A model generated the notes under the pieces. That model saw only the letters and a program-made list of their open reading frames with translations. It made no database searches and was not told the DNA's origin. 64,000 bases of DNA from Fulvivirgaceae bacterium JP3-4 (GTDB lineage Bacteria; Bacteroidota; Bacteroidia; Cytophagales; Cyclobacteriaceae). Position 1 is the first letter of the stretch; every line of letters starts with the position of its first letter. Location of the stretch: contig JARKND010000001.1 of the NCBI GenBank assembly GCA_029309925.1, positions 2,294,001-2,358,000 of the forward strand, given 5' to 3'. This document shows, piece by piece, positions 1 through 64,000 of the stretch. The translations under genes and the position numbers were made by a program.

Positions 1-1411
1 GTGTATAAAAAACGATCTGCGACCAGAAGGCAAGAATACCCAATCCATAAGAATAGATTGGCTTGTTCACTTGTTGTGGAAGGAAGTAGTAAACAAGGCC
101 GAGGTTGAACAGCATGAACCACATCCCCACACCTTGATGCATGTAGTAGCCCTGTACGATCGTTTCACCTAAACCATCCTGCCACGTAGGCCAATACGCT
201 ATGAAAGCGATAACCAACGTGAAAATGATCGCTGAAACGATGTACCAGTTAGAGATGTAGATTTCGGTCGATCTGCGTTTCGCAATGGTCTGCAGGAAAT
301 TTACGAGTGAGATCACCAGCCCAGCCCCAAACAATGCCATCACGGGCCAAATGTACTCCCGGTACTCGCCCCCACCGTTGTTAATGCCAGCCATCAGACA
401 GAGTGTGCCTAATACTACCGCGCTATTGATCAGCCACAAGGCGATCCATCCTTTGCGGATGCTCGCGAGTGTGGTGTTACTCACTTTTGGCACAACGTAG
501 CACGCCAGTCCAAGCATCGCGAGTGAACTCCAGCCCCAAAACACTGCGTTCGTATGAACGGGCCGCAGCCTGCCAAAGCTCAACCAACTTACCGAGTCCG
601 CTTCGGGCGCTACGAACTTGATGCCCAGGTACTCGCCCACCGTGGTGCCAAATACCAACCAAAATGCTGCACAGCCGAGATACCACAAGATCAGCTTTCC
701 CTGCGGCAACAATTCTTTACGAATGTTGTTCTTCGATTTCTCCTCGACCAATGTCAGCAAAGACTGATCTTGCACCTTGTGAAGAATACCCCGGTGATCG
801 TGCGAGTGATTTATATTTTGGGGAAGCAAAGAAGGCGTTCGATAGCCAAACTCAGCCTCCCGAATGCTCAGTGCGTTGTCTATTTCGTCAGCATTGGATT
901 TACGCAGGTAATCTGCTATGAACGAGGCTTCTTCTTCTCTTTGTTTGCGTTTAGCCGCGCCTAAGAGATTTTTCACGCGCACCATCAAAAAAACTACCGC
1001 AAAGAGCAGCGGGATGGTAATAAGAACAATAGTAATGATGATCCCCCACTGTGAGAACAACGACTGCTCCTCAGAAGATTGAGCAAGGAGTGGCGATGGA
1101 AGTATGGTGATCAGAAGTGCAGCGGCTACCTTCCCGGCCCTTTTTGCCAGGGTGCGAAGCTCGATAAGTTTTCTCACCACAGCTCTGTCCATGTATCGAA
1201 CGATGGCCATGTTCACAGCACGTTCGGACTTGATCGCTACGAGGTTTCTGAACTGTAACGCGATGCCGAGTATGAACACACACATTACGATCAAGGCTAT
1301 CAATACCACCATAAGGCCCGGGAAAAGATCGTCTGTTGCCAGGGATATACCTTCGCTCCTACCTGCGTTGGGAATCATCAAAGCGATGAGTAAACAAAGT
1401 TTCCTATTCAT
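1..1411 (-). CDS. ccoN: cbb3-type cytochrome c oxidase subunit I (CcoN-like), C-terminus cut by window edge
   Basis: Catalytic heme-copper subunit of a cbb3-type terminal oxidase in the inner membrane, reducing oxygen with electrons from cytochrome c. The reading frame runs open from ATG at 1411 to the left edge (470 codons visible, no stop). The family block around residue 280 (WLSFGRLRPVHTNAVFWGW) carries His286, the expected low-spin heme ligand. A second block, GYYMHQGVGMWF with His425, sits where canonical CcoN has its Cu-B histidine (WYGHNAVGF), so the surroundings are diverged. About 225 residues precede the canonical start; they hold two further hydrophobic segments (about 30-52 and 130-152) and a charged linker, an extension absent from proteobacterial CcoN. 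It follows the Rrf2 regulator gene by 40 bp, probably in one transcript. CcoO and CcoP would lie outside the window. Family assignment is firm; whether it belongs to a diverged subclass is inference. Confidence 0.85.
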   Translation of the reverse strand, partial: MNRKLCLLIALMIPNAGRSEGISLATDDLFPGLMVVLIALIVMCVFILGIALQFRNLVAIKSERAVNMAIVRYMDRAVVRKLIELRTLAKRAGKVAAALLITILPSPLLAQSSEEQSLFSQWGIIITIVLITIPLLFAVVFLMVRVKNLLGAAKRKQREEEASFIADYLRKSNADEIDNALSIREAEFGYRTPSLLPQNINHSHDHRGILHKVQDQSLLTLVEEKSKNNIRKELLPQGKLILWYLGCAAFWLVFGTTVGEYLGIKFVAPEADSVSWLSFGRLRPVHTNAVFWGWSSLAMLGLACYVVPKVSNTTLASIRKGWIALWLINSAVVLGTLCLMAGINNGGGEYREYIWPVMALFGAGLVISLVNFLQTIAKRRSTEIYISNWYIVSAIIFTLVIAFIAYWPTWQDGLGETIVQGYYMHQGVGMWFMLFNLGLVYYFLPQQVNKPIYSYGLGILAFWSQIVFYT

Positions 1412-1450
1412 AATAAAAGAGTAATTTGTCGTTTATACGTTCAAATTTTT

Positions 1451-1885
1451 TTAACTCCGCTTCAGGAAGACAAGTCCCTTCTCCAGGCTTTCATTGAATT
1501 CACCGATACGCGTTGTTTCCAGCAGCGACTTCAGTTTCGTGCGGACGATCTTGAACTCATCGTGAATAGGACATGGCTTGTGTTCATTGCACGATTTCAG
1601 ACCCAACCCGCAGCCGGTGAAGAGTTGATTGCCGTCAATAGCAGTCACCACGTCTGCAAGTGTGTGCTTAAGACACTTCTCGTCCATAAAGAAGCCTCCG
1701 TGCGGGCCTTTAACTGATAAAACCAATCCTTTCCGGCTAAGCTCTGTAAGTATCTTACCCATGAAGTGTTCTGGCGAGTCGACACCGTTCGCGATCTCTT
1801 TGATGCTTAAACGGCTACCGTCTTTAGTTTTTTGCGCAATAAAGATCGTTGCGCGAATGCTATACTCGCATGCCTTTGAAAACAT
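1451..1885 (-). CDS. Rrf2 family transcriptional regulator, probable [Fe-S] sensor
   Basis: DNA-binding regulator of the Rrf2 family (IscR/NsrR/RirA group), 144 residues, the usual length. The N-terminal winged helix begins MFSKACEYSIRATIFIA, the typical family start, so ATG at 1885 is chosen over an upstream ATG at 1915. Three cysteines, Cys92, Cys99 and Cys105 (C-x6-C-x5-C, in GCGLGLKSCNEHKPC), match the cluster-binding loop that lets relatives sense NO, iron-sulfur status or redox state. The gene lies 40 bp upstream of the cbb3 oxidase gene on the same strand, suggesting control of respiratory genes according to oxygen or NO; this is inferred from context. The 3' end is close to the next start with no obvious terminator between. 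Confidence 0.9.
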   Translation of the reverse strand: MFSKACEYSIRATIFIAQKTKDGSRLSIKEIANGVDSPEHFMGKILTELSRKGLVLSVKGPHGGFFMDEKCLKHTLADVVTAIDGNQLFTGCGLGLKSCNEHKPCPIHDEFKIVRTKLKSLLETTRIGEFNESLEKGLVFLKRS

Positions 1886-1904
1886 AGTGTGTGAGAATAC
1901 GAAC

Positions 1905-1912
1905 CAAAGGTA
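1905..1912 (-). promoter_or_regulatory. Candidate Bacteroidota -7 box for the Rrf2-ccoN unit
   Basis: On the minus strand the octamer reads TACCTTTG, fitting the Bacteroidota -7 consensus TAnnTTTG, about 20 nt before the Rrf2 start codon. No clear -33 TTG element is found at the usual distance, so this is a weak call based on motif and position only. Confidence 0.3.
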
Positions 1913-2142
1913 CAAATAGATTCGTAAAATAAAAGATATTTTTATCGTTTATTATTAATATTTGGTTTTTAGGCTTTTTGGCTAGCATTAAAGACCGTAT
2001 CGCCAGGCTTCGTGATCAGTCATTCACAAGACCGACCGTCTGAGGCAATCTAGATCGCCTCATAACAAAATATGTTTAGTACATTCCGAAATGGTGCAGT
2101 TTTTCCTGTGGCGACTGGTTTGCGAATGCAACTATATCCCTT

Positions 2143-4182
2143 TCACCAAATCTTCACCCGCACGCTATCAGCGCGCCACATCGGTTGTCCAGGCTGCACG
2201 TTAAAAGCTTCGTAAAACTCCGGCACATTTGCTAACGGACCGTTCACGCGCAAGAAGGGCGGTGAATGAACATCAGACATCACCTGCTGTGCGAGTCTTT
2301 CGTCTCTTGAAATAATCTTCCAACTCAACGCATAGCCCAGGAAGTAGCGCTGCAGCGGAGTTAAGCCGCCAATCTTTTTATTCGCTTTATACTCATCGGT
2401 CTTTTTATAGGCATCGAGTGCAATCATGACTCCGCCCAAATCTGCAATGTTCTCTCCTGCCGTTGCCCTTCCGTTGATCTTCATACTATCGAGCACCACA
2501 TAATTATCAAACTGGTTTACAATTCCATTAACCTTTTCTTCGAACAGTCTGCGATCCTTCTTCGTCCACCAGTTCTTCAAATTTCCTTCGGCATCGTATT
2601 GACTTCCCTGGTCATCAAACCCGTGCGTGAGTTCGTGACCAATCGTAGAAGCGCCACCGTAACCATACACAATCGCATCATCAGCATCCTCATCGTGCAA
2701 GCCCGGGATCATGAAAATGGCAGCGGGCAAAACTATTTCATTGTTTGACGGATTGTAATATGCGTTCCATGTCTGTGGTGTCATATGCCATTCATTGCGG
2801 TCTACTGGCTTGTGAAGCTTGTCCATATAATATCGGTAGAACCACTTTTCACCGGCAATGATGTTGTTCAGGTATGAGTCACGCGTAAACGTAAGCCCGT
2901 TGTAGTCTTTCCATTTCTCCGGATAGCCGACTTTCTTCCGAATGGTGCTAAGCTTTACCAACGCCTTTTGCTTCGTACTGTCACTCATCCAGTCAAGCTT
3001 TTCGATATGTTCGCGGTAAGCAATGATCATTTCATCGACCAGCTTTATATAGCGTTGCTTCGTTTTTTCCGGAAAATAATTTTTCACGAACTCCTGCCCC
3101 AACAAATCTCCGAGGTACGTTTCTTCAGCATCGAGAATGCGCTTCCATCGCGGGCGCATTTGCTTTTGGCCGTTCATAATCGTGCCATAGAAGTAAAAAT
3201 GTTGACGAACAAAATTATGGCTCAGCGCATGCGAGTAATTCCGCAGTAAATGCCAGCTCAGATAACTTTTCCAGACCTCAATGTCTTTTTCGCGCATGAT
3301 TCGCTCAAGTTCTACAAGGAATTCCGGTTGTCCGACTATTGCTGTATCCGTTTGTATTCCCATGCCTTCAAACAGCGCGTTCCAATCTATACCTTTGAAT
3401 CTTCTGGACAGGTCTGAAACAGCAAACTTATTGTAGTTCTTGTACGGGTCACGGAGGTCTTCGAGTTTGCGTGATGCTTTCGCGAGCGAGGTCTCCATTT
3501 CCATTATTGTCTCCGCCTTTTTTCCAGCTAGGATGGAATCATGCCCCGCTAACACAAGCATTTTTGTAATATGACGGACATACTCTTTCCTGATGTTGGC
3601 AGTCCGGCTGTCTTTATTGAAATAGTAATCCCGGTCGGGCAAACCCAAACCACCTTGCGCTATGAAGAGGGCGTACTGTTCGCTGTTCTTGTCATCCTGG
3701 CTCACATAGACGTTGAACATCGCGCTCACTCCCATGGTATGCAATTCTGCCACGATTCCCGGCAAATCCTTTTTAGTTCTAATAGCGTTGATTTTTTCGA
3801 AATACGGCTGAAGGCCAGCGATGCCCTGCTTCTCTAGCCCGAGCGAGTCCATGCCGGTGGCCCACAAAGCACCTATCATTTGAATCGATTTGTTGCCCCC
3901 TGGTTTAGTTGCTGCGCTGTCGCAAATGGCGAGCAATCGCTTATAGATTTCGTTGCGAACTTCCAGGTGAATTCCCCACGAATTTTCAGATTCGGGAATT
4001 GGATTTTGTCTCGCCCAGGAACCGTGAGCAAATTTGAAAAAATCCGATCCGGGGTTCGCAGATGTATCCATGGCAGATACAAGTACATCAGCGTTTGCGA
4101 GTTCCTCCTTGTTGTTACAGGATGTGAGCGCACCAGACACGGCAAGCGCGATCAAGAATTTAAATAGCTGTTGAGGGTTCAT
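2143..4182 (-). CDS. M13 family zinc metallopeptidase (PepO/neprilysin type), lipoprotein
   Basis: Extracytoplasmic zinc endopeptidase of the neprilysin/PepO family that cleaves short peptides. Started at ATG 4182 the protein has 679 residues, normal for the family, and begins with a lipoprotein signal (hydrophobic stretch ending SGALTSC, lipobox Cys near residue 21); a longer frame to 4305 would bury this signal. Zinc ligands are visible: His516 and His520 in GHELTHGFDDQG with catalytic Glu517, and Glu577 in GENIADLGG. NAYYNPSNNEIVLPAAI, before the zinc site, and the C-terminal VHSPPFLRVNGPLANVPEF block are family hallmarks. It stands alone, with the neighbouring GH43 gene divergent. No truncation or frameshift is seen. 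Substrates are unknown. Confidence 0.95.
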   Translation of the reverse strand: MNPQQLFKFLIALAVSGALTSCNNKEELANADVLVSAMDTSANPGSDFFKFAHGSWARQNPIPESENSWGIHLEVRNEIYKRLLAICDSAATKPGGNKSIQMIGALWATGMDSLGLEKQGIAGLQPYFEKINAIRTKKDLPGIVAELHTMGVSAMFNVYVSQDDKNSEQYALFIAQGGLGLPDRDYYFNKDSRTANIRKEYVRHITKMLVLAGHDSILAGKKAETIMEMETSLAKASRKLEDLRDPYKNYNKFAVSDLSRRFKGIDWNALFEGMGIQTDTAIVGQPEFLVELERIMREKDIEVWKSYLSWHLLRNYSHALSHNFVRQHFYFYGTIMNGQKQMRPRWKRILDAEETYLGDLLGQEFVKNYFPEKTKQRYIKLVDEMIIAYREHIEKLDWMSDSTKQKALVKLSTIRKKVGYPEKWKDYNGLTFTRDSYLNNIIAGEKWFYRYYMDKLHKPVDRNEWHMTPQTWNAYYNPSNNEIVLPAAIFMIPGLHDEDADDAIVYGYGGASTIGHELTHGFDDQGSQYDAEGNLKNWWTKKDRRLFEEKVNGIVNQFDNYVVLDSMKINGRATAGENIADLGGVMIALDAYKKTDEYKANKKIGGLTPLQRYFLGYALSWKIISRDERLAQQVMSDVHSPPFLRVNGPLANVPEFYEAFNVQPGQPMWRADSVRVKIW

Positions 4183-4436
4183 AGGTGTATTTTTTTCGAG
4201 GTAGACAGGTCCGAATAAAACTGCTCGCCTTAACGCCACTATCTTACTACTCGACCCCACACGAACGGCATTGAGGATTGGCCGAAGAAGGCCACACGAA
4301 ATCAAACGAATTTAATAAACCATTTCCATTTCTAAAATTTATGATTATGATGGCCCTTCCAGGCCACAAACAAATCCGCAGTAGCGGCTAGCAGATACGG
4401 TCCTTGCGGTTATATTTGCCCAAACACCATTCGATT

Positions 4437-5579
4437 TTGAAGAAAGCACTAAAGATTTCACTCGCGTCAGTTTTGTTGACAGTTGCTCTTACATCGGGTT
4501 TCGCGCAGCCCGGTACTTATCAGAATCCCTTACCGGTAAAATTCGGAGATCCGTATGTGCTGTACGATAACGGCAAGTACTATATGTATGGCACTGGAGC
4601 CGGAGCCCGAAATGGTTTTTCCGCTTACTCCTCCTCTGACCTGGTCAACTGGACGCATGAGGGTCAGGTGTATCGCGCAAGCAACGTCAATGGCTGGAGC
4701 GATTCCACTGCCGCCTGGGATGGAGCATATTGGGCGCCTGAAGTTTATAAATACCAGGGAAAGTTCTACATGTTCTACAGTGCACAATGGAAACTGAATC
4801 CCACCAGCGAGGTCGAAAACTTTCGCATCGGAGTTGCTGTGGCAGATAATCCAACCGGACCGTTTACTGACCTGAACAAACAACCGATATTCGATCCCGG
4901 TTATCCGATCATTGATGCTAATGTACTTTTCGATCGTTCAGGAAGAATTTACCTCTACTATTCGCGCGCCTGTTACAAACATCCCGTGGAAAGTGAAGTG
5001 GCAACGCTTGCGAAACAGAAAGGATGGTTTGACGTGATTGAAGAGAGCTGGGTTTATGGCGTTGAGCTTAAGCCTGACTTCACTGGCGTGAAAGGTGAAC
5101 CTGTGCTCCTGCTCCGCCCTCCTGTAAAAATGGACGACAAGCAAGCCGAATGGGAAAGTCGTTCAGTCACATCACGCGAAGTGAACAGAAGATGGACTGA
5201 AGGGTCGTTCATCTTCAAAAAAGGAGACACATACTATATGATGTATTCTGCAAACTACTTCGGTGGCAAGAACTACGCAGTAGGATACGCAACTTCAAAA
5301 AGACCGCTCGGCCCTTTTACGAAAGCAGGGAACAATCCAGTGTTACAAAAAAATACAGAAAAAGGTGGCGTAGTGACAGGCACAGGTCACAACAGCGTAG
5401 TATACTCGCCTGACGGGAAAGAAATGTTTTGCGTCTATCACGCGCGTACCACAGCCACCGGTGACGAACGTGTTGTCTTCATCGACCGGATGAAAATCTT
5501 GAAAGACGGAACGCTTGTGGTGGAAGGACCAACGACTTCGCCACAGCGCATACCGGGGAAGTTGCGAGCCGGGAACTAA
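4437..5579 (+). CDS. Glycoside hydrolase family 43 protein, exported
   Basis: Secreted five-bladed beta-propeller glycosidase of family GH43, acting on arabinose- or xylose-containing polysaccharides; the exact substrate cannot be read from sequence. The three catalytic acids are visible: Asp38 (KFGDPYVLYD, general base), Asp160 (PIIDANVLFD, pKa modulator) and Glu255 (RWTEGSFIF, general acid). I chose TTG at 4437 because it gives a clean signal peptide (MKKALKISLASVLLTVALTS, then GFAQ); a longer frame from TTG 4404 adds eleven unlikely residues. TATATTTG at 4411-4418 fits the Bacteroidota -7 box and would place transcription start just ahead of 4437, supporting the later start. About 380 residues, single domain. 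Together with the convergent fucosidase gene it suggests glycan foraging. Confidence 0.88.
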   Translation: MKKALKISLASVLLTVALTSGFAQPGTYQNPLPVKFGDPYVLYDNGKYYMYGTGAGARNGFSAYSSSDLVNWTHEGQVYRASNVNGWSDSTAAWDGAYWAPEVYKYQGKFYMFYSAQWKLNPTSEVENFRIGVAVADNPTGPFTDLNKQPIFDPGYPIIDANVLFDRSGRIYLYYSRACYKHPVESEVATLAKQKGWFDVIEESWVYGVELKPDFTGVKGEPVLLLRPPVKMDDKQAEWESRSVTSREVNRRWTEGSFIFKKGDTYYMMYSANYFGGKNYAVGYATSKRPLGPFTKAGNNPVLQKNTEKGGVVTGTGHNSVVYSPDGKEMFCVYHARTTATGDERVVFIDRMKILKDGTLVVEGPTTSPQRIPGKLRAGN

Positions 5580-5682
5580 GAGCTGGCAGGAACTGGGTAC
5601 TGGGAGTCCAATCGCTTTTGGCTTTTTTTTGCCATTGGCGGTTAGCATTGGTGCGCTGATCGCAAAAAAGAGTTCACGATTG

Positions 5683-7062
5683 CTATTTCAAACAATCAGA
5701 CAATTTAAAAACCCACGCATGTTGGCAAGGGATCTCAGACAGCGCCATCTTCGGGGGCGAAATGTTTTTACCAGAAATGCTGACGCTCTTTTTGTATCCC
5801 AGCAATTCGACCTTGGAAGGTTTCTCAGCCAAAGCTACGGAAAATGGATTAACAGGGTACTCTGTAAATATTGCATAAAGGTCTTTGCCCTTTGTTGTGT
5901 AGAATACAGTTGGGTTTGTTTGTTGGGGTGCTGCATCCCACGGCTTCGTCTCATAAATAGCTTCACCGTTCACCTTCAGCCATTCCCCTATGTCGGATAA
6001 ACGTTGCTGCATAATCACGGGGATTCTTCCATCAGCAGTTGGTCCAATATTTAACAGCAGATTTCCGCCTGTCGAAACTTTTTCGATCAGGATCTTGATC
6101 ACCTCTTTTGAAGAAGCATAGTCCTCGAGATTTTCATTTCGGTTGTAACCAAATGAGGATCCAATGCCTCTGCATTCCTCCCATGGATGATCGATCTTTT
6201 TGCTTGTTGCGTTTTCGTCATGCACAAGGTCGTACTCAGTTGTATAAATGCCTCCGTGCTTACCGCGTGTTTCCTTACCCCATCGGTCATTCACCACTAT
6301 ACTTTTGCCGACCGGTGATTCATTGTAGAGCCACGCCAGGAACTCGGTGCTTTTCCAAACCTCTGAAGGATGATCCCATTCACCATCTGTCCAAAAAATG
6401 TCTGGTTGATATTTCACGACCAGATCTTTCATTTGCGGTGTCATGTGATCTTGAACGTACCGGTTGACATCACTTCGATATAACGGATTGAACCATTCAT
6501 AAAGTGAATAGTAATAACCCATACGAAGTCCTTCCGCACGCACCGCTTTCAACAGGTCGCCAGCCAGATCGCGATGCGGTCCGACATCCACCGCGTTCCA
6601 ATTCCAGGCTTGCTGACTTGGCCACAAGGTAAAGCCTTCATGATGTTTGGACGTCAATACGACATAGCGTGCACCGGAGCCTTTTAAGATTTTTGCCCAT
6701 TCCTGCGGATCAAACATCTCTGCGCGAAAATCTTTTACAAAGTCCTGATATTGAAAATCCGATCCATAAGTCTTGTCATGGTAACTTTTGAAATATTGAT
6801 GGGCTTTATCCGTTGGATTTTTTAATCGCCACCAATACCACTCAGCGTAACATTGATAGATGCTTGCTCCATCACTGGGCACCGGGCCCCAGGCGGGCAC
6901 TGAGAATAATCCCCAATGAATAAAGATTCCGAATTTCGCATCAGTAAACCATTGTGGAATTGGCCTGCTGTCAATCGAAGCCCAGTTCGCTTCGTATCGT
7001 TGACTATAACCAGTTAACGTCAACAGCAAAAAAAGGAAAGCAATGATGGATGTCTTCTTCAC
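5683..7062 (-). CDS. Alpha-L-fucosidase (GH29), exported
   Basis: Retaining exo-fucosidase that removes terminal L-fucose from glycans. The 459 residues start with a signal peptide (MKKTSIIAFLFLLLTLTGYS, Q). The GH29 barrel is complete: WFTDAKFGIFIHWGLFSVPA near the N-terminus, KHHEGFTLWPS, and FWTDGEW with Asp226 as the expected nucleophile; GGNLLLNIGPTADGRIP closes the barrel, followed by VNGEAIYETKPW and a small beta domain. The general acid is poorly conserved in this family and I cannot assign it. The gene is convergent with the GH43 gene, ending about 100 bp from it. A decayed second copy of a fucosidase C-terminus lies near 51 kb. Confidence 0.95.
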   Translation of the reverse strand: MKKTSIIAFLFLLLTLTGYSQRYEANWASIDSRPIPQWFTDAKFGIFIHWGLFSVPAWGPVPSDGASIYQCYAEWYWWRLKNPTDKAHQYFKSYHDKTYGSDFQYQDFVKDFRAEMFDPQEWAKILKGSGARYVVLTSKHHEGFTLWPSQQAWNWNAVDVGPHRDLAGDLLKAVRAEGLRMGYYYSLYEWFNPLYRSDVNRYVQDHMTPQMKDLVVKYQPDIFWTDGEWDHPSEVWKSTEFLAWLYNESPVGKSIVVNDRWGKETRGKHGGIYTTEYDLVHDENATSKKIDHPWEECRGIGSSFGYNRNENLEDYASSKEVIKILIEKVSTGGNLLLNIGPTADGRIPVIMQQRLSDIGEWLKVNGEAIYETKPWDAAPQQTNPTVFYTTKGKDLYAIFTEYPVNPFSVALAEKPSKVELLGYKKSVSISGKNISPPKMALSEIPCQHAWVFKLSDCLK

Positions 7063-7153
7063 GAGCGGTTTTTTCTATTAAGATAAATATTCTTTTGATG
7101 GCCGGCAAGCGTGAAGGCTACGGGAAAGATGGCCTGCGCACTAGGCAACCTTT

Positions 7154-7885
7154 TTACTCGACAATTCCGTTCAGTTTTTTGTAAAATCCATCTGCGTAGG
7201 TATCTCCTATCGGGATGTATTGATCGGCAATCCTGATGCGGTTTTTTTCGATATGTTCAATCTTTTGCAAGGCGACCAAATATGAACGATGTACGCGCGC
7301 GAACTTGCTCTCCGGCAGCAATTCCTCGAGGGCTGAAAAACTCATCAGCGTCATTATCTTTTCCGTTGGTGTGTGGATCTGAAGATAATCTTTCATTCCT
7401 TCGACAAACAAGATGTCTTTGATCTCAATTTTCTGAATGCGATAGCCGACCTTAAGAAAAATATAATCGGCATCATGTTTCATTGCCAACTGAGGTTCTG
7501 CTTTAGTTGAGGGCTGGTTTGGATTTGATTCCTGGTAGACGCGCAGCACACCTTTGTAAAATCGTTCGAAGGAGATCGGCTTTAGCAAATAATCTTTCAC
7601 TTCCAGATCAAAGGCCTTCAGCGCATACTGATCGTAGGCGGTGGTGAGTATGATCATCGGCTTCGGATTGAGCATAGAAATAAAACTGATCCCATTCAAA
7701 TCCGGCATATTGATGTCCAGGAATAACAGATCCGGTTTGTCCTCGCCAATTTTCGCTGAGGCTTCAAGCGCGCTCGAAAAACTTCCCTTCCATTCAAGGA
7801 AAGAAACCTTGGCAACGTATTCCTCAAGAATTTTCTGAGCGAGATGCTCATCATCAATTATGTAGCAGCTGAGCTTTTCTCTCAT
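7154..7885 (-). CDS. LytTR family response regulator
   Basis: Cytoplasmic response regulator with an N-terminal receiver (about 1-125; phospho-acceptor Asp in LLFLDINMPDLNG, conserved Lys in DYLLKPISFERF) and a C-terminal LytTR DNA-binding domain (about 140-243; FLKVGYRIQKIEIKDILFVE, FARVHRSYLVAL). 243 residues, full length. Its start overlaps the end of the LytS-type kinase gene by 32 bp, so the two form a translationally coupled two-component pair. The first ABC transporter unit starts divergently at 9131, making it a plausible target; that link is inferred from position. Confidence 0.93.
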   Translation of the reverse strand: MREKLSCYIIDDEHLAQKILEEYVAKVSFLEWKGSFSSALEASAKIGEDKPDLLFLDINMPDLNGISFISMLNPKPMIILTTAYDQYALKAFDLEVKDYLLKPISFERFYKGVLRVYQESNPNQPSTKAEPQLAMKHDADYIFLKVGYRIQKIEIKDILFVEGMKDYLQIHTPTEKIMTLMSFSALEELLPESKFARVHRSYLVALQKIEHIEKNRIRIADQYIPIGDTYADGFYKKLNGIVE

Positions 7886-8879
7886 GAATTTGCTTAATAT
7901 TAATCCTTAACTCCACCCTGAAATACGTTTCTGTTCTTTCGATCTGAAGTTTATGCTTTTCCGGATAGAGCAATTGAAGTCGTTTCTGAACATTGGTCAG
8001 GCCAATGCCCCCGGGCTCTTCCAACAAGTTATCGAGTTTATTGCCAACAGGATTCTGGCAGATGAAAACAAGTGAATTATCCGCCACTGAAACTTTTACT
8101 TTTATATTTCCTGTGTCCGGTTTTGCCGGGCTATGCTTAAAGGCATTTTCCAAAAGCGGAATAAATAACAGTGGCGCGATCTGGCACTTCTCGATCTGAC
8201 CGTCAACTTTGAGCTCAACGACATCATTGGCTTTGTACTTGAGCTGCTGCAGGCCTATATAATCTTTCAGATAATTGAGTTCAGTCGTCAGTGGAACTGA
8301 AGTTGCATTCGATTCATACAGCATATAACGCATCAGCGATGACAAACGCATCAATGCCTCGGGTGCTTCCGGAGCTTGTATGTAAACGAGCGTGTGGATG
8401 TTGTTTAGGGTGTTGAATAAAAAATGTGGATTGATCTGAGATTTAAGATACACGAGTTCTGTGTTGATTGCCTGTTTTAATAATTCCTCTCTTTTAATGG
8501 TCTTGACGATCAACAGGGCAATTGACCCTGCTATGAGACTATTAATAAGAAAGAACGTTACATCTGCCCAATACACACCGGTAAAAAGATAGAAGACCGC
8601 GGAATCGCTTGCTCCATCCCGCAGCCAGGTGAATATTATATATGGAATCTGAGCTGTAAGCAAAATCGCGGCTAAACCGAAAGCATAGCTCCTGTACTTC
8701 TTTCTACTGAGGTACATTTGGAATATGAACAAGTGCACGTAGTACACATATATGCCAATGGAAAAGGACCGTGGTCGTATGGGGTGACCCTCAACAAAAA
8801 ATTCCCACGAAAACATTAAAGCTGCGTAAGCCCACGGAAGGATGTGAATGAGCGCAACTATTCTCCTTGTGTTTGTCAT
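7854..8879 (-). CDS. LytS-type sensor histidine kinase
   Basis: Membrane histidine kinase with the His_kinase (PF06580-type) dimerisation domain that pairs with LytTR regulators. The N-terminal part has about four hydrophobic helices (residues ~5-150). The H-box is in LKSQINPHFLFNTLNNIHTL and the ATP-binding part holds LLFIPLLENAFKHSP and GGIGLTNVQKRLQLLYP. I placed the start at ATG 8879 (MTNTRRIVALIHILPW, 341 residues); the open frame extends to 8963, but those 28 residues do not look like family sequence. The gene overlaps the regulator gene by 32 bp. No extracytoplasmic sensor domain is present, so the signal is probably perceived in or near the membrane. Confidence 0.9.
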   Translation of the reverse strand: MTNTRRIVALIHILPWAYAALMFSWEFFVEGHPIRPRSFSIGIYVYYVHLFIFQMYLSRKKYRSYAFGLAAILLTAQIPYIIFTWLRDGASDSAVFYLFTGVYWADVTFFLINSLIAGSIALLIVKTIKREELLKQAINTELVYLKSQINPHFLFNTLNNIHTLVYIQAPEAPEALMRLSSLMRYMLYESNATSVPLTTELNYLKDYIGLQQLKYKANDVVELKVDGQIEKCQIAPLLFIPLLENAFKHSPAKPDTGNIKVKVSVADNSLVFICQNPVGNKLDNLLEEPGGIGLTNVQKRLQLLYPEKHKLQIERTETYFRVELRINIKQIHERKAQLLHN

Positions 8880-9130
8880 CCCGACAAAGATATTCGTTTC
8901 TGCTATTGCATGCCCTGGTAATCTGCAAGCACGCTCACTGAATCTACCAACCCTCAAAAACAATCTGTTAACGCTCGATCGTCACCATTTTGCTGGTTAG
9001 TCGATTTGTTTGGAGGCTCTGTATAAGTTTTTTTTCATTGATGACGATTCCTCCTTCTTTTGAATCAAGGCAGCTGGGTAATATCCATCTTCCGCCATGA
9101 ATCAAAAACCTCATTGAAAAAATCAACCCA

Positions 9131-10069
9131 ATGAATAGCGAAAACACTTTACGAATAGAGAATCTTTCGAAGTCGTATTCTAACGGACGGGCTGCTGCTC
9201 CCGTGAAGGCGCTTGATAACATTTCACTCACTATTCCTCCCGGCATGTACGGTTTGCTTGGGCCCAACGGAGCAGGCAAGTCCTCGCTGATGCGCACACT
9301 GGCTACCCTCCAGGAGCCCGATGAAGGTTCCATTCATTTTGGGAACATTGATGTGTTGAAGCAAAAGGAGGAGCTGCAGAAAACCCTTGGATATCTGCCT
9401 CAGGATTTTGGGCTTCACCCCAATGCAAAGGCGGAAGAGCTCCTGAACTATTTCGCGGTTCTCAAGGGGATCAAAGAGAAAAGCGCAAGGCGTGAAGTTG
9501 TTGAAGCACTTTTGAAGCAAACCAACCTCTGGGATGTACGCAGACAAAAGGTGGGTGGCTACTCAGGCGGAATGCGGCAGCGGTTCGGAGTTGCTATCGC
9601 GATGTTGGGAAATCCAAAACTGATCATTGTTGACGAACCTACAGCCGGGCTCGATCCTGCCGAACGCGTGCGATTTCTCAATCTGCTCAGCGAGATGGGA
9701 GAAAACAGCGTTGTCATTTTGTCTACGCATATCGTGGAAGATGTTTCAGAGCTCTGTACGCGAATGGCTGTGATCAACAAAGGAAAAATTCTTCTGGAGG
9801 CCGAGCCGTTGAAGGCCATTGAAAATTTGCAAGGTAAAGTCTGGCGAAAAGTGATCAACAAAAACGAATTATCACGGCTGACGCAGGAACATATTATCCT
9901 TTCGACCAAACTTTCCGGTGGGCGAACGGTGGTACATATTTACAGTGAGTCGTCCCCGGGAAATAGCTTCGAACAAGTTTCACCCGACCTGGAAGATGTG
10001 TACTTCAACGCGATCGTCCAGCACACCAGAGCCAATGTTTCACACAATATGGAGGGCGTAGTAAAATGA
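9131..10069 (+). CDS. ABC transporter ATP-binding protein
   Basis: Nucleotide-binding subunit of an ABC-2-type exporter, 312 residues. Walker A is GPNGAGKSS, the Q-loop lies in GYLPQDFGL, the signature is YSGGMRQRF, Walker B LIIVDEPTAGLDP and the H-loop STHIVED. The C-terminal ~90 residues form the extra domain common in this subgroup (ending DLEDVYFNAIV). Its stop overlaps the start of the permease-aminopeptidase gene (ATGA), so the two products surely work together. It is closely related in motif wording to the ATPases at 17594 and at the end of the RND fusion at 27661, suggesting duplication inside this locus. Confidence 0.95.
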   Translation: MNSENTLRIENLSKSYSNGRAAAPVKALDNISLTIPPGMYGLLGPNGAGKSSLMRTLATLQEPDEGSIHFGNIDVLKQKEELQKTLGYLPQDFGLHPNAKAEELLNYFAVLKGIKEKSARREVVEALLKQTNLWDVRRQKVGGYSGGMRQRFGVAIAMLGNPKLIIVDEPTAGLDPAERVRFLNLLSEMGENSVVILSTHIVEDVSELCTRMAVINKGKILLEAEPLKAIENLQGKVWRKVINKNELSRLTQEHIILSTKLSGGRTVVHIYSESSPGNSFEQVSPDLEDVYFNAIVQHTRANVSHNMEGVVK

Positions 10070-13000
10070 AACTCTGGGAAACTTTCAGGTATGAACTGGT
10101 CTACCAGTCGCGTGCAGTGTCGACCTGGTTCTATTTTGCTTTGCTGCTCGTGTTAAGCTTCCTGATGGCGGCCGCAGTCTTCATCGATGAACCTTTGGCA
10201 GGAGGCTATTTTCTAAATGCTCCGTATATAGTCACAAAAGTGTCGCTGATCACATTTTTCTTCGTAGGCCTTTTAACGCTTGCTCCGCTCGCAGGCAATG
10301 CAGCCGCACGGGATCTTGAAAACAGAATGCACCCGCTCGTATACTCCTCTCCGATCGCCAAGCATGTGTACCTCGGTGGAAGGTTTCTCGCAGCATTTGC
10401 TCTAGGTTCAATAATTATGTTGGCCATTCCACTCGGTGTATTCATTGCGGGACTTTTTCCGTTGGAACATGCCGCGCTGATCGGACCGATGAATGCTGCA
10501 TCTTATCTCACCACATATCTTTTGCTGCTGTTGCCAAATACTTTTATCGTAGTGGCCTTCATGTTTGCCGTTGCAACCCTGAAAAGAAAAGGCATGCTTA
10601 GTTATCTGATCGCAGTTATAACGGGTGTTGTTGTCATTGCGAGCTGGCAATTAATAGGACAACAACAAGGTAACTGGAACCTGGCCAACCTTACAGACCC
10701 ATTGGGCCTGACCATCATGCAGCAACTAAAACCACTGTGGTCTGCCAATCAGAAAAATACACTTTTGCCCGGGCTGGAGAGCTCAACACTTTTGAACAGA
10801 TTATTGTGGTTAGCCCTTTCAGCATGTGTGTTGACAATAACGTATTTGCGATTTAAGACTTCCACACTTTCCATCTACGACAAAAAAGCGGAAAGTAAAC
10901 GAAATCAAACTGAAACTTCAGCGATTACAAACTATCAGGTGTATCAGTCGGCAGAGGTCGCAATTCCAAACGTGAACAAAAGCTTCGATTTGTCAACCCG
11001 CATGCTGCAGTTCTCAACTATTGCAAAGGAATCTTTCCGTTTGATTGCTTTTGGATGGGGATGGATGGCCATGGCTTGTATGCTTTTGTTTGTAGTGTTA
11101 ACCGGTTCAATGTGGTTTTCCGATTATTATGGAATTCCTGAATTGCCAGTAACAGGAAATTTACTCGGCACCTTAGAAAATGTAAACGATCACGGCATCT
11201 GGTTCATCATTCCATTGCTGATCATTTATTATGCTGGTGAACTGGTCTGGCGTGATCGCGATGCCAGGCTAAACGACATCATCGGTGCAACTCCTCTCCC
11301 AGTGTGGGTTTCCTTTGCTGGAAAATTTGTCGGGGTGGTTATTGCGTTGGTTGTGATGCAATTGTTCTTAATGCTTGCCGGGATTCTGTTGCAAATCTCT
11401 CTCGGCTATTATCATTTTCAGATTCCTGTATATCTGAAAATACTATTGGGGTTACGCCTTGTTGATTATGTTTTAATCACGGGACTTGCTTTTGCGTTGC
11501 ATGTCATCCTGAATCAAAAATATCTCGCGCACCTTATTGCAGTGTTATTTTATCTGTTCACAATTTTCGGATCGCAATTCGGAATTGAATCCGGTTTGTT
11601 GATGTACGCGTCAGATCCGGGTTGGTCGTACTCGGACTTGCGAGGGCTCAGTCCTTACCTGCAACCCTGGCTGTATTTCAAAATGTACTGGGCAGCATGG
11701 GCAGTGTTATTGATGATTGTAACTATGGCATTGTGGCCAAGAGGAACAGAGAAAAGCTTTGCGAAAAGATTTCAACATGGATTCGGTAAAAGTAATCTTA
11801 GGTTAAAAGTATTTACAGGTTTTTCCGTGTTGCTGATCTTCATCTTCGGAGGGATCATATTCTACAGCACGCATGTCTTACATCCGCGCACAACATCATT
11901 TGAACCATTGGAAAACAAGGCGGCATATGAGAAGTTGTATGGAAAGTACGTGAAGAGTCTGCAGCCGACACCAACCAGAGTAAAGCTTCAGGTGGAAATT
12001 TATCCAGGAGAAGGATCGGTGGAATTTGAAGGTTCGTATGTATTTATCAACAAAACCGGGTCTGCGTTGGATACAATATTTATATCAACAGCACCTGGAG
12101 TTGAACATCATGCACTCAGTTTGAATCGGCCTGTGAAATATCAGAAGTTGGACGAGCAACTGAATTTTCGAATGTATCTTCTCGCCAATCCACTGCTACC
12201 CGGAGATTCAATTCAACTAGATTTTCACGTCAACTATAATCCAAAAGGATTTCCGAACAATGGAATGAAAACTAATGTGGTGGAAAACGGTACTTACTTC
12301 GGTGATGCCTGGTTGCCTTCGATCGGCTATCTGGGCAATCGAGAAATCTTCGATGCGAATGAACGCAAAGCACAAGGACTTGAGCCGAAAACATTTCTGG
12401 AACCCGAGACAGAGTCTGATGGACTGAAACACGTATCGGTGGAAACCATCATCGGAACGGATAATGGTCAGGTTGCAGTAGCACCTGGGCGTTTAGTGAA
12501 ACGCTGGACTGAAAATGATCGAAATTATTTCCAGTATGCCACGGAAAATCCTGTCAACCATAAATTAGGATTCTTCTCCTCTGATTACGAACTCTATAAA
12601 TCGGAATGGAAATCGGATAGCGGACACGTTGTTGACATCAGCCTTTTACATCATCCTGAGCATACCCATAACCTCGAACGGATGGTGAAAGGAGTTCAGG
12701 CGTCCTTAAGCTATCTGTCGCGTGAATTCGGAAATTATCCGCACAGCGAAATCAGAATGCTGGAGGTGCCGGGATACAACAAGGGTTTGTATGCCTATCC
12801 GATGAATATATTTTACCGTGAAGGCTTTGCACTGCTGAAACCTGAAGAAGATCCAAGAGGAGTCGACATCGTGTTTGCTACTGTTGCTCATGAAGTCTCA
12901 CATCAATGGTTTGGCGCTCAGGTCTCACCTGCTCCGATTAAAGGAGCCGCGTTGATTACTGAGACGCTCTCGTGGTTCACGGCTTTTGAAATTGTGGAGG

Positions 13001-13650
13001 AAGCGCTTGGAAAGGAAACTTTTCTGACACTACTCGATATGGCGCGTGATGATTACTTTAGTCCGCAGCAGAGAGCCGCTGATCCTTTGTTGCAAGCGAG
13101 CCAGACAAGTCTGATCTACCGGAAAGGACCTTTAGCCTTCTACGCACTGCGCGAGTACATCGGCAAAGAGCGGATAAAGCTTGGACTACAGAACTTTTTC
13201 AATAAATACAGCAAGGGTGAAGGTGCAAAAGCAGTTCCCTCCGATCTGTACAGGGAGATTCAGGTTGTTGTTCCGGACTCAATGCAATACTTGTTACATG
13301 ATCTCATTGCCACCAACACGTTCTGTGAATTAAAAACGGAAAAAGCCACAGCTGTTCAGGCGGCATCGGGAACATGGAAAGTGACGCTCGATGTTGTAGC
13401 GAGAAAATACACAGTCGATCAGATGGGGAATGAGATCGAAGCCGAAATGAATGACTGGGTTCAGGTCGGCAGCTATTCCGGGGAAAAAGGAAAGGAGCCG
13501 ATCTATCTGCAACAACACCGTATCCGTTCCGGGAAGCAGACCATTGTGTTGGAATTATCGGAAAAACCACAGGCTGCCGGTATAGACCCGAACATGTTGC
13601 TGATGGATCTGAAGACGTGGGACAATGTGATCGATGTGGAAAACCCGTAA
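10066..13650 (+). CDS. ABC-2 permease fused to M1 family aminopeptidase
   Basis: 1194-residue fusion. Residues 1-~580 form two ABC-2-type membrane halves (hydrophobic clusters at ~20-290 and ~325-560); a further helix at ~590-612 leads into an extracytoplasmic M1-type peptidase domain (~620-1194). The zinc site is intact: His942, Glu943 and His946 in VAHEVSHQWFGAQ, and Glu966 in LITETLSWF; the gap between His946 and Glu966 is 19 residues rather than the classic 18. NKGLYAYPMNIFYREGF precedes it where the GAMEN-like loop would be. Proteins of this layout occur widely in Bacteroidota as 'ABC permease/M1 aminopeptidase'. It is coupled to the ATPase gene by a 4-bp overlap. Export linked to peptide trimming, or peptidase action on an envelope substrate, are possible roles; neither is shown. 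Confidence 0.93.
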   Translation: MKLWETFRYELVYQSRAVSTWFYFALLLVLSFLMAAAVFIDEPLAGGYFLNAPYIVTKVSLITFFFVGLLTLAPLAGNAAARDLENRMHPLVYSSPIAKHVYLGGRFLAAFALGSIIMLAIPLGVFIAGLFPLEHAALIGPMNAASYLTTYLLLLLPNTFIVVAFMFAVATLKRKGMLSYLIAVITGVVVIASWQLIGQQQGNWNLANLTDPLGLTIMQQLKPLWSANQKNTLLPGLESSTLLNRLLWLALSACVLTITYLRFKTSTLSIYDKKAESKRNQTETSAITNYQVYQSAEVAIPNVNKSFDLSTRMLQFSTIAKESFRLIAFGWGWMAMACMLLFVVLTGSMWFSDYYGIPELPVTGNLLGTLENVNDHGIWFIIPLLIIYYAGELVWRDRDARLNDIIGATPLPVWVSFAGKFVGVVIALVVMQLFLMLAGILLQISLGYYHFQIPVYLKILLGLRLVDYVLITGLAFALHVILNQKYLAHLIAVLFYLFTIFGSQFGIESGLLMYASDPGWSYSDLRGLSPYLQPWLYFKMYWAAWAVLLMIVTMALWPRGTEKSFAKRFQHGFGKSNLRLKVFTGFSVLLIFIFGGIIFYSTHVLHPRTTSFEPLENKAAYEKLYGKYVKSLQPTPTRVKLQVEIYPGEGSVEFEGSYVFINKTGSALDTIFISTAPGVEHHALSLNRPVKYQKLDEQLNFRMYLLANPLLPGDSIQLDFHVNYNPKGFPNNGMKTNVVENGTYFGDAWLPSIGYLGNREIFDANERKAQGLEPKTFLEPETESDGLKHVSVETIIGTDNGQVAVAPGRLVKRWTENDRNYFQYATENPVNHKLGFFSSDYELYKSEWKSDSGHVVDISLLHHPEHTHNLERMVKGVQASLSYLSREFGNYPHSEIRMLEVPGYNKGLYAYPMNIFYREGFALLKPEEDPRGVDIVFATVAHEVSHQWFGAQVSPAPIKGAALITETLSWFTAFEIVEEALGKETFLTLLDMARDDYFSPQQRAADPLLQASQTSLIYRKGPLAFYALREYIGKERIKLGLQNFFNKYSKGEGAKAVPSDLYREIQVVVPDSMQYLLHDLIATNTFCELKTEKATAVQAASGTWKVTLDVVARKYTVDQMGNEIEAEMNDWVQVGSYSGEKGKEPIYLQQHRIRSGKQTIVLELSEKPQAAGIDPNMLLMDLKTWDNVIDVENP

Positions 13651-13811
13651 CCGATGCCTATGCGGAAGTGTCTGTGACTGTTTAGCTAAAGAAAAACATG
13701 AGTAGCCATTGAGTTGCACGTATACATGTTGCGGCACACCTTTAATCAATCGGCTGCTGCCTTTGCATCTGAAACCGGCCGTCAGTACCTTTGGTGGTCA
13801 CCCCCCACTCT

Positions 13812-14234
13812 ATGAATACTTACTACCAGGACAATTCAGCAAAAGTCTATTACGACACGGAAGTCGACACACTTATTCTGGAATACACAGGTCGTGTTCT
13901 GAATGACGCCCACTTCGTGCAGATCAACACAGCAGTGCTTGAGGCTTTCAGGAAACTGAAAACACAAAAGTTCGTTGCCGACATCAGAAAGATGGGCATC
14001 ATTGGAGTGACTTCTCAGAAATGGGTTGTTGATGTGTTGTTACCAGGCATGGTTGAACATCTCAAGGGCAAAAAGCTCTTTCACGCACAACTGCTCGATG
14101 CCTCTGAAGTGATGTCGAAAGTTTCAGGCGGAAACATTAAGAATAAGTCAAGCCAGGCTATCGAGAAACTTGAGATGCGTCAGTTCACCGATGCTGCGGA
14201 GATGAGAAAGTTTCTTAAGACCTGGAGTGGTTAA
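13812..14234 (+). CDS. Hypothetical protein, possible STAS/SpoIIAA-like fold
   Basis: Soluble protein of 140 residues from ATG 13812 (MNTYYQDNSAKVYYD); an upstream ATG at 13791 would add seven residues of no apparent value. No signal peptide or membrane segment. The pattern of a strand-rich start (AKVYYDTEVDTLILEYTGRV), a helix, then KFVADIRKMGII resembles the STAS/SpoIIAA-like layout seen in many small Bacteroidota proteins, but no diagnostic motif is present and the fold is a guess. It follows the ABC-M1 gene by about 160 bp and is convergent with the J-domain gene, 14 bp away. Function unknown. Confidence 0.75.
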   Translation: MNTYYQDNSAKVYYDTEVDTLILEYTGRVLNDAHFVQINTAVLEAFRKLKTQKFVADIRKMGIIGVTSQKWVVDVLLPGMVEHLKGKKLFHAQLLDASEVMSKVSGGNIKNKSSQAIEKLEMRQFTDAAEMRKFLKTWSG

Positions 14235-14248
14235 TAGCTTCTCTCCTG

Positions 14249-14698
14249 CTAATTCTGATCAACCGCCTTTGATACTTTCCGATAGACAAACGAATGGTAA
14301 ACATGTCTGCGAAGGAAACGATCAGGTGTCGCGGAATTGACGAGCTTGAGATAAATGTTCTTTGGAACGCCAAAGTATTCGTAGCTGCTTCCGTTCAGAA
14401 AATTAATCAGGAGCGTCTGTCCTTTGTATAAGAAGTCTACCATTTTTGAATTGGTAACAGACTCTGTATAACGATCGAGTTCCTGCGCATGCGTTTCGGG
14501 CGCAACGCTCACCAGCAAGTGGTAGGCCTCAATAAAAGCTTTGCTCTTCTCCTCTGCCTGAAGCTTCTTCTCCTCATCATTCTGAATCTTGTCAGGATGC
14601 CAGTCTTTCATAAAATTCCGGTAAACAGTCTTCAGATCTTTTAATTCTGCGGTCTTTTCAACGCCCAGGAGTTTGCGGGCTTCAATAATCTTTTTCAT
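14249..14698 (-). CDS. J-domain protein with C-terminal KTSC domain
   Basis: 149-residue two-domain protein. Residues ~5-65 form a DnaJ-type J domain with the HPD tripeptide at His34 (MKDWHPDKIQND), which normally stimulates the ATPase of DnaK-type chaperones. Residues ~85-145 match the KTSC domain (LLINFLNGSSYEYFGVP, then LVNSATPDRFLRRHV and HSFVYRKV). Start at ATG 14698; six codons upstream to 14716 are in frame but look non-family. No signal peptide. The target is unknown; a chaperone-recruiting role is inferred from the J domain only. Confidence 0.85.
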   Translation of the reverse strand: MKKIIEARKLLGVEKTAELKDLKTVYRNFMKDWHPDKIQNDEEKKLQAEEKSKAFIEAYHLLVSVAPETHAQELDRYTESVTNSKMVDFLYKGQTLLINFLNGSSYEYFGVPKNIYLKLVNSATPDRFLRRHVYHSFVYRKVSKAVDQN

Positions 14699-14838
14699 CG
14701 GGCCGCAAAAATACAATTTGTTAACTGCAATTCATGCGGTCGGCCGAAACGATCATCGGCTTGATTCGACTTCCTCACAAAAAAACACCTGCTTCATCAC
14801 AAAAAGTTGGAGATCTCGAAACATTTCACCACTATTGT

Positions 14839-14862
14839 ACCGTATTAGTTAAGTAATACAGT
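14839..14862. promoter_or_regulatory. Palindromic operator for YtrA-type GntR regulator
   Basis: Palindrome with arms GTATTA (14842-14847) and TAATAC (14854-14859), extending outward to AC/GT with 10 of 12 base pairs matched across 24 bp. It lies 12 bp before the ABC ATPase start. An operon carrying its own YtrA-type GntR gene usually has such a GTATTA...TAATAC operator at its promoter, giving autoregulation. A wider TGTACC/GGTACA pair (14836-14841, 14869-14874) frames it. Confidence 0.65.
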
Positions 14863-14874
14863 AAATCAGGTACA

Positions 14875-15705
14875 ATGGTAATAATCAAGGACTTAAAGTT
14901 TACGTACTCGCGCAGGCAAGATCCTTTGTTTCAGGATCTTAGCTGTGAATTACCGTCCGGCAGCATAGTCGGTCTGCTGGGAAAGAATGGCGCTGGCAAG
15001 ACAAGTCTGCTCAAACTAATGATCGGTTTGCTGCGTCCGACCGAGGGTTTTGTACGCATTATGGGCCACGAGCCAGCGAAGCGCGAACCCGCCCTCCTAC
15101 AGGACGTTTACTTTCTGCCTGAAGAATTTCATCAGCCGGGAGTTTCAATCCGGAGTTATGTCAGAGCCAACGCGGGATTTTATCCTCGTTTCGACCAGGA
15201 GCTGCTCAACCGACTCGTTGCGGACTTCGAATTACCCGACAATAAAAAGCTCAATCAGTTATCGTACGGCCAGAAGAAAAAATTTCTGATCTCTTTCGCG
15301 CTTTCAACGAAATGCAGACTCCTCGTCCTCGATGAGCCAACCAACGGTCTGGATATACCTTCAAAAGCAATTTTCAGAAGAGTGATGGCGGGGTCGCTGG
15401 ATGAAGACCAACTCGTGATTATTTCAACTCATCAGGTGCGGGATGTTGAGAACCTCATCGACCGCGTGCTGATGCTCGAGAAAGGCAAGTTCATCATGCA
15501 GAAAAATCTCTATGAGATCTCGTCAAAACTTCACTTTGCCACAACGTCTTCACCCGAGGGCGAGAACATCCTGTATCACGAGATGGTGCCGGGTGGTTAT
15601 AAAGTGATCACTTCGCAGGCAGACGGAAGTTCCTCTGTCGACATTGAATTGTTGTTCAATGCGATTTCCAATGGTACCGAAAAAATGAAGGAATATGTCA
15701 AATAA
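14875..15705 (+). CDS. ABC transporter ATP-binding protein (GntR-linked)
   Basis: First gene of a YtrA-like operon: ABC ATPase of 276 residues. Walker A GKNGAGKTS, signature region LSYGQKKKF, Walker B LLVLDEPTNGLDIP and H-loop STHQVRD are all present. The short coupling region and the C-terminal tail resemble the YtrB/BcrA type. It begins 12 bp after the palindromic operator and overlaps the following permease gene by 11 bp. It probably powers the 259-residue permease; substrate unknown, though relatives respond to cell-wall-active peptides. Confidence 0.93.
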   Translation: MVIIKDLKFTYSRRQDPLFQDLSCELPSGSIVGLLGKNGAGKTSLLKLMIGLLRPTEGFVRIMGHEPAKREPALLQDVYFLPEEFHQPGVSIRSYVRANAGFYPRFDQELLNRLVADFELPDNKKLNQLSYGQKKKFLISFALSTKCRLLVLDEPTNGLDIPSKAIFRRVMAGSLDEDQLVIISTHQVRDVENLIDRVLMLEKGKFIMQKNLYEISSKLHFATTSSPEGENILYHEMVPGGYKVITSQADGSSSVDIELLFNAISNGTEKMKEYVK

Positions 15706-16474
15706 TATATTCAGCTGGCAGCGCTTTCAATTGTTGTTCAGGCAGCATTTCATACACAACGCGCAACTATTAATGTTGTCGACTGGGGCGTATGTAGGGG
15801 TCATCTTCATTGTGCTGTCACTTGTTCAGGTAGCGAATGATCTCCAGCCGCATAATCTCGAGAACTTCCAGGGTTTCCTGATAGGGTTCGTCACTGTGTT
15901 TGGCATTTTGTATGTCGGTCACTCCTTCCCTGCGTTCCGGTCGAAGGAAAGCACAATCAGCTACCTGATGATCCCTGCGTCTCCGCTGGAAAAATTCCTG
16001 TTTGAGCTTGTGGTGCGGATCGCGCTGGTGCTGCTGACGTTGCCGATTCTGTACTGGCTGGTGTTCCACGTCCAGGGTTACTTCTTCAATGTCTTTACAG
16101 ACTTGCCATTCGTTCCCGTCAACGCGCAATACCTTGTCAGGATCGATGAGAACGTTCCGACTCTTGTCTATTCTCTCACCGCTGGTGGTGTTTTGTTTGC
16201 CCTTTCACTCGCGTTCACCGGATCAGCAATGTTTACAAAGCAGCCCTTAGTAAAATCCCTTTTTGCCGTAGCACTGATTGTGATGTTTTTTGTCGGGTAC
16301 GTGATCCTTGTTGCCGAATATCTTGGTCTCGGCAAATACAATCCACCGGAGGAAATGGTGTTGGTACCGTTAGACGAGACGAAGGCGTTGGCGGCTGTTA
16401 CGTTTGCGCTTTTTGCAGGAACGGTGGTGATGCTATTTGTGGCTTACCAGAAGTTAAAAGAGAGGGAGGTGTAA
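15695..16474 (+). CDS. ABC transporter permease (six-helix membrane protein)
   Basis: Integral membrane protein of 259 residues with about six hydrophobic helices (around residues 28-50, 60-80, 105-125, 155-175, 185-207, 228-252). It overlaps the upstream ATPase gene by 11 bp and is followed after 1 bp by the GntR gene, so it is the membrane partner of that ATPase. No catalytic motif is expected. The family is recognised from context and helix pattern rather than from a strong sequence signature. Confidence 0.85.
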   Translation: MSNNIFSWQRFQLLFRQHFIHNAQLLMLSTGAYVGVIFIVLSLVQVANDLQPHNLENFQGFLIGFVTVFGILYVGHSFPAFRSKESTISYLMIPASPLEKFLFELVVRIALVLLTLPILYWLVFHVQGYFFNVFTDLPFVPVNAQYLVRIDENVPTLVYSLTAGGVLFALSLAFTGSAMFTKQPLVKSLFAVALIVMFFVGYVILVAEYLGLGKYNPPEEMVLVPLDETKALAAVTFALFAGTVVMLFVAYQKLKEREV

Positions 16475-16475
16475 T

Positions 16476-16841
16476 ATGCAATTCCAGGATGGCAAAAGCA
16501 TTTTTCTGCAGATTGCAGACTCCATCACTGAGAAAGTGGTGAGTGGAGAATTTCCCGCAGGCGAAAAAATTCCATCGGTGCGCGAGCTTGCAGCCGCAAT
16601 GGGTGTAAATCCAAACACGGTCATGCGTACGTACAGCGAACTCCAGGCGATGAACATTATCGAAAACCAACGAGGTATCGGATATTTTGTAAATCCCGAT
16701 GCGAAGAAGATCATTCTTAAAGACAAAAAGCAGGAATTTTTCAGCAAAGTGTTGCCTGAACTCCTCAGGCAGGCTGCATTGCTCGGCATTGATGCCGAAG
16801 AATTAAAAAAACACATCGGAAACCAGAATGGAACAATATGA
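16476..16841 (+). CDS. GntR family transcriptional regulator, YtrA subfamily
   Basis: 121-residue repressor with the short YtrA architecture: an N-terminal winged helix-turn-helix (FLQIADSITEKVVSGEFPAG, KIPSVRELAAAMGVNPNTVM, GIGYFV) and only ~45 residues of helical C-terminal tail for dimerisation. YtrA-type regulators typically repress their own ABC operon. The palindrome at 14839-14862 in front of this operon is the expected site. The stop overlaps the next start (ATGA). Confidence 0.93.
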   Translation: MQFQDGKSIFLQIADSITEKVVSGEFPAGEKIPSVRELAAAMGVNPNTVMRTYSELQAMNIIENQRGIGYFVNPDAKKIILKDKKQEFFSKVLPELLRQAALLGIDAEELKKHIGNQNGTI

Positions 16842-17521
16842 AGCTTAGCAATAAAATATTGGTCGGATTTTTAGCGTTCATCTTTTTATACATGACCGCA
16901 GCCTTTGCTGAGTTGAGATTCACCGGCTCACTAAACGTGCTCGACAACAAGAACAGCACCGCTGAAACCGTAGATCTCTCAGCCATCACGCGCCTTATCG
17001 TTCAGGATATGGGCAACAGACAGGTGAAGGTCATCGGCTCCGATCGCGCACAACTTGAAGTCAGAAGCTTCAAGGGGAGTCTGCTCAAAAACCTGAAATA
17101 CCAGATTGCGAATGATGCACTTACCATTTCGGGTTTCGAAGGGGAGGAAAATAAACCGGTGCGGATTACAGTATATATTCCCGAAGACCGACTAAAGGAA
17201 CTATCGGTCACCGCTGCAGTCGTGATCATTGAAGGTGTGCAGCAGCACGATCTTACAATTTCGCAAAACGGAAGTCGGATCTGGATGTCGGAAAGCGCGA
17301 TCGGGAAAATCGAAACAAACCTTGCAAACAGATCCTTTCTCGATATCGGATCAACAAAGCTCGATACCGTAACGGCAAACATAGAAGCTTCGCAAGTGCA
17401 CATATCCTCTTCGGTGAGTTTGTTGAGAGGCCACATCAGAAACACTTCAATGGTTCATGTGACTGATGCGCAGGATATACAGGTAAAGAAGGATGTGAGC
17501 AGCAATCTGCAGATATACTAG
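16838..17521 (+). CDS. Exported protein with GIN/DUF2807-like beta-helix domain
   Basis: 227-residue protein with an N-terminal signal peptide or anchor (ILVGFLAFIFLYMTAAFA). The rest is strand-rich with repeating I/V-x-G/S patterns (LIVQDMGNRQVKVIGSD, ALTISGF, LSVTAAVVIIEGVQQHDL), resembling the 'head GIN'/DUF2807 putative adhesin domain that often ends YtrA-type operons in Bacteroidota. It overlaps the GntR gene by 4 bp. It probably acts in the periplasm or at the outer membrane; function unknown. Downstream, 17536-17565 contains a short run similar to part of the repeat unit of the array at 56.7 kb. Confidence 0.75.
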   Translation: MKLSNKILVGFLAFIFLYMTAAFAELRFTGSLNVLDNKNSTAETVDLSAITRLIVQDMGNRQVKVIGSDRAQLEVRSFKGSLLKNLKYQIANDALTISGFEGEENKPVRITVYIPEDRLKELSVTAAVVIIEGVQQHDLTISQNGSRIWMSESAIGKIETNLANRSFLDIGSTKLDTVTANIEASQVHISSSVSLLRGHIRNTSMVHVTDAQDIQVKKDVSSNLQIY

Positions 17522-17593
17522 GGAAGAAAGGCAAATAATCAGTAATCAAATTCCAAATTCCAAAAGCCAAAGGCCAAAGAAAACCCTCTTAAC

Positions 17594-18484
17594 ATGAATA
17601 TTGAGATTAAAGGACTCTCCAAGATCTATCCGAATGGCTTTGCAGCGATCAAGAATATCGATCTGCAGATAGGAAGCGGGATGTTTGGGTTGCTTGGCCC
17701 GAACGGAGCAGGGAAATCGAGCTTCATGAGGATACTGGTGACAGTGCAGAAAGCAACTTCGGGAACGATACTCATGGACGGCATGGATATCAACACACAC
17801 CGGCATGAGATAAGAAGGCTGGTCGGATACCTTCCGCAGGACTTCACTTTCTTTTCGAAGCTGAAGACGTGGGAGTTTCTCGACTACGCAGCCCAGCTCG
17901 CAACATCCTTGAAAAGGAAAGAACGTATTGCAAAGGTTGACAGGCTTCTAGATCAGGTGGGCTTGCTGGATGTGCGCGATCGCATGGCGAACAAGCTCTC
18001 GGGTGGGATGAAGCGAAGACTTGGCATTGCCCAGGCGTTGATTGGTGAACCGCGGTTGCTGGTGATCGATGAGCCTACTACCGGCCTCGATCCCGAGGAG
18101 CGTATTCGCTTCCGGAACATTCTCTCAGATCTGAGTCAGAAAGACGTCACGATCATTCTTTCAACCCACATTGTCGGTGATATCAGCAGCACATGCCACA
18201 ACATGGCTATGCTGAACAAAGGTGAAGTGGCGTTCAAAGGTTCGCCTGAAGGGATGATAGACCAGGTACGCGGCCATGTGTGGCAGATCATGCTTGATGA
18301 TGAAGAGTTTGATGCCATAAAAGCAAAGTACCCGGTGGTGTCAACGATCCCTGCTGAAGGAAGATGGGAAGTGCAGCTCATTGCCAATGACAAGCCGCAT
18401 CCCGATGCGAGAGAAGCTAATCCAAACCTGGAGCACGCATATGTATATTTTATGGAAAACGAGTTAGGGGTTTCACTGGTATGA
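17594..18484 (+). CDS. ABC transporter ATP-binding protein
   Basis: 296-residue ABC ATPase, first gene of the large export operon. Walker A GPNGAGKSS, Q-loop in GYLPQDFTF, signature LSGGMKRRL, Walker B LLVIDEPTTGLDP and H-loop STHIVGD are intact; the C-terminal extension ends with NLEHAYVYFME, like its paralogue at 9131. The stop overlaps the permease start (ATGA at 18481), so translation is coupled. It most likely energises the membrane part of the 1111-residue protein and possibly the small permease at 32369. Confidence 0.95.
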   Translation: MNIEIKGLSKIYPNGFAAIKNIDLQIGSGMFGLLGPNGAGKSSFMRILVTVQKATSGTILMDGMDINTHRHEIRRLVGYLPQDFTFFSKLKTWEFLDYAAQLATSLKRKERIAKVDRLLDQVGLLDVRDRMANKLSGGMKRRLGIAQALIGEPRLLVIDEPTTGLDPEERIRFRNILSDLSQKDVTIILSTHIVGDISSTCHNMAMLNKGEVAFKGSPEGMIDQVRGHVWQIMLDDEEFDAIKAKYPVVSTIPAEGRWEVQLIANDKPHPDAREANPNLEHAYVYFMENELGVSLV

Positions 18485-21400
18485 TCTCGATCAAAAACAT
18501 ACTGACGATCTCATCCTACGAAGGAAAAGTGCTGTGGAGAAACTGGTTTTTCCGCATCATCGGCCTCGCTGGTATTGGCTTCCTCACAATTTTCAACCTG
18601 GTAGTTTTTTCAGAACTAGACTCGCCCGACTGGGATTTTCTTGCCAACGGGTCAGTTCTCCCCTACGTTAGCCTGTTGTTTATCAGCATTCCGCAAGCCG
18701 CTGCAGTTATTTTTTTGGCGACCGGATTGATCAAAAAGGACAAGAAGCTTGATACTAATGAAGTGTTTTTCGTGAGGGCGATCACCAACCTTGACTACGT
18801 GCTTGGTAAAGCCCTTGCGCTGTTTAAGCTTTTCTTCTTTCTGAACCTGGTATTGCTTTGCATTCCGCTTATCGTTGGCATCACCAACCCACTGGCTACT
18901 GTAGACCCGGTGGCGTTCCTCAGCTATCTGTTCCTTACCAGTGTTCCGAACATTGTGTTCACTGCGGGTGCAGCCTTTCTTCTCGTGACCGTGATCCGCA
19001 ATCAACCCATCTCGATTGTGTTGTTGATCGGTCTTGCTGGGGTACAACTTATCTATTACTTCGACAAGTTTTCAAATATCCTTGACTTCACGGGCTTCCG
19101 CTTGTCTATGATGCGGTCAGAGATGGCCGGTTTTGTTGATATGGAATTTGCGCTCTTACAACGTTCCTTCTATTTTATTACCGGTATTGGATTTCTGTTC
19201 ATCACTGCATTCCTGCTCGACAGGCTTGCGGGTCACAAAACGGCTCATCGCGCCAGCTTACTCGCAGGTCTTGCTATCCTGGCGATCTCATCCGTGATCA
19301 TGGTGAAGCTGTGGGACATGCGGAAGACGCCTATCGCGTTGCGTCAGCAGATGATCGAAGTGAATGGCAAGTGGGCGGATGTGCCGAATCTCGAAGTGAG
19401 CTCCCATAACATAACACTGGAGTGGCTAGGCAACCAGATCAGCAGCACATCTGAGATGGTGCTTCAAAACAATTCATCTGCACCGCTGGAAACGATTTTC
19501 TTTACATTAAATCCGGGCCTCACAGCAGAAGCTTTGTTCATCAATGGCCAACCTGCCGAGTTCACCAGAGAGCTGCAGATTATTTCCGTCAACAAAAAGA
19601 TCCGCATTGAGCCTGGTGAACGGGTAAATGTCCAGCTAAACTACCACGGCCCTGTGTCAGAAGCTGCCGCGCATCTTGAAGTCGACCAGGAACGTTATGA
19701 AAATATCAACGAGTTCATCATCTTCTCGCTGCTGAAGAAATATGCATTCCTTGAAGAAAACTATCTGCTGCTGACGAAAGATGTGCTGTGGTATCCTGAC
19801 ACTGAAGTAGGCTTCAACAGGAGGTCGGCAGCGAAGGAAAGACAATCGTTCATCGATTTCCGGCTGACAGTAAAGGCGCCCGCGGGCAAAACACCGATTT
19901 CGCAAGGGGCACTGACTGTCAACGATGGGGTCTACACATTCAAGCCAGAGTACCGGTTGCCACAGATTTCACTTGTCATCGGTGATTATCTGAAAAAAGA
20001 GATTGTTGTAGACAGTGTAGCCTATTCGGTATACCACTATCCAAAAAACGATTTCTTCGCGCGGCAACTCGATCAGCTGGCAGATACACTCAGCTACCTG
20101 ATCACCGATGTTGTCAATGAGTATGAAGATGCGCAGCGGCTCTCCTACCCTTTCAAAAGAATGCAGTTTGTTGAAGTTCCCCTTCACTTTACGGCCTACA
20201 ACAAGGTTTACGAAAGTCACCAGGCACACGTGCAACCCGAAACAATTTTCTGGCCGGAAGAAGGTGGCGAGATAGAGCAATTCGATTTCAGAAACCAACT
20301 GCGTGATATGACTAAGCAGGCAGCAAAGTCAAACCAGGTGTTGACCGACAAGCAGAAACAGGCAAATGTTTTCAATGACATGGTGAGAAAAATCTTTACC
20401 AAGCAGATCGGTTCAACTTGGGTCTGGGAAGGTAAGGATATCGACAATCCGGACTATTCAATCTTTCCGAACTACTACGATTTTAATTCAGGTATTGTAA
20501 GTAAAGAGTGGGCATTGCTCAATAGAAGTATTGCGAACTACTTGCGCAAGGATAAGCTTGTTCGCAATGATTATTCAAGAGAAATAAAAGGCATTTCGTT
20601 TACGGAAGAATGCAACGACCTGATGCGCACCTCACCACTCAACCGGATCCTGACAGAAGGTGAGTTCAGCAAAGTGAATAAATCAGTTGCGCTGAAAAGT
20701 CAGTACCTGTTCTCTTACCTCGGTCATATTATAGGTGAAAGCAACTTCAAATCGTTTCTCTACGAATGGGTAAACACACACCAGCATCAGCTTACGCGAT
20801 ACGAAGATTTCCGGAAGGCAATGATGTCGCAGTTCAAAGTTGATATCGATCCGGTTATGCGCAAGGTTTATTCTGAGACGTCACAACCAGCGTTTGAAAT
20901 TCTTGAGGTTCAGAAGTACGAGGTGATGGATGGTGACCGGAAGCGCTACCAGGTGCTGGTGAAGGCTAAAAACTCAGGTGACAGCGATGGTGTACTGGAA
21001 GTAAAATTCAACCACAAAGACCAGGGCAATGATGAAGACGACTGGTATCCAAAAGTAAATGAAGATGCGGCCGAGGAAGCACCAGGAAGACTGGCCGTGA
21101 TCAGACATGGGGAAACAAAGCTCTTTGGCTATGTGCTTGACGAGAAGCCGAATGACATCACCATCAATACCATCATTTCCAGAAATATTCCTTCCGTGAT
21201 CAACATGTCGATGGGCACGATGTCAGCCCGTGAAGGTGGTGTTCTCTTCGATGGAGAGCGCGTTATCGAAAAGGATGATTCATCGAATTCCTATGAGGTG
21301 ATTGTTGACAATGAAGATCCCGGCTTTAGCGACTTCAGCCCGATCAAACCTACGATGCTTAAGGTGTGGCTTGACGGGCTTGACACAGTCCCGCAAAAGT

Positions 21401-21816
21401 ATCATGGCTATTGGTCACGCTCCTATGCGAAGTGGCTCGCAACAACCGGCTCTGATTTCTACGGAAGGGTGATCCGCTCAGCACACTTCACACGCTCAGG
21501 CGAGGGCGAAAAAACGGCAACGTGGACGCCTGAATTGCGCGAGGAAGGCTTCTATGATGTTTACGTTTACATGCGCGGAAAAAATCAAAATGAGTATGTT
21601 GGAAACAATGGCGACAGCAGACAGTTCGAATACCACTACATCATTAAAAACCAGGACGGGACGGATCACATCAGCTATAACATTACGAACGCAGAGCCAG
21701 GATGGAATTATCTCGGGTCGTACTACTTCAACAAGACTGGAGGAAGTGTTTCGCTGACGGACGAATGTGACCTTCGGACCGTTTATGCAGATGCAGTGAA
21801 ATGGGTGAAGCAATGA
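18481..21816 (+). CDS. ABC-2 permease fused to M1-like domain without zinc motif and golvesin-like C-terminus
   Basis: 1111-residue fusion. Residues ~1-275 hold one ABC-2-type membrane half of about six helices. From ~290 a long extracytoplasmic region follows with the beta-sandwich and peptidase-like order of M1 proteins (HNITLEWLGNQISSTSEMVL, DVLWYPDTEVGFNRR), but I find no HExxH anywhere, so it should be catalytically dead. The last ~120 residues (SDFYGRVIRSAHFTRSGEGE, TATWTPELREEGFYDVYVYM, WNYLGSYYFNKTGG, VYADAVKWV) match the golvesin C-terminal-like fold, a carbohydrate-binding-like beta sandwich. It therefore looks like a permease with a large binding or gating head in the periplasm. 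It is coupled to the ATPase by a 4-bp overlap and followed within 50 bp by a TolC gene. Confidence 0.85.
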   Translation: MISIKNILTISSYEGKVLWRNWFFRIIGLAGIGFLTIFNLVVFSELDSPDWDFLANGSVLPYVSLLFISIPQAAAVIFLATGLIKKDKKLDTNEVFFVRAITNLDYVLGKALALFKLFFFLNLVLLCIPLIVGITNPLATVDPVAFLSYLFLTSVPNIVFTAGAAFLLVTVIRNQPISIVLLIGLAGVQLIYYFDKFSNILDFTGFRLSMMRSEMAGFVDMEFALLQRSFYFITGIGFLFITAFLLDRLAGHKTAHRASLLAGLAILAISSVIMVKLWDMRKTPIALRQQMIEVNGKWADVPNLEVSSHNITLEWLGNQISSTSEMVLQNNSSAPLETIFFTLNPGLTAEALFINGQPAEFTRELQIISVNKKIRIEPGERVNVQLNYHGPVSEAAAHLEVDQERYENINEFIIFSLLKKYAFLEENYLLLTKDVLWYPDTEVGFNRRSAAKERQSFIDFRLTVKAPAGKTPISQGALTVNDGVYTFKPEYRLPQISLVIGDYLKKEIVVDSVAYSVYHYPKNDFFARQLDQLADTLSYLITDVVNEYEDAQRLSYPFKRMQFVEVPLHFTAYNKVYESHQAHVQPETIFWPEEGGEIEQFDFRNQLRDMTKQAAKSNQVLTDKQKQANVFNDMVRKIFTKQIGSTWVWEGKDIDNPDYSIFPNYYDFNSGIVSKEWALLNRSIANYLRKDKLVRNDYSREIKGISFTEECNDLMRTSPLNRILTEGEFSKVNKSVALKSQYLFSYLGHIIGESNFKSFLYEWVNTHQHQLTRYEDFRKAMMSQFKVDIDPVMRKVYSETSQPAFEILEVQKYEVMDGDRKRYQVLVKAKNSGDSDGVLEVKFNHKDQGNDEDDWYPKVNEDAAEEAPGRLAVIRHGETKLFGYVLDEKPNDITINTIISRNIPSVINMSMGTMSAREGGVLFDGERVIEKDDSSNSYEVIVDNEDPGFSDFSPIKPTMLKVWLDGLDTVPQKYHGYWSRSYAKWLATTGSDFYGRVIRSAHFTRSGEGEKTATWTPELREEGFYDVYVYMRGKNQNEYVGNNGDSRQFEYHYIIKNQDGTDHISYNITNAEPGWNYLGSYYFNKTGGSVSLTDECDLRTVYADAVKWVKQ

Positions 21817-21861
21817 GTATTGAAAAAAGATTTTATAAAGACCACTAGAAATTTAAATAGT

Positions 21862-23373
21862 ATGAGTTCTTATCAACCGAACAACCTGACGAGATCAACA
21901 CCGAAGTCTGTGCGGAACATCGCCATCATGCTCCTGCTCATTGGCGGGTTCATGGTGATCTCCTCGATCGCCAGGGCGCAGCGCACGCTGAAACTTCAGG
22001 ACGCGATCGCCATTGCGCAAGCCAGCAGCCGGAATATCAAAAAGTCGATGTTGAACCTTTACGGAAGTCAGCGAAGCCTCGATGCGCAACGGGCTGCATT
22101 GAAATCGCGGTTTGCCTTAGACATCACACCGTTCGACTACAACCGCGATCGCAGCTTCAACGATCTCTTTTCGCGATGGAATACAAACGAGATGTACAAC
22201 TCATTCGCCAATCTGTCGGTAAGCCAGCCGATCGTAGCCACTGATGGAAGGATCTCGCTGATCAATCGCCTCGGCTACAGAGACAACTATTCGGAATTCC
22301 AGGACATCAGGACAAAAACATACAGCAACAACTTATACCTTCAGCTCGACCAGCCCATCTTTACTTACAACAGAACAAAACTTCAGTTGAAGGAACTCGA
22401 GCTCAATCTTGAGAATGCATCGATCAGCAACGCGTTGCAGCTGCTCAGCCTCGAGCAAAGTGTAACCCAAAGCTTTTACACTTTTTATCAGCGTCAGAAC
22501 AGCCTGCAGATCTCGAAGGATGAATATGAAAATCAAAAGATAAGCTACGAGATCACGAAGAACAAAGTAGATGCAGACCTGCTGGCCCAGGAAGAACTCT
22601 ACCAGGCAGAACTCAACCTGGCAACGTCCAAATCGACAATGGAAAACAATGAGGTGCTGCTCCAAAATGCAGCCGATGATTTTAAGCTGTTGCTCGGTGT
22701 TGACCTTACGGAAGAGTTTGCTGTCGAGGTAGACATTGACTTCGTAACACGTGAGACTGACCTCAACCAGGCCCTGCAACACGCACTGGCAAACCGGATG
22801 GAGTTGAGAGAACGTGCCATCGATATCGAGCGATCACAGTTTGAGCTGATCCGCACCAAGGCGATGAACGAATTCAAAGGTGCTGTGTCCCTGTCACTCG
22901 GGATCTTTGGCGACAACGAACGTGCCCCCGACATCTATGAAGTGCCGGCTGTGAATCCGCGTGTAGCCGTATCGTTTAACATTCCAATCTTCGACTGGGG
23001 AGAAAAAAGAGCGCGCATGGAAGCAGCTGCCGCTTCCCGCGAAATTAAGATGATCGACATGGAAGTTGAAAAGAACAACATCATGATCAACATCCGCAAA
23101 GTCTACAGGAATCTGCAGAATCTCGAAAACCAGATTCTGATCGCGGAGCAAAACGTGAAAAATGCAACGCTGACCTATGACATCAACCTCGAGCGCTACA
23201 AGAACGGGGATCTCACGAGCATTGACCTGAACAGGTTTCAAAGCCAGCTTTCCGAGAAGAAAAGCATCTATGCCGATGCGTTGATCAATTATAAAATTGA
23301 GCTGCTAAACCTCAAGATACTTTCACTCTACGACTTTGAGGCACAACAGCCCGTCATCGCTCCAAGAAACTAA
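21862..23373 (+). CDS. TolC family outer membrane efflux protein
   Basis: Outer-membrane channel of the TolC/OEP family, about 503 residues. Signal region SVRNIAIMLLLIGGFMVISS, then TLKLQDAIAIAQASSRNIKK, the family start. Two long helical repeats follow (ELNLATSKSTMENNEVLLQN and DINLERYKNGDLTSIDLNRF are typical hairpin sequences). ATG 21862 gives a reasonable signal peptide; a TTG at 21820, 3 bp after the previous stop, would add 14 residues and cannot be excluded. It stands between the ABC-type genes and the adaptor and RND genes, so it probably serves both. Confidence 0.93.
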   Translation: MSSYQPNNLTRSTPKSVRNIAIMLLLIGGFMVISSIARAQRTLKLQDAIAIAQASSRNIKKSMLNLYGSQRSLDAQRAALKSRFALDITPFDYNRDRSFNDLFSRWNTNEMYNSFANLSVSQPIVATDGRISLINRLGYRDNYSEFQDIRTKTYSNNLYLQLDQPIFTYNRTKLQLKELELNLENASISNALQLLSLEQSVTQSFYTFYQRQNSLQISKDEYENQKISYEITKNKVDADLLAQEELYQAELNLATSKSTMENNEVLLQNAADDFKLLLGVDLTEEFAVEVDIDFVTRETDLNQALQHALANRMELRERAIDIERSQFELIRTKAMNEFKGAVSLSLGIFGDNERAPDIYEVPAVNPRVAVSFNIPIFDWGEKRARMEAAAASREIKMIDMEVEKNNIMINIRKVYRNLQNLENQILIAEQNVKNATLTYDINLERYKNGDLTSIDLNRFQSQLSEKKSIYADALINYKIELLNLKILSLYDFEAQQPVIAPRN

Positions 23374-23404
23374 CACAAAAAAGAACCTACTAAAAGTATT
23401 GATA

Positions 23405-24466
23405 ATGAAAAAGCTGACTAAACGAATCCTTCCGCTGCTGATGTTGACGATCATCATCGCGTCCTGTAACCCGGAAGACTCAAGCATAAAAACCGAAATA
23501 AAGATTCCGGTTTCTGTTGTGAGCATCAAGCCACAAAGCATTTCGCGTTTCATTGAAACCACAGGTACGGTCTACTCCTTTAAGGAAGGTGTCATGAAAT
23601 CCGAGATCAGTGGCGTCTACAGGCTGCAGCGAAATCCTGCAACGGGTAGGCCATTCGCACTTGGGGATGCTGTAAAAGCCGGACAGGTATTGATCAGGAT
23701 CGAAGACAGGGAATTTGAAAACAACCTCCAGCTTGAAGGCAAAAAGCTGAACCTCGATCTATCGGATGACAATCTCAAGAAGAAAAAGTCGCTGTATGAC
23801 AAAGGTGGCGTAACACAAACAGAGTTGAAAAATTCATCGATCGACTATGTGAACGCCAAGTATGCGTATGAGAACGCCCAGATCCAAAGCGCCAAGATGA
23901 GCGTAATCGCTCCGTTTGATGGCGTGATCGTAGAGCTCCCCTATCACACTGAAGGCGTCCGGGTTGATCAGGGCCAGCCGCTCTTAAAAATAATGCAGTT
24001 CGATCAGCTGTTGATGGACGTAAAACTTCCGGAGAAGCATCTGCCGGAAGTAACGCTGAACCAAACCGTGCAGATCGCAAACTACAATGTGGCGAAAGAC
24101 ACGATCTTTGGAAAGATCAGTCAGATCTCTCCGGTAATCAACGCGGACACCAGAACGTTTCAAAGTGTTTTGCAAATCGATAATAAAAAAGGCGTGCTGC
24201 GTCCCGGAATGTTTATCAAAGCATTTATACTCTCTGAAAAGCGAGATGGTACGATCGTCATTCCAAAAGAGACTGTCATATCCCGCCAGGATGGAAAAGT
24301 AGTGTTCACTGTTGAGAACGGCATTGCTACTGAAAAGAAAATAACGACAGGTCTCGAGAGTCTTGATGTGATCGAAGTTACCAATGGACTGAAAGTGAAT
24401 GACCGGCTTGTTGTCTCCGGCTTTGAAACACTCAGGAACAAATCGAAAGTCAGCGTTATTCAGTAA
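23405..24466 (+). CDS. Efflux RND periplasmic adaptor subunit, lipoprotein
   Basis: Membrane-fusion (HlyD/AcrA-type) adaptor of 353 residues linking the inner-membrane pump to TolC. ATG 23405 gives a lipoprotein signal (LMLTIIIASC, lipobox Cys ~21); the frame open to 23336 overlaps TolC and lacks sense. Lipoyl-like halves flank a short helical hairpin (GDAVKAGQVLIRIEDREFEN ... SVIAPFDGVIVELPYHTEGV), then the beta-barrel (LRPGMFIKAFI) and the membrane-proximal domain (VIPKETVISRQDGKVVF). The hairpin is short, as in adaptors of HAE/HME-like pumps. 20 bp before the RND gene. Confidence 0.95.
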   Translation: MKKLTKRILPLLMLTIIIASCNPEDSSIKTEIKIPVSVVSIKPQSISRFIETTGTVYSFKEGVMKSEISGVYRLQRNPATGRPFALGDAVKAGQVLIRIEDREFENNLQLEGKKLNLDLSDDNLKKKKSLYDKGGVTQTELKNSSIDYVNAKYAYENAQIQSAKMSVIAPFDGVIVELPYHTEGVRVDQGQPLLKIMQFDQLLMDVKLPEKHLPEVTLNQTVQIANYNVAKDTIFGKISQISPVINADTRTFQSVLQIDNKKGVLRPGMFIKAFILSEKRDGTIVIPKETVISRQDGKVVFTVENGIATEKKITTGLESLDVIEVTNGLKVNDRLVVSGFETLRNKSKVSVIQ

Positions 24467-24485
24467 CCTCTAAACAAATCCTCTT

Positions 24486-27400
24486 GTGAAAAAGATTGTC
24501 TCGCTGGCCGTATCCTACCCCGTATCGATCCTGATGATGGTGTTGGCGGTGATCCTGCTGGGTTTTATTTCGTTCGGGAAGCTCGGCATCGAGCTGGTTC
24601 CGGAATTGAAGAACCCAACGTTGTTTGTCGAACTCAAGGTGGGGATCAAACCTCCGTCAGAAGTTGAGAAGCAATTCATCGAATCGATCGAGTCGATTGC
24701 CATCCGGCAGAATGGTGCCGTTGAAGTCAGTTCTATCAGCCAGACAGGCTACGGACGTGTGACCGTTCAGTATGACTGGAGCAAAGACATGGATGAAGCT
24801 TTCCTTGACCTTCAGAAATCCCTCTCTTCTTTTTCACTTAATGATGAGATCGATGAGTTTGCAATTTCTCAGTTCGATCCGAATGCTGCACCGATCATGA
24901 TCCTTGGGATCTACAACCCGGCATCAAATGATACGGAAGCGTTGAGACATATCGCAGAGAACAATTTCAGAAACGAGTTCATCAAACTGCCTGGTATCGC
25001 GGAAGTGCGTTTGGCTGGCGAACAGGAGAAAGAGGTCGTTCTGGAAACCGATCCCGACTTGCTGGCATCGGTGGGCCTGACAGTCAATGACCTCGTGACA
25101 AAAATCCAAAATTACAACCGTAGCGTTTCTGGCGGGTTCATTGAAGAGCTGGGAAGAAAGTATGTGATCAAGGGTCTGGGCATCATTGAAAAGCCCGAGG
25201 ACCTCGGTGATCTGGTAGTAGGTTATTCAACAAAGAAAAATGCGGTTGCTAATCCGGAAGGCCCCGCTGTGTCGTCAACTGCTGCGTCTGTTAGTAATAT
25301 TTCTTCCTCAGATCAGGTCCCTGTGCTGCTGCGCGAAGTCGCCACCATCAAAATTCTCGACAAAGAGGCAAGCAGTATCGTGAGGGTTAATCAGCAGCGA
25401 AGCATTGGGATGTCAATATACAAGGAGACGAATTATAACACTGTAAATGCCGTCAATGAGCTGATGGGTTCACTCGAACGCCTGAAGACAACAGTCCCCG
25501 GATACGAATTTGTTATCATTCAAAACCAGGGAAGATTTATCCAGGGCGCCATTGACGAAGTAAAAGAGTCCGGGCTATACGGTATTCTCTTCGCGGTGTT
25601 TGTGCTGTTTCTGTTTTTGAGGAGAATCGGCTCAACGCTCATCATCAGCATCGTGATTCCGATTTCAATCATTGCCACATTCAACCTGATGTACTTCAAT
25701 GGGCTTACGCTGAACGTGATGACACTTGGAGGATTGGCGCTGAGTGCGGGAATGCTTGTCGACATTGCGATTGTCGTAGTGGAGAACATTTTCCGTAAGC
25801 GCGAAGAAGGCTTGAGTGTTGTAGATGCTGCCATTGAAGGGACAAGCGAAGTAAGCGGTGCGATCACAGCCTCAACGCTGACCTGTATTGTTGTGTTTCT
25901 GCCGATCGTCTATCTGCAGGGTCCGTCTGGCGAACTTTTTAAAGATCAGGCGTGGACCGTTGCGTTCTCACAGTTTGCATCACTCTTCGTTGCGATCCTT
26001 GTCATTCCCATGCTCTTCGCACAATTCTTCCGCAAGGACAAAGTATTTGCAAGAGAACGAAAAGTGTTTTCCGATGAGAAGCATTTCAGATTCAAACGGT
26101 ATCGGACGGTGCTTGAAAAAGTCCTGAATCACAAAACTGCATGGATCGTCACGTCTTTCGTCATGATCCTCGGCACAGCGCTATTGCTTCCGGTCATCGG
26201 CAGCGAGTACATGCCGCAGTCCGACACACGTGCAATTTCAGTTGATATCACCCTGATGAATGGAACTCCGCTTGCGAGAACATCATCAACGGTCGGCCAG
26301 ATTGAAAATCAACTTCAGCAATTATTCGAAGGACAGCTTGATAAAATATATTCGCACATCGGGCCTCAGGAAAGTCAGTCTGGAATTAAAAATGAAAATG
26401 TATACAACGAGAATAAAGCAACGGTCAAGCTGATTTTCCGCGAAGACATTGAACTCGATATTGCGCCAGTAACTGCGAAATTGTCCGCATACTTCGAGGC
26501 ACTTCCAGGTATCGAAGCTACATTTTCAAATGATGAAAGTGCGCTATACGCAGTGATGGGAGATGATGAGATGCCGCTGGTGGTGGAAGTCAGCGGATCG
26601 GACTTCCAAAAGCTGAAGCCCCTCTCCGATTCGATCATGGCTTTGATGGCCGCCAACAAGGACGTTTACGATCCTGTGTCGAACCTTGAGGAAGGCGTCC
26701 CTCAGATTCATGTAGATGTCGATAAGTACCGGGCCGGGATCTTCAATTTGTCGATCGATGATATTATTGTTCAGATCAAAGATCAGCTCGAAGGAAAAAA
26801 TGCAGGAACCATCGAGCGCGGTGGCGAAATGCAGGACATAAAAATCAAGGTACCGGAAGTCACCCTTGCAGGTCTTCAGAACCTGAAAATAAAAAGCGGA
26901 CAACGCGAATTTCCGCTTAGTGAAATCGCGCGAACAGAAGTTGAGTACGCGAGCAACTCGATCCACAGGAGAAATCAAACACGCACGGTGTCTATCGGTG
27001 CACGCGTCAATCCTGACGAGCCATACGACAAAGTAGTGAAGTCCATTCAAAATTCGCTTTCGAAATTATCCGTGCCTCCGCAATACAAGATCAAAGTTGC
27101 CGGCCAGGAGATCAGGCGTCAGGAGTCAGTGGAGAACCTGACCTTTGCGCTGATCCTGTCGATCGTGCTGGTGTACATGGTTCTGGCGTCACAGTTCGAA
27201 TCACTCCTCCATCCGTTCACCATTTTATTAACGATACCATTCGCGGTTGTCGGAGCGATCCTCGCCTTCTTTGTGTTGGGAATGCCATTGAACATGATGG
27301 GCTATATCGGAATCATTTTGCTGGGCGGTATCGCTGTGAACAACTCGATCATGATTGTCGACTGCATCAATCAGAACAAAGACAACGGAATGCCCCTTCG

Positions 27401-27668
27401 CGAGGCGATTCTTGACGCGGCTGAGCGAAGGCTCCGGCCGATCATGATGACCACGATGACAACCATCCTCGGACTGCTTCCGTTGACCTTAGGTTTTGGC
27501 GAGAGTGCAGCATTGCGCGCCCCAATCGCGATCGCAGTGATCGGTGGAATGGTGACATCAACGCTGCTCACACTTATTATTATCCCGTGCTATTATGAAA
27601 CGATCGAAAATATCGTTAGCCGAATCAGTCGCAGGAAGGAAGTGAAAATTGAAGTTTCCCATGGCTAA
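24486..27668 (+). CDS. Efflux RND transporter permease subunit
   Basis: Proton-driven inner-membrane pump of the RND superfamily (AcrB-like layout), 1060 residues. It starts at GTG 24486 (MKKIVSLAVSYPVSILMMVL), has the first large periplasmic loop, the TM4 proton-relay block SAGMLVDIAIVVVENIF with Asp426 (only one Asp, not the AcrB DD pair) and the second half FALILSIVLVYMVLASQFES and GIAVNNSIMIVD. A low-complexity Ala/Ser insertion lies near residues 255-280. It overlaps the next RND gene by 8 bp; two RND permeases in tandem suggest a heteromeric trimer, as in MdtBC, but that is inference. Confidence 0.95.
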   Translation: MKKIVSLAVSYPVSILMMVLAVILLGFISFGKLGIELVPELKNPTLFVELKVGIKPPSEVEKQFIESIESIAIRQNGAVEVSSISQTGYGRVTVQYDWSKDMDEAFLDLQKSLSSFSLNDEIDEFAISQFDPNAAPIMILGIYNPASNDTEALRHIAENNFRNEFIKLPGIAEVRLAGEQEKEVVLETDPDLLASVGLTVNDLVTKIQNYNRSVSGGFIEELGRKYVIKGLGIIEKPEDLGDLVVGYSTKKNAVANPEGPAVSSTAASVSNISSSDQVPVLLREVATIKILDKEASSIVRVNQQRSIGMSIYKETNYNTVNAVNELMGSLERLKTTVPGYEFVIIQNQGRFIQGAIDEVKESGLYGILFAVFVLFLFLRRIGSTLIISIVIPISIIATFNLMYFNGLTLNVMTLGGLALSAGMLVDIAIVVVENIFRKREEGLSVVDAAIEGTSEVSGAITASTLTCIVVFLPIVYLQGPSGELFKDQAWTVAFSQFASLFVAILVIPMLFAQFFRKDKVFARERKVFSDEKHFRFKRYRTVLEKVLNHKTAWIVTSFVMILGTALLLPVIGSEYMPQSDTRAISVDITLMNGTPLARTSSTVGQIENQLQQLFEGQLDKIYSHIGPQESQSGIKNENVYNENKATVKLIFREDIELDIAPVTAKLSAYFEALPGIEATFSNDESALYAVMGDDEMPLVVEVSGSDFQKLKPLSDSIMALMAANKDVYDPVSNLEEGVPQIHVDVDKYRAGIFNLSIDDIIVQIKDQLEGKNAGTIERGGEMQDIKIKVPEVTLAGLQNLKIKSGQREFPLSEIARTEVEYASNSIHRRNQTRTVSIGARVNPDEPYDKVVKSIQNSLSKLSVPPQYKIKVAGQEIRRQESVENLTFALILSIVLVYMVLASQFESLLHPFTILLTIPFAVVGAILAFFVLGMPLNMMGYIGIILLGGIAVNNSIMIVDCINQNKDNGMPLREAILDAAERRLRPIMMTTMTTILGLLPLTLGFGESAALRAPIAIAVIGGMVTSTLLTLIIIPCYYETIENIVSRISRRKEVKIEVSHG

Positions 27669-30600
27669 TAACAGTCTGCTAAAAACGATCATCCGAAGGA
27701 AAGTCCTCGTCTCGATGCTGTTCATCGGCTTTACGGTGATGGGCTACATCTCCTACACGAAACTTCCGGTTGAACTTTTCCCCAATGTCGAGCTGCCGGT
27801 GCTCATCGTGCATGTGCAATCGCCTACCGATGTGGACCCGAAGTACATGGAACGCCAGGCGATCGTTCCGCTCGAGAGCGCGATCAGTACGCTTGAAGGT
27901 GTGGCCGAAATTACAGCGAATGCCGACAGCAAACAGGGTTTGATCTTCATTTCATTTCAGCAGGGCGTCAATATCAAATACGCTTACCTGAAGCTTGAGC
28001 AGAAGGTCGGTGCTATCAAGTCAAGCCTTACGCCAGAGTTTTTTGTGAACATCATCAAGATCGACACAGAAGATTTTTCCAATTCATTCATGAGCTTGCA
28101 GGTTCTGGGCAGCGGTGGCGTTGACCGCGTGCGGAATATTGCAGACCAGTACATTGCCGACCGTCTCAGCGATGTTGACGGTGTCGGAGGCGTGGAAGTT
28201 TTTGGTGGCCGGCAGAAGACCGTGGAAATCATCATGAACGATGCGATCTGCGAAGCCAACGGCATCACTCCGAATACAATCAGCAGCGTCCTCGCGCGCA
28301 ACTCTAACAAAAGCGCGTTTGCCGGACAGGTTGAAATGAACGGACAAAAAGTTTTTGTCAATGTCACGGCAGAGCTTAAAGACATCAAGAACATTCAAAG
28401 CCTCGTAGTTTCAGAGAAAGGCCCTCTCCTGTTAAGCGATGTTGCCGATGTTTTCTTCGGTGTTAAAGAACAGACTTCGCTCAGCCGTGTCAATGGTAAA
28501 GAGGCCGTCTCCATCCAGATCTCTAAAGATCCTCAGGCTAACCTGATTGCCTTGTCGGAAAAAACGCTTGCCGCCATTGACGCGATCAACAAAGATCTCG
28601 AGCCGATGGATGTGAAAATTATCGTTGAGAACAACCAGGCTGAGATGATGTCGCGGAATATTGATCAGATCAAAGAGCTCGCAATTACTGGCGGTCTCCT
28701 CGCGATTTTCGTGCTGTGGGTGTTTCTCAGGAGAATGAAATTCATTCTGAGCATTGCCCTTTCAATTCCCATTTCAGTTTTTGCTGCCTTCAATTTCTTT
28801 TATGCTTATGACATCTCCATCAACAGTCTTACACTGATCGGAATGGCGCTTGCTATTGGTATGCTCGTAGACAACAGCGTTGTAGTGGTTGAAAACATCT
28901 ACCGGCATGTGGTCAACAAGCAAGGCCGCGAAGAGGCGATTGTAAGGGGAACGAATGAAGTAATGCGCTCGGTGATCGCTGCCACGCTCACAACGATAAC
29001 TGTCTTCCTGCCATTTATCTTTTCCACCAATTTCCTTGTAACACTTATTGGAACGCACATCGGGGTGTCAATCATCTCTACGATGCTTGTCTCTCTGGTT
29101 GTCGCTTTGGTATTGATCCCGATGCTGGCTGACTCCGCCATTAAGAAGGACGATGAGGAGCAGGCACCGCTGATCAAAAATGCATCCATCCGTCAGCGCA
29201 TTATCCAGGTGTATGTAGTACTCCTGAAGTCGTGTTTCAGAAGGCCAATGTTTACGGTGGTAGGTGGACTCGTTCTCTTTTTTGTGTCGATCGGTGTCAG
29301 CCTCATTGTAAGTCTTGCCAACCCGACAGAAGTTGAAACCACGGAAATGAATCTTTTCGTGACGATGCCACAAGGCAGCACGCTGGAATCAACAGACCTG
29401 AAGGTAAGGAAGATCGAAGAAAAGGTGATGGAAATTCCTGTTGTTGATAAGGTGATCAGCCAGGTGTCAGAAGTCGAGGGTGTGATCACGTTAAAGCTCG
29501 TTGAAAATTTTAACGATCTCGACACCATTTCAATTTCCGATGTACGCAACCGGCTCTCAGCTATCTCCAATGATTTTGACGATGTCGATATCTCCCTTGA
29601 AAAACCACCGAGTCAGAATGCCGGTGGTGGTGGCGGTGCAGGAAGCTCTGCCCAGGATGACTTCGAGCGGATGCTCGGCATCGGGACACCGTCTGAGCGG
29701 ATTGTGATCAAAGGCCAGGACTTTGAACTGATGCAAACCATCGCACACGACATCAATACGATGGTCAGCGGGCTTCAGTCTGTTCAGCAGAGTTCAGTCA
29801 ATCTGAGCCCGGAGCGCCCGGAGGCTCACCTCGTGTTCGATCAAAAGCGTATGAGTGAAAACCATGTCACTTTGCAGAATGTTGCCACCGCGCTCAACGA
29901 CTTTCAGCCCTCCTTTACGTCTGGCTCGAAGTTCATCAGTGGTGGTGAAGAGTATGAGATGACCATTCGCACACGAAATCAGACCACCAACAGAGCAAAG
30001 GAAATGCGCGACCTCCGCGAGATGAAAGTGAGCAGCACAACAGGCGCGACACACTCTCTTTCTCATATCGGCACCGTCAACTATTCATCCGGTGAAAGCA
30101 CGATCACACGCATGAACCAGGAAAAGCGAATTCAGATCAAATACAATTTCATTGATGAGGTATTAAATTCAAATGCATTGCTGGAGGCGTCCCGCGTTGA
30201 AATCGATCAGGTCGTTGCTGGTGTCAATATTCCGACCGGAATTGTCGTAGAAGTCATCCACGATGAAGGCCTGTATGACGATTTCTATTTCTTTATTTTC
30301 GCGGCCATTGTGATCATCTTCATGATTCTCGCTGCAGTATTCGAATCGCTGTACCTGCCGATCGTGATCATGTTCTCTATTCCGTTAGCAGGCATCGGAG
30401 CGCTGCTGAGCCTTACGTTCACCGGCAACTCTATCCTAAGCACAAACACGCTGATCGGATTTCTCATCCTGTTGGGTGTCGTAGTCAACAACGGAATCAT
30501 CCTGATCGACTATTCGCGCATTCTCAGACGAGAAGGTTATTCGAAATACCGCGCGCTGATCATGAGCGGAATTTCACGTCTGCGACCGATCCTCATTACC

Positions 30601-32397
30601 TCGATCACAACCATCATTGCCATGTTGCCGCTGGCGCTTGGAGAAGCAGAGTATGTGATCAGCATCGGTCAGCCGTTTGCAGTTACGGTGATGGGTGGCC
30701 TTGCTTTCGCGACAATACTCACGCTCTTCTACATTCCGACCATGAGCGCTGGACTGGAAAGTGTTCTGGATTGGTTCAGGGAACTGAAGCCCGTGATTAA
30801 AGCAGCTCAGATCATCGCGCTGATTGCTGCCGGAATATTTATTTCCCTGAAAATTGAAGGACTCATCTGGCAGATGATGGCATACATCGGAGCCGTGATT
30901 CTGATCCCTGGAGCAACCCATTTCATCATGTCGTCACTGCGCCAGGCAAATGCAAAGATGGTCGCACCGGGTGAAGCAATGCATATCGAGATTCAGAACC
31001 TGACCAAAGTCTACGGCAGAGACAAGCGCTGGATCCGGGAATGGAAAGGAAACCGGAACCTCTTTATGCTCAGAGGCGAAGAACCGGTCACAAAACGCGT
31101 GGTCTTGCAGGACCTCATCTGGCATAGCGCGCTGATCGGCTTCCTCATCTATTTCATTTATTTCCATCTCGACAAAGCCTTCTGGCAGCTCGTCTTTATG
31201 ATGGTGCTGCACGCGCTGACACTCTCGATCCTCAGCCGTGTTACAAAATTACTTCCCCGAAGGGAAAGAATGATGCGCATAACCAACACGTTGCTGTATT
31301 GGGGATTTCCGCTGCTCAGCTCGATCTATCTCTACAATGATGTTCAGATCAAAGCATTTGCAGTCATCCTCATCTTCCTCTGGTTCACCGGTCTGTTCCT
31401 TTCACGCGTTTCAAAATCCCTGAAAGAAAATCCCGTTGACGTCAATGAGATCAGGGGCAGGTTTACAAAGATTCGAAGGATCTACTACAAGCTGTTGCTT
31501 TCCATCCCCTATGTAAAACCGAAGAAAGCTGAGTTCAAAGCACTAAAGGGTGCGAACCTGACGATCGAGCAAGGCATGTTCGGGTTGCTCGGACCGAATG
31601 GCGCAGGCAAAACGACCCTGATGCGCATCCTCTGCGGCATACTCGATCAGAGCTATGGAAAGATCTGGATCAACGGCCATGACACCACGCTGCGGAGAGA
31701 AGAACTTCAGGGACTCATCGGCTATCTCCCGCAGGCGTTCGGCACTTATGAGAACATGACGCCTTATGAATTCCTCGATTACCAGGCAATTCTGAGAAAG
31801 ATTGTCAATAAAGAAGAACGCGAAGCGAGAGTCCAGTATGTTCTGAAAGCCGTGCACATGGACGAGCATCAGCATAAAAAGATCGGCTCTTTCTCAGGTG
31901 GCATGAAACAACGCATCGGCATCGCGCAGATCCTGCTGCACCTTCCTAAAATATTAGTGGTTGACGAGCCTACTGCGGGACTTGACCCGCTCGAGCGGAT
32001 TCGTTTCCGCAATCTTCTGGTCGAGCTGAGCCGCGAACGGATTGTCGTGTTCTCCACCCACATCATTGAAGACATCGCCAGCAGCTGCAATAAGCTCGCT
32101 GTACTGATCTCCGGCAACATCGAATACATCGGAAGTCCAACCACCATGGCAGAACTTGCGCATGAAAAAGTGTGGGAGTTCCACCTGACACCCGAAGAAT
32201 TTGAGACCGAAAAAGAAAATTATCTCATCGTTCACCACATGCGTGAGGGTGCGCTGATCCGTGTGAAGTGCCTCTCCGAAGAACGACCGCGACTGGATGC
32301 AACACAGGTGCGTGCAAACCTGGAAGATGCATACTTATGGTTGATGAAAAGTAAATCAAAAAAGAAACATGAAGAGCTATCTGCTGTTGCTGTATAG
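27661..32397 (+). CDS. RND permease fused to a split ABC ATPase domain
   Basis: 1578-residue fusion, numbered from ATG 27661 (an in-frame TTG at 27649 is less likely). Residues 1-~1045 are a full RND permease: TM1 start, TM4 block IGMLVDNSVVVVENIY with Asp404, a Gly-rich loop near 660, and second half MILAAVFESLYLPIVIMF. Two more hydrophobic helices follow (~1050-1095). At 1107 the first strand of an ABC nucleotide-binding domain appears (MHIEIQNLTKVYG), but Walker A (GPNGAGKTT) comes only at 1311. Between them lie ~170 residues with about four hydrophobic segments (WHSALIGFLIYFIYF, LVFMMVLHALTLSIL, LLYWGFPLLSSIYLY, FAVILIFLWFTGLFL). The rest is complete: FSGGMKQRI at ~1412, VVDEPTAGLDP with Asp1435, STHIIED with His1467, ending in the extra domain (NLEDAYLWLM). 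One uninterrupted frame; no frameshift needed. It overlaps the next permease gene by 29 bp, the likely ABC-2 partner. Confidence 0.92.
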   Translation: MANNSLLKTIIRRKVLVSMLFIGFTVMGYISYTKLPVELFPNVELPVLIVHVQSPTDVDPKYMERQAIVPLESAISTLEGVAEITANADSKQGLIFISFQQGVNIKYAYLKLEQKVGAIKSSLTPEFFVNIIKIDTEDFSNSFMSLQVLGSGGVDRVRNIADQYIADRLSDVDGVGGVEVFGGRQKTVEIIMNDAICEANGITPNTISSVLARNSNKSAFAGQVEMNGQKVFVNVTAELKDIKNIQSLVVSEKGPLLLSDVADVFFGVKEQTSLSRVNGKEAVSIQISKDPQANLIALSEKTLAAIDAINKDLEPMDVKIIVENNQAEMMSRNIDQIKELAITGGLLAIFVLWVFLRRMKFILSIALSIPISVFAAFNFFYAYDISINSLTLIGMALAIGMLVDNSVVVVENIYRHVVNKQGREEAIVRGTNEVMRSVIAATLTTITVFLPFIFSTNFLVTLIGTHIGVSIISTMLVSLVVALVLIPMLADSAIKKDDEEQAPLIKNASIRQRIIQVYVVLLKSCFRRPMFTVVGGLVLFFVSIGVSLIVSLANPTEVETTEMNLFVTMPQGSTLESTDLKVRKIEEKVMEIPVVDKVISQVSEVEGVITLKLVENFNDLDTISISDVRNRLSAISNDFDDVDISLEKPPSQNAGGGGGAGSSAQDDFERMLGIGTPSERIVIKGQDFELMQTIAHDINTMVSGLQSVQQSSVNLSPERPEAHLVFDQKRMSENHVTLQNVATALNDFQPSFTSGSKFISGGEEYEMTIRTRNQTTNRAKEMRDLREMKVSSTTGATHSLSHIGTVNYSSGESTITRMNQEKRIQIKYNFIDEVLNSNALLEASRVEIDQVVAGVNIPTGIVVEVIHDEGLYDDFYFFIFAAIVIIFMILAAVFESLYLPIVIMFSIPLAGIGALLSLTFTGNSILSTNTLIGFLILLGVVVNNGIILIDYSRILRREGYSKYRALIMSGISRLRPILITSITTIIAMLPLALGEAEYVISIGQPFAVTVMGGLAFATILTLFYIPTMSAGLESVLDWFRELKPVIKAAQIIALIAAGIFISLKIEGLIWQMMAYIGAVILIPGATHFIMSSLRQANAKMVAPGEAMHIEIQNLTKVYGRDKRWIREWKGNRNLFMLRGEEPVTKRVVLQDLIWHSALIGFLIYFIYFHLDKAFWQLVFMMVLHALTLSILSRVTKLLPRRERMMRITNTLLYWGFPLLSSIYLYNDVQIKAFAVILIFLWFTGLFLSRVSKSLKENPVDVNEIRGRFTKIRRIYYKLLLSIPYVKPKKAEFKALKGANLTIEQGMFGLLGPNGAGKTTLMRILCGILDQSYGKIWINGHDTTLRREELQGLIGYLPQAFGTYENMTPYEFLDYQAILRKIVNKEEREARVQYVLKAVHMDEHQHKKIGSFSGGMKQRIGIAQILLHLPKILVVDEPTAGLDPLERIRFRNLLVELSRERIVVFSTHIIEDIASSCNKLAVLISGNIEYIGSPTTMAELAHEKVWEFHLTPEEFETEKENYLIVHHMREGALIRVKCLSEERPRLDATQVRANLEDAYLWLMKSKSKKKHEELSAVAV

Positions 32398-33070
32398 GCT
32401 GACGATCTACAACGTCAAAGTTATTTTTGGAAACAAGTTCGTATACTTTGTTGTCGCAGCCTTTTTGTTTTTTGCATTCATCATCCTGCTGACGATATTC
32501 GATGATGCTGAATTCGATGAGGCTGTGATCTACGGCTTCCTGGTTTTTCCCGGCCTGCTGCTCATTTTCTACCCGATCGCGTACGGCATCCAGAATGACG
32601 ATGATTCAAAAATGCTCGAGACCATCTTTGGAATTCCAAATTATCGCTACAAAGTCTGGCTCGTGCGTTTTGTCCTGACGATCGGTATCGCCACAGTCAT
32701 TTTGTTCGTGCTCGGCAACATCGCAAACCTTACACTCTATCAGTTCAGCATCGTGCCCATGATCAGCCAGGTCCTCTTCCCCATCGCCTTCCTGTCGTCA
32801 CTCGGTTTTATGCTCTCAACACTGATCAAGAACGGCAACGGTACCGCTATTGTGCTGGTTATCATTTCGTTTATATTTTTCCTTTTTGCAGAGCCGCTCG
32901 AATACAGTGTGTACAACATTTTCCTGAATCCATTCTCAGAACCTACCAAGATGAGCGAGTTTATCTGGCTCACAATCGTGTATAAAAACCGGATGTACCT
33001 GATCATCCTGAGTATTCTTTGTCTCTTATACGGCATGTTCAATCTGCAATTCAGGGAGAAGTTTGTCTAA
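32369..33070 (+). CDS. ABC-2 type permease, last gene of the export operon
   Basis: Membrane protein of 233 residues with about six hydrophobic helices (FVYFVVAAFLFFAFIILLTI, AVIYGFLVFPGLLLIFYPIA, VLTIGIATVILFVLGNIANL, VLFPIAFLSSLGFMLSTLI, AIVLVIISFIFFLFAE, MYLIILSILCLLYGMF), the ABC-2 exporter pattern. The motif PIAYGIQNDDDSKMLETIFGI resembles ABC-2 proteins near the first coupling loop. It overlaps the RND-ABC fusion gene by 29 bp, so it probably pairs with that ATPase domain. It is short compared with typical ABC-2 permeases (~250-380), perhaps because the fusion's inserted membrane helices supply the other half; this is speculation. Confidence 0.85.
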   Translation: MKSYLLLLYRLTIYNVKVIFGNKFVYFVVAAFLFFAFIILLTIFDDAEFDEAVIYGFLVFPGLLLIFYPIAYGIQNDDDSKMLETIFGIPNYRYKVWLVRFVLTIGIATVILFVLGNIANLTLYQFSIVPMISQVLFPIAFLSSLGFMLSTLIKNGNGTAIVLVIISFIFFLFAEPLEYSVYNIFLNPFSEPTKMSEFIWLTIVYKNRMYLIILSILCLLYGMFNLQFREKFV

Positions 33071-33084
33071 CCCTGCCGGTGTTA

Positions 33085-33132
33085 CATTGGCACATTAACC
33101 CATTGGCACATTAACCCATTGGCACATTAACC
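33085..33132. repeat. Perfect 16-bp tandem repeat, three copies
   Basis: The 16-mer CATTGGCACATTAACC is repeated three times without error directly after the permease gene stop. The same unit, in varied form, recurs in the intergenic run at 35403-35474. It matches no coding or terminator structure. Confidence 0.9.
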
Positions 33133-33330
33133 ATGGGGTGCCCCCTGCTGTGCACAACGCCTCCGCGCACGGGGTCGGGCTGTCCAGGGCTCCGCTTCGC
33201 TCCGGCCACGCGTCCGTCATTTCGAGCACTGCTGGGTGATTTCACGGCCTTCACACGGTCCGCGAGAAACGCGTGGCTTTCGCCAGAAGCTGGCTCAACC
33301 CTTCCCATCCCTCACCCAGCGTGTAAGCCA
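33133..33330. repeat. GC-rich intergenic element, possible dispersed repeat
   Basis: About 200 bp distinctly richer in G+C than the surroundings, directly after the 16-bp repeats. It has the recognisable ends GGGGTCGGGCTGTCCAGG near 33172 and CCCATCCCTCACCC near 33304, with ATTTCGAGCA between. From memory, similar blocks (a 'GGTCGGGCT ... ATCCCTCAC' frame around variable sequence) recur in intergenic regions of Bacteroidota genomes; this was not checked. The open frame 33133-33384 shows no protein family and is probably chance. The remaining ~90 bp before the response regulator holds no recognisable promoter. Confidence 0.45.
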
Positions 33331-33423
33331 CACAAAGCTCCGTCCATGCACAGACAACCTTTGACACAGGCACGCTTTTCATAAATTCAAAATTCATTAG
33401 TATGTTAGTCTTTCAGAACCCCT

Positions 33424-34170
33424 ATGCTGAAAGCTATCCTGGTTGACGATGAGAAGGCCGACATCCTGTTGCTGAGCAGTTTGCTGCGTAAAGTAACACC
33501 GGATGTGCAGATTGTCGGAGAATTTGTCGACCCCACGGAAGCCGTTCAGCAGATCACCGAGGTAAAACCCGATGTTGTCTTTCTTGACGTCCAGATGCGC
33601 GACACCACTGGCTTCGAAGTACTTTCCAGTTTGGGCACGCGGGATTTTGAAATCGTCTTTACCACATCACACGAAAAATTTGCACTGCAGGCCATAAAAG
33701 CTGGTGCTATCGACTACCTCGTTAAACCGGTTCAGCCTGACGAACTGAAAACCGCCATCGAAAAAGTGATCACCCGCAGGAGCAATCCGTCTGCCGTTCA
33801 GCTCGAGATGTTGCTGAACTACTTCAAGCCAAACAAACCAAAAACACGAAGGGTGGCGCTCACGGCAACGGACCATCTCATGTTTGTTGAAGCCAACGAC
33901 ATCATCTACTGTGAAAGTGACAGCAACTACACCACATTTTTTCTGAAGTCAGGCGAAAAGGTAGTTATATCGAAAACACTCAAAGATGTTGAAGAGATCC
34001 TCGCTGAAGACGACTTCTTTCGCATCCATGCTTCCTATCTCGTAAACATGAAGCACGTTGCAAAATTCACCCGCGGTGACAGCGGCTCCGTTGTGATGAG
34101 CAATGGTCAGCAGCTTACCGTCTCGCGCAAAAAGAAAGACGAATTTTTTGAGATGTTCTCACGCCTTTAG
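33424..34170 (+). CDS. LytTR family response regulator, orphan
   Basis: Response regulator of 248 residues: receiver (1-~120; acidic LVDDEK, phospho-acceptor in VVFLDVQMRDTTG, Lys in DYLVKPVQPDEL) and LytTR DNA-binding domain (~145-248; VEANDIIYCESDSNYTTFFL, FFRIHASYLVNM). No kinase gene adjoins it; it sits ~350 bp after the export operon and could take phosphate from the LytS-type kinase at 7854 or one elsewhere. Sequence differs clearly from the regulator at 7154, so it is not a recent duplicate. A role in controlling the export operon is possible but only positional. Confidence 0.93.
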   Translation: MLKAILVDDEKADILLLSSLLRKVTPDVQIVGEFVDPTEAVQQITEVKPDVVFLDVQMRDTTGFEVLSSLGTRDFEIVFTTSHEKFALQAIKAGAIDYLVKPVQPDELKTAIEKVITRRSNPSAVQLEMLLNYFKPNKPKTRRVALTATDHLMFVEANDIIYCESDSNYTTFFLKSGEKVVISKTLKDVEEILAEDDFFRIHASYLVNMKHVAKFTRGDSGSVVMSNGQQLTVSRKKKDEFFEMFSRL

Positions 34171-34185
34171 CCGGATTCATTCGGA

Positions 34186-34701
34186 TTAAGGCACCCGGAA
34201 CAGCAGCGACCGGATGTGCTGATACGAATCAGCCATCGTTTCATGATCGGGCGCGACATTCGTACCACCACCTATCATCGCCAACGTAAGGTGATTGAGT
34301 GCCAGCTTCCACGCACGCTCCGCATCAGCGGAAAATTCAGGTAGTTCCAGGCGGATGCTTTCCAGCAAAATTCCGTTCACCAGCGGATAATGTGTTTCTT
34401 CTACTCCTTTTTTCGCGTGAAGCGCCCCGAGAGATTTTAGCGGTTGCAAAACTTCGGTCTGAAGGTGATAGTTGCCATCGGGCTGCTGCTGAAAGCTGAA
34501 CACCACGAGTTCGAATACACTTACAATTTTAGTGGACAACTCGGTAAGATCTGTAGGGAATAAGCTGCGAAGGTTCGGATAGCGCGCAAACAAGCTGGTG
34601 TAGAATCGCATCGCGAGGCGGTTGCGGTCCATCAGGCGGAAAGTCTTTTTTAACATCGCGACTTCGGCCTCGGTCAGCGGTCGAATAACGTCCTGGTTCA
34701 T
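34186..34701 (-). CDS. Globin family protein (single domain)
   Basis: Single-domain globin of 171 residues from ATG 34701 (MNQDVIRPLTEAEVAML); the frame upstream to 34788 does not look like family sequence. Helical pattern with YTSLFARYPNLRSLFP in the A-C region and LGALHAKKGVEETHYPLVNG, where His95 corresponds to the proximal heme ligand of bacterial haemoglobins (the H...GV..HYP pattern). No reductase domain is attached. It may bind O2 or NO. It is divergent from the second globin gene at 34950, and the shared ~250 bp probably carries both promoters. Confidence 0.85.
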   Translation of the reverse strand: MNQDVIRPLTEAEVAMLKKTFRLMDRNRLAMRFYTSLFARYPNLRSLFPTDLTELSTKIVSVFELVVFSFQQQPDGNYHLQTEVLQPLKSLGALHAKKGVEETHYPLVNGILLESIRLELPEFSADAERAWKLALNHLTLAMIGGGTNVAPDHETMADSYQHIRSLLFRVP

Positions 34702-34949
34702 GGTCTGATATCGTGAAATAAAATCAATCCAGCCATGAAAACCAAAAGAATTGAGTAAACGACAGATCCGTTGAGTATTTGGCAACACACCTCATTCCGT
34801 CTCTGTTTCCCAAAGAAAAGCGTTGACGCCAAATGCTAAGCCGTTCTGTCAAACACTCAGCGAAATGTGCATGACACTAATCAGCACCTCAAAGCGTGAA
34901 ACGCAGTGCTTATGTTCGCGTTACAGAAACATCATCTAAAACCAACACA

Positions 34950-35375
34950 ATGAACACTCAACAAATTCAACTCGTTAAAGAAAGCTGGGGTTTTGTCATC
35001 GTCAAATCAGAAGAAGCGGGACAACTCTTTTATTCGCGTCTGTTCGAAGTTGCACCTGGTGTAAAGCACATGTTCAAGGGCGACATCAAAGAACAATCGC
35101 GCAAGCTCATGAGCATGGTTACCTACGTAGTGGCCAAGCTCGACAAGCTCGAAACCATTGTTGATGAGATCAAGTCGCTGGCAAAGCGTCACGACAAGTA
35201 TGGTGCAAAGAAAGAACACTACTCTGTTGTAGGTGAGTGCCTCATTTATACATTGAAGACCGGCCTGGGCGACAGATGGAACTCAAAGGTTGAAGAAGCC
35301 TGGACGGAAGTTTACAAGGTCCTGGCTGCTGCAATGATCTCGAACCAGGAAACCGCTGCCGTAGCCGCCAGATGA
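34950..35375 (+). CDS. Globin family protein (single domain)
   Basis: Single-domain globin of 141 residues from ATG 34950 (MNTQQIQLVKESWGFVI); an in-frame upstream ATG at 34896 is less likely. FYSRLFEVAPGVKHMFKGDI is the typical B-C region, and LAKRHDKYGAKKEHYSVVGE holds the proximal His81. Gln49 lies near the distal E7 position, as in some bacterial haemoglobins. Length is normal. It is divergent from the globin at 34186-34701 and only distantly similar to it. Roles in NO or O2 handling are possible. Confidence 0.93.
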   Translation: MNTQQIQLVKESWGFVIVKSEEAGQLFYSRLFEVAPGVKHMFKGDIKEQSRKLMSMVTYVVAKLDKLETIVDEIKSLAKRHDKYGAKKEHYSVVGECLIYTLKTGLGDRWNSKVEEAWTEVYKVLAAAMISNQETAAVAAR

Positions 35376-35402
35376 TAATCAGCAGATGTGACAGTGTGCC
35401 GC

Positions 35403-35474
35403 CATTGGCACATTGACTCATTGGCACATTAACCCATTGGCACATTGGCACATTGACTCAGTGGCACATTAACC
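35403..35474. repeat. Second block of the CATTGGCACATT 16-bp repeat
   Basis: Between the convergent globin and OmpA genes, five partial or varied units of the 16-mer seen at 33085 follow one another: three end in GACT or AACC forms, one is cut to eight bases, and one begins CAGTGG. The variation shows this is an older or recombined copy. Confidence 0.85.
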
Positions 35475-35492
35475 CATTAACTATTGAAAATA

Positions 35493-36266
35493 TTATTTTT
35501 GGTCGGAGATCAGTAATTCGACTCGCCTGTTCTTCTTCCGGCCCTGTTCAGAAGCGTTTGTCCCAATGGGTTTGGAACTGCCGAAACCGAATGTGTTCAC
35601 ACGACCAATGTCGACACCGTTGTTCACGAGATATTCTGCGACCACATCCGCGCGTTTTTTAGACAAGGAGAGATTGTGACTTTCGCTTCCGCTGTTGTCA
35701 GTGTGTCCGGAAACTTTCACAAAACGATCAGGATGTGTTACCAGGTATTCAACGATCGGGTTGAGCGCGCCAAAGTGTTCGCTCCGAAGGGTAGACTTGT
35801 TTATTTCAAAAAGAATTTCTGCTCCAAGAATAATCAGCGTGTCCGCCTTGACTGGAGCACTTGTTATTACTGATATCGTATCAGCGACAACAGGAGTCTC
35901 TCTGATCGGAATGCGATTCGGCCTCGCCAAAGAATCCGCCATGGGTCGTTTGTACAAACCCTTTCGCGCGTTGCGTGCGATCTTTTTTCTGAATCTTTTG
36001 AAACTGATTGCGTTCAATGACGCGGTATGGCCAGACTGGATCCGGCATAATTTCCGGAAGCATAAGATCTTCGCGAAAATTGAATGGCGCGAATTTCGAT
36101 TGACGCGTTCTAACATTTTCTTGTTCGCACCCGCCAGATGCGAAACCACAAGGGGCATCTTCGGATTTCCGTACTCGCGTCCTACATTGTTGGGCGGCCC
36201 GACATGCTGTCCAAAGGCATGACAAACAATGCCAATTGACAAACAGAAGAGAAGGATCGCTTTCAT
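35493..36266 (-). CDS. OmpA family protein, exported
   Basis: 257-residue envelope protein. Signal peptide MKAILLFCLSIGIVCHAFG, then a basic, low-conservation middle (~30-130, rich in Arg/Lys), and a C-terminal OmpA/Pal peptidoglycan-binding domain (~145-257): ILFEINKSTLRSEHFGALNP, KVSGHTDNSGSESHNLSLSK, ADVVAEYLVNNGVD and KKNRRVELLI. It probably anchors the outer membrane to peptidoglycan. The basic middle is unusual. It is separated from the giant adhesin-like gene by a strong hairpin. Confidence 0.9.
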   Translation of the reverse strand: MKAILLFCLSIGIVCHAFGQHVGPPNNVGREYGNPKMPLVVSHLAGANKKMLERVNRNSRHSIFAKILCFRKLCRIQSGHTASLNAISFKRFRKKIARNARKGLYKRPMADSLARPNRIPIRETPVVADTISVITSAPVKADTLIILGAEILFEINKSTLRSEHFGALNPIVEYLVTHPDRFVKVSGHTDNSGSESHNLSLSKKRADVVAEYLVNNGVDIGRVNTFGFGSSKPIGTNASEQGRKKNRRVELLISDQK

Positions 36267-36384
36267 CGAGGAATTCTGGCCATCGACCGTATATGAACGT
36301 TAAGATGGCAGAAATATTTGACTCAGGTACAAAAAAATGAAATTCGCCTGAGCCCATCAGGCATTTCACAGTGGAGCTATGATA

Positions 36385-36424
36385 TGTCAGGAGCAGACCC
36401 GTGGTTGTGAACCTGCTCCTGACA
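36385..36424. terminator. 12-bp stem hairpin after the giant secreted protein gene
   Basis: Perfect inverted repeat TGTCAGGAGCAG (36385-36396) and CTGCTCCTGACA (36413-36424) with a 16-nt loop, starting 5 bp after the stop codon of the minus-strand 36429-42353 gene. There is no long T run on the minus-strand exit side, so a classic intrinsic terminator is uncertain; it may instead stabilise the 3' end of the transcript. Confidence 0.65.
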
Positions 36425-36428
36425 AATA

Positions 36429-39400
36429 TTATTTTACTGCAATCTTTCGGATGATGCTCTTCTGGCCGATAGCCACGCGCATTAACACGAGTGAATTACC
36501 CGCAATATTTTTCAGGCTTACTTCCTCTTTAAATTCGGCCGCATTCTTTTGGAATGTTGCCGAGCTTAGCTCGCGACCTGTGACGTCCGTAATGGAAAGT
36601 TTTACTTCTCCCCTGTCTTCTGATGTCCACTCGATCATTACTCTGTCAGCTGCCGGGTTGGGAAACGTCTTCAAGCCTGTAATTCCGTATCCGCCCTCCA
36701 GGCTTGTAATAATAATTGTAGCAGTGTTTGAAAATCCTGACAGACCGGCACTGTTTTTCGCAGCCACACGGTAAAGCACTCTGAAATTGGTTCCGGGATT
36801 CTCATCGGTGTACGAGGTGCCCGTAGTAGTAGCAAAATCTGAAAACACGCCTGGTGTCAGCGCCTTTTGAATCACAAACTCCTCTTCGTTGTTCGAGCCA
36901 TCTGTCCATTGCAACGATATGTTGTCAAGCGTTGCGTCATAAGTTGCCGTAAGGTTCGCTGGCGCTGCCGGAATTATCTTGTATGTGGTAGCAAACGCAA
37001 CCGATGTCTGTGTGGAATTGAAAGTCGTGGTCCTGGCCTGTACGCGATAGTAATATGTGGTTCCAGCCAACAGGTTCGGATCCATGTATTCTGTTGTATT
37101 CGCGCCAATCGTATTGATAACCAGGAATGGACCCCCTTCACTCTCCGCCCGGCTGATACGGAAGCTGGTTTCATTGTCAGAGTTATCTACCCAACGCAGC
37201 CTGATGGTCGATGCCGACAATGCTTCTGCCGTCAGGTTTGTAGGCGCGTTGATCGGAGCGCTCACGGTTGTCACACTCACTTCATTTGAAGGAACAGACA
37301 CACCGCCTGTATTCGTTGCCCGCACGCGATAGTAATATGTTGTTCCGTACTCAGTTGTGATATCATTGTAAGTTTTTGCTGACGATCCCAAGACTGCCAA
37401 TGTGAAATATCCACTGTTGGCATTTACAGCGCGCTCCACAACGTAGCCCGTTGTACCTGTTGTGTTAAGGTTCCAGGCGAGTTCGACAAGCAGATCGTTG
37501 GCAAGTGTTGCTGTAAGACCACTTGGCGCGGACGGTGCCGTAGTGCTGCCACCGGTTGCATAAGCAGAACTTCCGGAAGGAGTAATTGCCTTTACACGAT
37601 AGTAGTACCACGAACCCGCATCGAGGTTTAGATCAGCATATGAGGTTGTGTTTGCCGGAATTGTTGCGATCACTTCATAAAAACCGGTGCTCGACTTTGC
37701 CCTCTCAAGCACAAAAGCTGTCTCATCGGTCGTGTTGTCAACCCATGACAGGTTGATCTGTGAGCTTGATTGCGTAACTACAACAAAGGTAGTCGGAGCT
37801 GCGGGTGCCGCGAGAATGTTTGCCGGAGTGAATTCCCACATGTCTCGTTTGTTGACGCCATCAAATCCTGTGCTGACATAACCCTTGCCGTTAAGACCAA
37901 ACGCAACAGCATACGCGCGCGCTGACCCACCGAAATTGACGATCTGCGTCCAGGTGTCTGTAGCCGGATCGTAACGATAAAAATCCTTCCTGTCGCTGCC
38001 TGAGTCGCCTGTGCCTACATAGCCGTTACCGTCAGCGGCAAAAGCTACTGCATTTCTGCGCGCTACGCCCGGGAACGCTGCGATCGCTGTCCACGTGTTG
38101 GCCGCGGGATCGTACTTATAGAAATCTTTTAATCTGGTGGACCCATTATACCCTGATCCCGCGTAAGCATAATCACCGATCACAAAAACAACGGCTCCGT
38201 AACGCGCATCGCCTGGCAAATTCGCTACCTGTGTCCAGCTGTTGCCAGCTGCATCATAGCGCCAGAAATCTTTCGTGTAGCCGGTACCGTCATAACCCGA
38301 TCCGAAATATCCGTTGCCGCCTATCGCAAATCCGATCGCACCTGTGCGGGCAGTTCCTCCGAAATCAGCTTTCTTCGTCCATGTGTTGGCAGCAGGGTCA
38401 TATTCATACAGATCTTTCGCAGGGTCGAGCCACTCGCCCAGCCCCACATAAGCCTTGTTACCGATCACGAACGCTGCAGCTTCCGAACGGACTGAGCCTC
38501 CAAAGCCTGCAACCGCGGTTGACCATGTGTCATTAGCCTGATCATACGATCTGAAGTTTGCCGTCTGAGCACCTCCTGCCCATCCGGTACCGATATATCC
38601 TTTACCAGCAACGGAGAATGCAACGGCATCGGTACGCGCAGTGCCATCAAAGTCTTTTCTCGTGCGCCAGATCCCACCGTCTCCAAAAGCAATGCCCTGC
38701 ATCGAAGTGTACTCTGAATCGTTCTGTGCACCTTTCGCCTTGACGCGATAATAAGCTGTGGTGTTTGCTGTGATACTGTTGTCTGTATACGTAGTCGTAT
38801 TCGGTCCCACCACGATCAATGGCGTGAAATCATTGTTTAGTGTCGGAACATACCGCTCTATCGCATAGCCCGTTTCATCCGTAGCGTTGTCTGCCCAGTC
38901 AAGCTTTACGCCTGCCATGTTCGGAACAGTCAGCACAACGTTGGTCGGGTTGGCAGGAAAAAGACCACAAGATAAATTGATTCGCCATCCTGAACTTGTA
39001 CCACTAGCGTTTGACGTGAAAACCAATGTCAACGCACCAGACGCACTGGTCGATATAATTGTCGGTGGCAGTGTAGTGCCGGAATATGCTCCGATCAAAG
39101 GCTCGAAGCCTGAATCACCGTTGTGAATTTTAAGCTGGTCGGAAGTCGCTACTGAGAATGATTCGAACACCAGTCGCAAAGCAGTGCCTGGCGTGGGTGG
39201 AAATATTTTGAGCGTATAGCTCTCGTTATTACTGTAATCTCCGCCAAAGCCCGAATCGAAGATAAGTCCCTGACATGTCGTGATTGACCTGTTGCCCATC
39301 ATGAAGTAGCCGGCAAAACCGGTCCTGTCTGCAGCACCGCTGAATCCAACTTCGTTCCTGGCGCGGAGTCTGTAATTGTAGCTTTGTCCAAATGTCACGC

Positions 39401-42353
39401 TGGCGTCTATGTATTCCGTTGTATTTGCGGGCACAACGGCCAGCTGCGTGTAGACACTACTTCCACCAGGGGCGCGTTCGATGACGTATTCTGCTTCGTT
39501 GAATGCGTTGTCGGTCCAGGTCAGCACAATTGAACTTTCATTTGCTGCATTCGCCAGCAGGTTAGTCGGGGTGATCGGTACTGGTGTTTGCGCAACACCG
39601 GAAAGCTCTGCTGTATAGGAAGAGACCCCACCGTTGTTGATGGATCGGATCTTGTAAAAATACACGGCACCTGGTGTAACCGTTGGATCGGTGTAGTACA
39701 CAGCGTTTGCTCCTGTTGTTGCCAGCAACGCGTAGCTTGTGTTTGATGGTGAAGAGCGGTAGATCTCGAAACCGGATTCGTTGTTCGAAGCGTCTGTCCA
39801 GTCAAGCCTGATCTCATTTGAACTGACAACGGCAAGCTTGAAATTTGTTGGCGCTGCAGGAACACTGTTAAGCGTTGTGACGCTCAACTCGCTTGTATAA
39901 GGCGAAAGCCCCTTTGCGTTGAATGCACGAACACGGTAGTAATATTGGGAATTAGCCGTTAGCCCTGTATTGGTGAACGTGGTTGTGTTTGCAGGTAAAG
40001 TAGCAATGACAGCGAAACTGGTGTTGTTGCCAATCGATCTTTCGAGGTAAAAGCCCGACTCGGTGCCCGTGTCGGTCCATGAAAGTCCGACAGTTGTCTG
40101 GGCAATCGCAGACGTGCCTAATGTCGCGGGCGCAACTGGCACTGCCGCGGGCAGATCGTACTTTGCCACCCCCATCACCATCTTGCCTTCCGCCAGGCCG
40201 AGTCCTCCCACGGCAATAAGCGAGTTTCCTAAAATGGCAACGCCTCTTTCCCACGACTCCAGGTTTATCGTAATGAATGTGTTGTCTATGGTTCCATCGG
40301 CATTTAATCTCCTGACACCCGCATTGCGGTCGACAACAAGGATCTTTCCATCGCTTTGTTTCTTCAGCGCTTCAACAATAAAAAAGTTGTTTGATTTATA
40401 TCCATTCTCTATTGCTCCGGTGCTGCTGAGCAACACCAGGAAATCAATATTGTTTGTGCCGGTCCCTCCGTTAACTACGTGACCACCTGCAAGTATCTTC
40501 CCGTTTGAAAGTATTGTCAACGCGTTCACGCTGCTTGAGTACGAATGATATATACCGGAGCCCACGTTGAAAGAGTTGTCATAAGTTCCATCAGCATTCA
40601 ATCGAATAAGATTCTTCACGGAATTCGCACCGAAAGCCGTAAACTCTCCCGCAACGAGGATCTTTCCATCACTTTGTATTTCAATGTCAAAAAGCTGTGT
40701 GGTGCCAGTGCTGGTAGAGAATCCGTTGGCGGTATTGAAAGTTGCATCAATTGTGCCGTCCTCATTCAGACGCACCAGTGCCTTTTTCGCGGCCCCGTTG
40801 AAAGTCGCAAATCCGCCACCAACGAGAATTTTGCCATCGGACTGCTCGACAATGACATTCACATTGCTGTTAAAGCCCGTTCCGAGATTTGTGTTGAACG
40901 TGGTTTCGAGTACGCCCAATGAAGACAACCTTGCCATTCGTGGTGTGTTCGTTCCATTGTAAGTCGTAAATGCTCCACCTATTAGAATCTTGCCGTTGCG
41001 ATCTATGGTTATCGCGTCAACATAACTGTTAGGCTTACCGTTGCCACTGAAAGTGCCGTCCAGCGTTCCATCCTGGTTGAGTCTCGCGAAATTTGCCGCG
41101 GCCGTGGCATTCACTTCGGTACCCATGTGTCCGATCAGGAATTTGTCTGTTCCTTGTTCCATGATGGATCGGACCCACGCTGCTCTCTGAAAGTTTGGAT
41201 GCACGGTCATGGCTTTTATTGAACCGTTTGCCTGAATTACGGCAACACCTCCCGGTCTCGAGGTTCCGTTGTAGGAATTGAATGAGGTAGATGAACCGGT
41301 GATGATGATCTCGCCTGTCGCGTTGGCGTGAATGGATTTGACTTCACCATTTGCACCGCTGCCGACAACAAGCGTGCCATCAAGCGTTCCGTTTGTATTG
41401 AGTCTGGCCAGACCTTTTGAAGATATCGAATTGAAAGTTGCAAATCCGCCCGCGATCAAAAGCTTACCATCCGGAAGAAGATGTGCGTCATTCACGATGG
41501 CGATGGGCTTCGAATTTCCCTGCCAGGTTGCGTCCACGGCTCCGGATGTGGTCAGGCACACCAGGTAATTCGCGGCTGAACCTTTGTACGTGGTAAAGTA
41601 ACCTCCCACAAATATCTGATTGCTTGAGTTGACGATAACCGTGTTTGTAAAGCCGTCAAAACCAGAGCCTACATCGAATGTTGCATCGGCAGCACCTGTG
41701 TCGGTAAGGCGCACGATACCCTTCGCAAACGTACCTACCAAAATGATTTTCCCATCTGTCTGGCGACCGATCCCACGCGCCTGATACGCATAAGATGGGC
41801 CCGAGAAGGTTGCATCTACCGAACCATTGGCATTATATCGGAATAAGGTTGAACCGGTGGAAAAGCCATCCACACTCTGAACGGGTCCGTTGAAAAGAAT
41901 TTTTCCGTCTGGCTGTATCAAGAGGTTCAGTTCCATTCCGGTGTTATTCACAGTAATATTCGGATTGAACGTGTTGTCGATCGTTCCATCAGGGTGCAGT
42001 CTGATGAAGATCTTACGTGCTACATTGTTGAACGTGGTAAAGCGCCCCGCGACAAGAATTTTTCCATCGCTTTGCACAGCAACCGCTTCAACCGGGCCAT
42101 TCGGTCCGCTGCCGATATCGAACGTATTGTCAGTAGAACCATCAGCGTTGAATTTGATGAGACCGGGCCTGGTCACACCATTATTCCGCGTGAAGGATCC
42201 ATATAGGAAATATTTTCCGTCTGACAGCAGGTAAGCTCCTACGGGTTCTGTTTTCTCTGTTACAACGGTTGGATAAGAAGTGTCAAGCGTCTGCGCATTG
42301 ACAAACGGGTTAAAGATGATGGCGAAGATCGCCACCATGAGAAGGTTTTTCAT
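36429..42353 (-). CDS. Giant secreted multidomain protein (delta-60, FN3, CUB, kelch) with type IX sorting domain
   Basis: 1974 residues. Signal peptide MKNLLMVAIFAIIFNPFVNA. Residues ~30-745 hold delta-60-type beta-propeller repeats (recurring Q-x-DGKILV-x-G-x-FT, LN-x-DGT-x-D-x-TFN). Then come fibronectin type III-like modules (~755-1030), a CUB-like module (~1035-1145: CQGLIFDSGFGGDYSNNESY, DQLKIHNGDSG), another FN3, a kelch-type region (~1240-1510: repeated YDPAANTWT ... GGTAR...AF...GYVGTG), four more FN3 (~1515-1880) and the C-terminal type IX secretion sorting domain (~1890-1974: LKTFPNPAADRVMIEW, ending in a KIAVK-type tail). It is thus exported through the Sec and type IX systems and fixed at or released from the surface. 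The mix suggests binding of glycans or proteins (adhesion, gliding or biofilm); no catalytic motif is seen. Confidence 0.92.
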   Translation of the reverse strand: MKNLLMVAIFAIIFNPFVNAQTLDTSYPTVVTEKTEPVGAYLLSDGKYFLYGSFTRNNGVTRPGLIKFNADGSTDNTFDIGSGPNGPVEAVAVQSDGKILVAGRFTTFNNVARKIFIRLHPDGTIDNTFNPNITVNNTGMELNLLIQPDGKILFNGPVQSVDGFSTGSTLFRYNANGSVDATFSGPSYAYQARGIGRQTDGKIILVGTFAKGIVRLTDTGAADATFDVGSGFDGFTNTVIVNSSNQIFVGGYFTTYKGSAANYLVCLTTSGAVDATWQGNSKPIAIVNDAHLLPDGKLLIAGGFATFNSISSKGLARLNTNGTLDGTLVVGSGANGEVKSIHANATGEIIITGSSTSFNSYNGTSRPGGVAVIQANGSIKAMTVHPNFQRAAWVRSIMEQGTDKFLIGHMGTEVNATAAANFARLNQDGTLDGTFSGNGKPNSYVDAITIDRNGKILIGGAFTTYNGTNTPRMARLSSLGVLETTFNTNLGTGFNSNVNVIVEQSDGKILVGGGFATFNGAAKKALVRLNEDGTIDATFNTANGFSTSTGTTQLFDIEIQSDGKILVAGEFTAFGANSVKNLIRLNADGTYDNSFNVGSGIYHSYSSSVNALTILSNGKILAGGHVVNGGTGTNNIDFLVLLSSTGAIENGYKSNNFFIVEALKKQSDGKILVVDRNAGVRRLNADGTIDNTFITINLESWERGVAILGNSLIAVGGLGLAEGKMVMGVAKYDLPAAVPVAPATLGTSAIAQTTVGLSWTDTGTESGFYLERSIGNNTSFAVIATLPANTTTFTNTGLTANSQYYYRVRAFNAKGLSPYTSELSVTTLNSVPAAPTNFKLAVVSSNEIRLDWTDASNNESGFEIYRSSPSNTSYALLATTGANAVYYTDPTVTPGAVYFYKIRSINNGGVSSYTAELSGVAQTPVPITPTNLLANAANESSIVLTWTDNAFNEAEYVIERAPGGSSVYTQLAVVPANTTEYIDASVTFGQSYNYRLRARNEVGFSGAADRTGFAGYFMMGNRSITTCQGLIFDSGFGGDYSNNESYTLKIFPPTPGTALRLVFESFSVATSDQLKIHNGDSGFEPLIGAYSGTTLPPTIISTSASGALTLVFTSNASGTSSGWRINLSCGLFPANPTNVVLTVPNMAGVKLDWADNATDETGYAIERYVPTLNNDFTPLIVVGPNTTTYTDNSITANTTAYYRVKAKGAQNDSEYTSMQGIAFGDGGIWRTRKDFDGTARTDAVAFSVAGKGYIGTGWAGGAQTANFRSYDQANDTWSTAVAGFGGSVRSEAAAFVIGNKAYVGLGEWLDPAKDLYEYDPAANTWTKKADFGGTARTGAIGFAIGGNGYFGSGYDGTGYTKDFWRYDAAGNSWTQVANLPGDARYGAVVFVIGDYAYAGSGYNGSTRLKDFYKYDPAANTWTAIAAFPGVARRNAVAFAADGNGYVGTGDSGSDRKDFYRYDPATDTWTQIVNFGGSARAYAVAFGLNGKGYVSTGFDGVNKRDMWEFTPANILAAPAAPTTFVVVTQSSSQINLSWVDNTTDETAFVLERAKSSTGFYEVIATIPANTTSYADLNLDAGSWYYYRVKAITPSGSSAYATGGSTTAPSAPSGLTATLANDLLVELAWNLNTTGTTGYVVERAVNANSGYFTLAVLGSSAKTYNDITTEYGTTYYYRVRATNTGGVSVPSNEVSVTTVSAPINAPTNLTAEALSASTIRLRWVDNSDNETSFRISRAESEGGPFLVINTIGANTTEYMDPNLLAGTTYYYRVQARTTTFNSTQTSVAFATTYKIIPAAPANLTATYDATLDNISLQWTDGSNNEEEFVIQKALTPGVFSDFATTTGTSYTDENPGTNFRVLYRVAAKNSAGLSGFSNTATIIITSLEGGYGITGLKTFPNPAADRVMIEWTSEDRGEVKLSITDVTGRELSSATFQKNAAEFKEEVSLKNIAGNSLVLMRVAIGQKSIIRKIAVK

Positions 42354-42396
42354 CGGTACAGGTTAGAAATTCAGGCTTTGTAAAAATTAGCAGCGA

Positions 42397-42404
42397 CAAA
42401 TATA
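42397..42404 (-). promoter_or_regulatory. Candidate -7 box for the giant secreted protein gene
   Basis: Minus-strand TATATTTG matches TAnnTTTG exactly, 44-51 nt before the ATG at 42353. A TTTG lies upstream but only 11 nt away instead of ~19, so the -33 element is not convincing. Confidence 0.4.
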
Positions 42405-42769
42405 CGCGAATGCGTCAAAGCTGCCGACTGTCTGTACTTTATAAGATAAATTTTAAGAGCTGCTGCATGAGAAACAAGTGATCACCCTGCTCGAGCACGC
42501 TGGTAGATTTTTGTAAGTAACTGAATCTCCGTGGGCTAAGCTGTGCAATAGCAGAAGTTTTAATGATGTAATTAAATCCGGAAGATTGAAGGGTTTACAA
42601 CGGTTACCCTAGTCAAAAAGGATTAGGCGTCTGAAGAAGGTGATTGAATAGAGGAGTGCGGTCTCACCGCCCAGGTTCCATCATTCACCGACACCGCTCG
42701 TTCAGAGACCTTTTAACCGTGGCCGGAGCGGTTTTGCAATGCGTTATTTACACCATAATCACAACGCAT

Positions 42770-42997
42770 ATGGAAAGGGTCAATAGTATCAGCCTTTCAA
42801 AACTCACTTTATGGTTCCGGCCCTTCTTGTTGGTTGCAGGGCTGGTGATCGCGATCATTTGCGCGTTCGTATTGATGAGCACAATTCAGTCACCCGACAC
42901 TTCCGGAAATCACTCATCTAATGCGCAGCATGAATTTTGGATTTCCAGTAATGTGTTATCTCCTACAGCCAAGTACACTAAGCTCAATTGGTGTTAA
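42770..42997 (+). CDS. Possible small membrane protein
   Basis: 75-residue frame from ATG 42770 (MERVNSISLSKLTLWF) with one strong hydrophobic helix (FLLVAGLVIAIICAFVLMST) followed by a polar tail. The longer frame from 42644 starts with unlike sequence. No family is recognised, and the frame could be fortuitous. It is the only protein-coding candidate in the ~850-bp stretch 42354-43208; the rest of that stretch shows no RNA gene or terminator that I can support. Confidence 0.4.
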   Translation: MERVNSISLSKLTLWFRPFLLVAGLVIAIICAFVLMSTIQSPDTSGNHSSNAQHEFWISSNVLSPTAKYTKLNWC

Positions 42998-43208
42998 TCA
43001 TACTGATCAGCACAAAAGATGATTAACGTCAGCCTGACTTTGATCGGGTCGAAAAAAAATAAGACTCTATCGGGCGTTGAACCGTTTGGCGCACACCTTT
43101 GGCTACAAAATGGAAAATCATGACAATAGTCTTGTCACTACATGACCGGCCTCATATCACCTGACAGATAAGCGCACTATGTTGTCTTCGGATTAAACAA
43201 AAACCGTT

Positions 43209-43394
43209 ATGGTAAAGCTTACAGTAAAAGGTGACTGGAATGTCATCAAGGGCAAACTGAAACAACAATTCGCACACCTGACTGATGAAGATCTGCTCTT
43301 TATTAAAGGCAAAGAAGAGGAACTAATCGGCAGGCTTCAGCAGCGTATTGGTAAGACGAAGCAGGAGATACGAGATCTGCTGGCCAGCCTTTAA
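43209..43394 (+). CDS. CsbD family stress protein
   Basis: 61-residue hydrophilic, helical protein matching the CsbD/YjbJ pattern: DWNVIKGKLKQQFAHLTDED and GKEEELIGRLQQRIGKTKQE. CsbD-like proteins accumulate in general stress; the molecular role is unknown. It heads a run of small genes (a 38-residue membrane peptide, then a probable barrel protein) and starts the stress-type region of the window. Confidence 0.92.
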   Translation: MVKLTVKGDWNVIKGKLKQQFAHLTDEDLLFIKGKEEELIGRLQQRIGKTKQEIRDLLASL

Positions 43395-43407
43395 TTGAAT
43401 TTTAATC

Positions 43408-43524
43408 ATGGCACCTTTCAGCGACATCACACACAACCGTTCCTGCGTTCAGATCGGAATTCTACTGGCTGCAATGCTTCTTATTGTCGTTGTTACGCTG
43501 AGCGTCATATTCTTTATGCTTTAG
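43408..43524 (+). CDS. Small single-helix membrane protein (38 residues)
   Basis: Short frame from ATG 43408, 13 bp after the CsbD stop, to TAG 43522-43524. A polar N-terminus (MAPFSDITHNRSCVQ) is followed by one hydrophobic helix (IGILLAAMLLIVVVTLSVIF). The tight fit between CsbD and the start of the next gene at 43530 supports its being real; small membrane peptides of this kind next to stress genes are common in Bacteroidota. No homologue is named. Confidence 0.55.
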   Translation: MAPFSDITHNRSCVQIGILLAAMLLIVVVTLSVIFFML

Positions 43525-43529
43525 GATTT

Positions 43530-44105
43530 ATGGATGGCAGGAGCACGGTATTGACAATTGTCATAGGGTTCTTCAGCATTTTTTCTGAGTCCCTTGGCCA
43601 ATCCACGGTTCCTGGCATAGGATCAAGAAGAGGCACCATCTCCTTCGGCATCACCGCAGGCCACTACTATTTTGATCCCGCGATCGGTCTTGAAATCACT
43701 TCACCTGGAATTCTAAATAACTTTCGCTTCCGCGTGAGAGCTAACCACAACTGGTCTGAACGATACCAGGCGGCAAGCGGACATTGGGCGACCTTTAACT
43801 CTTATTGGTGTGCATTGACCTACAACACGGATCCGATTGACAGGACAAGAATATTTCTCGAGTCAGGTGCATACTTGATACAACCCGACAAAGTCTTCTC
43901 GAGCGCCAGAATCCATACCGGGTGTTTCGCTGCTGTCGGTGTCGAGCTGTTTGTAGCTCCGAACACCACCGAAAGGCTCTCGTATTTTTTCTCAGGCGGT
44001 TTTGCTGCGATCAACGCACGTGCTGACAAACTGGAAGGACGTCCGCGATATGGTCAGGGTGTGATCTTCACCAACGGCTTCCGCTACTTTTTCCTGCCGA
44101 AGTGA
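43530..44105 (+). CDS. Hypothetical exported protein, possible outer membrane beta-barrel
   Basis: 191 residues from ATG 43530, which gives a signal peptide (MDGRSTVLTIVIGFFSIFSE, SLGQ); the frame extends to 43395, but that segment overlaps the small membrane gene in another frame. The rest alternates polar and aromatic residues in strand-like runs (RRGTISFGITAGHYYF, RFRVRANHNWSERY, TERLSYFFSGGFAAI) and ends in an aromatic Phe-Phe-Leu-Pro-Lys tail, as in small beta-barrel proteins. Family not recognised. Confidence 0.7.
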   Translation: MDGRSTVLTIVIGFFSIFSESLGQSTVPGIGSRRGTISFGITAGHYYFDPAIGLEITSPGILNNFRFRVRANHNWSERYQAASGHWATFNSYWCALTYNTDPIDRTRIFLESGAYLIQPDKVFSSARIHTGCFAAVGVELFVAPNTTERLSYFFSGGFAAINARADKLEGRPRYGQGVIFTNGFRYFFLPK

Positions 44106-44236
44106 TTATCGGGGTAAGCCGATTGATCAATGGTCTAGCACGATGCGGTTGGCAACAAGATTCCCACAGGTATCGGATGTTTGAGAAAAAATGCCATTCA
44201 CCATTCAATACTCCTCTTCATTTGCCAGGAATGATC

Positions 44237-45292
44237 CTATTTTTCAGTTCCAAGAATCATTGAGGCAGTTTTCCATTTGGGATTATGATCGGCAATGAGT
44301 TTTGCGATTCCGACAAATGGCACAAAGAGTATCATGCCTGCCATTCCCCAAAGAATTCCTCCTGCGAAAATGGCAAGTAACATCATCAGTGTATTAACGT
44401 TCAACCGACTGCTTACTGCGAGAGGAAAGATCACATTTGCTTCGAGGTATTGCACGAACCCAAAGATCGCAACGATACCCACCGGGTACCAAGCTGAATC
44501 GTAGGTGATCCACGCCATTGTAATGGGAAGCAGTGATCCCACGATGATTCCAACGTAGGGTATAAAAGTTAATATAGACGCGATGAAACCAAACAGAATG
44601 GCATGCGGCACTCCCAGTATGAGCAAGCCAACACTGTTGAGCGTGCCAACAATAATGTAAACGACTGCCATGCCCTTGATAAAATTGTAGTAAGCCTTGA
44701 TCGTTAAGGCAATAACTTCCCGCAAGCCTTCCGTCCTTTCTTCCGGAAAGATTCTGCCAAGCACTTTCATCCAATACGTCCGATAATAAAGAATCAATAC
44801 AGCGTATACCGGAATCAGCACGAGCAATACCAATGAAAACGCTGAAGCGGAAATGGTGGATTTGACCATTTGTAAAATATTCGCGCCTGACTGGTCCCTG
44901 ATCCTGCTGACTATATTTTTCTGATCATCGACAGCAATTCCGAAAGTATTACTCAATACGTTGCTCACGTCATCAATTGATCGGGCAAGTTTTACCTGGA
45001 GGTTGGGCCACTCGTCAAGAAAGGAAACAAACTGACTTACAAGAAGGGCAAAAAGCAGTAAGCCGAAAAGAATAAGGATGGATAACGCGATGCTGATCGC
45101 CATCAGCCGACCCAGGCCTCTTGATTCCAGCCACCAGCAGATCGGATAAAGAACAAAACTGATCAGGACCGCAAAGCTCAGTGGTATAAACAAGTTGCGG
45201 CCGAAGTATAGAATCAATGATGCGAAAACCAGGAACTGCGTCCATCGAAGCAACCCGGAGTCACTGATGAACATGGGTTTAAAATTTTGCAT
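44237..45292 (-). CDS. AI-2E family transporter
   Basis: 351-residue membrane protein of the AI-2E (TqsA/YdiK, UPF0118) family. N-terminal helices (LLRWTQFLVFASLILYFGRN, IPLSFAVLISFVLYPICWWL), a helical amphipathic linker, then the conserved C-terminal part: GVPHAILFGFIASILTFIPY VGIIVG, NVIFPLAVSSRLNVNTLMML and GILWGMAGMILFVPFVGIAK. Some members export autoinducer-2 or act as sodium/proton antiporters; most are uncharacterised. Stands alone, convergent with 43530. Confidence 0.92.
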   Translation of the reverse strand: MQNFKPMFISDSGLLRWTQFLVFASLILYFGRNLFIPLSFAVLISFVLYPICWWLESRGLGRLMAISIALSILILFGLLLFALLVSQFVSFLDEWPNLQVKLARSIDDVSNVLSNTFGIAVDDQKNIVSRIRDQSGANILQMVKSTISASAFSLVLLVLIPVYAVLILYYRTYWMKVLGRIFPEERTEGLREVIALTIKAYYNFIKGMAVVYIIVGTLNSVGLLILGVPHAILFGFIASILTFIPYVGIIVGSLLPITMAWITYDSAWYPVGIVAIFGFVQYLEANVIFPLAVSSRLNVNTLMMLLAIFAGGILWGMAGMILFVPFVGIAKLIADHNPKWKTASMILGTEK

Positions 45293-45603
45293 AGACAGTC
45301 ATCTTTAACTACGTCATGAGTTGTAATACATTCAACTATTAGAGCAGGGCACACCGTTTCCAATGGATCAAAGATTGTTGAAAGGAATAGTAGTAGTGTC
45401 GCATGTGTTTCCGCTTTTCGGTGACAGCGGTTAAACAAACCTACCATGCATTATGAAGTGTGCCGATGACCTCGGTCATGATGATGACTGATAAAAATCA
45501 CAGTCAGAGAGACCGCATAGAATGACAAACGTCATACTTCCGACCAATTATTATCAGCGGTTCAAGGAATCATGTGGTATATCTTGCTTTAAATATTCTA
45601 CAT

Positions 45604-46017
45604 ATGATCTCCGTTACCTCCGTCACTGACAAATACATTCTTCAGCCTTTGCTTATTGGCGAACACCGAAGAACGCTTGACTGGCTTTCCTCAACCGTGT
45701 TATGGAACAAGGAATTGAACTTCTTCCAGAAACTGCTTGACAAGTATGCTGGTAAATTTGTTGAGGTGGAAGACAAGAAAAAAGTCGACCATTTCCAAAG
45801 TATCGTCACTTACTATAAGCTTGAGGTGCTCGTAAACTTAAGCGAGAAGTTGAGGAATCATGAACGAAAACTTGCCGATATGCTTGAAACAAGAGACGAG
45901 ACAAAAACCGAATACTTTAAGGAACATGCTGACCTTATGAAGGAGCTCGAATCGGCAAATATCCAGCTGAGTCACTATAAAGACGAGTTATTCTCTTTTA
46001 TCGAAAAAGTAATGTAA
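45604..46017 (+). CDS. Hypothetical coiled-coil protein
   Basis: 137 residues from ATG 45604 (MISVTSVTDKYILQPLLIGE); the frame upstream to 45574 adds ten residues. Entirely soluble and mostly helical with charged heptads (FQKLLDKYAGKFVEVEDKKK, LVNLSEKLRNHERKLADMLE, YFKEHADLMKELESANIQLS). No motif recognised. It may be co-transcribed with the small basic protein gene 18 bp on and the Mla genes. The ~310 bp before it (45293-45603) hold no gene or clear promoter. Confidence 0.75.
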   Translation: MISVTSVTDKYILQPLLIGEHRRTLDWLSSTVLWNKELNFFQKLLDKYAGKFVEVEDKKKVDHFQSIVTYYKLEVLVNLSEKLRNHERKLADMLETRDETKTEYFKEHADLMKELESANIQLSHYKDELFSFIEKVM

Positions 46018-46035
46018 CCTAAACGATTGAAAATC

Positions 46036-46176
46036 ATGACAAAGAAGGTAGCAAAAAAAGCCGGTAAGAAACCAGGCCCGAGCGACTGGCGTCATAAAAA
46101 CAAAAGTCAGAAGCACGAACAAAACTACAAGCGAAAAACGAAACCATATGGCTGGGGCAATGGACCAGGCAAATAG
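46036..46176 (+). CDS. Small basic protein (46 residues)
   Basis: ATG 46036 to TAG 46174-46176. Very basic and polar (MTKKVAKKAGKKPGPSDWRH, ending in a Gly/Pro-rich KPYGWGNGPGK tail). It follows the coiled-coil gene by 18 bp and precedes the Mla permease gene by 63 bp. The composition suggests nucleic-acid binding, but no family is known to me. Confidence 0.5.
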   Translation: MTKKVAKKAGKKPGPSDWRHKNKSQKHEQNYKRKTKPYGWGNGPGK

Positions 46177-46239
46177 CCTACAGGGCACCTGGTCATTTGA
46201 TTTACTTCACGCAGATATTGATTAAACAAGTCGCAGCAC

Positions 46240-47013
46240 GTGGAATCGCCATTCAGACTAAATACTCAATTCTTCACTGAAACCGGAGACATCGCGCGCT
46301 TCGCATTGCGATTTTTTAAAGAACTCTTTAAACGCAGACAAGAGTACGAGGAGTTTCTGAGACAATGTTTTTGGGTTGGGTACAAGTCGCTCCCACTCGT
46401 AGGCATAACTGCATTCATAATGGGTCTTGTGCTTACCATTCAATCGCGGCCAACGCTGGTTGAGTTTGGCGCGGAGTCGTTGTTGCCACAGATGGTTTCC
46501 GTTTCATTGATACGGGAGATATCTCCCGTCATCACCGCGCTTATCTGCGCAGGAAAGGTGGGATCAGGAATGGGTGCAGAGCTCGGCTCCATGAAGGTGA
46601 CGGAACAAATCGATGCAATGGATGTTTCCGGAACTAATCCTTTTCGCTACCTGATCGTGACGCGTGTCGTGGCAACGACAATGATGTTGCCGATACTCTC
46701 GAGCTTATCAAACGCTATTTCGCTATACGGTGGTTATCTGGGAGTAAACATTCGCGGAGAAGTCAGCTGGCACCTGTACTGGACACAGGTATTCAATGCG
46801 CTAAGCTTCGGTGATGTTATCCCATCATTGATCAAAACATTCTTCTTTGGCTTTACGATTGGCTTGGTCGGATGCTATAAAGGATATAATTCAAAGAAGG
46901 GAACAGAGGGTGTGGGTCGATCTGCGAATTCTGCCGTGGTCGTCTCATCCCTTCTTGTTTTCATTGTTGATTTGATTGCGGTGCAAATTAGTGACCTCCT
47001 TGGCTTAACCTGA
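46240..47013 (+). CDS. mlaE: MlaE/YrbE-type ABC permease (lipid transport)
   Basis: Inner-membrane permease of the MCE/Mla phospholipid transport system, 257 residues, GTG start at 46240. Family blocks: LPLVGITAFIMGLVLTIQSR, MVSVSLIREISPVITALICA, GSGMGAELGSMKVTEQIDAM and, near the end, FGFTIGLVGCYKGY. Five or so membrane helices. It is followed by the ATPase (6 bp) and the MCE protein (4 bp), the usual permease-ATPase-MCE order that moves lipids between inner and outer membranes. Confidence 0.95.
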   Translation: MESPFRLNTQFFTETGDIARFALRFFKELFKRRQEYEEFLRQCFWVGYKSLPLVGITAFIMGLVLTIQSRPTLVEFGAESLLPQMVSVSLIREISPVITALICAGKVGSGMGAELGSMKVTEQIDAMDVSGTNPFRYLIVTRVVATTMMLPILSSLSNAISLYGGYLGVNIRGEVSWHLYWTQVFNALSFGDVIPSLIKTFFFGFTIGLVGCYKGYNSKKGTEGVGRSANSAVVVSSLLVFIVDLIAVQISDLLGLT

Positions 47014-47018
47014 TCATT

Positions 47019-47753
47019 ATGAGTGATCCCGTTATCAAAGTTGAAAAGCTGAACAAATCCTTTGGAGCCAATCATGTGCTTCGGGATTTTTCAGTGTCTC
47101 TGGCAAAGGGTGAAACACTTGCGGTCCTTGGAAAATCTGGATCCGGTAAGTCAGTCCTGATCAAATGTATTATCAATCTCATCGAAAAAGATGAGGGCGA
47201 AATAATCGTGCTCGGCAACGATGTAAGCGAGATGAGTCAGGAGGAACTGGATTCGCTTAGGACGCGAGTCGGATTTTTGTTTCAAAGCAATGCGCTATAT
47301 GACTCGATGACGGTTAGGGAAAATCTGGAGTTTCCGTTGAGAAGGCATTGGACCAAAGACCAGCGCGAAAGAACAGCCGAAGGTGCCGTGATGGAAGTCC
47401 TTACCGATGTCGGACTAGCTCACACCGCTGACATGATGCCCGAAGAATTATCCGGTGGGATGCGAAAGCGAATTGCGCTGGCGCGAACACTTATTCTTCG
47501 CCCGGCAATCATCCTGTATGATGAACCTACCACCGGCCTTGATCCTGTAACGGCACGGGAAATAAGTCACCTGATTGTTAAAGTGCAAAAAAAGTACGAC
47601 ACCTCGTCAATCGTAATATCCCATGACATGCATTGCATCAACACCACAGCAAATCGTGTTGTTATGCTGATCGATGGGAGATGCTATGCTGATGACACGT
47701 ACGCTAACCTCCAGCAATCAACCGATCCGAAGATCAAAGAATTTTTCGACTAG
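47019..47753 (+). CDS. mlaF: MlaF-type ABC ATP-binding protein
   Basis: ATPase of the Mla-type lipid transporter, 244 residues. Walker A GKSGSGKSV, FLFQSNALYDSMTVRENLEF around the Q-loop (a typical MlaF wording), signature LSGGMRKRIALARTL, Walker B IILYDEPTTGLDP and H-loop SHDMHC. Six bp after the permease gene and 4 bp before the MCE gene. No MlaB or MlaC gene is near, as is usual outside the Proteobacteria. Confidence 0.96.
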   Translation: MSDPVIKVEKLNKSFGANHVLRDFSVSLAKGETLAVLGKSGSGKSVLIKCIINLIEKDEGEIIVLGNDVSEMSQEELDSLRTRVGFLFQSNALYDSMTVRENLEFPLRRHWTKDQRERTAEGAVMEVLTDVGLAHTADMMPEELSGGMRKRIALARTLILRPAIILYDEPTTGLDPVTAREISHLIVKVQKKYDTSSIVISHDMHCINTTANRVVMLIDGRCYADDTYANLQQSTDPKIKEFFD

Positions 47754-47756
47754 CTT

Positions 47757-48740
47757 ATGAAGAACAAGGCCGTAAATAACACAAAGGTTGGAGTATTCGT
47801 AGTTGCGGGCATCGTCCTGGTGCTTACTCTTTACATGATTGGTAAGAATAGAAATCTGCTTGGCGCCACTTTCATTATCAAGGCAACGGTAAGTAATGTC
47901 AACGGACTCGTGCCCGGAAACAATGTTCGGTTCAAAGGCATCGATGTCGGAACAGTCAAATCCATTTCTGTTGAAAATGATTCAGCAATTATCGTCACCA
48001 TGCTTATTGACGAAAAGATGAAACCGTTCCTGAAGAAGAATGCTGTTGCCTCGATTGGAACAGACGGACTGATGGGCAATAAGCTGATCAACATTAACTC
48101 TTCCTCTGGCGATGCGGAACCGATCGAAGCGGGTGATGTGATCGACTCGAGAAAAGCGGTTGAGACAGACGAAATGCTCAGAACCCTCAATACTACAAAC
48201 GACAACATCGCCAGGATCTCCGGGAACTTGTTCGAAATAACAGAGAAACTAAATAGAAGCAAAAGCCTATGGACCCTCCTGGCAGACACCGTCATCACAC
48301 AAGACATCAAGGTCGCAGTACGTGATTTCAAATCAGCCGGATCGAATACGGCTGAACTCACATCAAATGCAAAAACTATTGTCCAAAAGTTCGGTCAAGG
48401 CAATGGCATCGCGAGCACGCTGTTTACCGATACAACGCTTTCAAGCCAACTGGCAGCATCTGTTCAACAACTTCAGGATGCGAGCGAAAAGACGTCAGGC
48501 ATGATGAAAAATCTCGGACTCGTTGTTGACGACCTAAAAGACGGAGAGGGAACTGCGGCACTTATTCTCTCGGATACCATCCTGCGCGAGAAGTTGTTTA
48601 AGAGCGCAAGCAACATCGAGCAGGGAACGGATCGGTTTAATCAAAATATGGAAGCACTGAAACACAATTTTCTCTTCAGGCGCTATTTCAGAAAACTTGA
48701 AAAAGAACAACGAAATGAGGCGAAAGCTCAGAACAAATAA
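47757..48740 (+). CDS. mlaD: MCE (MlaD-type) family lipid-transport protein
   Basis: Substrate-binding protein of the Mla-type system, 327 residues. One N-terminal helix (VGVFVVAGIVLVLTLYMIG) anchors it in the inner membrane; the MCE domain spans ~40-120 (VNGLVPGNNVRFKGIDVGTV, GTDGLMGNKLININ). The remaining ~200 residues are helical with Ser/Thr-rich heptads and an MCE-tail ALILSDTILREKLF motif, likely forming the tube-like needle. Directly after the ATPase gene. Confidence 0.95.
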   Translation: MKNKAVNNTKVGVFVVAGIVLVLTLYMIGKNRNLLGATFIIKATVSNVNGLVPGNNVRFKGIDVGTVKSISVENDSAIIVTMLIDEKMKPFLKKNAVASIGTDGLMGNKLININSSSGDAEPIEAGDVIDSRKAVETDEMLRTLNTTNDNIARISGNLFEITEKLNRSKSLWTLLADTVITQDIKVAVRDFKSAGSNTAELTSNAKTIVQKFGQGNGIASTLFTDTTLSSQLAASVQQLQDASEKTSGMMKNLGLVVDDLKDGEGTAALILSDTILREKLFKSASNIEQGTDRFNQNMEALKHNFLFRRYFRKLEKEQRNEAKAQNK

Positions 48741-48751
48741 ATGCTACGACT

Positions 48752-49570
48752 ATGAAAAAAATACTTTGTCCAACTGACTTTTCTGACACCGCTCAAAATG
48801 CTGTCGCATATGCTGCCAAACTCGCGCAGGCCATGCACGCGGACCTGACGTTGCTAAATGTCCAGTCCGTTTTCGACTTCACACCAGTGGAAGTGGTGCG
48901 GGGAAAAGATATGACATTTGCAGGCGCAGCAGAACGTCTCGAGGCCGAAAGCCGCCAAATCAGTAAGGCGTTTAAAATAGGATGCTACGCTGAAGTTTTA
49001 ACGAGCGCGAGCCGGCTCAGCACAGTAATACACGACAAGGGAATCGGTCATGACCTGATTGTCATGGGCTCAGACGGGGCGGATGACCTTTATCAGTTCT
49101 TCAGTGGAAGCAACACCTACAACGCAATCGCGAAAAGCGAAATTCCAGTTCTGCTCGTTCCATCGGGTTATACCTATACGGAGATCAGCAAAATCGTCTA
49201 CGCTTTCGACTATCTCCGGGAAAGAGATCTTCCTCTAACACCGCTTGTGCCAATAACGAAAGCACTCCAGGCCGAGCTGGTCGTCCTTCAAGTGATGGAA
49301 GAAGCGTACAGCAAAGACGCTGAAGACGACCTCCGCGAGCTGCAATTCATCATTCGTACACGCTATGGGGACGACCTGAACTTTCGGTATGATACCATCC
49401 GGTCGAACGAAATTACACAAAGTATTAATAGCTATATCTCAAGGAACCAGCCTGACGCACTCGCCTTATGCTCAGTTCATCGAAATCTAATTGAACGCGT
49501 GTTTCATAAGAGTATTATTAAAAACATCACAGCGTATTGTAATTATCCCGTGTTTGTTTTTCATGAGTAG
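48752..49570 (+). CDS. Universal stress protein (two UspA domains)
   Basis: 272-residue cytoplasmic protein with two Usp halves. The first is typical: KKILCPTDFSDTAQNAVAYA, the acidic/Ala-rich helix, and VMGSDGADD where family members have the ATP-binding G-x2-G-x9-G(S/T) region. The second half (from ~150, VYAFDYLRERDLPLTPLVPI) is more diverged and ends ALCSVHRNLIERVFHKSIIK. 12 bp after the MCE gene, so the stress protein may be co-expressed with the lipid transporter. Confidence 0.92.
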   Translation: MKKILCPTDFSDTAQNAVAYAAKLAQAMHADLTLLNVQSVFDFTPVEVVRGKDMTFAGAAERLEAESRQISKAFKIGCYAEVLTSASRLSTVIHDKGIGHDLIVMGSDGADDLYQFFSGSNTYNAIAKSEIPVLLVPSGYTYTEISKIVYAFDYLRERDLPLTPLVPITKALQAELVVLQVMEEAYSKDAEDDLRELQFIIRTRYGDDLNFRYDTIRSNEITQSINSYISRNQPDALALCSVHRNLIERVFHKSIIKNITAYCNYPVFVFHE

Positions 49571-49627
49571 TGGGAAAGCAGAATGAATGGAATTGCAGAT
49601 CGAACTGGTCTATCCAATTAAAAAAAC

Positions 49628-50431
49628 ATGTCCAGCCAAAATACATTCAGAACACGCGCGGTCCTCTGGTTGACCTTAATCGTAACTTCTTTCTCTATCG
49701 TAGCCTCATTTGGTGGCTTGTTTATTGAGGGCCTGTACCGTGATAGTGAGTTCATTAAGCGGGCGTGGTTGGCGAACGATTGGGTAACGCTTTTCATTGC
49801 TCCACTCCTACCACTCACACTGTTTTTACACAAGCGCGGTGATGATCGTTCGCAACTGGTATGGATGGGGCTCATGCTCTATATGTTTTACAATTACGCG
49901 TTTTACCTGTTTGGCGCCAGCTTCAATAAATTCTTTCTTCTTTACGTAATTCTTTTCAGCGCTTCGATGTATTCGCTCATCATTGGTTTGTTAACCATAG
50001 ACACCCACGCAATCCATAACCATCCAGTTAACCGAAATCGAAAATTAGCAGCGAGCATGTTCTTAAGCCTGCTTGCCGTTCCTCTATTGTTTGTTGAACT
50101 CAAACAATGCATTCATTTCATTGTGTCGGGAAAGAATCCCGAAGTACCTACATTGATCTTCGCGCTTGATCTGTCTATCGTAATTCCCACAACAATACTG
50201 GCCTCAGTTCTCCTCTGGAAAAATAGACCGTGGGGAAATGTCCTCGCCATCATGACGCTGGTGAAGTCATTTGCCTATGGTTCCGTTCTCGTAGCCGCAG
50301 CAATTATTATTCATGTTTCGGAAGCTGGTCCACTTGATCCGTTACTGCCATTCTATGCTTCACTGGTTGTTGGTGGGCTGGTCTTTGGAATCCTTCTACT
50401 TTACGATCTCAAACCATCACATGGGAGCTAA
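49628..50431 (+). CDS. Hypothetical multi-pass membrane protein
   Basis: 267 residues with seven or so hydrophobic helices (LTLIVTSFSIVASFGGLFIE, WVTLFIAPLLPLTLFL, MGLMLYMFYNYAFYLFG, LYVILFSASMYSLIIGLLTI, MFLSLLAVPLLFVELKQ, DLSIVIPTTILASVLL, YASLVVGGLVFGILLLYDL). No signal peptide separate from TM1, no motif recognised. Likely the last gene of the Mla-stress run, 57 bp after the Usp gene. Confidence 0.8.
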   Translation: MSSQNTFRTRAVLWLTLIVTSFSIVASFGGLFIEGLYRDSEFIKRAWLANDWVTLFIAPLLPLTLFLHKRGDDRSQLVWMGLMLYMFYNYAFYLFGASFNKFFLLYVILFSASMYSLIIGLLTIDTHAIHNHPVNRNRKLAASMFLSLLAVPLLFVELKQCIHFIVSGKNPEVPTLIFALDLSIVIPTTILASVLLWKNRPWGNVLAIMTLVKSFAYGSVLVAAAIIIHVSEAGPLDPLLPFYASLVVGGLVFGILLLYDLKPSHGS

Positions 50432-50801
50432 TAAATAAATGCTGATCGTGGAGTTGCGTAAGGCAGTGTGAACTTGATAACAGACAGTGGAATGAACATC
50501 AGCCGCCCACCATCTGAATTTGAAAGCAAATGGCTTTAAGCTCACTAAATCATAAAAAATCACGCATTCGTTGATCGGCCCTGCATTAGGTGAGTAATAA
50601 AGACCAATAATCCGCATGAGACGTTGCCGGCAAGGTTGGCGAATGGATGCGTTGAATGTTTGTGATAGTGCATCGCGCCTTGAATTCCAAGAAGAAGGAC
50701 ATTATCTTCTTGCAGCTTATCGTCTTCGTTTATCTCGTCTGCCTATTCAAATTCAATTCTGAATACCGTTGCCAAGGCATCCATATCGGTTGAGTCTGGA
50801 G
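50432..50801. other. Gene-free stretch between membrane protein and fucosidase relic
   Basis: No convincing gene. On the minus strand, ~50597-50740 reads as an acidic run then a hydrophobic run (VLLLGIQGAMHYHKHSTHPF, then ANLAGNVSCGLLVFITHLM) without a start codon in the same frame; it could be another decayed gene, but no family is recognised. Confidence 0.3.
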
Positions 50802-51100
50802 TTAGGAGTATAAGCTTGTTCCGTCATCAACCACGGTCAGCCCGACTTCACTCCCTACAACTGAGACGCGTTTAACTTTTCGTTCTTTATGGGTCCGGAT
50901 CTCAAGAGGTACTTTAGGCGAGGGAATTCCGCGGGAGAATACATACAATGTGTTCTTATCCTTCGACACGGTAAATCGAATAATTTTCCTGTAGTTGATT
51001 GTGGCTGATTGTCCACCGAAGTGTCCGTTATGAATTGCCGCTTTTCCATAACACGTTGAATGCGTAGACTATTTCTTCAACTTGTTTTTCAATCGCCTTT
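50802..51100 (-). pseudogene. Decayed C-terminus of an alpha-L-fucosidase (GH29), frameshifted
   Basis: On the minus strand, ending in TAA at 50802-50804, a frame without start codon reads YGKAAIHNGHFGGQ near 51047, then KIIRFTVSKDKNTLYVFSRG, KVPLEIRTHKERKVKRVSVV and GLTVVDDGTSLYS. This follows the GH29 C-terminal order (VYGEGP...GHF...DIRFT-x-KGDTLYAI...P...V.LLG). Just upstream another frame reads KQVEEIVYAFNVLW, matching the NGEAIYATRPW block, so at least one frameshift separates them near 51050. Nothing of the catalytic barrel is left. It differs from the intact fucosidase gene at 5683 and is thus not a simple recent copy. Confidence 0.65.
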
Positions 51101-51193
51101 TAGTCTTGCAAAAAATATTCATCTTTGAAATCCGCGTGGCTTAATCACTAGTTATCAGGAGCACCAATTACTCGAGAGAAATAAAATTAAGTT

Positions 51194-51916
51194 ATGAAAA
51201 GAGATGCATTCTTAAAGAATAGCCTGCTCCTTGCAGGAACAACTTTACTCCCTGCCAGCAATGTATTTACACAAAGCCTGCAAGAAACCGGCATGGACAA
51301 ATTAACCGATGCCAGCGGAAACTTCGCATTGCAACCCCTTCCCTATTCGGAGACTTTTCTGGAGCCAGCGATGGATCAGGAAACACTCCACCTTCATTAC
51401 ACTTTTCACCATGGAGATGCGGTAAAAGCTGCCAATAAAGACCTTGCTGAGGTGAAAAAAGCCATCGATGCGAATAACCTTGATACAGTTGATTACTGGA
51501 CCAGGAAATTGTCATACCATTTGTCTTCACATATTTTGCATACAATCTTCTGGACAAACCTCACAAATAAGAAGCAAGATCCCAGCGGTGACTTGCTCAA
51601 ACAAATCGAAAAAGATTTCGGATCATACGATAAGCTGAAAGTCCTGATTGCAAAAACTTCAAAAGGTGTTGATGGTAACGGATGGGGCATCCTTGGCTAT
51701 CATCCTTTTACACAGAAGCTGACTGTATTACAGTGCGAGAACCATGAAAAGCTCACCCAGTGGGGTGTAATACCCGTCTTGGTCATCGATGTATGGGAAC
51801 ATTCATATTACTTGAAATATCGAAACCGCAGAGCGGAGTTTGTTGACAACCTTTTTTCAATTATTAATTGGGATAACGTAGCACATCGGTTCAATGTAGC
51901 ACGCAGATTAGGATGA
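51194..51916 (+). CDS. Superoxide dismutase (Fe/Mn), exported
   Basis: Fe/Mn superoxide dismutase of 240 residues that disproportionates superoxide. The metal ligands fit: a first His in ETLHLHYTFHHG, a second in LSSHILHTIFW, then Asp and His in VIDVWEHSYYLKYRN. YHPFTQKLTVLQCENHE is a variant of the usual central strand region. An N-terminal signal (KRDAFLKNSLLLAGTTLLPA, with a Tat-like FLKNS core) places it outside the cytoplasm, unlike the usual cytosolic enzyme. The glycine-glycine of the GGHxNH block is replaced by Ser-Ser. Metal preference cannot be told from sequence. Confidence 0.92.
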   Translation: MKRDAFLKNSLLLAGTTLLPASNVFTQSLQETGMDKLTDASGNFALQPLPYSETFLEPAMDQETLHLHYTFHHGDAVKAANKDLAEVKKAIDANNLDTVDYWTRKLSYHLSSHILHTIFWTNLTNKKQDPSGDLLKQIEKDFGSYDKLKVLIAKTSKGVDGNGWGILGYHPFTQKLTVLQCENHEKLTQWGVIPVLVIDVWEHSYYLKYRNRRAEFVDNLFSIINWDNVAHRFNVARRLG

Positions 51917-52043
51917 ACACTCGCGTTGCAGCTAAGCTCCTTCACAACCTTACTACTGATCAACTGCCGTCTATTGGCAGCACTGTATTGGGCCGCTGAA
52001 GCTTACCTTACGGTTTTCGTTAAAATAGAAAAAAGCGTAATCG

Positions 52044-52931
52044 CTAGTCAGCTGCCTGTAGCAGATCATACCAATCCTGATGATCCAGATCGATATCGAA
52101 AGCCGCAACGATATTTTTGATCCTGCGCTCCTCTTTCGTTCCAATCAACGGAAGCGCTCCCAACTTGATTAACCATGCAACAGCGATGGATTCGATATCC
52201 TTATTGTACTTAGGAGCCAGCGTTTGTAACTTGTTTCGAAGCTTCACTGAAATCTCATCGTTTCCATAGGCAATTTTTCCTCCCGCAACGGGTGCAGAGG
52301 CTATCGGACGCATGTACTTTTGTTTAATGTAGTCCAACTGACCGGACCTTAATGGTGAAGTGTTCAGGAGATTTAATTCCAGATGATGCGTAACAACGGG
52401 GCTTTGCAAATAAGAACTTAAGAGTTGGTGTTGAAAAACCGAAAAGTTCGCGACTCCAATGTTTCTCACCTTTCCGGATCGAAGTGCCTGTTCAAGTGCT
52501 ATGGCGGTTTCCTCAAGGTTAGAAATTGCATCAAGGTGATCCAGCAGGAAAATGTCCAGGTAGTCCGTGTGGAGTTTTCGAAGGGACTGTTCAATGCTTT
52601 GACGGACATATTTTGCCGATGTGTCAATGTATCGGATTCGAACATCCGGATTGGAAGCATGTGGAAACCTCACTCCGCATTTGCTAAACAGAACAAGGTC
52701 TTCTCGTTTATAGGTCTTCTTCGCAATCAGCTCACCAAACAGTTCTTCACAAAGATGATTGTAATAATAGTCAGCAAGATCAAAGGTATTTATTCCGAGG
52801 CTAAGGCAGAGATCAACGATACTTGCCATAGATGCCCTGGCATTGTCTTTCGAATCACCTTCCCATCGATAGAAGCTATAAATTGCCGCAGACACTTTTG
52901 GTCCGGAGTCACTCAAGTATATTTTTTGCAT
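52044..52931 (-). CDS. Aldo/keto reductase
   Basis: NADPH-dependent TIM-barrel oxidoreductase, 295 residues. The tetrad is in place: Asp and Tyr in GINTFDLADYYYNH, Lys in LVLFSKCGVR, His in IFLLDHLDAI. VAWLIKLGALPLIGTKEERR near the C-terminus is the cofactor-phosphate binding block. Closest in wording to the YdhF-like aldo/keto reductase branch. Convergent with the superoxide dismutase gene; both fit a redox-stress theme. Physiological substrate unknown. Confidence 0.93.
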   Translation of the reverse strand: MQKIYLSDSGPKVSAAIYSFYRWEGDSKDNARASMASIVDLCLSLGINTFDLADYYYNHLCEELFGELIAKKTYKREDLVLFSKCGVRFPHASNPDVRIRYIDTSAKYVRQSIEQSLRKLHTDYLDIFLLDHLDAISNLEETAIALEQALRSGKVRNIGVANFSVFQHQLLSSYLQSPVVTHHLELNLLNTSPLRSGQLDYIKQKYMRPIASAPVAGGKIAYGNDEISVKLRNKLQTLAPKYNKDIESIAVAWLIKLGALPLIGTKEERRIKNIVAAFDIDLDHQDWYDLLQAAD

Positions 52932-53774
52932 CGCTTAAAATTAGATTTTGAATATTAGAAAAAATTGCCGCCATTCAAAATTCAGCATGACTAAAGAGCG
53001 ATAGCCCATTGTTGCACTTTTGAGTTCTGCCTCTCGCGGTACAGTTCAACCTGAGCCTAAAGTCAGGCTAACACCGTTTGAGTCTTCCGCGCAGCTCAAG
53101 AATGACTTTCTTTCCCGTCCAAGGCTATTGGTACTCTACCGGTTGAAACGGTGCACCAACTGCGTCAATGGCACAAACAAAATCGAAAGAATATACCTGG
53201 TGATTAGGGAAGGTCATTGTTCGTGGTGAAGAAGGTGAATAATAAGCGCGATGTGCCGGAAGCGTTGCCATTACGTTCGGATGGACGAATGTGCGATGTC
53301 GTGATTGTCACGGCTGGTCAGTGCTGGACAGCAGGTAACATGATAGTCAGCTGGCAGATTGATTGTTGTTCAATCGACTGTAGTCATAGAATTCATCGGG
53401 TTAGTTCATGTAAACCAATCCGCCTCGTAGGCGTATACCTCTCTTCCATCGCTGGTAGCCATCAATTTCCTCCGCGTTAAACTGATAAATACTGTTCAAT
53501 AGTTTGGACATCTCCACGTTACCGCCCTTCTCAAATTCCGACACTGCCTCCAGTTTCGTGCAGCCACTTCGAAAATTATGTGCAGACTTTAAATACCATC
53601 GGCACGATATTGTTCCACTGAATCGCGCCCAGCTTTACTATCATCAGAGCGCAATTCCAGATACGCTGAAGTTTTTTATCAATAATGTCTAAGTGTTTTT
53701 TTAACGTGGGCGTGCATTTTTTAAACAGCGTCCAGATCCTGCAGGCCATTTATGTTTCACTTAAAAACTCGCGT
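52932..53774. other. Gene-poor stretch upstream of the alcohol dehydrogenase
   Basis: About 840 bp without a supported gene. Short open frames occur (53020-53229, 53217-53480, 53504-53692), but none resembles a family or starts sensibly. The minus strand at ~53401-53640 has a start-less frame whose end (NVEMSKLLNSIYQFNAEEID, GYQRWKRG) looks more like coding sequence than chance and may be a relic. The promoter of the dehydrogenase must lie in the last part; no motif is clear. Confidence 0.3.
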
Positions 53775-54935
53775 ATGTTAGCAATGAATTTTCGAGGGCC
53801 GTATCAGATCCGGCCCGACCGCAACAGACCCATGCCGGAAATCGAGCATCCTTATGATGCGATTGTCCGTGTCACCCGGTCACTTATTTGCGGCTCTGAC
53901 CTGCACCTTTATCATGGGATGGTGCCCGATACTCGTGTCGGTATGACCTTCGGTCATGAATTTACAGGTGTAGTAGAAGAAATCGGATCAGGTGTGCAGA
54001 ACCTGAAAGTTGGCGACCATGTCTTGGTGCCGTTTAATATTGCCTGTGGTAGTTGTCCTTTCTGCAAGCAGGAGCTCTATGGGAATTGTCATGAGGCAAA
54101 CTCAGAAGCTACAGCAGTGGGTGGCTTTTTCGGCTATGCTCACACGGGCGGTGGCTATGACGGAGGTCAGGGCGAATACGTGCGCGTGCCGTATGCAGAT
54201 GTAAGCCCGACAAAAATTCCTGAAGGCATGGACATCGAAGATGCTGTGTTATTGACTGACGTAGTACCGACTGGTTATCAGGCAGCTGAACAGGCTGGCA
54301 TTCAAAAAGGTGATACAGTGGTAGTCTTCGGTGCAGGTCCTATAGGTATCATGTCAGCCCGATGCGCATGGCTTTTCGGTGCCGGACGCGTCATCATCAT
54401 CGACCACATTGATTATCGTCTCGAGTTTGCAAGGAAATATTCTTTCTGCGAGGCTTATAATTTTAAAGAAATGAAAGATCCGGTGGTGTTTGTGAAAAAA
54501 CTCACAGACTGGTATGGTGCAGATGTGTGTATCGATGCAGTGGGATGTGAAGCTGTAGGCCATGGCTTACAAGACATCACAGGTCGAATGCTGCTGCAAG
54601 CCGGAAGTGCCACCGCTTTTCATTGGGCGGTTAATTCAGTTAAAAAAGGTGGCATCGTATCCATCATCGGAGTGTATGGTCCGCCATGGAACCTGGCTCC
54701 TCTCGGAAGCATCATGAACAAAGGTATTACTATTCGTGCTAACCAGGCATCTGTCAAGCGTCTACTCCCGAAACTCATCGACCACGTCATGAGTGGAAGG
54801 CTAAATCCTAAAGGTATTATCTCACACCGCATTCCACTGGAAGAAGTGTCAGATGCCTACCGTATGTTCTCCAAAAAGCTCGACAACATCATCAAACCAT
54901 TGTTAATTCCACCGCGTGCAGCATACGCAGCTTAA
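53775..54935 (+). CDS. Zinc-dependent alcohol dehydrogenase
   Basis: 386-residue medium-chain dehydrogenase/reductase, from ATG 53775 (MLAMNFRGPYQIRPDRN); the frame goes up to 53685, but those 30 residues are not family-like. Catalytic zinc ligands Cys39 (ICGSDLH), His61 and Glu62 (GHEFTG); structural zinc in CGSCPFCKQELYGNC; the Rossmann motif GAGPIGIMSARCAW binds NAD(P). The length and the insertion GFFGYAHTGGGYDGGQGEYV resemble the formaldehyde-dehydrogenase-like branch; substrate not predictable. Followed by a hypothetical gene and a molybdenum-enzyme fragment. Confidence 0.94.
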   Translation: MLAMNFRGPYQIRPDRNRPMPEIEHPYDAIVRVTRSLICGSDLHLYHGMVPDTRVGMTFGHEFTGVVEEIGSGVQNLKVGDHVLVPFNIACGSCPFCKQELYGNCHEANSEATAVGGFFGYAHTGGGYDGGQGEYVRVPYADVSPTKIPEGMDIEDAVLLTDVVPTGYQAAEQAGIQKGDTVVVFGAGPIGIMSARCAWLFGAGRVIIIDHIDYRLEFARKYSFCEAYNFKEMKDPVVFVKKLTDWYGADVCIDAVGCEAVGHGLQDITGRMLLQAGSATAFHWAVNSVKKGGIVSIIGVYGPPWNLAPLGSIMNKGITIRANQASVKRLLPKLIDHVMSGRLNPKGIISHRIPLEEVSDAYRMFSKKLDNIIKPLLIPPRAAYAA

Positions 54936-55057
54936 ATTATTGAATTATGAAATGAGCGTAAGGAGAACCATACGCAGCGGAATGTTAACCACACTCTGAA
55001 CATGTGTACTCTCAATATGCAAATTCCATATGTCCTTAGATATAAAATTGTCAACAT

Positions 55058-55621
55058 ATGAAAAACGTATTAGAAAATATAATCGAACCGCCACTGGATC
55101 GGAAAATCGCAAATAGAAATATGGATGATCGGGTTCAGGATATTCCCGGCTGGGGCATGGATGCCGATCCCGAAAACGATCCTACGTATCCGATGAAACA
55201 TTCGAATGGTGCAGACCATGATCGTCTTAATTATGTGAAGGCACCGCAGCAGCGTCAGGACATGGAAGTCCTGCGTTCCATAGAACGACCGAATATCACT
55301 CGGGTGTTTGGAACATCTACACCCCCATCGGGTCTGAGCGGAGCCATTCGCAGATATGCGTATAAGTTTAGTGAAGCTACGGCCACGCACTGGATGACAC
55401 TCATACTGGCGGATCGCGTTGATGTTATTCAGGGAAAGATCAATGACTTGAAAAATGGCGTTCTTCCTAACCCCTGGGTTGAACGCGGCTGGAACGCTGA
55501 ATGGAAATATAATCGACCTGCCTTTGTCACCAGGATGACGGTTACGGCTTTGGTTATCACCGCGGGGATCATCTTGCTAACGAGGAAAACCAGGAGTAAG
55601 CAATCAATCGCGAACAGCTAA
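55058..55621 (+). CDS. Hypothetical tail-anchored protein
   Basis: 187 residues: a long polar, proline-rich N-terminal part (PGWGMDADPENDPTYPMKHS, then FGTSTPPSGLSGAIRRYAYK FSE) and a C-terminal helix (MTVTALVITAGIILLTRKTR) that would anchor it with the bulk in the cytoplasm. RYAYKFSEATATHWMTLILA is a distinct conserved-looking block. Proteins of this kind occur beside alcohol dehydrogenase genes in Bacteroidota, from memory. No function known. One base separates its stop from the next start. Confidence 0.8.
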   Translation: MKNVLENIIEPPLDRKIANRNMDDRVQDIPGWGMDADPENDPTYPMKHSNGADHDRLNYVKAPQQRQDMEVLRSIERPNITRVFGTSTPPSGLSGAIRRYAYKFSEATATHWMTLILADRVDVIQGKINDLKNGVLPNPWVERGWNAEWKYNRPAFVTRMTVTALVITAGIILLTRKTRSKQSIANS

Positions 55622-55622
55622 G

Positions 55623-56735
55623 ATGGATCGTATCAACCCAATCGACTTTCGACTCATAAATTATTCTGAAAAAGATCCTGCAGAAGATGCGCCATTTACG
55701 AGTAAAGAATTGAGCCAATGCTATGAAAAGGCAGCAGAAAAATTCGGATGGCGTAAGCGAAATCCGGTGCCAGGCACGATGAAAAATGGGAACAAGCTTG
55801 TCGGCTATGGTATGGCGTCAGGAATCTGGGATGCCGAGCAGTATCCATCTCGGGTTGAAGCAATTCTGAACAATGAAGGAAGATTGGAAATTCACAACGC
55901 AACGACTGACATTGGCACGGGTACGTTTACAGTCATAACTCAGATCGCAGCAGATGAATTAGGCCTTTCAGTTGAAGATGTGATCTTTGGCTATGGCGAC
56001 AGTAAAAAACCATTCTCTTCGTCTCAGGGTGGTTCTTCAACAACGGCATCCGTAGGCGTAGGTGTGGTAGTGGCAGTAAAAGCGTTAAAAGCAAAGTTGC
56101 TGAAAAAAGCGAGATCCATCTCGAATTCGCCATTGAAAAAATTGAAAGATCAGTTGGTTTCGTTCGCGGATGGAAATATCATTTTAAAGACTGACAACTC
56201 AACGCTTATATCCTTCCGGGAAATTATTGCGGCCAATAAAGGAAAGGAAATCAAAACGACCAATCTTGGAAAACCTCATTTCTTAAAACTCAGGAAGTAT
56301 AGCAAGGCAACTCACAGCGCAGCGTTCGTTGAGGTCGAAATTGATCAGGACTTGAAAACCATAAATGTCACTCGAGCCGTGACAGCTGTAGCCGCAGGAA
56401 CAATAATCAACCCTAAAACTGCGCGCAGTCAGATCTTAGGCGCGATGGTTTGGAGTATCAGCAAGGCGCTGCGCGAAGAGACAATCCTTGACGCAAACCT
56501 GGGCAGGTATATGAATGCAAATCTGGGAGAATACCATATTCCCGTTCATGCGGATATCCATGACTTCGAAGTAATTTTTGCGGAAGAAAAAGACGATCTT
56601 ATCAACGAGTTGGGCGTAAAAGGGGTTGGTGAGATCGGAATGATCGCTATGCCCGCAGCGATCACAAACGCAATATTCCACGCAACAGGAAAGCGCATTT
56701 ATAAACTGCCAATACACTTTGATAAACTGCTCTGA
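55623..56735 (+). CDS. C-terminal half of a xanthine dehydrogenase-family molybdopterin-binding subunit (truncated)
   Basis: 370 residues that match only the second half of YagR/XdhB-type molybdenum-binding subunits, normally ~730 residues. It starts inside the family at IDFRLINYSEKDPAEDAPF (family: DPxEFRLRNY..KDP...PFSSKEL), keeps DIGTGTFTVITQIAADELGL and SSQGGSSTTASVG and ends with GVGEIGMIAMPAAITNAIFH, which carries the catalytic Glu. The N-terminal Mo-cofactor half, the [2Fe-2S] subunit and the FAD subunit are all missing nearby, so it cannot work alone. The clean frame and the 1-bp gap to the upstream gene suggest a deletion that joined two reading frames; it may be a decayed gene. Confidence 0.8.
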   Translation: MDRINPIDFRLINYSEKDPAEDAPFTSKELSQCYEKAAEKFGWRKRNPVPGTMKNGNKLVGYGMASGIWDAEQYPSRVEAILNNEGRLEIHNATTDIGTGTFTVITQIAADELGLSVEDVIFGYGDSKKPFSSSQGGSSTTASVGVGVVVAVKALKAKLLKKARSISNSPLKKLKDQLVSFADGNIILKTDNSTLISFREIIAANKGKEIKTTNLGKPHFLKLRKYSKATHSAAFVEVEIDQDLKTINVTRAVTAVAAGTIINPKTARSQILGAMVWSISKALREETILDANLGRYMNANLGEYHIPVHADIHDFEVIFAEEKDDLINELGVKGVGEIGMIAMPAAITNAIFHATGKRIYKLPIHFDKLL

Positions 56736-56744
56736 GTTTAAATG

Positions 56745-57705
56745 ATCAATAATCAATGATCAAATTCCAAACAATACAGCTCTCCGAAGGATACTCGTCC
56801 TACCAACGAAAATCCATTTGTGATTTGGTCATTGGTCATTGGAATTTTAAATCACCAATGATCAATAATCAAATTCCAAACAATACACCGCTCCGAAGGA
56901 CTACTCGTCCTACCAGGAAAATCCATTTGTGATTTGGTTATTGGTCATTGGAATTTTAAATCACCAATGATCAATAATCAAATTCCAAACAATACAGCGC
57001 TCCGAAGGACTACTCGTCCTACCAAGGAAAATCCATTTGTGATTTGGTTATTGGTCATTGGAATTTTAAATCACCAATGATCAATAATCAAATTCCAAAC
57101 AATACAGCGCTCCGAAGGATACTCGTCCTACCAACGAAATCCATTTGTGATTTGGTCATTGGTCATTGGAATTTTAAATCACCAATGATCAATAATCAAA
57201 TTCCAAACGGTGCAGCGCTCCGAAGGATACTCGTCCTACCAAGGAAAAATCCATTTGTGATTTGGTCATTGGTCATTGGAATTTAAATCACCAATGATCA
57301 AGAATCAAATTCCAAACTGTGCAGCGCTCCGAAGGATACTCGTCCTACCAAGGAAAAATCCATTTGTGATTTGGTTATTGATCATTGGAATTTTAAATCA
57401 CCAATGATCAATTATCAAATTCCAAACAATACAGCGCTCCGAAGGATACTCGTCCTACCAGGAAAATCCATTTGTGATTTGGTCATTGGTCATTGGAATT
57501 TTAAATAATCAATGATCAAATTCCAAACGGTGCAGCGCTCCGAAGAATACTCGTCCTACCAAGGAAAATCCATTTGTGATTTGGTTATTGGTCATTGGAA
57601 TTTTAAATCACCAATGATCAATGATCAAATTCCAAACGGTGCAGCGCTCCGAAGGACTACTCGTCCTACCAGGAAAATCCGTTTGTGATTTGGTTATTGG
57701 TTATT
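56745..57705. repeat. Tandem array of nine ~109-bp units
   Basis: Nine copies of CTCCGAAGG start at 56782, 56891, 57000, 57110, 57218, 57327, 57437, 57538 and 57647 (spacing 109, 109, 110, 108, 109, 110, 101, 109). Each unit holds a core CTCCGAAGGAcTACTCGTCC with a small inverted repeat (AGGAC/GTCCT in the longer form), then AAATCCATTTGTGATTTGGT, then TCATTGG...CCAATGA and AAATTCCAA/TTGGAATTT inverted repeats. Copies differ by a few bases and short indels; unit 8 lacks about nine bases. There is no gene inside (short frames are repeat artefacts). The last unit runs into the stop codon of the receiver gene at 57701. Confidence 0.95.
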
Positions 57706-58078
57706 TGGAACTCACTGCTTCAATCGATTGCAACAGATTTTCAGCTGTACATGGCTTGGTGAGAAATTTTTTGATACCGAGGGATGATGCACGATTCATT
57801 GTGTGCTGATCCGATTTTGCCGACATGATCACGATTGGAATGTCGCGCAAACCCGGAACGTTTTTAAGTTCTTCAATTAAGGTGAAACCATCGATACCAG
57901 GCATGAGCAGATCGGTAATAATAATGTCAGGCTTAAGATTTTCAGCCAAAAGCAAATGCAAGGCGTCAGCTCCGTTCAGGCTAATGTGAACACTATGGCC
58001 TTCCATTTTTAGAATGTCGGAGGCTTGCTGGGCGAGCTCAAATGTATCTTCGACAAGTAAGACCTTCGCCATACTCAT
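57701..58078 (-). CDS. Single-domain response regulator (receiver only)
   Basis: 125-residue CheY-like receiver: acidic VLLVEDTFE, phospho-acceptor Asp in DIIITDLLMPGIDG, VIMSAK and Lys in KKFLTKP. No output domain, so it passes phosphate on or acts by binding a partner. It is divergent from the giant kinase gene (84 bp between the starts), so the two may share a promoter region and work together. ATG 58078 or the second ATG at 58072 may be used. Its stop codon lies within the last unit of the tandem array. Confidence 0.92.
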   Translation of the reverse strand: MSMAKVLLVEDTFELAQQASDILKMEGHSVHISLNGADALHLLLAENLKPDIIITDLLMPGIDGFTLIEELKNVPGLRDIPIVIMSAKSDQHTMNRASSLGIKKFLTKPCTAENLLQSIEAVSSK

Positions 58079-58162
58079 ATAAGTAACAACTTATAAGGAA
58101 ACCACATCATTTTTGCCTTCAGGTACCCAGCCGCCAACGCACGTAAGGTTTCCAATGAAAAG

Positions 58163-61100
58163 ATGAAAAGTAGAGGTTTCAAAAGAAATACCTTGCGCTT
58201 TGTTTCACCCCCTATGTCCTATAGAGCTGGAATTTTAGACAAAAATGTTTCTGAAAGAGATATTTTACAAAGAGTTCTTCAAAAAATTTATGAACAAACG
58301 TCCGCAGAGCAGTTTTTATTACCCGATCAAATCATCGCACGGCACATAGAATCACCGTTCGACATCATCTTCATACATGATGAGTTGCCTTGGATAAAGG
58401 TGGTCAGTGCACGGCTGAAAGATGTACCGGTTATTGCCGTTATAAAGAAAGACACAAATTTTAAGGAAGCGTTAGCGGCTGGAGCTAAAGATTTTCTTTT
58501 TGAGGGATTCGATGAGATACACCTGCAGAAATCCATTCAACTTGCAATAGAACGCAAGAACTCAGAGGTAAACTACGAAGCTCTGCTTTTTGAAGCCCCG
58601 ACTCCAATGTTGGTGTTTGATCCTGAAACGCTCCAAATAGAATTTGTTAACAAAGCTGCAATTCAACAGTACGGATATCCGCTACCTGAATTTGTTGACT
58701 TAAGAGTCACCGATCTGGACGCGCATGGCGTATCCGAATTTTCGAATCAAAAGCTTGAACCTTCAAAAAAGCTATTGTCATGGTATGAAGGTGAACGACT
58801 TCATCGCAAAAAAAATGGTGAAATAATAATGGTTGAAGTTCGGGCAAGGTTGGTTAAACGTAACCAAAGAGTTCTCAGTGTGGTCGCCATTCAGGACGTC
58901 ACTGAGAAGAAGAAAAACTTTGAGTTGATCAAAGATCAGCAAGAACAATTGAAGTTACATATTGTGGGAAGCCGGATGTTCTCTGTTGATATCAACTACA
59001 AAACCGGAAAGGCAAAACTGTCGGATGAAGCGCGGGAAATCCTCGGTCGGCACGTAAAGAACGATGTGTCTATTGAAGAACTGAGCAAAATAATTCATCC
59101 CGAAGACCGGAATTGGATGGTTGAATTGTTGAAGAACTTCACTCCTTCAAAAATCAAGAGAACTCAATTCCGCGTGCTTGGCCCCGATGGCAAAGTGTTG
59201 TGGTTGGAAAGGCGTCCTTATATCTATCGGGACGAAGCGAACAATCCTGTAGGTACGAAGGGATTGATTTTTGACATCACCGAACACAAGCAGATAGAAA
59301 TTGAGCTCGCCAGAAGTTTTACGGAGCTGCAGCGCGCAGCAACACAGCAAGCTTCTATTTTAAACGCATTGCCCGCGCACATCGCATTGCTTAATGAAGA
59401 TGGGATCATCATGGCGGTTAACGAACGGTGGAAAGACTTTGGCGATGAAAACAGTCTGGCTACACCCGACCATGGTTTAGGAACGTCTTATTTCGCAGGC
59501 GTACAGACAAACCCTGAAGTTCAGCACGTACACGAGAAACTCAAATCCGTTTTAAGAGGTGAGCTGGATGGCTTCCAGCATGAGTACACGTGCCATGCTC
59601 CGTTCAAACAGCGCTGGTTTACGATGATAACATCAAAGCTCGAACAAGGAGGCGGTGCAGTAGTGATGCACGTTGATATCACTGACAAAAAGATCGCTGA
59701 GATCGAGTTTCTCAAGGCTCAGGCAAACCTCACAGCAATCTTCAATACAACCGAAGACGCTTTTATTCTGATTGGAACGGATTACAAAATAATGACGTTT
59801 AATAAGCAGGCTGCGGCAAATGCCTTGCGATATTTTAATCAGGATTATAAAGAAGGAGCATCATTTCTTGACTATGTACAGGAAGATCTCCACGACACCT
59901 TCTTGAAGAACCTAAATGATGCGGAAAAAGGTGATGGTACTTACTGCGAGACGTCATTTGGGATAAAGTCCGAAGAACACTGGTACAAGATCAGGGTTCA
60001 GGCAGTGCGGGATGCCGGTCAGCGTACTATTGGCTATTGTATCAGTGGACACAATTTTACGGAGCAGAAAAGCGTAGAGCTGAAACTGCGGGCGAGTGAA
60101 GAGCGGTTCCGGTCTTTGATTGAAAATTCCGATGAGTTATTTACCATTTGCAGTGATGAAGGAGTGATCACCTATACGAGCCCCAATAACAAAAACATTT
60201 TAGCTGAGACCGACCTTACTGGAAATAGGATTGAGGATTTGATTCACCCGGAAGAATTGCCTGCTTACAAGGTATTGTTTAAACGGGTTCAGGAAACTCC
60301 ATCGCGCATTTTTCATTATATCCATCGTATCAAAGGTTCCGAAGGAGAATGGCAGTGGATCGAAGGTTCAATGGTTAATCTTCATCATCTGGATGCTGTG
60401 CGCGGAATTGTTGCCAATTTTAGAAATATAACTGCGCGGGTACAAGTTGAACTCGAGCTCAAAAAGAATCAATATTTCCTCGATAAAGCAACAACAGCGG
60501 CAAAGCTTGGATACTGGGTCTTCAATTTGAGGGATTTGTCAGTCCGATGGTCAACACAGATGTTTGAAATTTTTGGAGGGTCGGAAAAATTTACCCGTCC
60601 ATCACTAGATTATTTTTATTCGAGAATATATCAGGAAGACCTCTCGTTTGTTCGAACTACGGTTGAAAGATTAATGCGTTCGCAAAAGCCGGAAAGTTTT
60701 GTCTGTCGGGCACTCAATGCAGACAAAAAGATCCGCTGGGTAAATATTGATGCAGAGTTCACTTATGATGATTCTGGAATAGCTATATCCATGCTGGGTA
60801 TAGCGCAGGACATCACAGAGCTAAAAGAAAAAGAAGAGCATCTTCGTGTTAGCAAGAATAACCTGGATGCGTTAATAAACAGTTCACAGGATCTGATATG
60901 GGCTGTCGATACCGATGGCAAATTAATGAGTGCAAATCGCGCATATCAACACACCGTCCGTGAGCTGCTGAACGTTCAACAATTTGTTGGAGATGATGTC
61001 ATTGTAAGTGCTGCATCAAGTGCATCATTTTGGCAAGAAAAATATGCTTCGGCATTGCGCGGAGAATTTGTGAATTTCGAATATTGGATTAATGAAAATC

Positions 61101-62344
61101 TGGTTATGGACGTACAATTGAATCCGATTTTCGATGATGGAAAGATAATTGGATTGAGCGGTTACGGTCGGGATATCACCGAGGCAAAAAAGAGTGCGGA
61201 GGTAATTAGCAAAATAAACAGCCAATATGAGATCCTGTCACGGGCAACAAATGATGCAGTGTGGGATTGGGACATACGCACCGACAACATCACCTGGAAC
61301 CATGGGCTTAACCTTTTATTCGGCCATGCACAAGATGACCCAACGCGAACACTCAAATGGTGGGAGGATAATATCCACCCTGACGACAGGAATGAAATTT
61401 TGCGATCCCTCCACCTTGTCATCGAAAAGAAGAACAACAATTGGTCGGGGAACTATCGCTTCCGCTGTGTTGACGGGACATACAAATATGTTTTCGATCG
61501 CGCATATACGGTATACGAAAATGGCATCCCGGTTCGCATGATTGGTGCTGTGCAGGACATTGATGAGCTGACGCACTACCGGAAATCATTGGAGCAGAAA
61601 GTGGTGGAACGAACAAGAGAATTACACGAGTCACTGGCAAAAGAAAAAGAGCTTGCAGAGATGAAGAACCGCTTTGTCTCGATTGCTTCACACGAATTCC
61701 GCACTCCGCTGGCAACAATCGAATTTGCCACAGGTTTCCTCCGGTCGTATAGAAAGAAGATCTCCGATGAAGAGGTCGGCCAAAAGCTCGGTACCATCGA
61801 ACGACAGGTAAAACACATGGCTTCGTTGCTCGAGGATGTACTCGCTGTTGAAAAAACACAAGTGGGAAAAATACAGCTCGTGCGTCATGCGATTAATCTT
61901 ATGGACGTGGTAAACGATGTTTGTGAAAGTGTTGAGCGCCTGATGAAGTATTCGCACAAGATCCACATCATATGGCAAATTGAATCAACGGAATACTACA
62001 CAGATGAAAAGTTGTTGCGCAACATTTTTTCAAATCTGCTCACAAATGCCATAAAGTTTTCGCCAGGCGAAAAGAGCATTCTTTTCAGTTGTCACGAATC
62101 AGACAGACATTTGGAATTCACCGTATCAGATAAAGGAATCGGCATCGGTACCGGTGATCTGGAGAATATTTTCGAACCGTTTGCGCGCGGATCGAATGCA
62201 GGCGCGATTCCAGGGACCGGCCTTGGATTGTCCATTGTAAAAAGAACTGTAGACTTACTCGGAGGGAACATTACTGTAAGATCTCAGCCCGGAAACACCC
62301 AGTTCAAAGTTACGCTACCAAAGCACACACATGCAGAAAATTAA
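58163..62344 (+). CDS. Multi-PAS sensor histidine kinase (HisKA type)
   Basis: 1393-residue soluble kinase without membrane helices. The N-terminal ~120 residues look like a degenerate receiver (PFDIIFIHDELPWIKVVSAR, PVIAVIKKDTNFKEALAAGA KDFLFEG). About eight PAS/PAC modules follow (~130-1140), each closing with patterns such as VVAIQDVTEKKK, LIFDITEHKQIE, VVMHVDITDKKI, IVANFRNITARV, MLGIAQDITELKE, LSGYGRDITEAKK and MIGAVQDIDELTH. A short coiled linker leads to the HisKA domain with His1177 (IASHEFRTPLATIEF) and the HATPase domain (NLLTNAIKFSPGEK, DKGIGIGTGDLENIF, GTGLGLSIVKR). The 3' end overlaps the LuxR-type regulator gene by 14 bp, so that is the likely partner. Signals are probably cytoplasmic redox, ligand or light cues; no cofactor residue can be named. 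Confidence 0.93.
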   Translation: MKSRGFKRNTLRFVSPPMSYRAGILDKNVSERDILQRVLQKIYEQTSAEQFLLPDQIIARHIESPFDIIFIHDELPWIKVVSARLKDVPVIAVIKKDTNFKEALAAGAKDFLFEGFDEIHLQKSIQLAIERKNSEVNYEALLFEAPTPMLVFDPETLQIEFVNKAAIQQYGYPLPEFVDLRVTDLDAHGVSEFSNQKLEPSKKLLSWYEGERLHRKKNGEIIMVEVRARLVKRNQRVLSVVAIQDVTEKKKNFELIKDQQEQLKLHIVGSRMFSVDINYKTGKAKLSDEAREILGRHVKNDVSIEELSKIIHPEDRNWMVELLKNFTPSKIKRTQFRVLGPDGKVLWLERRPYIYRDEANNPVGTKGLIFDITEHKQIEIELARSFTELQRAATQQASILNALPAHIALLNEDGIIMAVNERWKDFGDENSLATPDHGLGTSYFAGVQTNPEVQHVHEKLKSVLRGELDGFQHEYTCHAPFKQRWFTMITSKLEQGGGAVVMHVDITDKKIAEIEFLKAQANLTAIFNTTEDAFILIGTDYKIMTFNKQAAANALRYFNQDYKEGASFLDYVQEDLHDTFLKNLNDAEKGDGTYCETSFGIKSEEHWYKIRVQAVRDAGQRTIGYCISGHNFTEQKSVELKLRASEERFRSLIENSDELFTICSDEGVITYTSPNNKNILAETDLTGNRIEDLIHPEELPAYKVLFKRVQETPSRIFHYIHRIKGSEGEWQWIEGSMVNLHHLDAVRGIVANFRNITARVQVELELKKNQYFLDKATTAAKLGYWVFNLRDLSVRWSTQMFEIFGGSEKFTRPSLDYFYSRIYQEDLSFVRTTVERLMRSQKPESFVCRALNADKKIRWVNIDAEFTYDDSGIAISMLGIAQDITELKEKEEHLRVSKNNLDALINSSQDLIWAVDTDGKLMSANRAYQHTVRELLNVQQFVGDDVIVSAASSASFWQEKYASALRGEFVNFEYWINENLVMDVQLNPIFDDGKIIGLSGYGRDITEAKKSAEVISKINSQYEILSRATNDAVWDWDIRTDNITWNHGLNLLFGHAQDDPTRTLKWWEDNIHPDDRNEILRSLHLVIEKKNNNWSGNYRFRCVDGTYKYVFDRAYTVYENGIPVRMIGAVQDIDELTHYRKSLEQKVVERTRELHESLAKEKELAEMKNRFVSIASHEFRTPLATIEFATGFLRSYRKKISDEEVGQKLGTIERQVKHMASLLEDVLAVEKTQVGKIQLVRHAINLMDVVNDVCESVERLMKYSHKIHIIWQIESTEYYTDEKLLRNIFSNLLTNAIKFSPGEKSILFSCHESDRHLEFTVSDKGIGIGTGDLENIFEPFARGSNAGAIPGTGLGLSIVKRTVDLLGGNITVRSQPGNTQFKVTLPKHTHAEN

Positions 62345-63008
62345 ACTATTGCTCGTTGACGATCACAAGCTAATGCTTAAAGGTCTTGTATCACTATTTG
62401 CCGGAAATGAGAAAGTTGAAATTGTCGGAACGGCCAATAGCGCGGAAGATGCTATCAATAAAGCCCGGGCTATGCAGCCTGATGTTATTCTGATGGACAT
62501 CCAGATGCAGGGCATGTCTGGCCTTGAGGCATGCCGATGGATCAAAGACCAGCACCAGCAGATCAAAATTATTTTACTGTCCATGGAAGTAAGGAAAGAC
62601 TTCTTAAACATAGGAATTCAAAGTGGCATAAGCGGGTACCTCGTGAAAGACATCGATGATCAGGAACTATTCAAGGCTGTTGAAGCGGTGCATCGGGGCG
62701 AACAATACTTCACTGAGGCAATTACGAAACTGGTGTTTGAAGATTATTTTCGGCAGCAAAAAATAAAGACGGTGCCAAAAGGCAAAGTACCGGACGAACT
62801 CACCAAAAGAGAGCTGGAAGTGGTGCAGCTTGTTGCTCACGGCATGACCAACAAACAGATAGCCGAATCGTTGTTCGTCAGTGTCAAGACTATCGAAACG
62901 CATAAATCCCATATACTCGATAAACTAGGATTATCAAATAGTGGCGAATTGATGAAATTCGCGCTAAGAAATAACCTGGTAACCCTTCCCAGTCAGGGTA
63001 AACCCTGA
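62331..63008 (+). CDS. NarL/LuxR family response regulator
   Basis: 225-residue regulator: receiver (1-~120; LLLVDDHKLM, phospho-acceptor Asp in DVILMDIQMQGMSG, Lys in GYLVKDIDDQEL) and a LuxR-type helix-turn-helix (~155-218; LTKRELEVVQLVAHGMTNKQ, IAESLFVSVKTIETHKSHIL). It overlaps the giant kinase gene by 14 bp and is thus co-translated with it. HisKA kinases seldom pair with NarL-type regulators, so the partnership is notable. The codons of its last residues fall within a palindrome described separately. Confidence 0.95.
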   Translation: MQKIKLLLVDDHKLMLKGLVSLFAGNEKVEIVGTANSAEDAINKARAMQPDVILMDIQMQGMSGLEACRWIKDQHQQIKIILLSMEVRKDFLNIGIQSGISGYLVKDIDDQELFKAVEAVHRGEQYFTEAITKLVFEDYFRQQKIKTVPKGKVPDELTKRELEVVQLVAHGMTNKQIAESLFVSVKTIETHKSHILDKLGLSNSGELMKFALRNNLVTLPSQGKP

Positions 63009-63028
63009 AGAGTCAGGGTACCCCTGAC
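62993..63028. promoter_or_regulatory. Two adjacent TCAGGG/CCCTGA palindromes
   Basis: TCAGGGT-aa-ACCCTGA (62993-63008, covering the regulator's last codons) and GTCAGGG-tac-CCCTGAC (63012-63028) share the same half-site and lie 4 bp apart, 151 bp before the next gene. They could be a tandem operator for the LuxR-type regulator acting on the downstream gene, or a weak terminator; there is no T run. The choice is open. Confidence 0.45.
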
Positions 63029-63178
63029 CGAATCAGACTGCTCAGGCTAACAACCGCACGGAAAAGCAAGTTTTCCAGACAACTGCTGCAGCCGAACCCT
63101 GATTTTTAATAAATCAGTGGATGCATTGATTTTTTCGCACTGCAATTCCCAGACCTTGGTATCATAAACCCCAAGGCT

Positions 63179-63835
63179 ATGAACATTTATTCGGTCGCAG
63201 TATCGCTACTCCTCCTCAGTTCAGTCATATCGCTGAGCAGCTCAGCACAAACCGTAAACGAGTCGTATAAAGGCTTCAAGGCTTCGTTCGGTGCGCATGC
63301 GCTCACCCTCGATAGCAATGTTCCGCAACTCGAAGAACTTCCAGCCATATTCAATGGTGGCAGCTTCGGTATGGTAAAAGGAAACAAGTTTGTCCGGGCT
63401 GGATTGACTGTCGCAGGATTCTACTATTCTGCTGATAACGTTTCCCGCACTATTGACCTCGTCTACTCGGATGCAACCGCGAATTTCTATCCACTGGCTT
63501 TTTCAAAAAAGAACTTTCGCCTGCAGCCTTACCTGGGGTCAGGCTTAGCGCTGTCACGGTTGAAGTTCTACGGTCACTATTTGCCGCAAGAACCGTCAAA
63601 ACCAATTAACTATAGCGCGCCTGAACCCTATATCGGAAAACAAAGAACAGTATCTGCAATGTTTCAGCTGGGACTGGAATACCGGTTTCCTGGTTATGAA
63701 TTTCTCACAGTCTTTACCGAGTGCACACTGCTAAGGCCACTGGCGTCCAGCGCTGATGCAATGTTTGAGAAAACGTCAATACACAACGTTGGCAGTTTCC
63801 AGGTTGGGGTCGCATTTGGATCACTTAAAAAATAG
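63179..63835 (+). CDS. Hypothetical exported protein, probable outer membrane beta-barrel
   Basis: 218 residues with a signal peptide (MNIYSVAVSLLLLSSVISLS). The mature part alternates aromatic and polar residues in strand-like runs (KFVRAGLTVAGFYYSADNVS, LQPYLGSGLALSRLKFYGHY, MFQLGLEYRFPGYEFLTVFT) and ends VGSFQVGVAFGSLKK, consistent with a small outer-membrane beta-barrel. No family motif. It lies after the palindromes of the kinase/regulator unit and directly before another exported protein (5 bp). Confidence 0.75.
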   Translation: MNIYSVAVSLLLLSSVISLSSSAQTVNESYKGFKASFGAHALTLDSNVPQLEELPAIFNGGSFGMVKGNKFVRAGLTVAGFYYSADNVSRTIDLVYSDATANFYPLAFSKKNFRLQPYLGSGLALSRLKFYGHYLPQEPSKPINYSAPEPYIGKQRTVSAMFQLGLEYRFPGYEFLTVFTECTLLRPLASSADAMFEKTSIHNVGSFQVGVAFGSLKK

Positions 63836-63840
63836 CCGGT

Positions 63841-64000
63841 ATGAAATCAAAATTCGTATCGTACATCCTTGCGACAGCCGTGATTGTATTGTGTTATCAG
63901 CGCAGCAATGGACAGCACTTGATTGCGTCATCGGAGATCGAAAAAAATGTTGCCGGCCTTCACTACGGTGCATCGCTAAGCATTGAAACGAAAAAGAAAT
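63841..64000 (+). CDS. Exported protein, N-terminal part only (window edge)
   Basis: Frame from ATG 63841 to the right edge without stop (53 codons). Signal peptide SKFVSYILATAVIVLCYQRS, then NGQHLIASSEIEKNVAGLHY. It begins 5 bp after the barrel candidate and is probably in the same operon. Too short to assign a family. Confidence 0.65.
   Translation, partial: MKSKFVSYILATAVIVLCYQRSNGQHLIASSEIEKNVAGLHYGASLSIETKKK

Follow-up and report, generated by a model that had tools for sequence, protein, structure and literature searches.

Among exporters, RND and ABC transporters form two classic kinds, distinguished by their energy source. In the window, that is, the whole 64,000-nucleotide stretch of the Fulvivirgaceae bacterium JP3-4 genome analysed here, a first-pass annotation made from the sequence alone had described a continuous frame of 1578 codons that joins an RND pump and an ABC ATPase domain in one polypeptide. 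The question raised by this locus is whether such a protein is real, and what its two engines might do in one molecule.

A conserved single-frame RND-ABC fusion

Translation of the frame (27661-32397, plus strand) gave 1578 residues with no inner stop. The domain search suggested by the annotation found both domains in the expected order, ACR_tran at residues 7-1028 (E 5.9e-162), which amounts to full-length RND homology, and ABC_tran at residues 1295-1439 (E 5.5e-29), confirming that RND and ABC sequences share one polypeptide. By hydropathy, the hydrophobic segments 1051-1069 and 1072-1090 lie between the RND part (RND2) and the first strand of the ABC domain (Table 1).

Table 1. The fusion gene, its parts and its operon neighbours, in window coordinates.
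Feature	Positions	Strand	Basis or remarks
Standalone ABC ATPase, operon head	17594..18484	+	about 42% identical to fused ABC
1111-residue permease	18481..21816	+	Golvesin_C domain; degenerate M1-peptidase-like region; conserved in operon
TolC-like outer membrane factor	21820..23373	+	OEP, E 7.1e-35
Membrane fusion (periplasmic adaptor) protein	23336..24466	+	HlyD_D23 and RND_mfp over their cut-offs
RND1, second RND permease, unfused	24486..27668	+	ACR_tran, E 4.1e-211; conserved neighbour
RND2::ABC fusion gene	27661..32397	+	1578 codons, single open frame; Pfam ACR_tran and ABC_tran
RND permease part, residues 1-1030	27661..30750	+	ACR_tran 7-1028; sequence-closest solved relative MdtB 9lyq_B
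Two extra membrane segments, residues 1051-1090	30811..30930	+	hydropathy peaks; helices in weak first model
First ABC strand with A-loop Tyr1118, residues 1107-1118	30979..31014	+	profile scan, alignment, model
Membrane insert within ABC domain, residues 1119-1289	31015..31527	+	four predicted helices
Remaining ABC ATPase and C-terminal extension	31528..32394	+	Pfam, motifs, model, Foldseek
TMD233, 233 residues, six hydrophobic segments	32369..33070	+	candidate ABC-2 membrane partner; hydropathy, synteny

Counting the window's protein and 27 from elsewhere, 28 distinct full-length proteins have the same single-frame architecture. They belong to several families, among Cytophagales, where the annotation had proposed to look for the fusion, and their relatives, and also to another class of the phylum. 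Cultivated relatives with the fusion include Chryseotalea sanaruensis (L039), Marivirga sericea (L034) and Fulvivirga lutimaris (L043). Because distinct proteins encoded in different assemblies, including single-contig genomes, have the same frame, the idea that a sequencing or assembly error joined two genes is barely conceivable, and the homologues refute it. The fusion is therefore a genuine, conserved protein with RND and ABC parts in one frame. Three candidates had been dropped before counting, one (G114/L030) as an FtsH by the look of its sequence and two (G291/L066 and G534/L067) as false matches. Among strict RND2 matches, none lacked the ABC part (8/8 in 59 genomes were fused), an absence that weighs little since the best 13 candidates at most were scored per genome; absences in the other alignment searches, in which the best 6 to 8 candidates per genome were scored, are weak for the same reason. 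A tblastn search of plasmids with the first strand and the insert gave no match.

The nucleotide-binding domain (NBD), its first strand and the linker are highly conserved among the fusion proteins. In the one unsaturated pair, dN/dS was 0.010 for the NBD versus 0.045 for RND2, and by that pair the NBD appears to be the most constrained part of the fusion; the other five of the six pairs had reached, or almost reached, saturation over most regions. No RND-ABC fusion of this kind was found described in open-licence PMC papers, consistent within that literature with the annotation, which knew of no described example. A protein that is both RND and ABC makes the coupling of inner- and outer-membrane export steps testable in one polypeptide.

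An ABC domain interrupted by a membrane insert

The Walker A motif GPNGAGKTT of the fusion protein begins at residue 1311, followed by the signature FSGGM near 1412, Walker B Asp1435-Glu1436 and H-loop His1467. Walker A, the signature, the Walker B Glu and the H-loop are all present in 28/28 full-length fusion proteins. The first ABC strand, MHIEIQNLTKVYG, starts at residue 1107. In a profile scan this segment scored 20.4 bits, whereas 300 shuffled versions of the window protein reached 15.4 bits at most; it pairs with standalone ABC ATPases in an unforced alignment; and it is a strand in the AlphaFold2 model (block pLDDT 88). Since profile scan, alignment and model agree, the segment at 1107 is strand 1 of the ABC domain, and a position outside the ABC fold is ruled out. 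The annotation had assigned it in the same way, and its motif positions (strand at 1107, then 1311, about 1412, 1435 and 1467) were all correct. The A-loop Tyr, Tyr1118 in the window protein, is kept in 28/28. An internal start at Met1107 was considered, but diverged members do not retain the Met.

About 175 residues separate Tyr1118 from the second ABC strand, so that the nucleotide-binding domain is interrupted, much as the annotation had put it (a membrane insert of some 170 residues with about four segments). The AlphaFold2 model shows four long helices in the insert (10-residue mean pLDDT 60-78), whereas a plain hydropathy scan gives only three peaks over threshold. The distance from the Tyr to Walker A is 188-199 residues in 27 of the 28 proteins and 229 in the remaining one. 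A first structure model, built from 17 close rows, reached pLDDT 52.0 and pTM 0.30 and was unused for the fold; a second, whose rows also included diverse ATPases from the window, reached 76.9 and 0.62. The structure prediction proposed in the annotation places the 1107 strand in the ABC domain and makes the insert helical, and the part after the insert has pLDDT mostly 80-94 and Foldseek matches that are ABC ATPases. As the fusion shows, a membrane insert in an ABC ATPase domain is compatible with retention of every catalytic motif. Three of the four predicted cytoplasmic loops of the linker and insert region are rich in Lys/Arg, and the three predicted outside loops hold one Lys/Arg each; the fourth predicted cytoplasmic loop (1031-1043) has two Lys/Arg versus three Asp/Glu.

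In motifs and fold, the fused domain resembles standalone ABC-2-type ATPases (gene 17594, T. maritima 4yer and the NosDFY ATPase chains) and the lipid exporters of the ABCA type, but unlike these it is interrupted after strand 1 and attached to an RND permease. Compared one domain at a time, the solved chain closest in sequence is 4yer (118 bits). The top rank of ABCA chains arises only from summing the scores of their two domains; kinship with ABCA is not upheld domain by domain, with about 90 bits per domain in ABCA3. The best NCBIfam ABC match is the gliding-motility ABC ATPase GldA (TIGR03522), but its 164.1 bits are far under the curated cut-off of 402.6.

Operon context and proton-relay residues

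The RND1 gene and the fusion gene share 8 bases, and the last 29 bases of the fusion gene are also the first of TMD233. The order permease, TolC, adaptor, RND1, fusion, TMD233 is found in 25/28 loci, the other three being cut by contig ends, and it extends to another class of the phylum. The recurrence of the joined gene in the same neighbourhood in many relatives indicates that the fusion is a real machine part. A standalone ABC ATPase stands at the head in 4/4 loci whose sequence extends beyond the start of the permease gene (L062, L065, L068 and L087). TMD233 follows the fusion gene in 28/28 loci, and it was found in 4/4 fusion genomes and 0/3 non-fusion genomes tested. Two of 14 TMD233 rows match Pfam ABC2_membrane_3 (best E 0.0045), one row being a different permease; the window row has no Pfam match at E up to 1. 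No kinship between TMD233 and the insert was found in a comparison of the two.

At the AcrB relay positions D407, D408, K940, R971 and T978, RND2 has D, N, N, R and T in 28/28 proteins. In RND1, the D408 position is occupied by Asn in 22 proteins and by Ile in five, and the K940 position is Asn in 27/27, with an Asp immediately following the changed Lys position in 18 of the 27. According to an excerpt of PMC4359379, D408N or K940A singly abolishes proton translocation and efflux in AcrB. With both positions changed and each essential in AcrB, the proton engine is altered and not plainly intact. The two engines envisaged by the annotation are only partly supported: the ABC side has its motifs intact, while the RND side departs from AcrB at these positions. 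The locus also offers a natural case of RND subunits that differ from AcrB at relay positions essential there, beside an ATP motor. CusA operates with one Asp and a Glu. Asp-Asp and Lys are kept in 22/32 other RND proteins, nine of the 32 taken from the window's genome and the rest chosen from ten genomes for their similarity to RND1. Three unfused members of this set (L118, L119 and L120) carry Asn at the Lys position, one being exactly Asp-Asn/Asn. By Pfam, their genes sit in TolC-adaptor-RND operons, and no Walker A frame was found within the 19-19.5 kb read around them. Variant relays thus occur unfused, and the departure from the AcrB-type relay bears on mechanism and not on kinship with the RND family.

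Possible modes of action

We tentatively favour, at somewhat less than even probability, an exporter of RND, adaptor and TolC to which an ABC module is tethered, with both transporters in series. The fusion would be one subunit of an envelope exporter from the seven-gene operon, comprising two RND subunits, adaptor, TolC and two ABC modules. The fused ATPase may pair with the adjacent six-helix TMD233 and use ATP to move substrate from the cytoplasm or inner leaflet, which RND2, RND1, adaptor and TolC would receive and expel. The fusion would hold the two transporters together at a fixed ratio, the ATPase being anchored beneath the pump by a pair of helices ahead of strand 1 and four that follow it; these even numbers would keep both pieces of the ABC domain cytoplasmic. 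RND heterotrimers such as MdtBC exist (excerpt of PMC8277102), and should RND1 and RND2 assemble as a 1:2 trimer, each complex would carry two ABC domains, as one ABC dimer needs. For the in-series reading count the motifs in 28/28, the fixed gene order, the co-occurrence of TMD233, the NBD constraint and the loop charges; against it count the weak Pfam matches of TMD233, the acidic loop 1031-1043, the three hydropathy segments and the absent kinship between insert and TMD233.

An ABC ATPase that drives the RND cycle itself, replacing part of the proton relay, would account for the two relay changes shared by all RND2 and RND1 proteins, for their contrast with most other RND proteins, for the inactivity of the AcrB mutants and for the complete ABC motifs. 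We consider it unlikely: the retained D407, R971 and T978 and the Asp after the Lys position in 18/27 RND1 leave room for other proton chemistry, and the three unfused pumps with the Lys change and no nearby ABC gene weaken the relay change as proof, so that ATP drive is not proved. The full form of this idea, an ATP-energised RND exporter in which both RND subunits are altered at two relay positions and an anchored ATPase drives the cycle, each 1:2 heterotrimer having two ABC domains, seems a little less probable again; if true, it would be an exception to the rule of RND pumps powered by ion gradients alone. That two independent transporters are merely tethered, sharing a set stoichiometry and location through the fusion but passing no substrate between them, is decidedly improbable given the fused state of all eight strict RND2 matches and the conservation of NBD, strand 1 and linker, even though ABC genes elsewhere in the window (9131-16474) adjoin without fusion. 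Similarly improbable is a switch or assembly clamp with MacB/FtsEX-like mechanotransmission in place of transport: a membrane insert of its own holds the NBD, which sets it apart from the standalone ABC ATPases in the window, but neither the fusion nor TMD233 matches a MacB or FtsX family in Pfam, and a conserved six-segment partner follows the fusion gene.

Known systems resemble the locus in part. With its full-length ACR_tran, two adjoining RND genes, adaptor and TolC, it is like MdtB/MdtC of E. coli, MdtB (9lyq_B) being the best solved relative of RND2 by sequence; unlike the fusion, the MdtB chain (1040 residues) stops where the RND part does, and the present locus has changed residues at the D408 and K940 positions. 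The MacB tripartite exporter likewise combines an ATP-driven module with adaptor and TolC, but Pfam found no MacB or FtsX domain in the fusion or in TMD233; MacB carries its ATPase on the N-terminal side of its own permease (excerpt of PMC8277102). An ABC-2 permease fused to an M1 peptidase is classified as TC 3.A.1.145.1 (excerpt of PMC3924187). The layout of the operon's 1111-residue permease is like this, but HExxH is absent from it and its M1-peptidase-like region is under the Pfam cut-off. Gene 10066, also a neighbour of the fusion in the window, resembles the same ABC-2/M1 peptidase layout.

Layout of the fusion protein and its first ABC strand

The fusion gene joins an RND part (RND2) to an ABC ATPase part in one open frame. 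The positions of Walker A, signature, Walker B and H-loop proposed in the first-pass annotation are borne out by translation and homologue comparison, but that account of the layout lacked two hydrophobic segments ahead of the first ABC strand, as well as TMD233, the product of the following gene and a candidate ABC-2 membrane partner.

Fusion gene, its domains and related features (window positions, fusion protein residues or locus positions)
Feature	Position	Remarks
Fusion gene	27661-32397 (+)	1578 codons
ACR_tran	residues 7-1028	Pfam
Two extra hydrophobic segments	residues 1051-1090	hydropathy
Four insert helices	residues ~1145-1169, 1173-1197, 1199-1227, 1231-1256	AlphaFold2; 25-29 residues each
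ABC_tran	residues 1295-1439	Pfam
TMD233	32369-33070 (+)	233 residues, six hydrophobic segments; start overlaps fusion gene end by 29 bases
RND1 (unfused permease)	24486-27668 (+)	
Adaptor	23336-24466	
TolC	21820-23373	
1111-residue permease	18481-21816	degenerate M1-peptidase-like region without HExxH; Golvesin_C domain
Permease-like gene	10066-13650	layout like the 1111-residue permease, HEVSH kept
Two further ABC ATPase genes	9131-16474	upstream of operon; membrane protein after each
LytTR response regulator and histidine kinase	7154-8963	beside these ABC genes
CATTGGCACATTAACC	33085-33132	three perfect tandem copies, between TMD233 and LytTR gene
Fusion gene of L062	L062:1662-6563	
Unfused RND genes	L119:8092-11181; L118:8485-11592	TolC-adaptor-RND operons
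TerB N-terminal, ABC_tran, ABC2_membrane	L084:2150-4504	own genome; single frame

The segment at residue 1107 had been proposed as part of the ABC domain, and three concordant lines (profile, alignment and model) support this. A strand-1 profile, built on six standalone ABC ATPases of which three are mutually orthologous, scored 20.4 bits at residue 1108, against 9.4 at the runner-up place and 15.4 for the highest-scoring of 300 shuffled versions of the window protein. The same place was best in 16/16 close members, window included, with a close runner-up in locus L042 (20.5 vs 22.4). In an unforced MAFFT alignment, three of the window's standalone ATPases and the one in locus L047 have their first strands at 1107, followed by a gap of ~175 residues. 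AlphaFold2 run on the MAFFT alignment with standalone ATPases gave a mean pLDDT of 76.9 and a pTM of 0.62, with values mostly of 80-94 in the ATPase part after the insert (NBD) and 88 in the strand-1 block; an earlier job with close homologues only was poor (pLDDT 52.0). Residues 1108-1118 and 1292-1303 are modelled as strands, which appear to be paired. Foldseek matched the model to ABC ATPases (best 4yer_A, E 5.6e-21) over a stretch that may or may not include strand 1.

The modelled insert helices have 10-residue pLDDT means of 60-78; hydropathy alone gives three insert peaks over threshold, the third helix being weaker and aromatic. RND permeases have 12 membrane helices, and adding the two extra and four insert helices places both ABC pieces, by prediction, in the cytoplasm. 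With loop limits drawn by hand, three of four predicted cytoplasmic loops are Lys/Arg-rich (12, 5 and 11), the fourth, directly after the RND part, has 2 Lys/Arg vs 3 acidic residues, and the three predicted outside loops have one Lys/Arg each. The distance from strand 1 to Walker A is 229 residues in the L062 fusion vs 188-199 in the others.

Distribution and lineage of the fusion

With residues 1030-1290 as query, matches turned up in 22 of 148 same-family genomes, a set that contains the own genome, and 21 were kept after G114, an FtsH-like false match, was dropped. Seventeen of the 21 frames have 1572-1600 residues; the shorter four (1514, 1483, 1222 and 649) all lie on contigs of 3.9-5.3 kb. 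Among 17 related loci in named genomes, some of which are also in the family search, the fusion was found in 16 (15 whole, and L044, which begins within the gene at a contig end); L047 was rejected as a plain ABC gene. Samples of the order, class and phylum (291, 395 and 395 genomes; at most the best 6-8 candidates per genome scored, a possible undercount) added in turn at least G310, then G514, G606, G717 and G720, then G877 and G1083. Weak matches in G291 and G534 proved false. The four ABC motifs and the single frame are present in all 28 distinct full-length proteins compared (window's included); the sequencing error initially named as a refutation is thus excluded, and the fusion is not an artefact. 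For L032-L039, the sole clearly unsaturated pair, dN/dS was 0.045 in the RND part, 0.119 in the two extra helices, 0.037 in the strand-1 block, 0.132 in the insert, 0.010 in the NBD and 0.044 in the C-terminal part.

Strong matches to the RND part occurred in 8 of 59 relatives (own genome included; E up to 1e-130), all eight fused, and no unfused RND2 orthologue was seen among the 59, at most the best 13 candidates per genome being considered in both cases. Among the RND proteins listed for five genomes, those other than RND2 show ≤32% identity to it (nearly all ≤29%), and their frames span 1013-1451 residues. A quick tree was built from 64 rows (28 RND2, 27 RND1 and nine RND proteins from the window's genome); in it RND2 formed one clade (SH-aLRT 100) and RND1 likewise one clade, with long branches that make their joint placing unsure. 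From the RND2 clade and the uniformly fused strong matches, the fusion looks old and of single origin.

Operon context, proton relay and proposed working

In 25 of 28 loci, window excluded, the genes run in the order 1111-residue permease, TolC, adaptor, RND1, fusion, TMD233; contig ends interrupt the other three (L035, L041 and L044), which are consistent as far as present, the RND1 listed for L044 being a cross-match from its RND2. TMD233 follows the fusion in 28/28 loci, with a gap of up to ~0.5 kb in some, and an ABC ATPase heads the operon in all four fetched loci extending beyond the permease start (L062, L065, L068 and L087). TMD233 homologues occur in 4/4 fusion genomes and 0/3 non-fusion genomes tested; similarity to Pfam ABC-2 is weak (2/14 rows, best E 0.0045, one of the 14 being a different window permease).

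The relay positions were located via alignments with AcrB, in a numbering that partly follows PMC4359379. At D407, D408, K940, R971 and T978, RND2 has Asp, Asn, Asn, Arg and Thr (28/28). RND1 keeps D407, R971 and T978 and has Asn for K940 (27/27 each), with Asn (22) or Ile (5) at D408 and Asp immediately after the K940 position in 18/27. A non-random comparison set of 32 other RND proteins (nine from the window's genome, the rest picked in ten genomes by RND1 likeness) has Asp-Asp with Lys in 22, Asp-Asp with Arg in one, Asp-Asn with Lys in two, Asp-Gly with Leu in three, Asp-Glu with Ser in one and Asn at the Lys position in three. AcrB D408N and K940A are each inactive for proton translocation and efflux (PMC4359379), and PMC5546932 agrees as to activity. 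The idea of a dual drive is partly supported: the ABC motifs are intact in 28/28, but the AcrB-type proton relay is changed at D408 and K940. These changes, shared by RND2 and RND1, invite the reading that ATP replaced the relay as the RND energy source; however, three unfused RND proteins in TolC-adaptor-RND operons also have Asn at the Lys position, and the stretches read around their genes contain no frame of ≥120 codons with a Walker A motif. Two of them, in L118 and L119, also have Ala or Ser for the D407 Asp, and possibly use another proton coupling or none.

Most likely, TMD233 and the ATPase of the fusion together make up an ABC exporter that is tethered to the RND-adaptor-TolC pump. 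The ATPase would pair with TMD233, and the exporter would operate in series with the pump. One RND1 and two RND2 would satisfy both the three-fold RND trimer and the two-fold ABC dimer. MdtBC has a subunit ratio of 2:1. RND heterotrimers such as MdtBC are known (PMC8277102). Searches of open-licence PMC papers gave no description of an RND-ABC fusion; the architecture may already be catalogued in domain databases. Loci L083 and L085 begin in the same way as the TerB-containing gene of L084, the one of the three covered by the domain scan.
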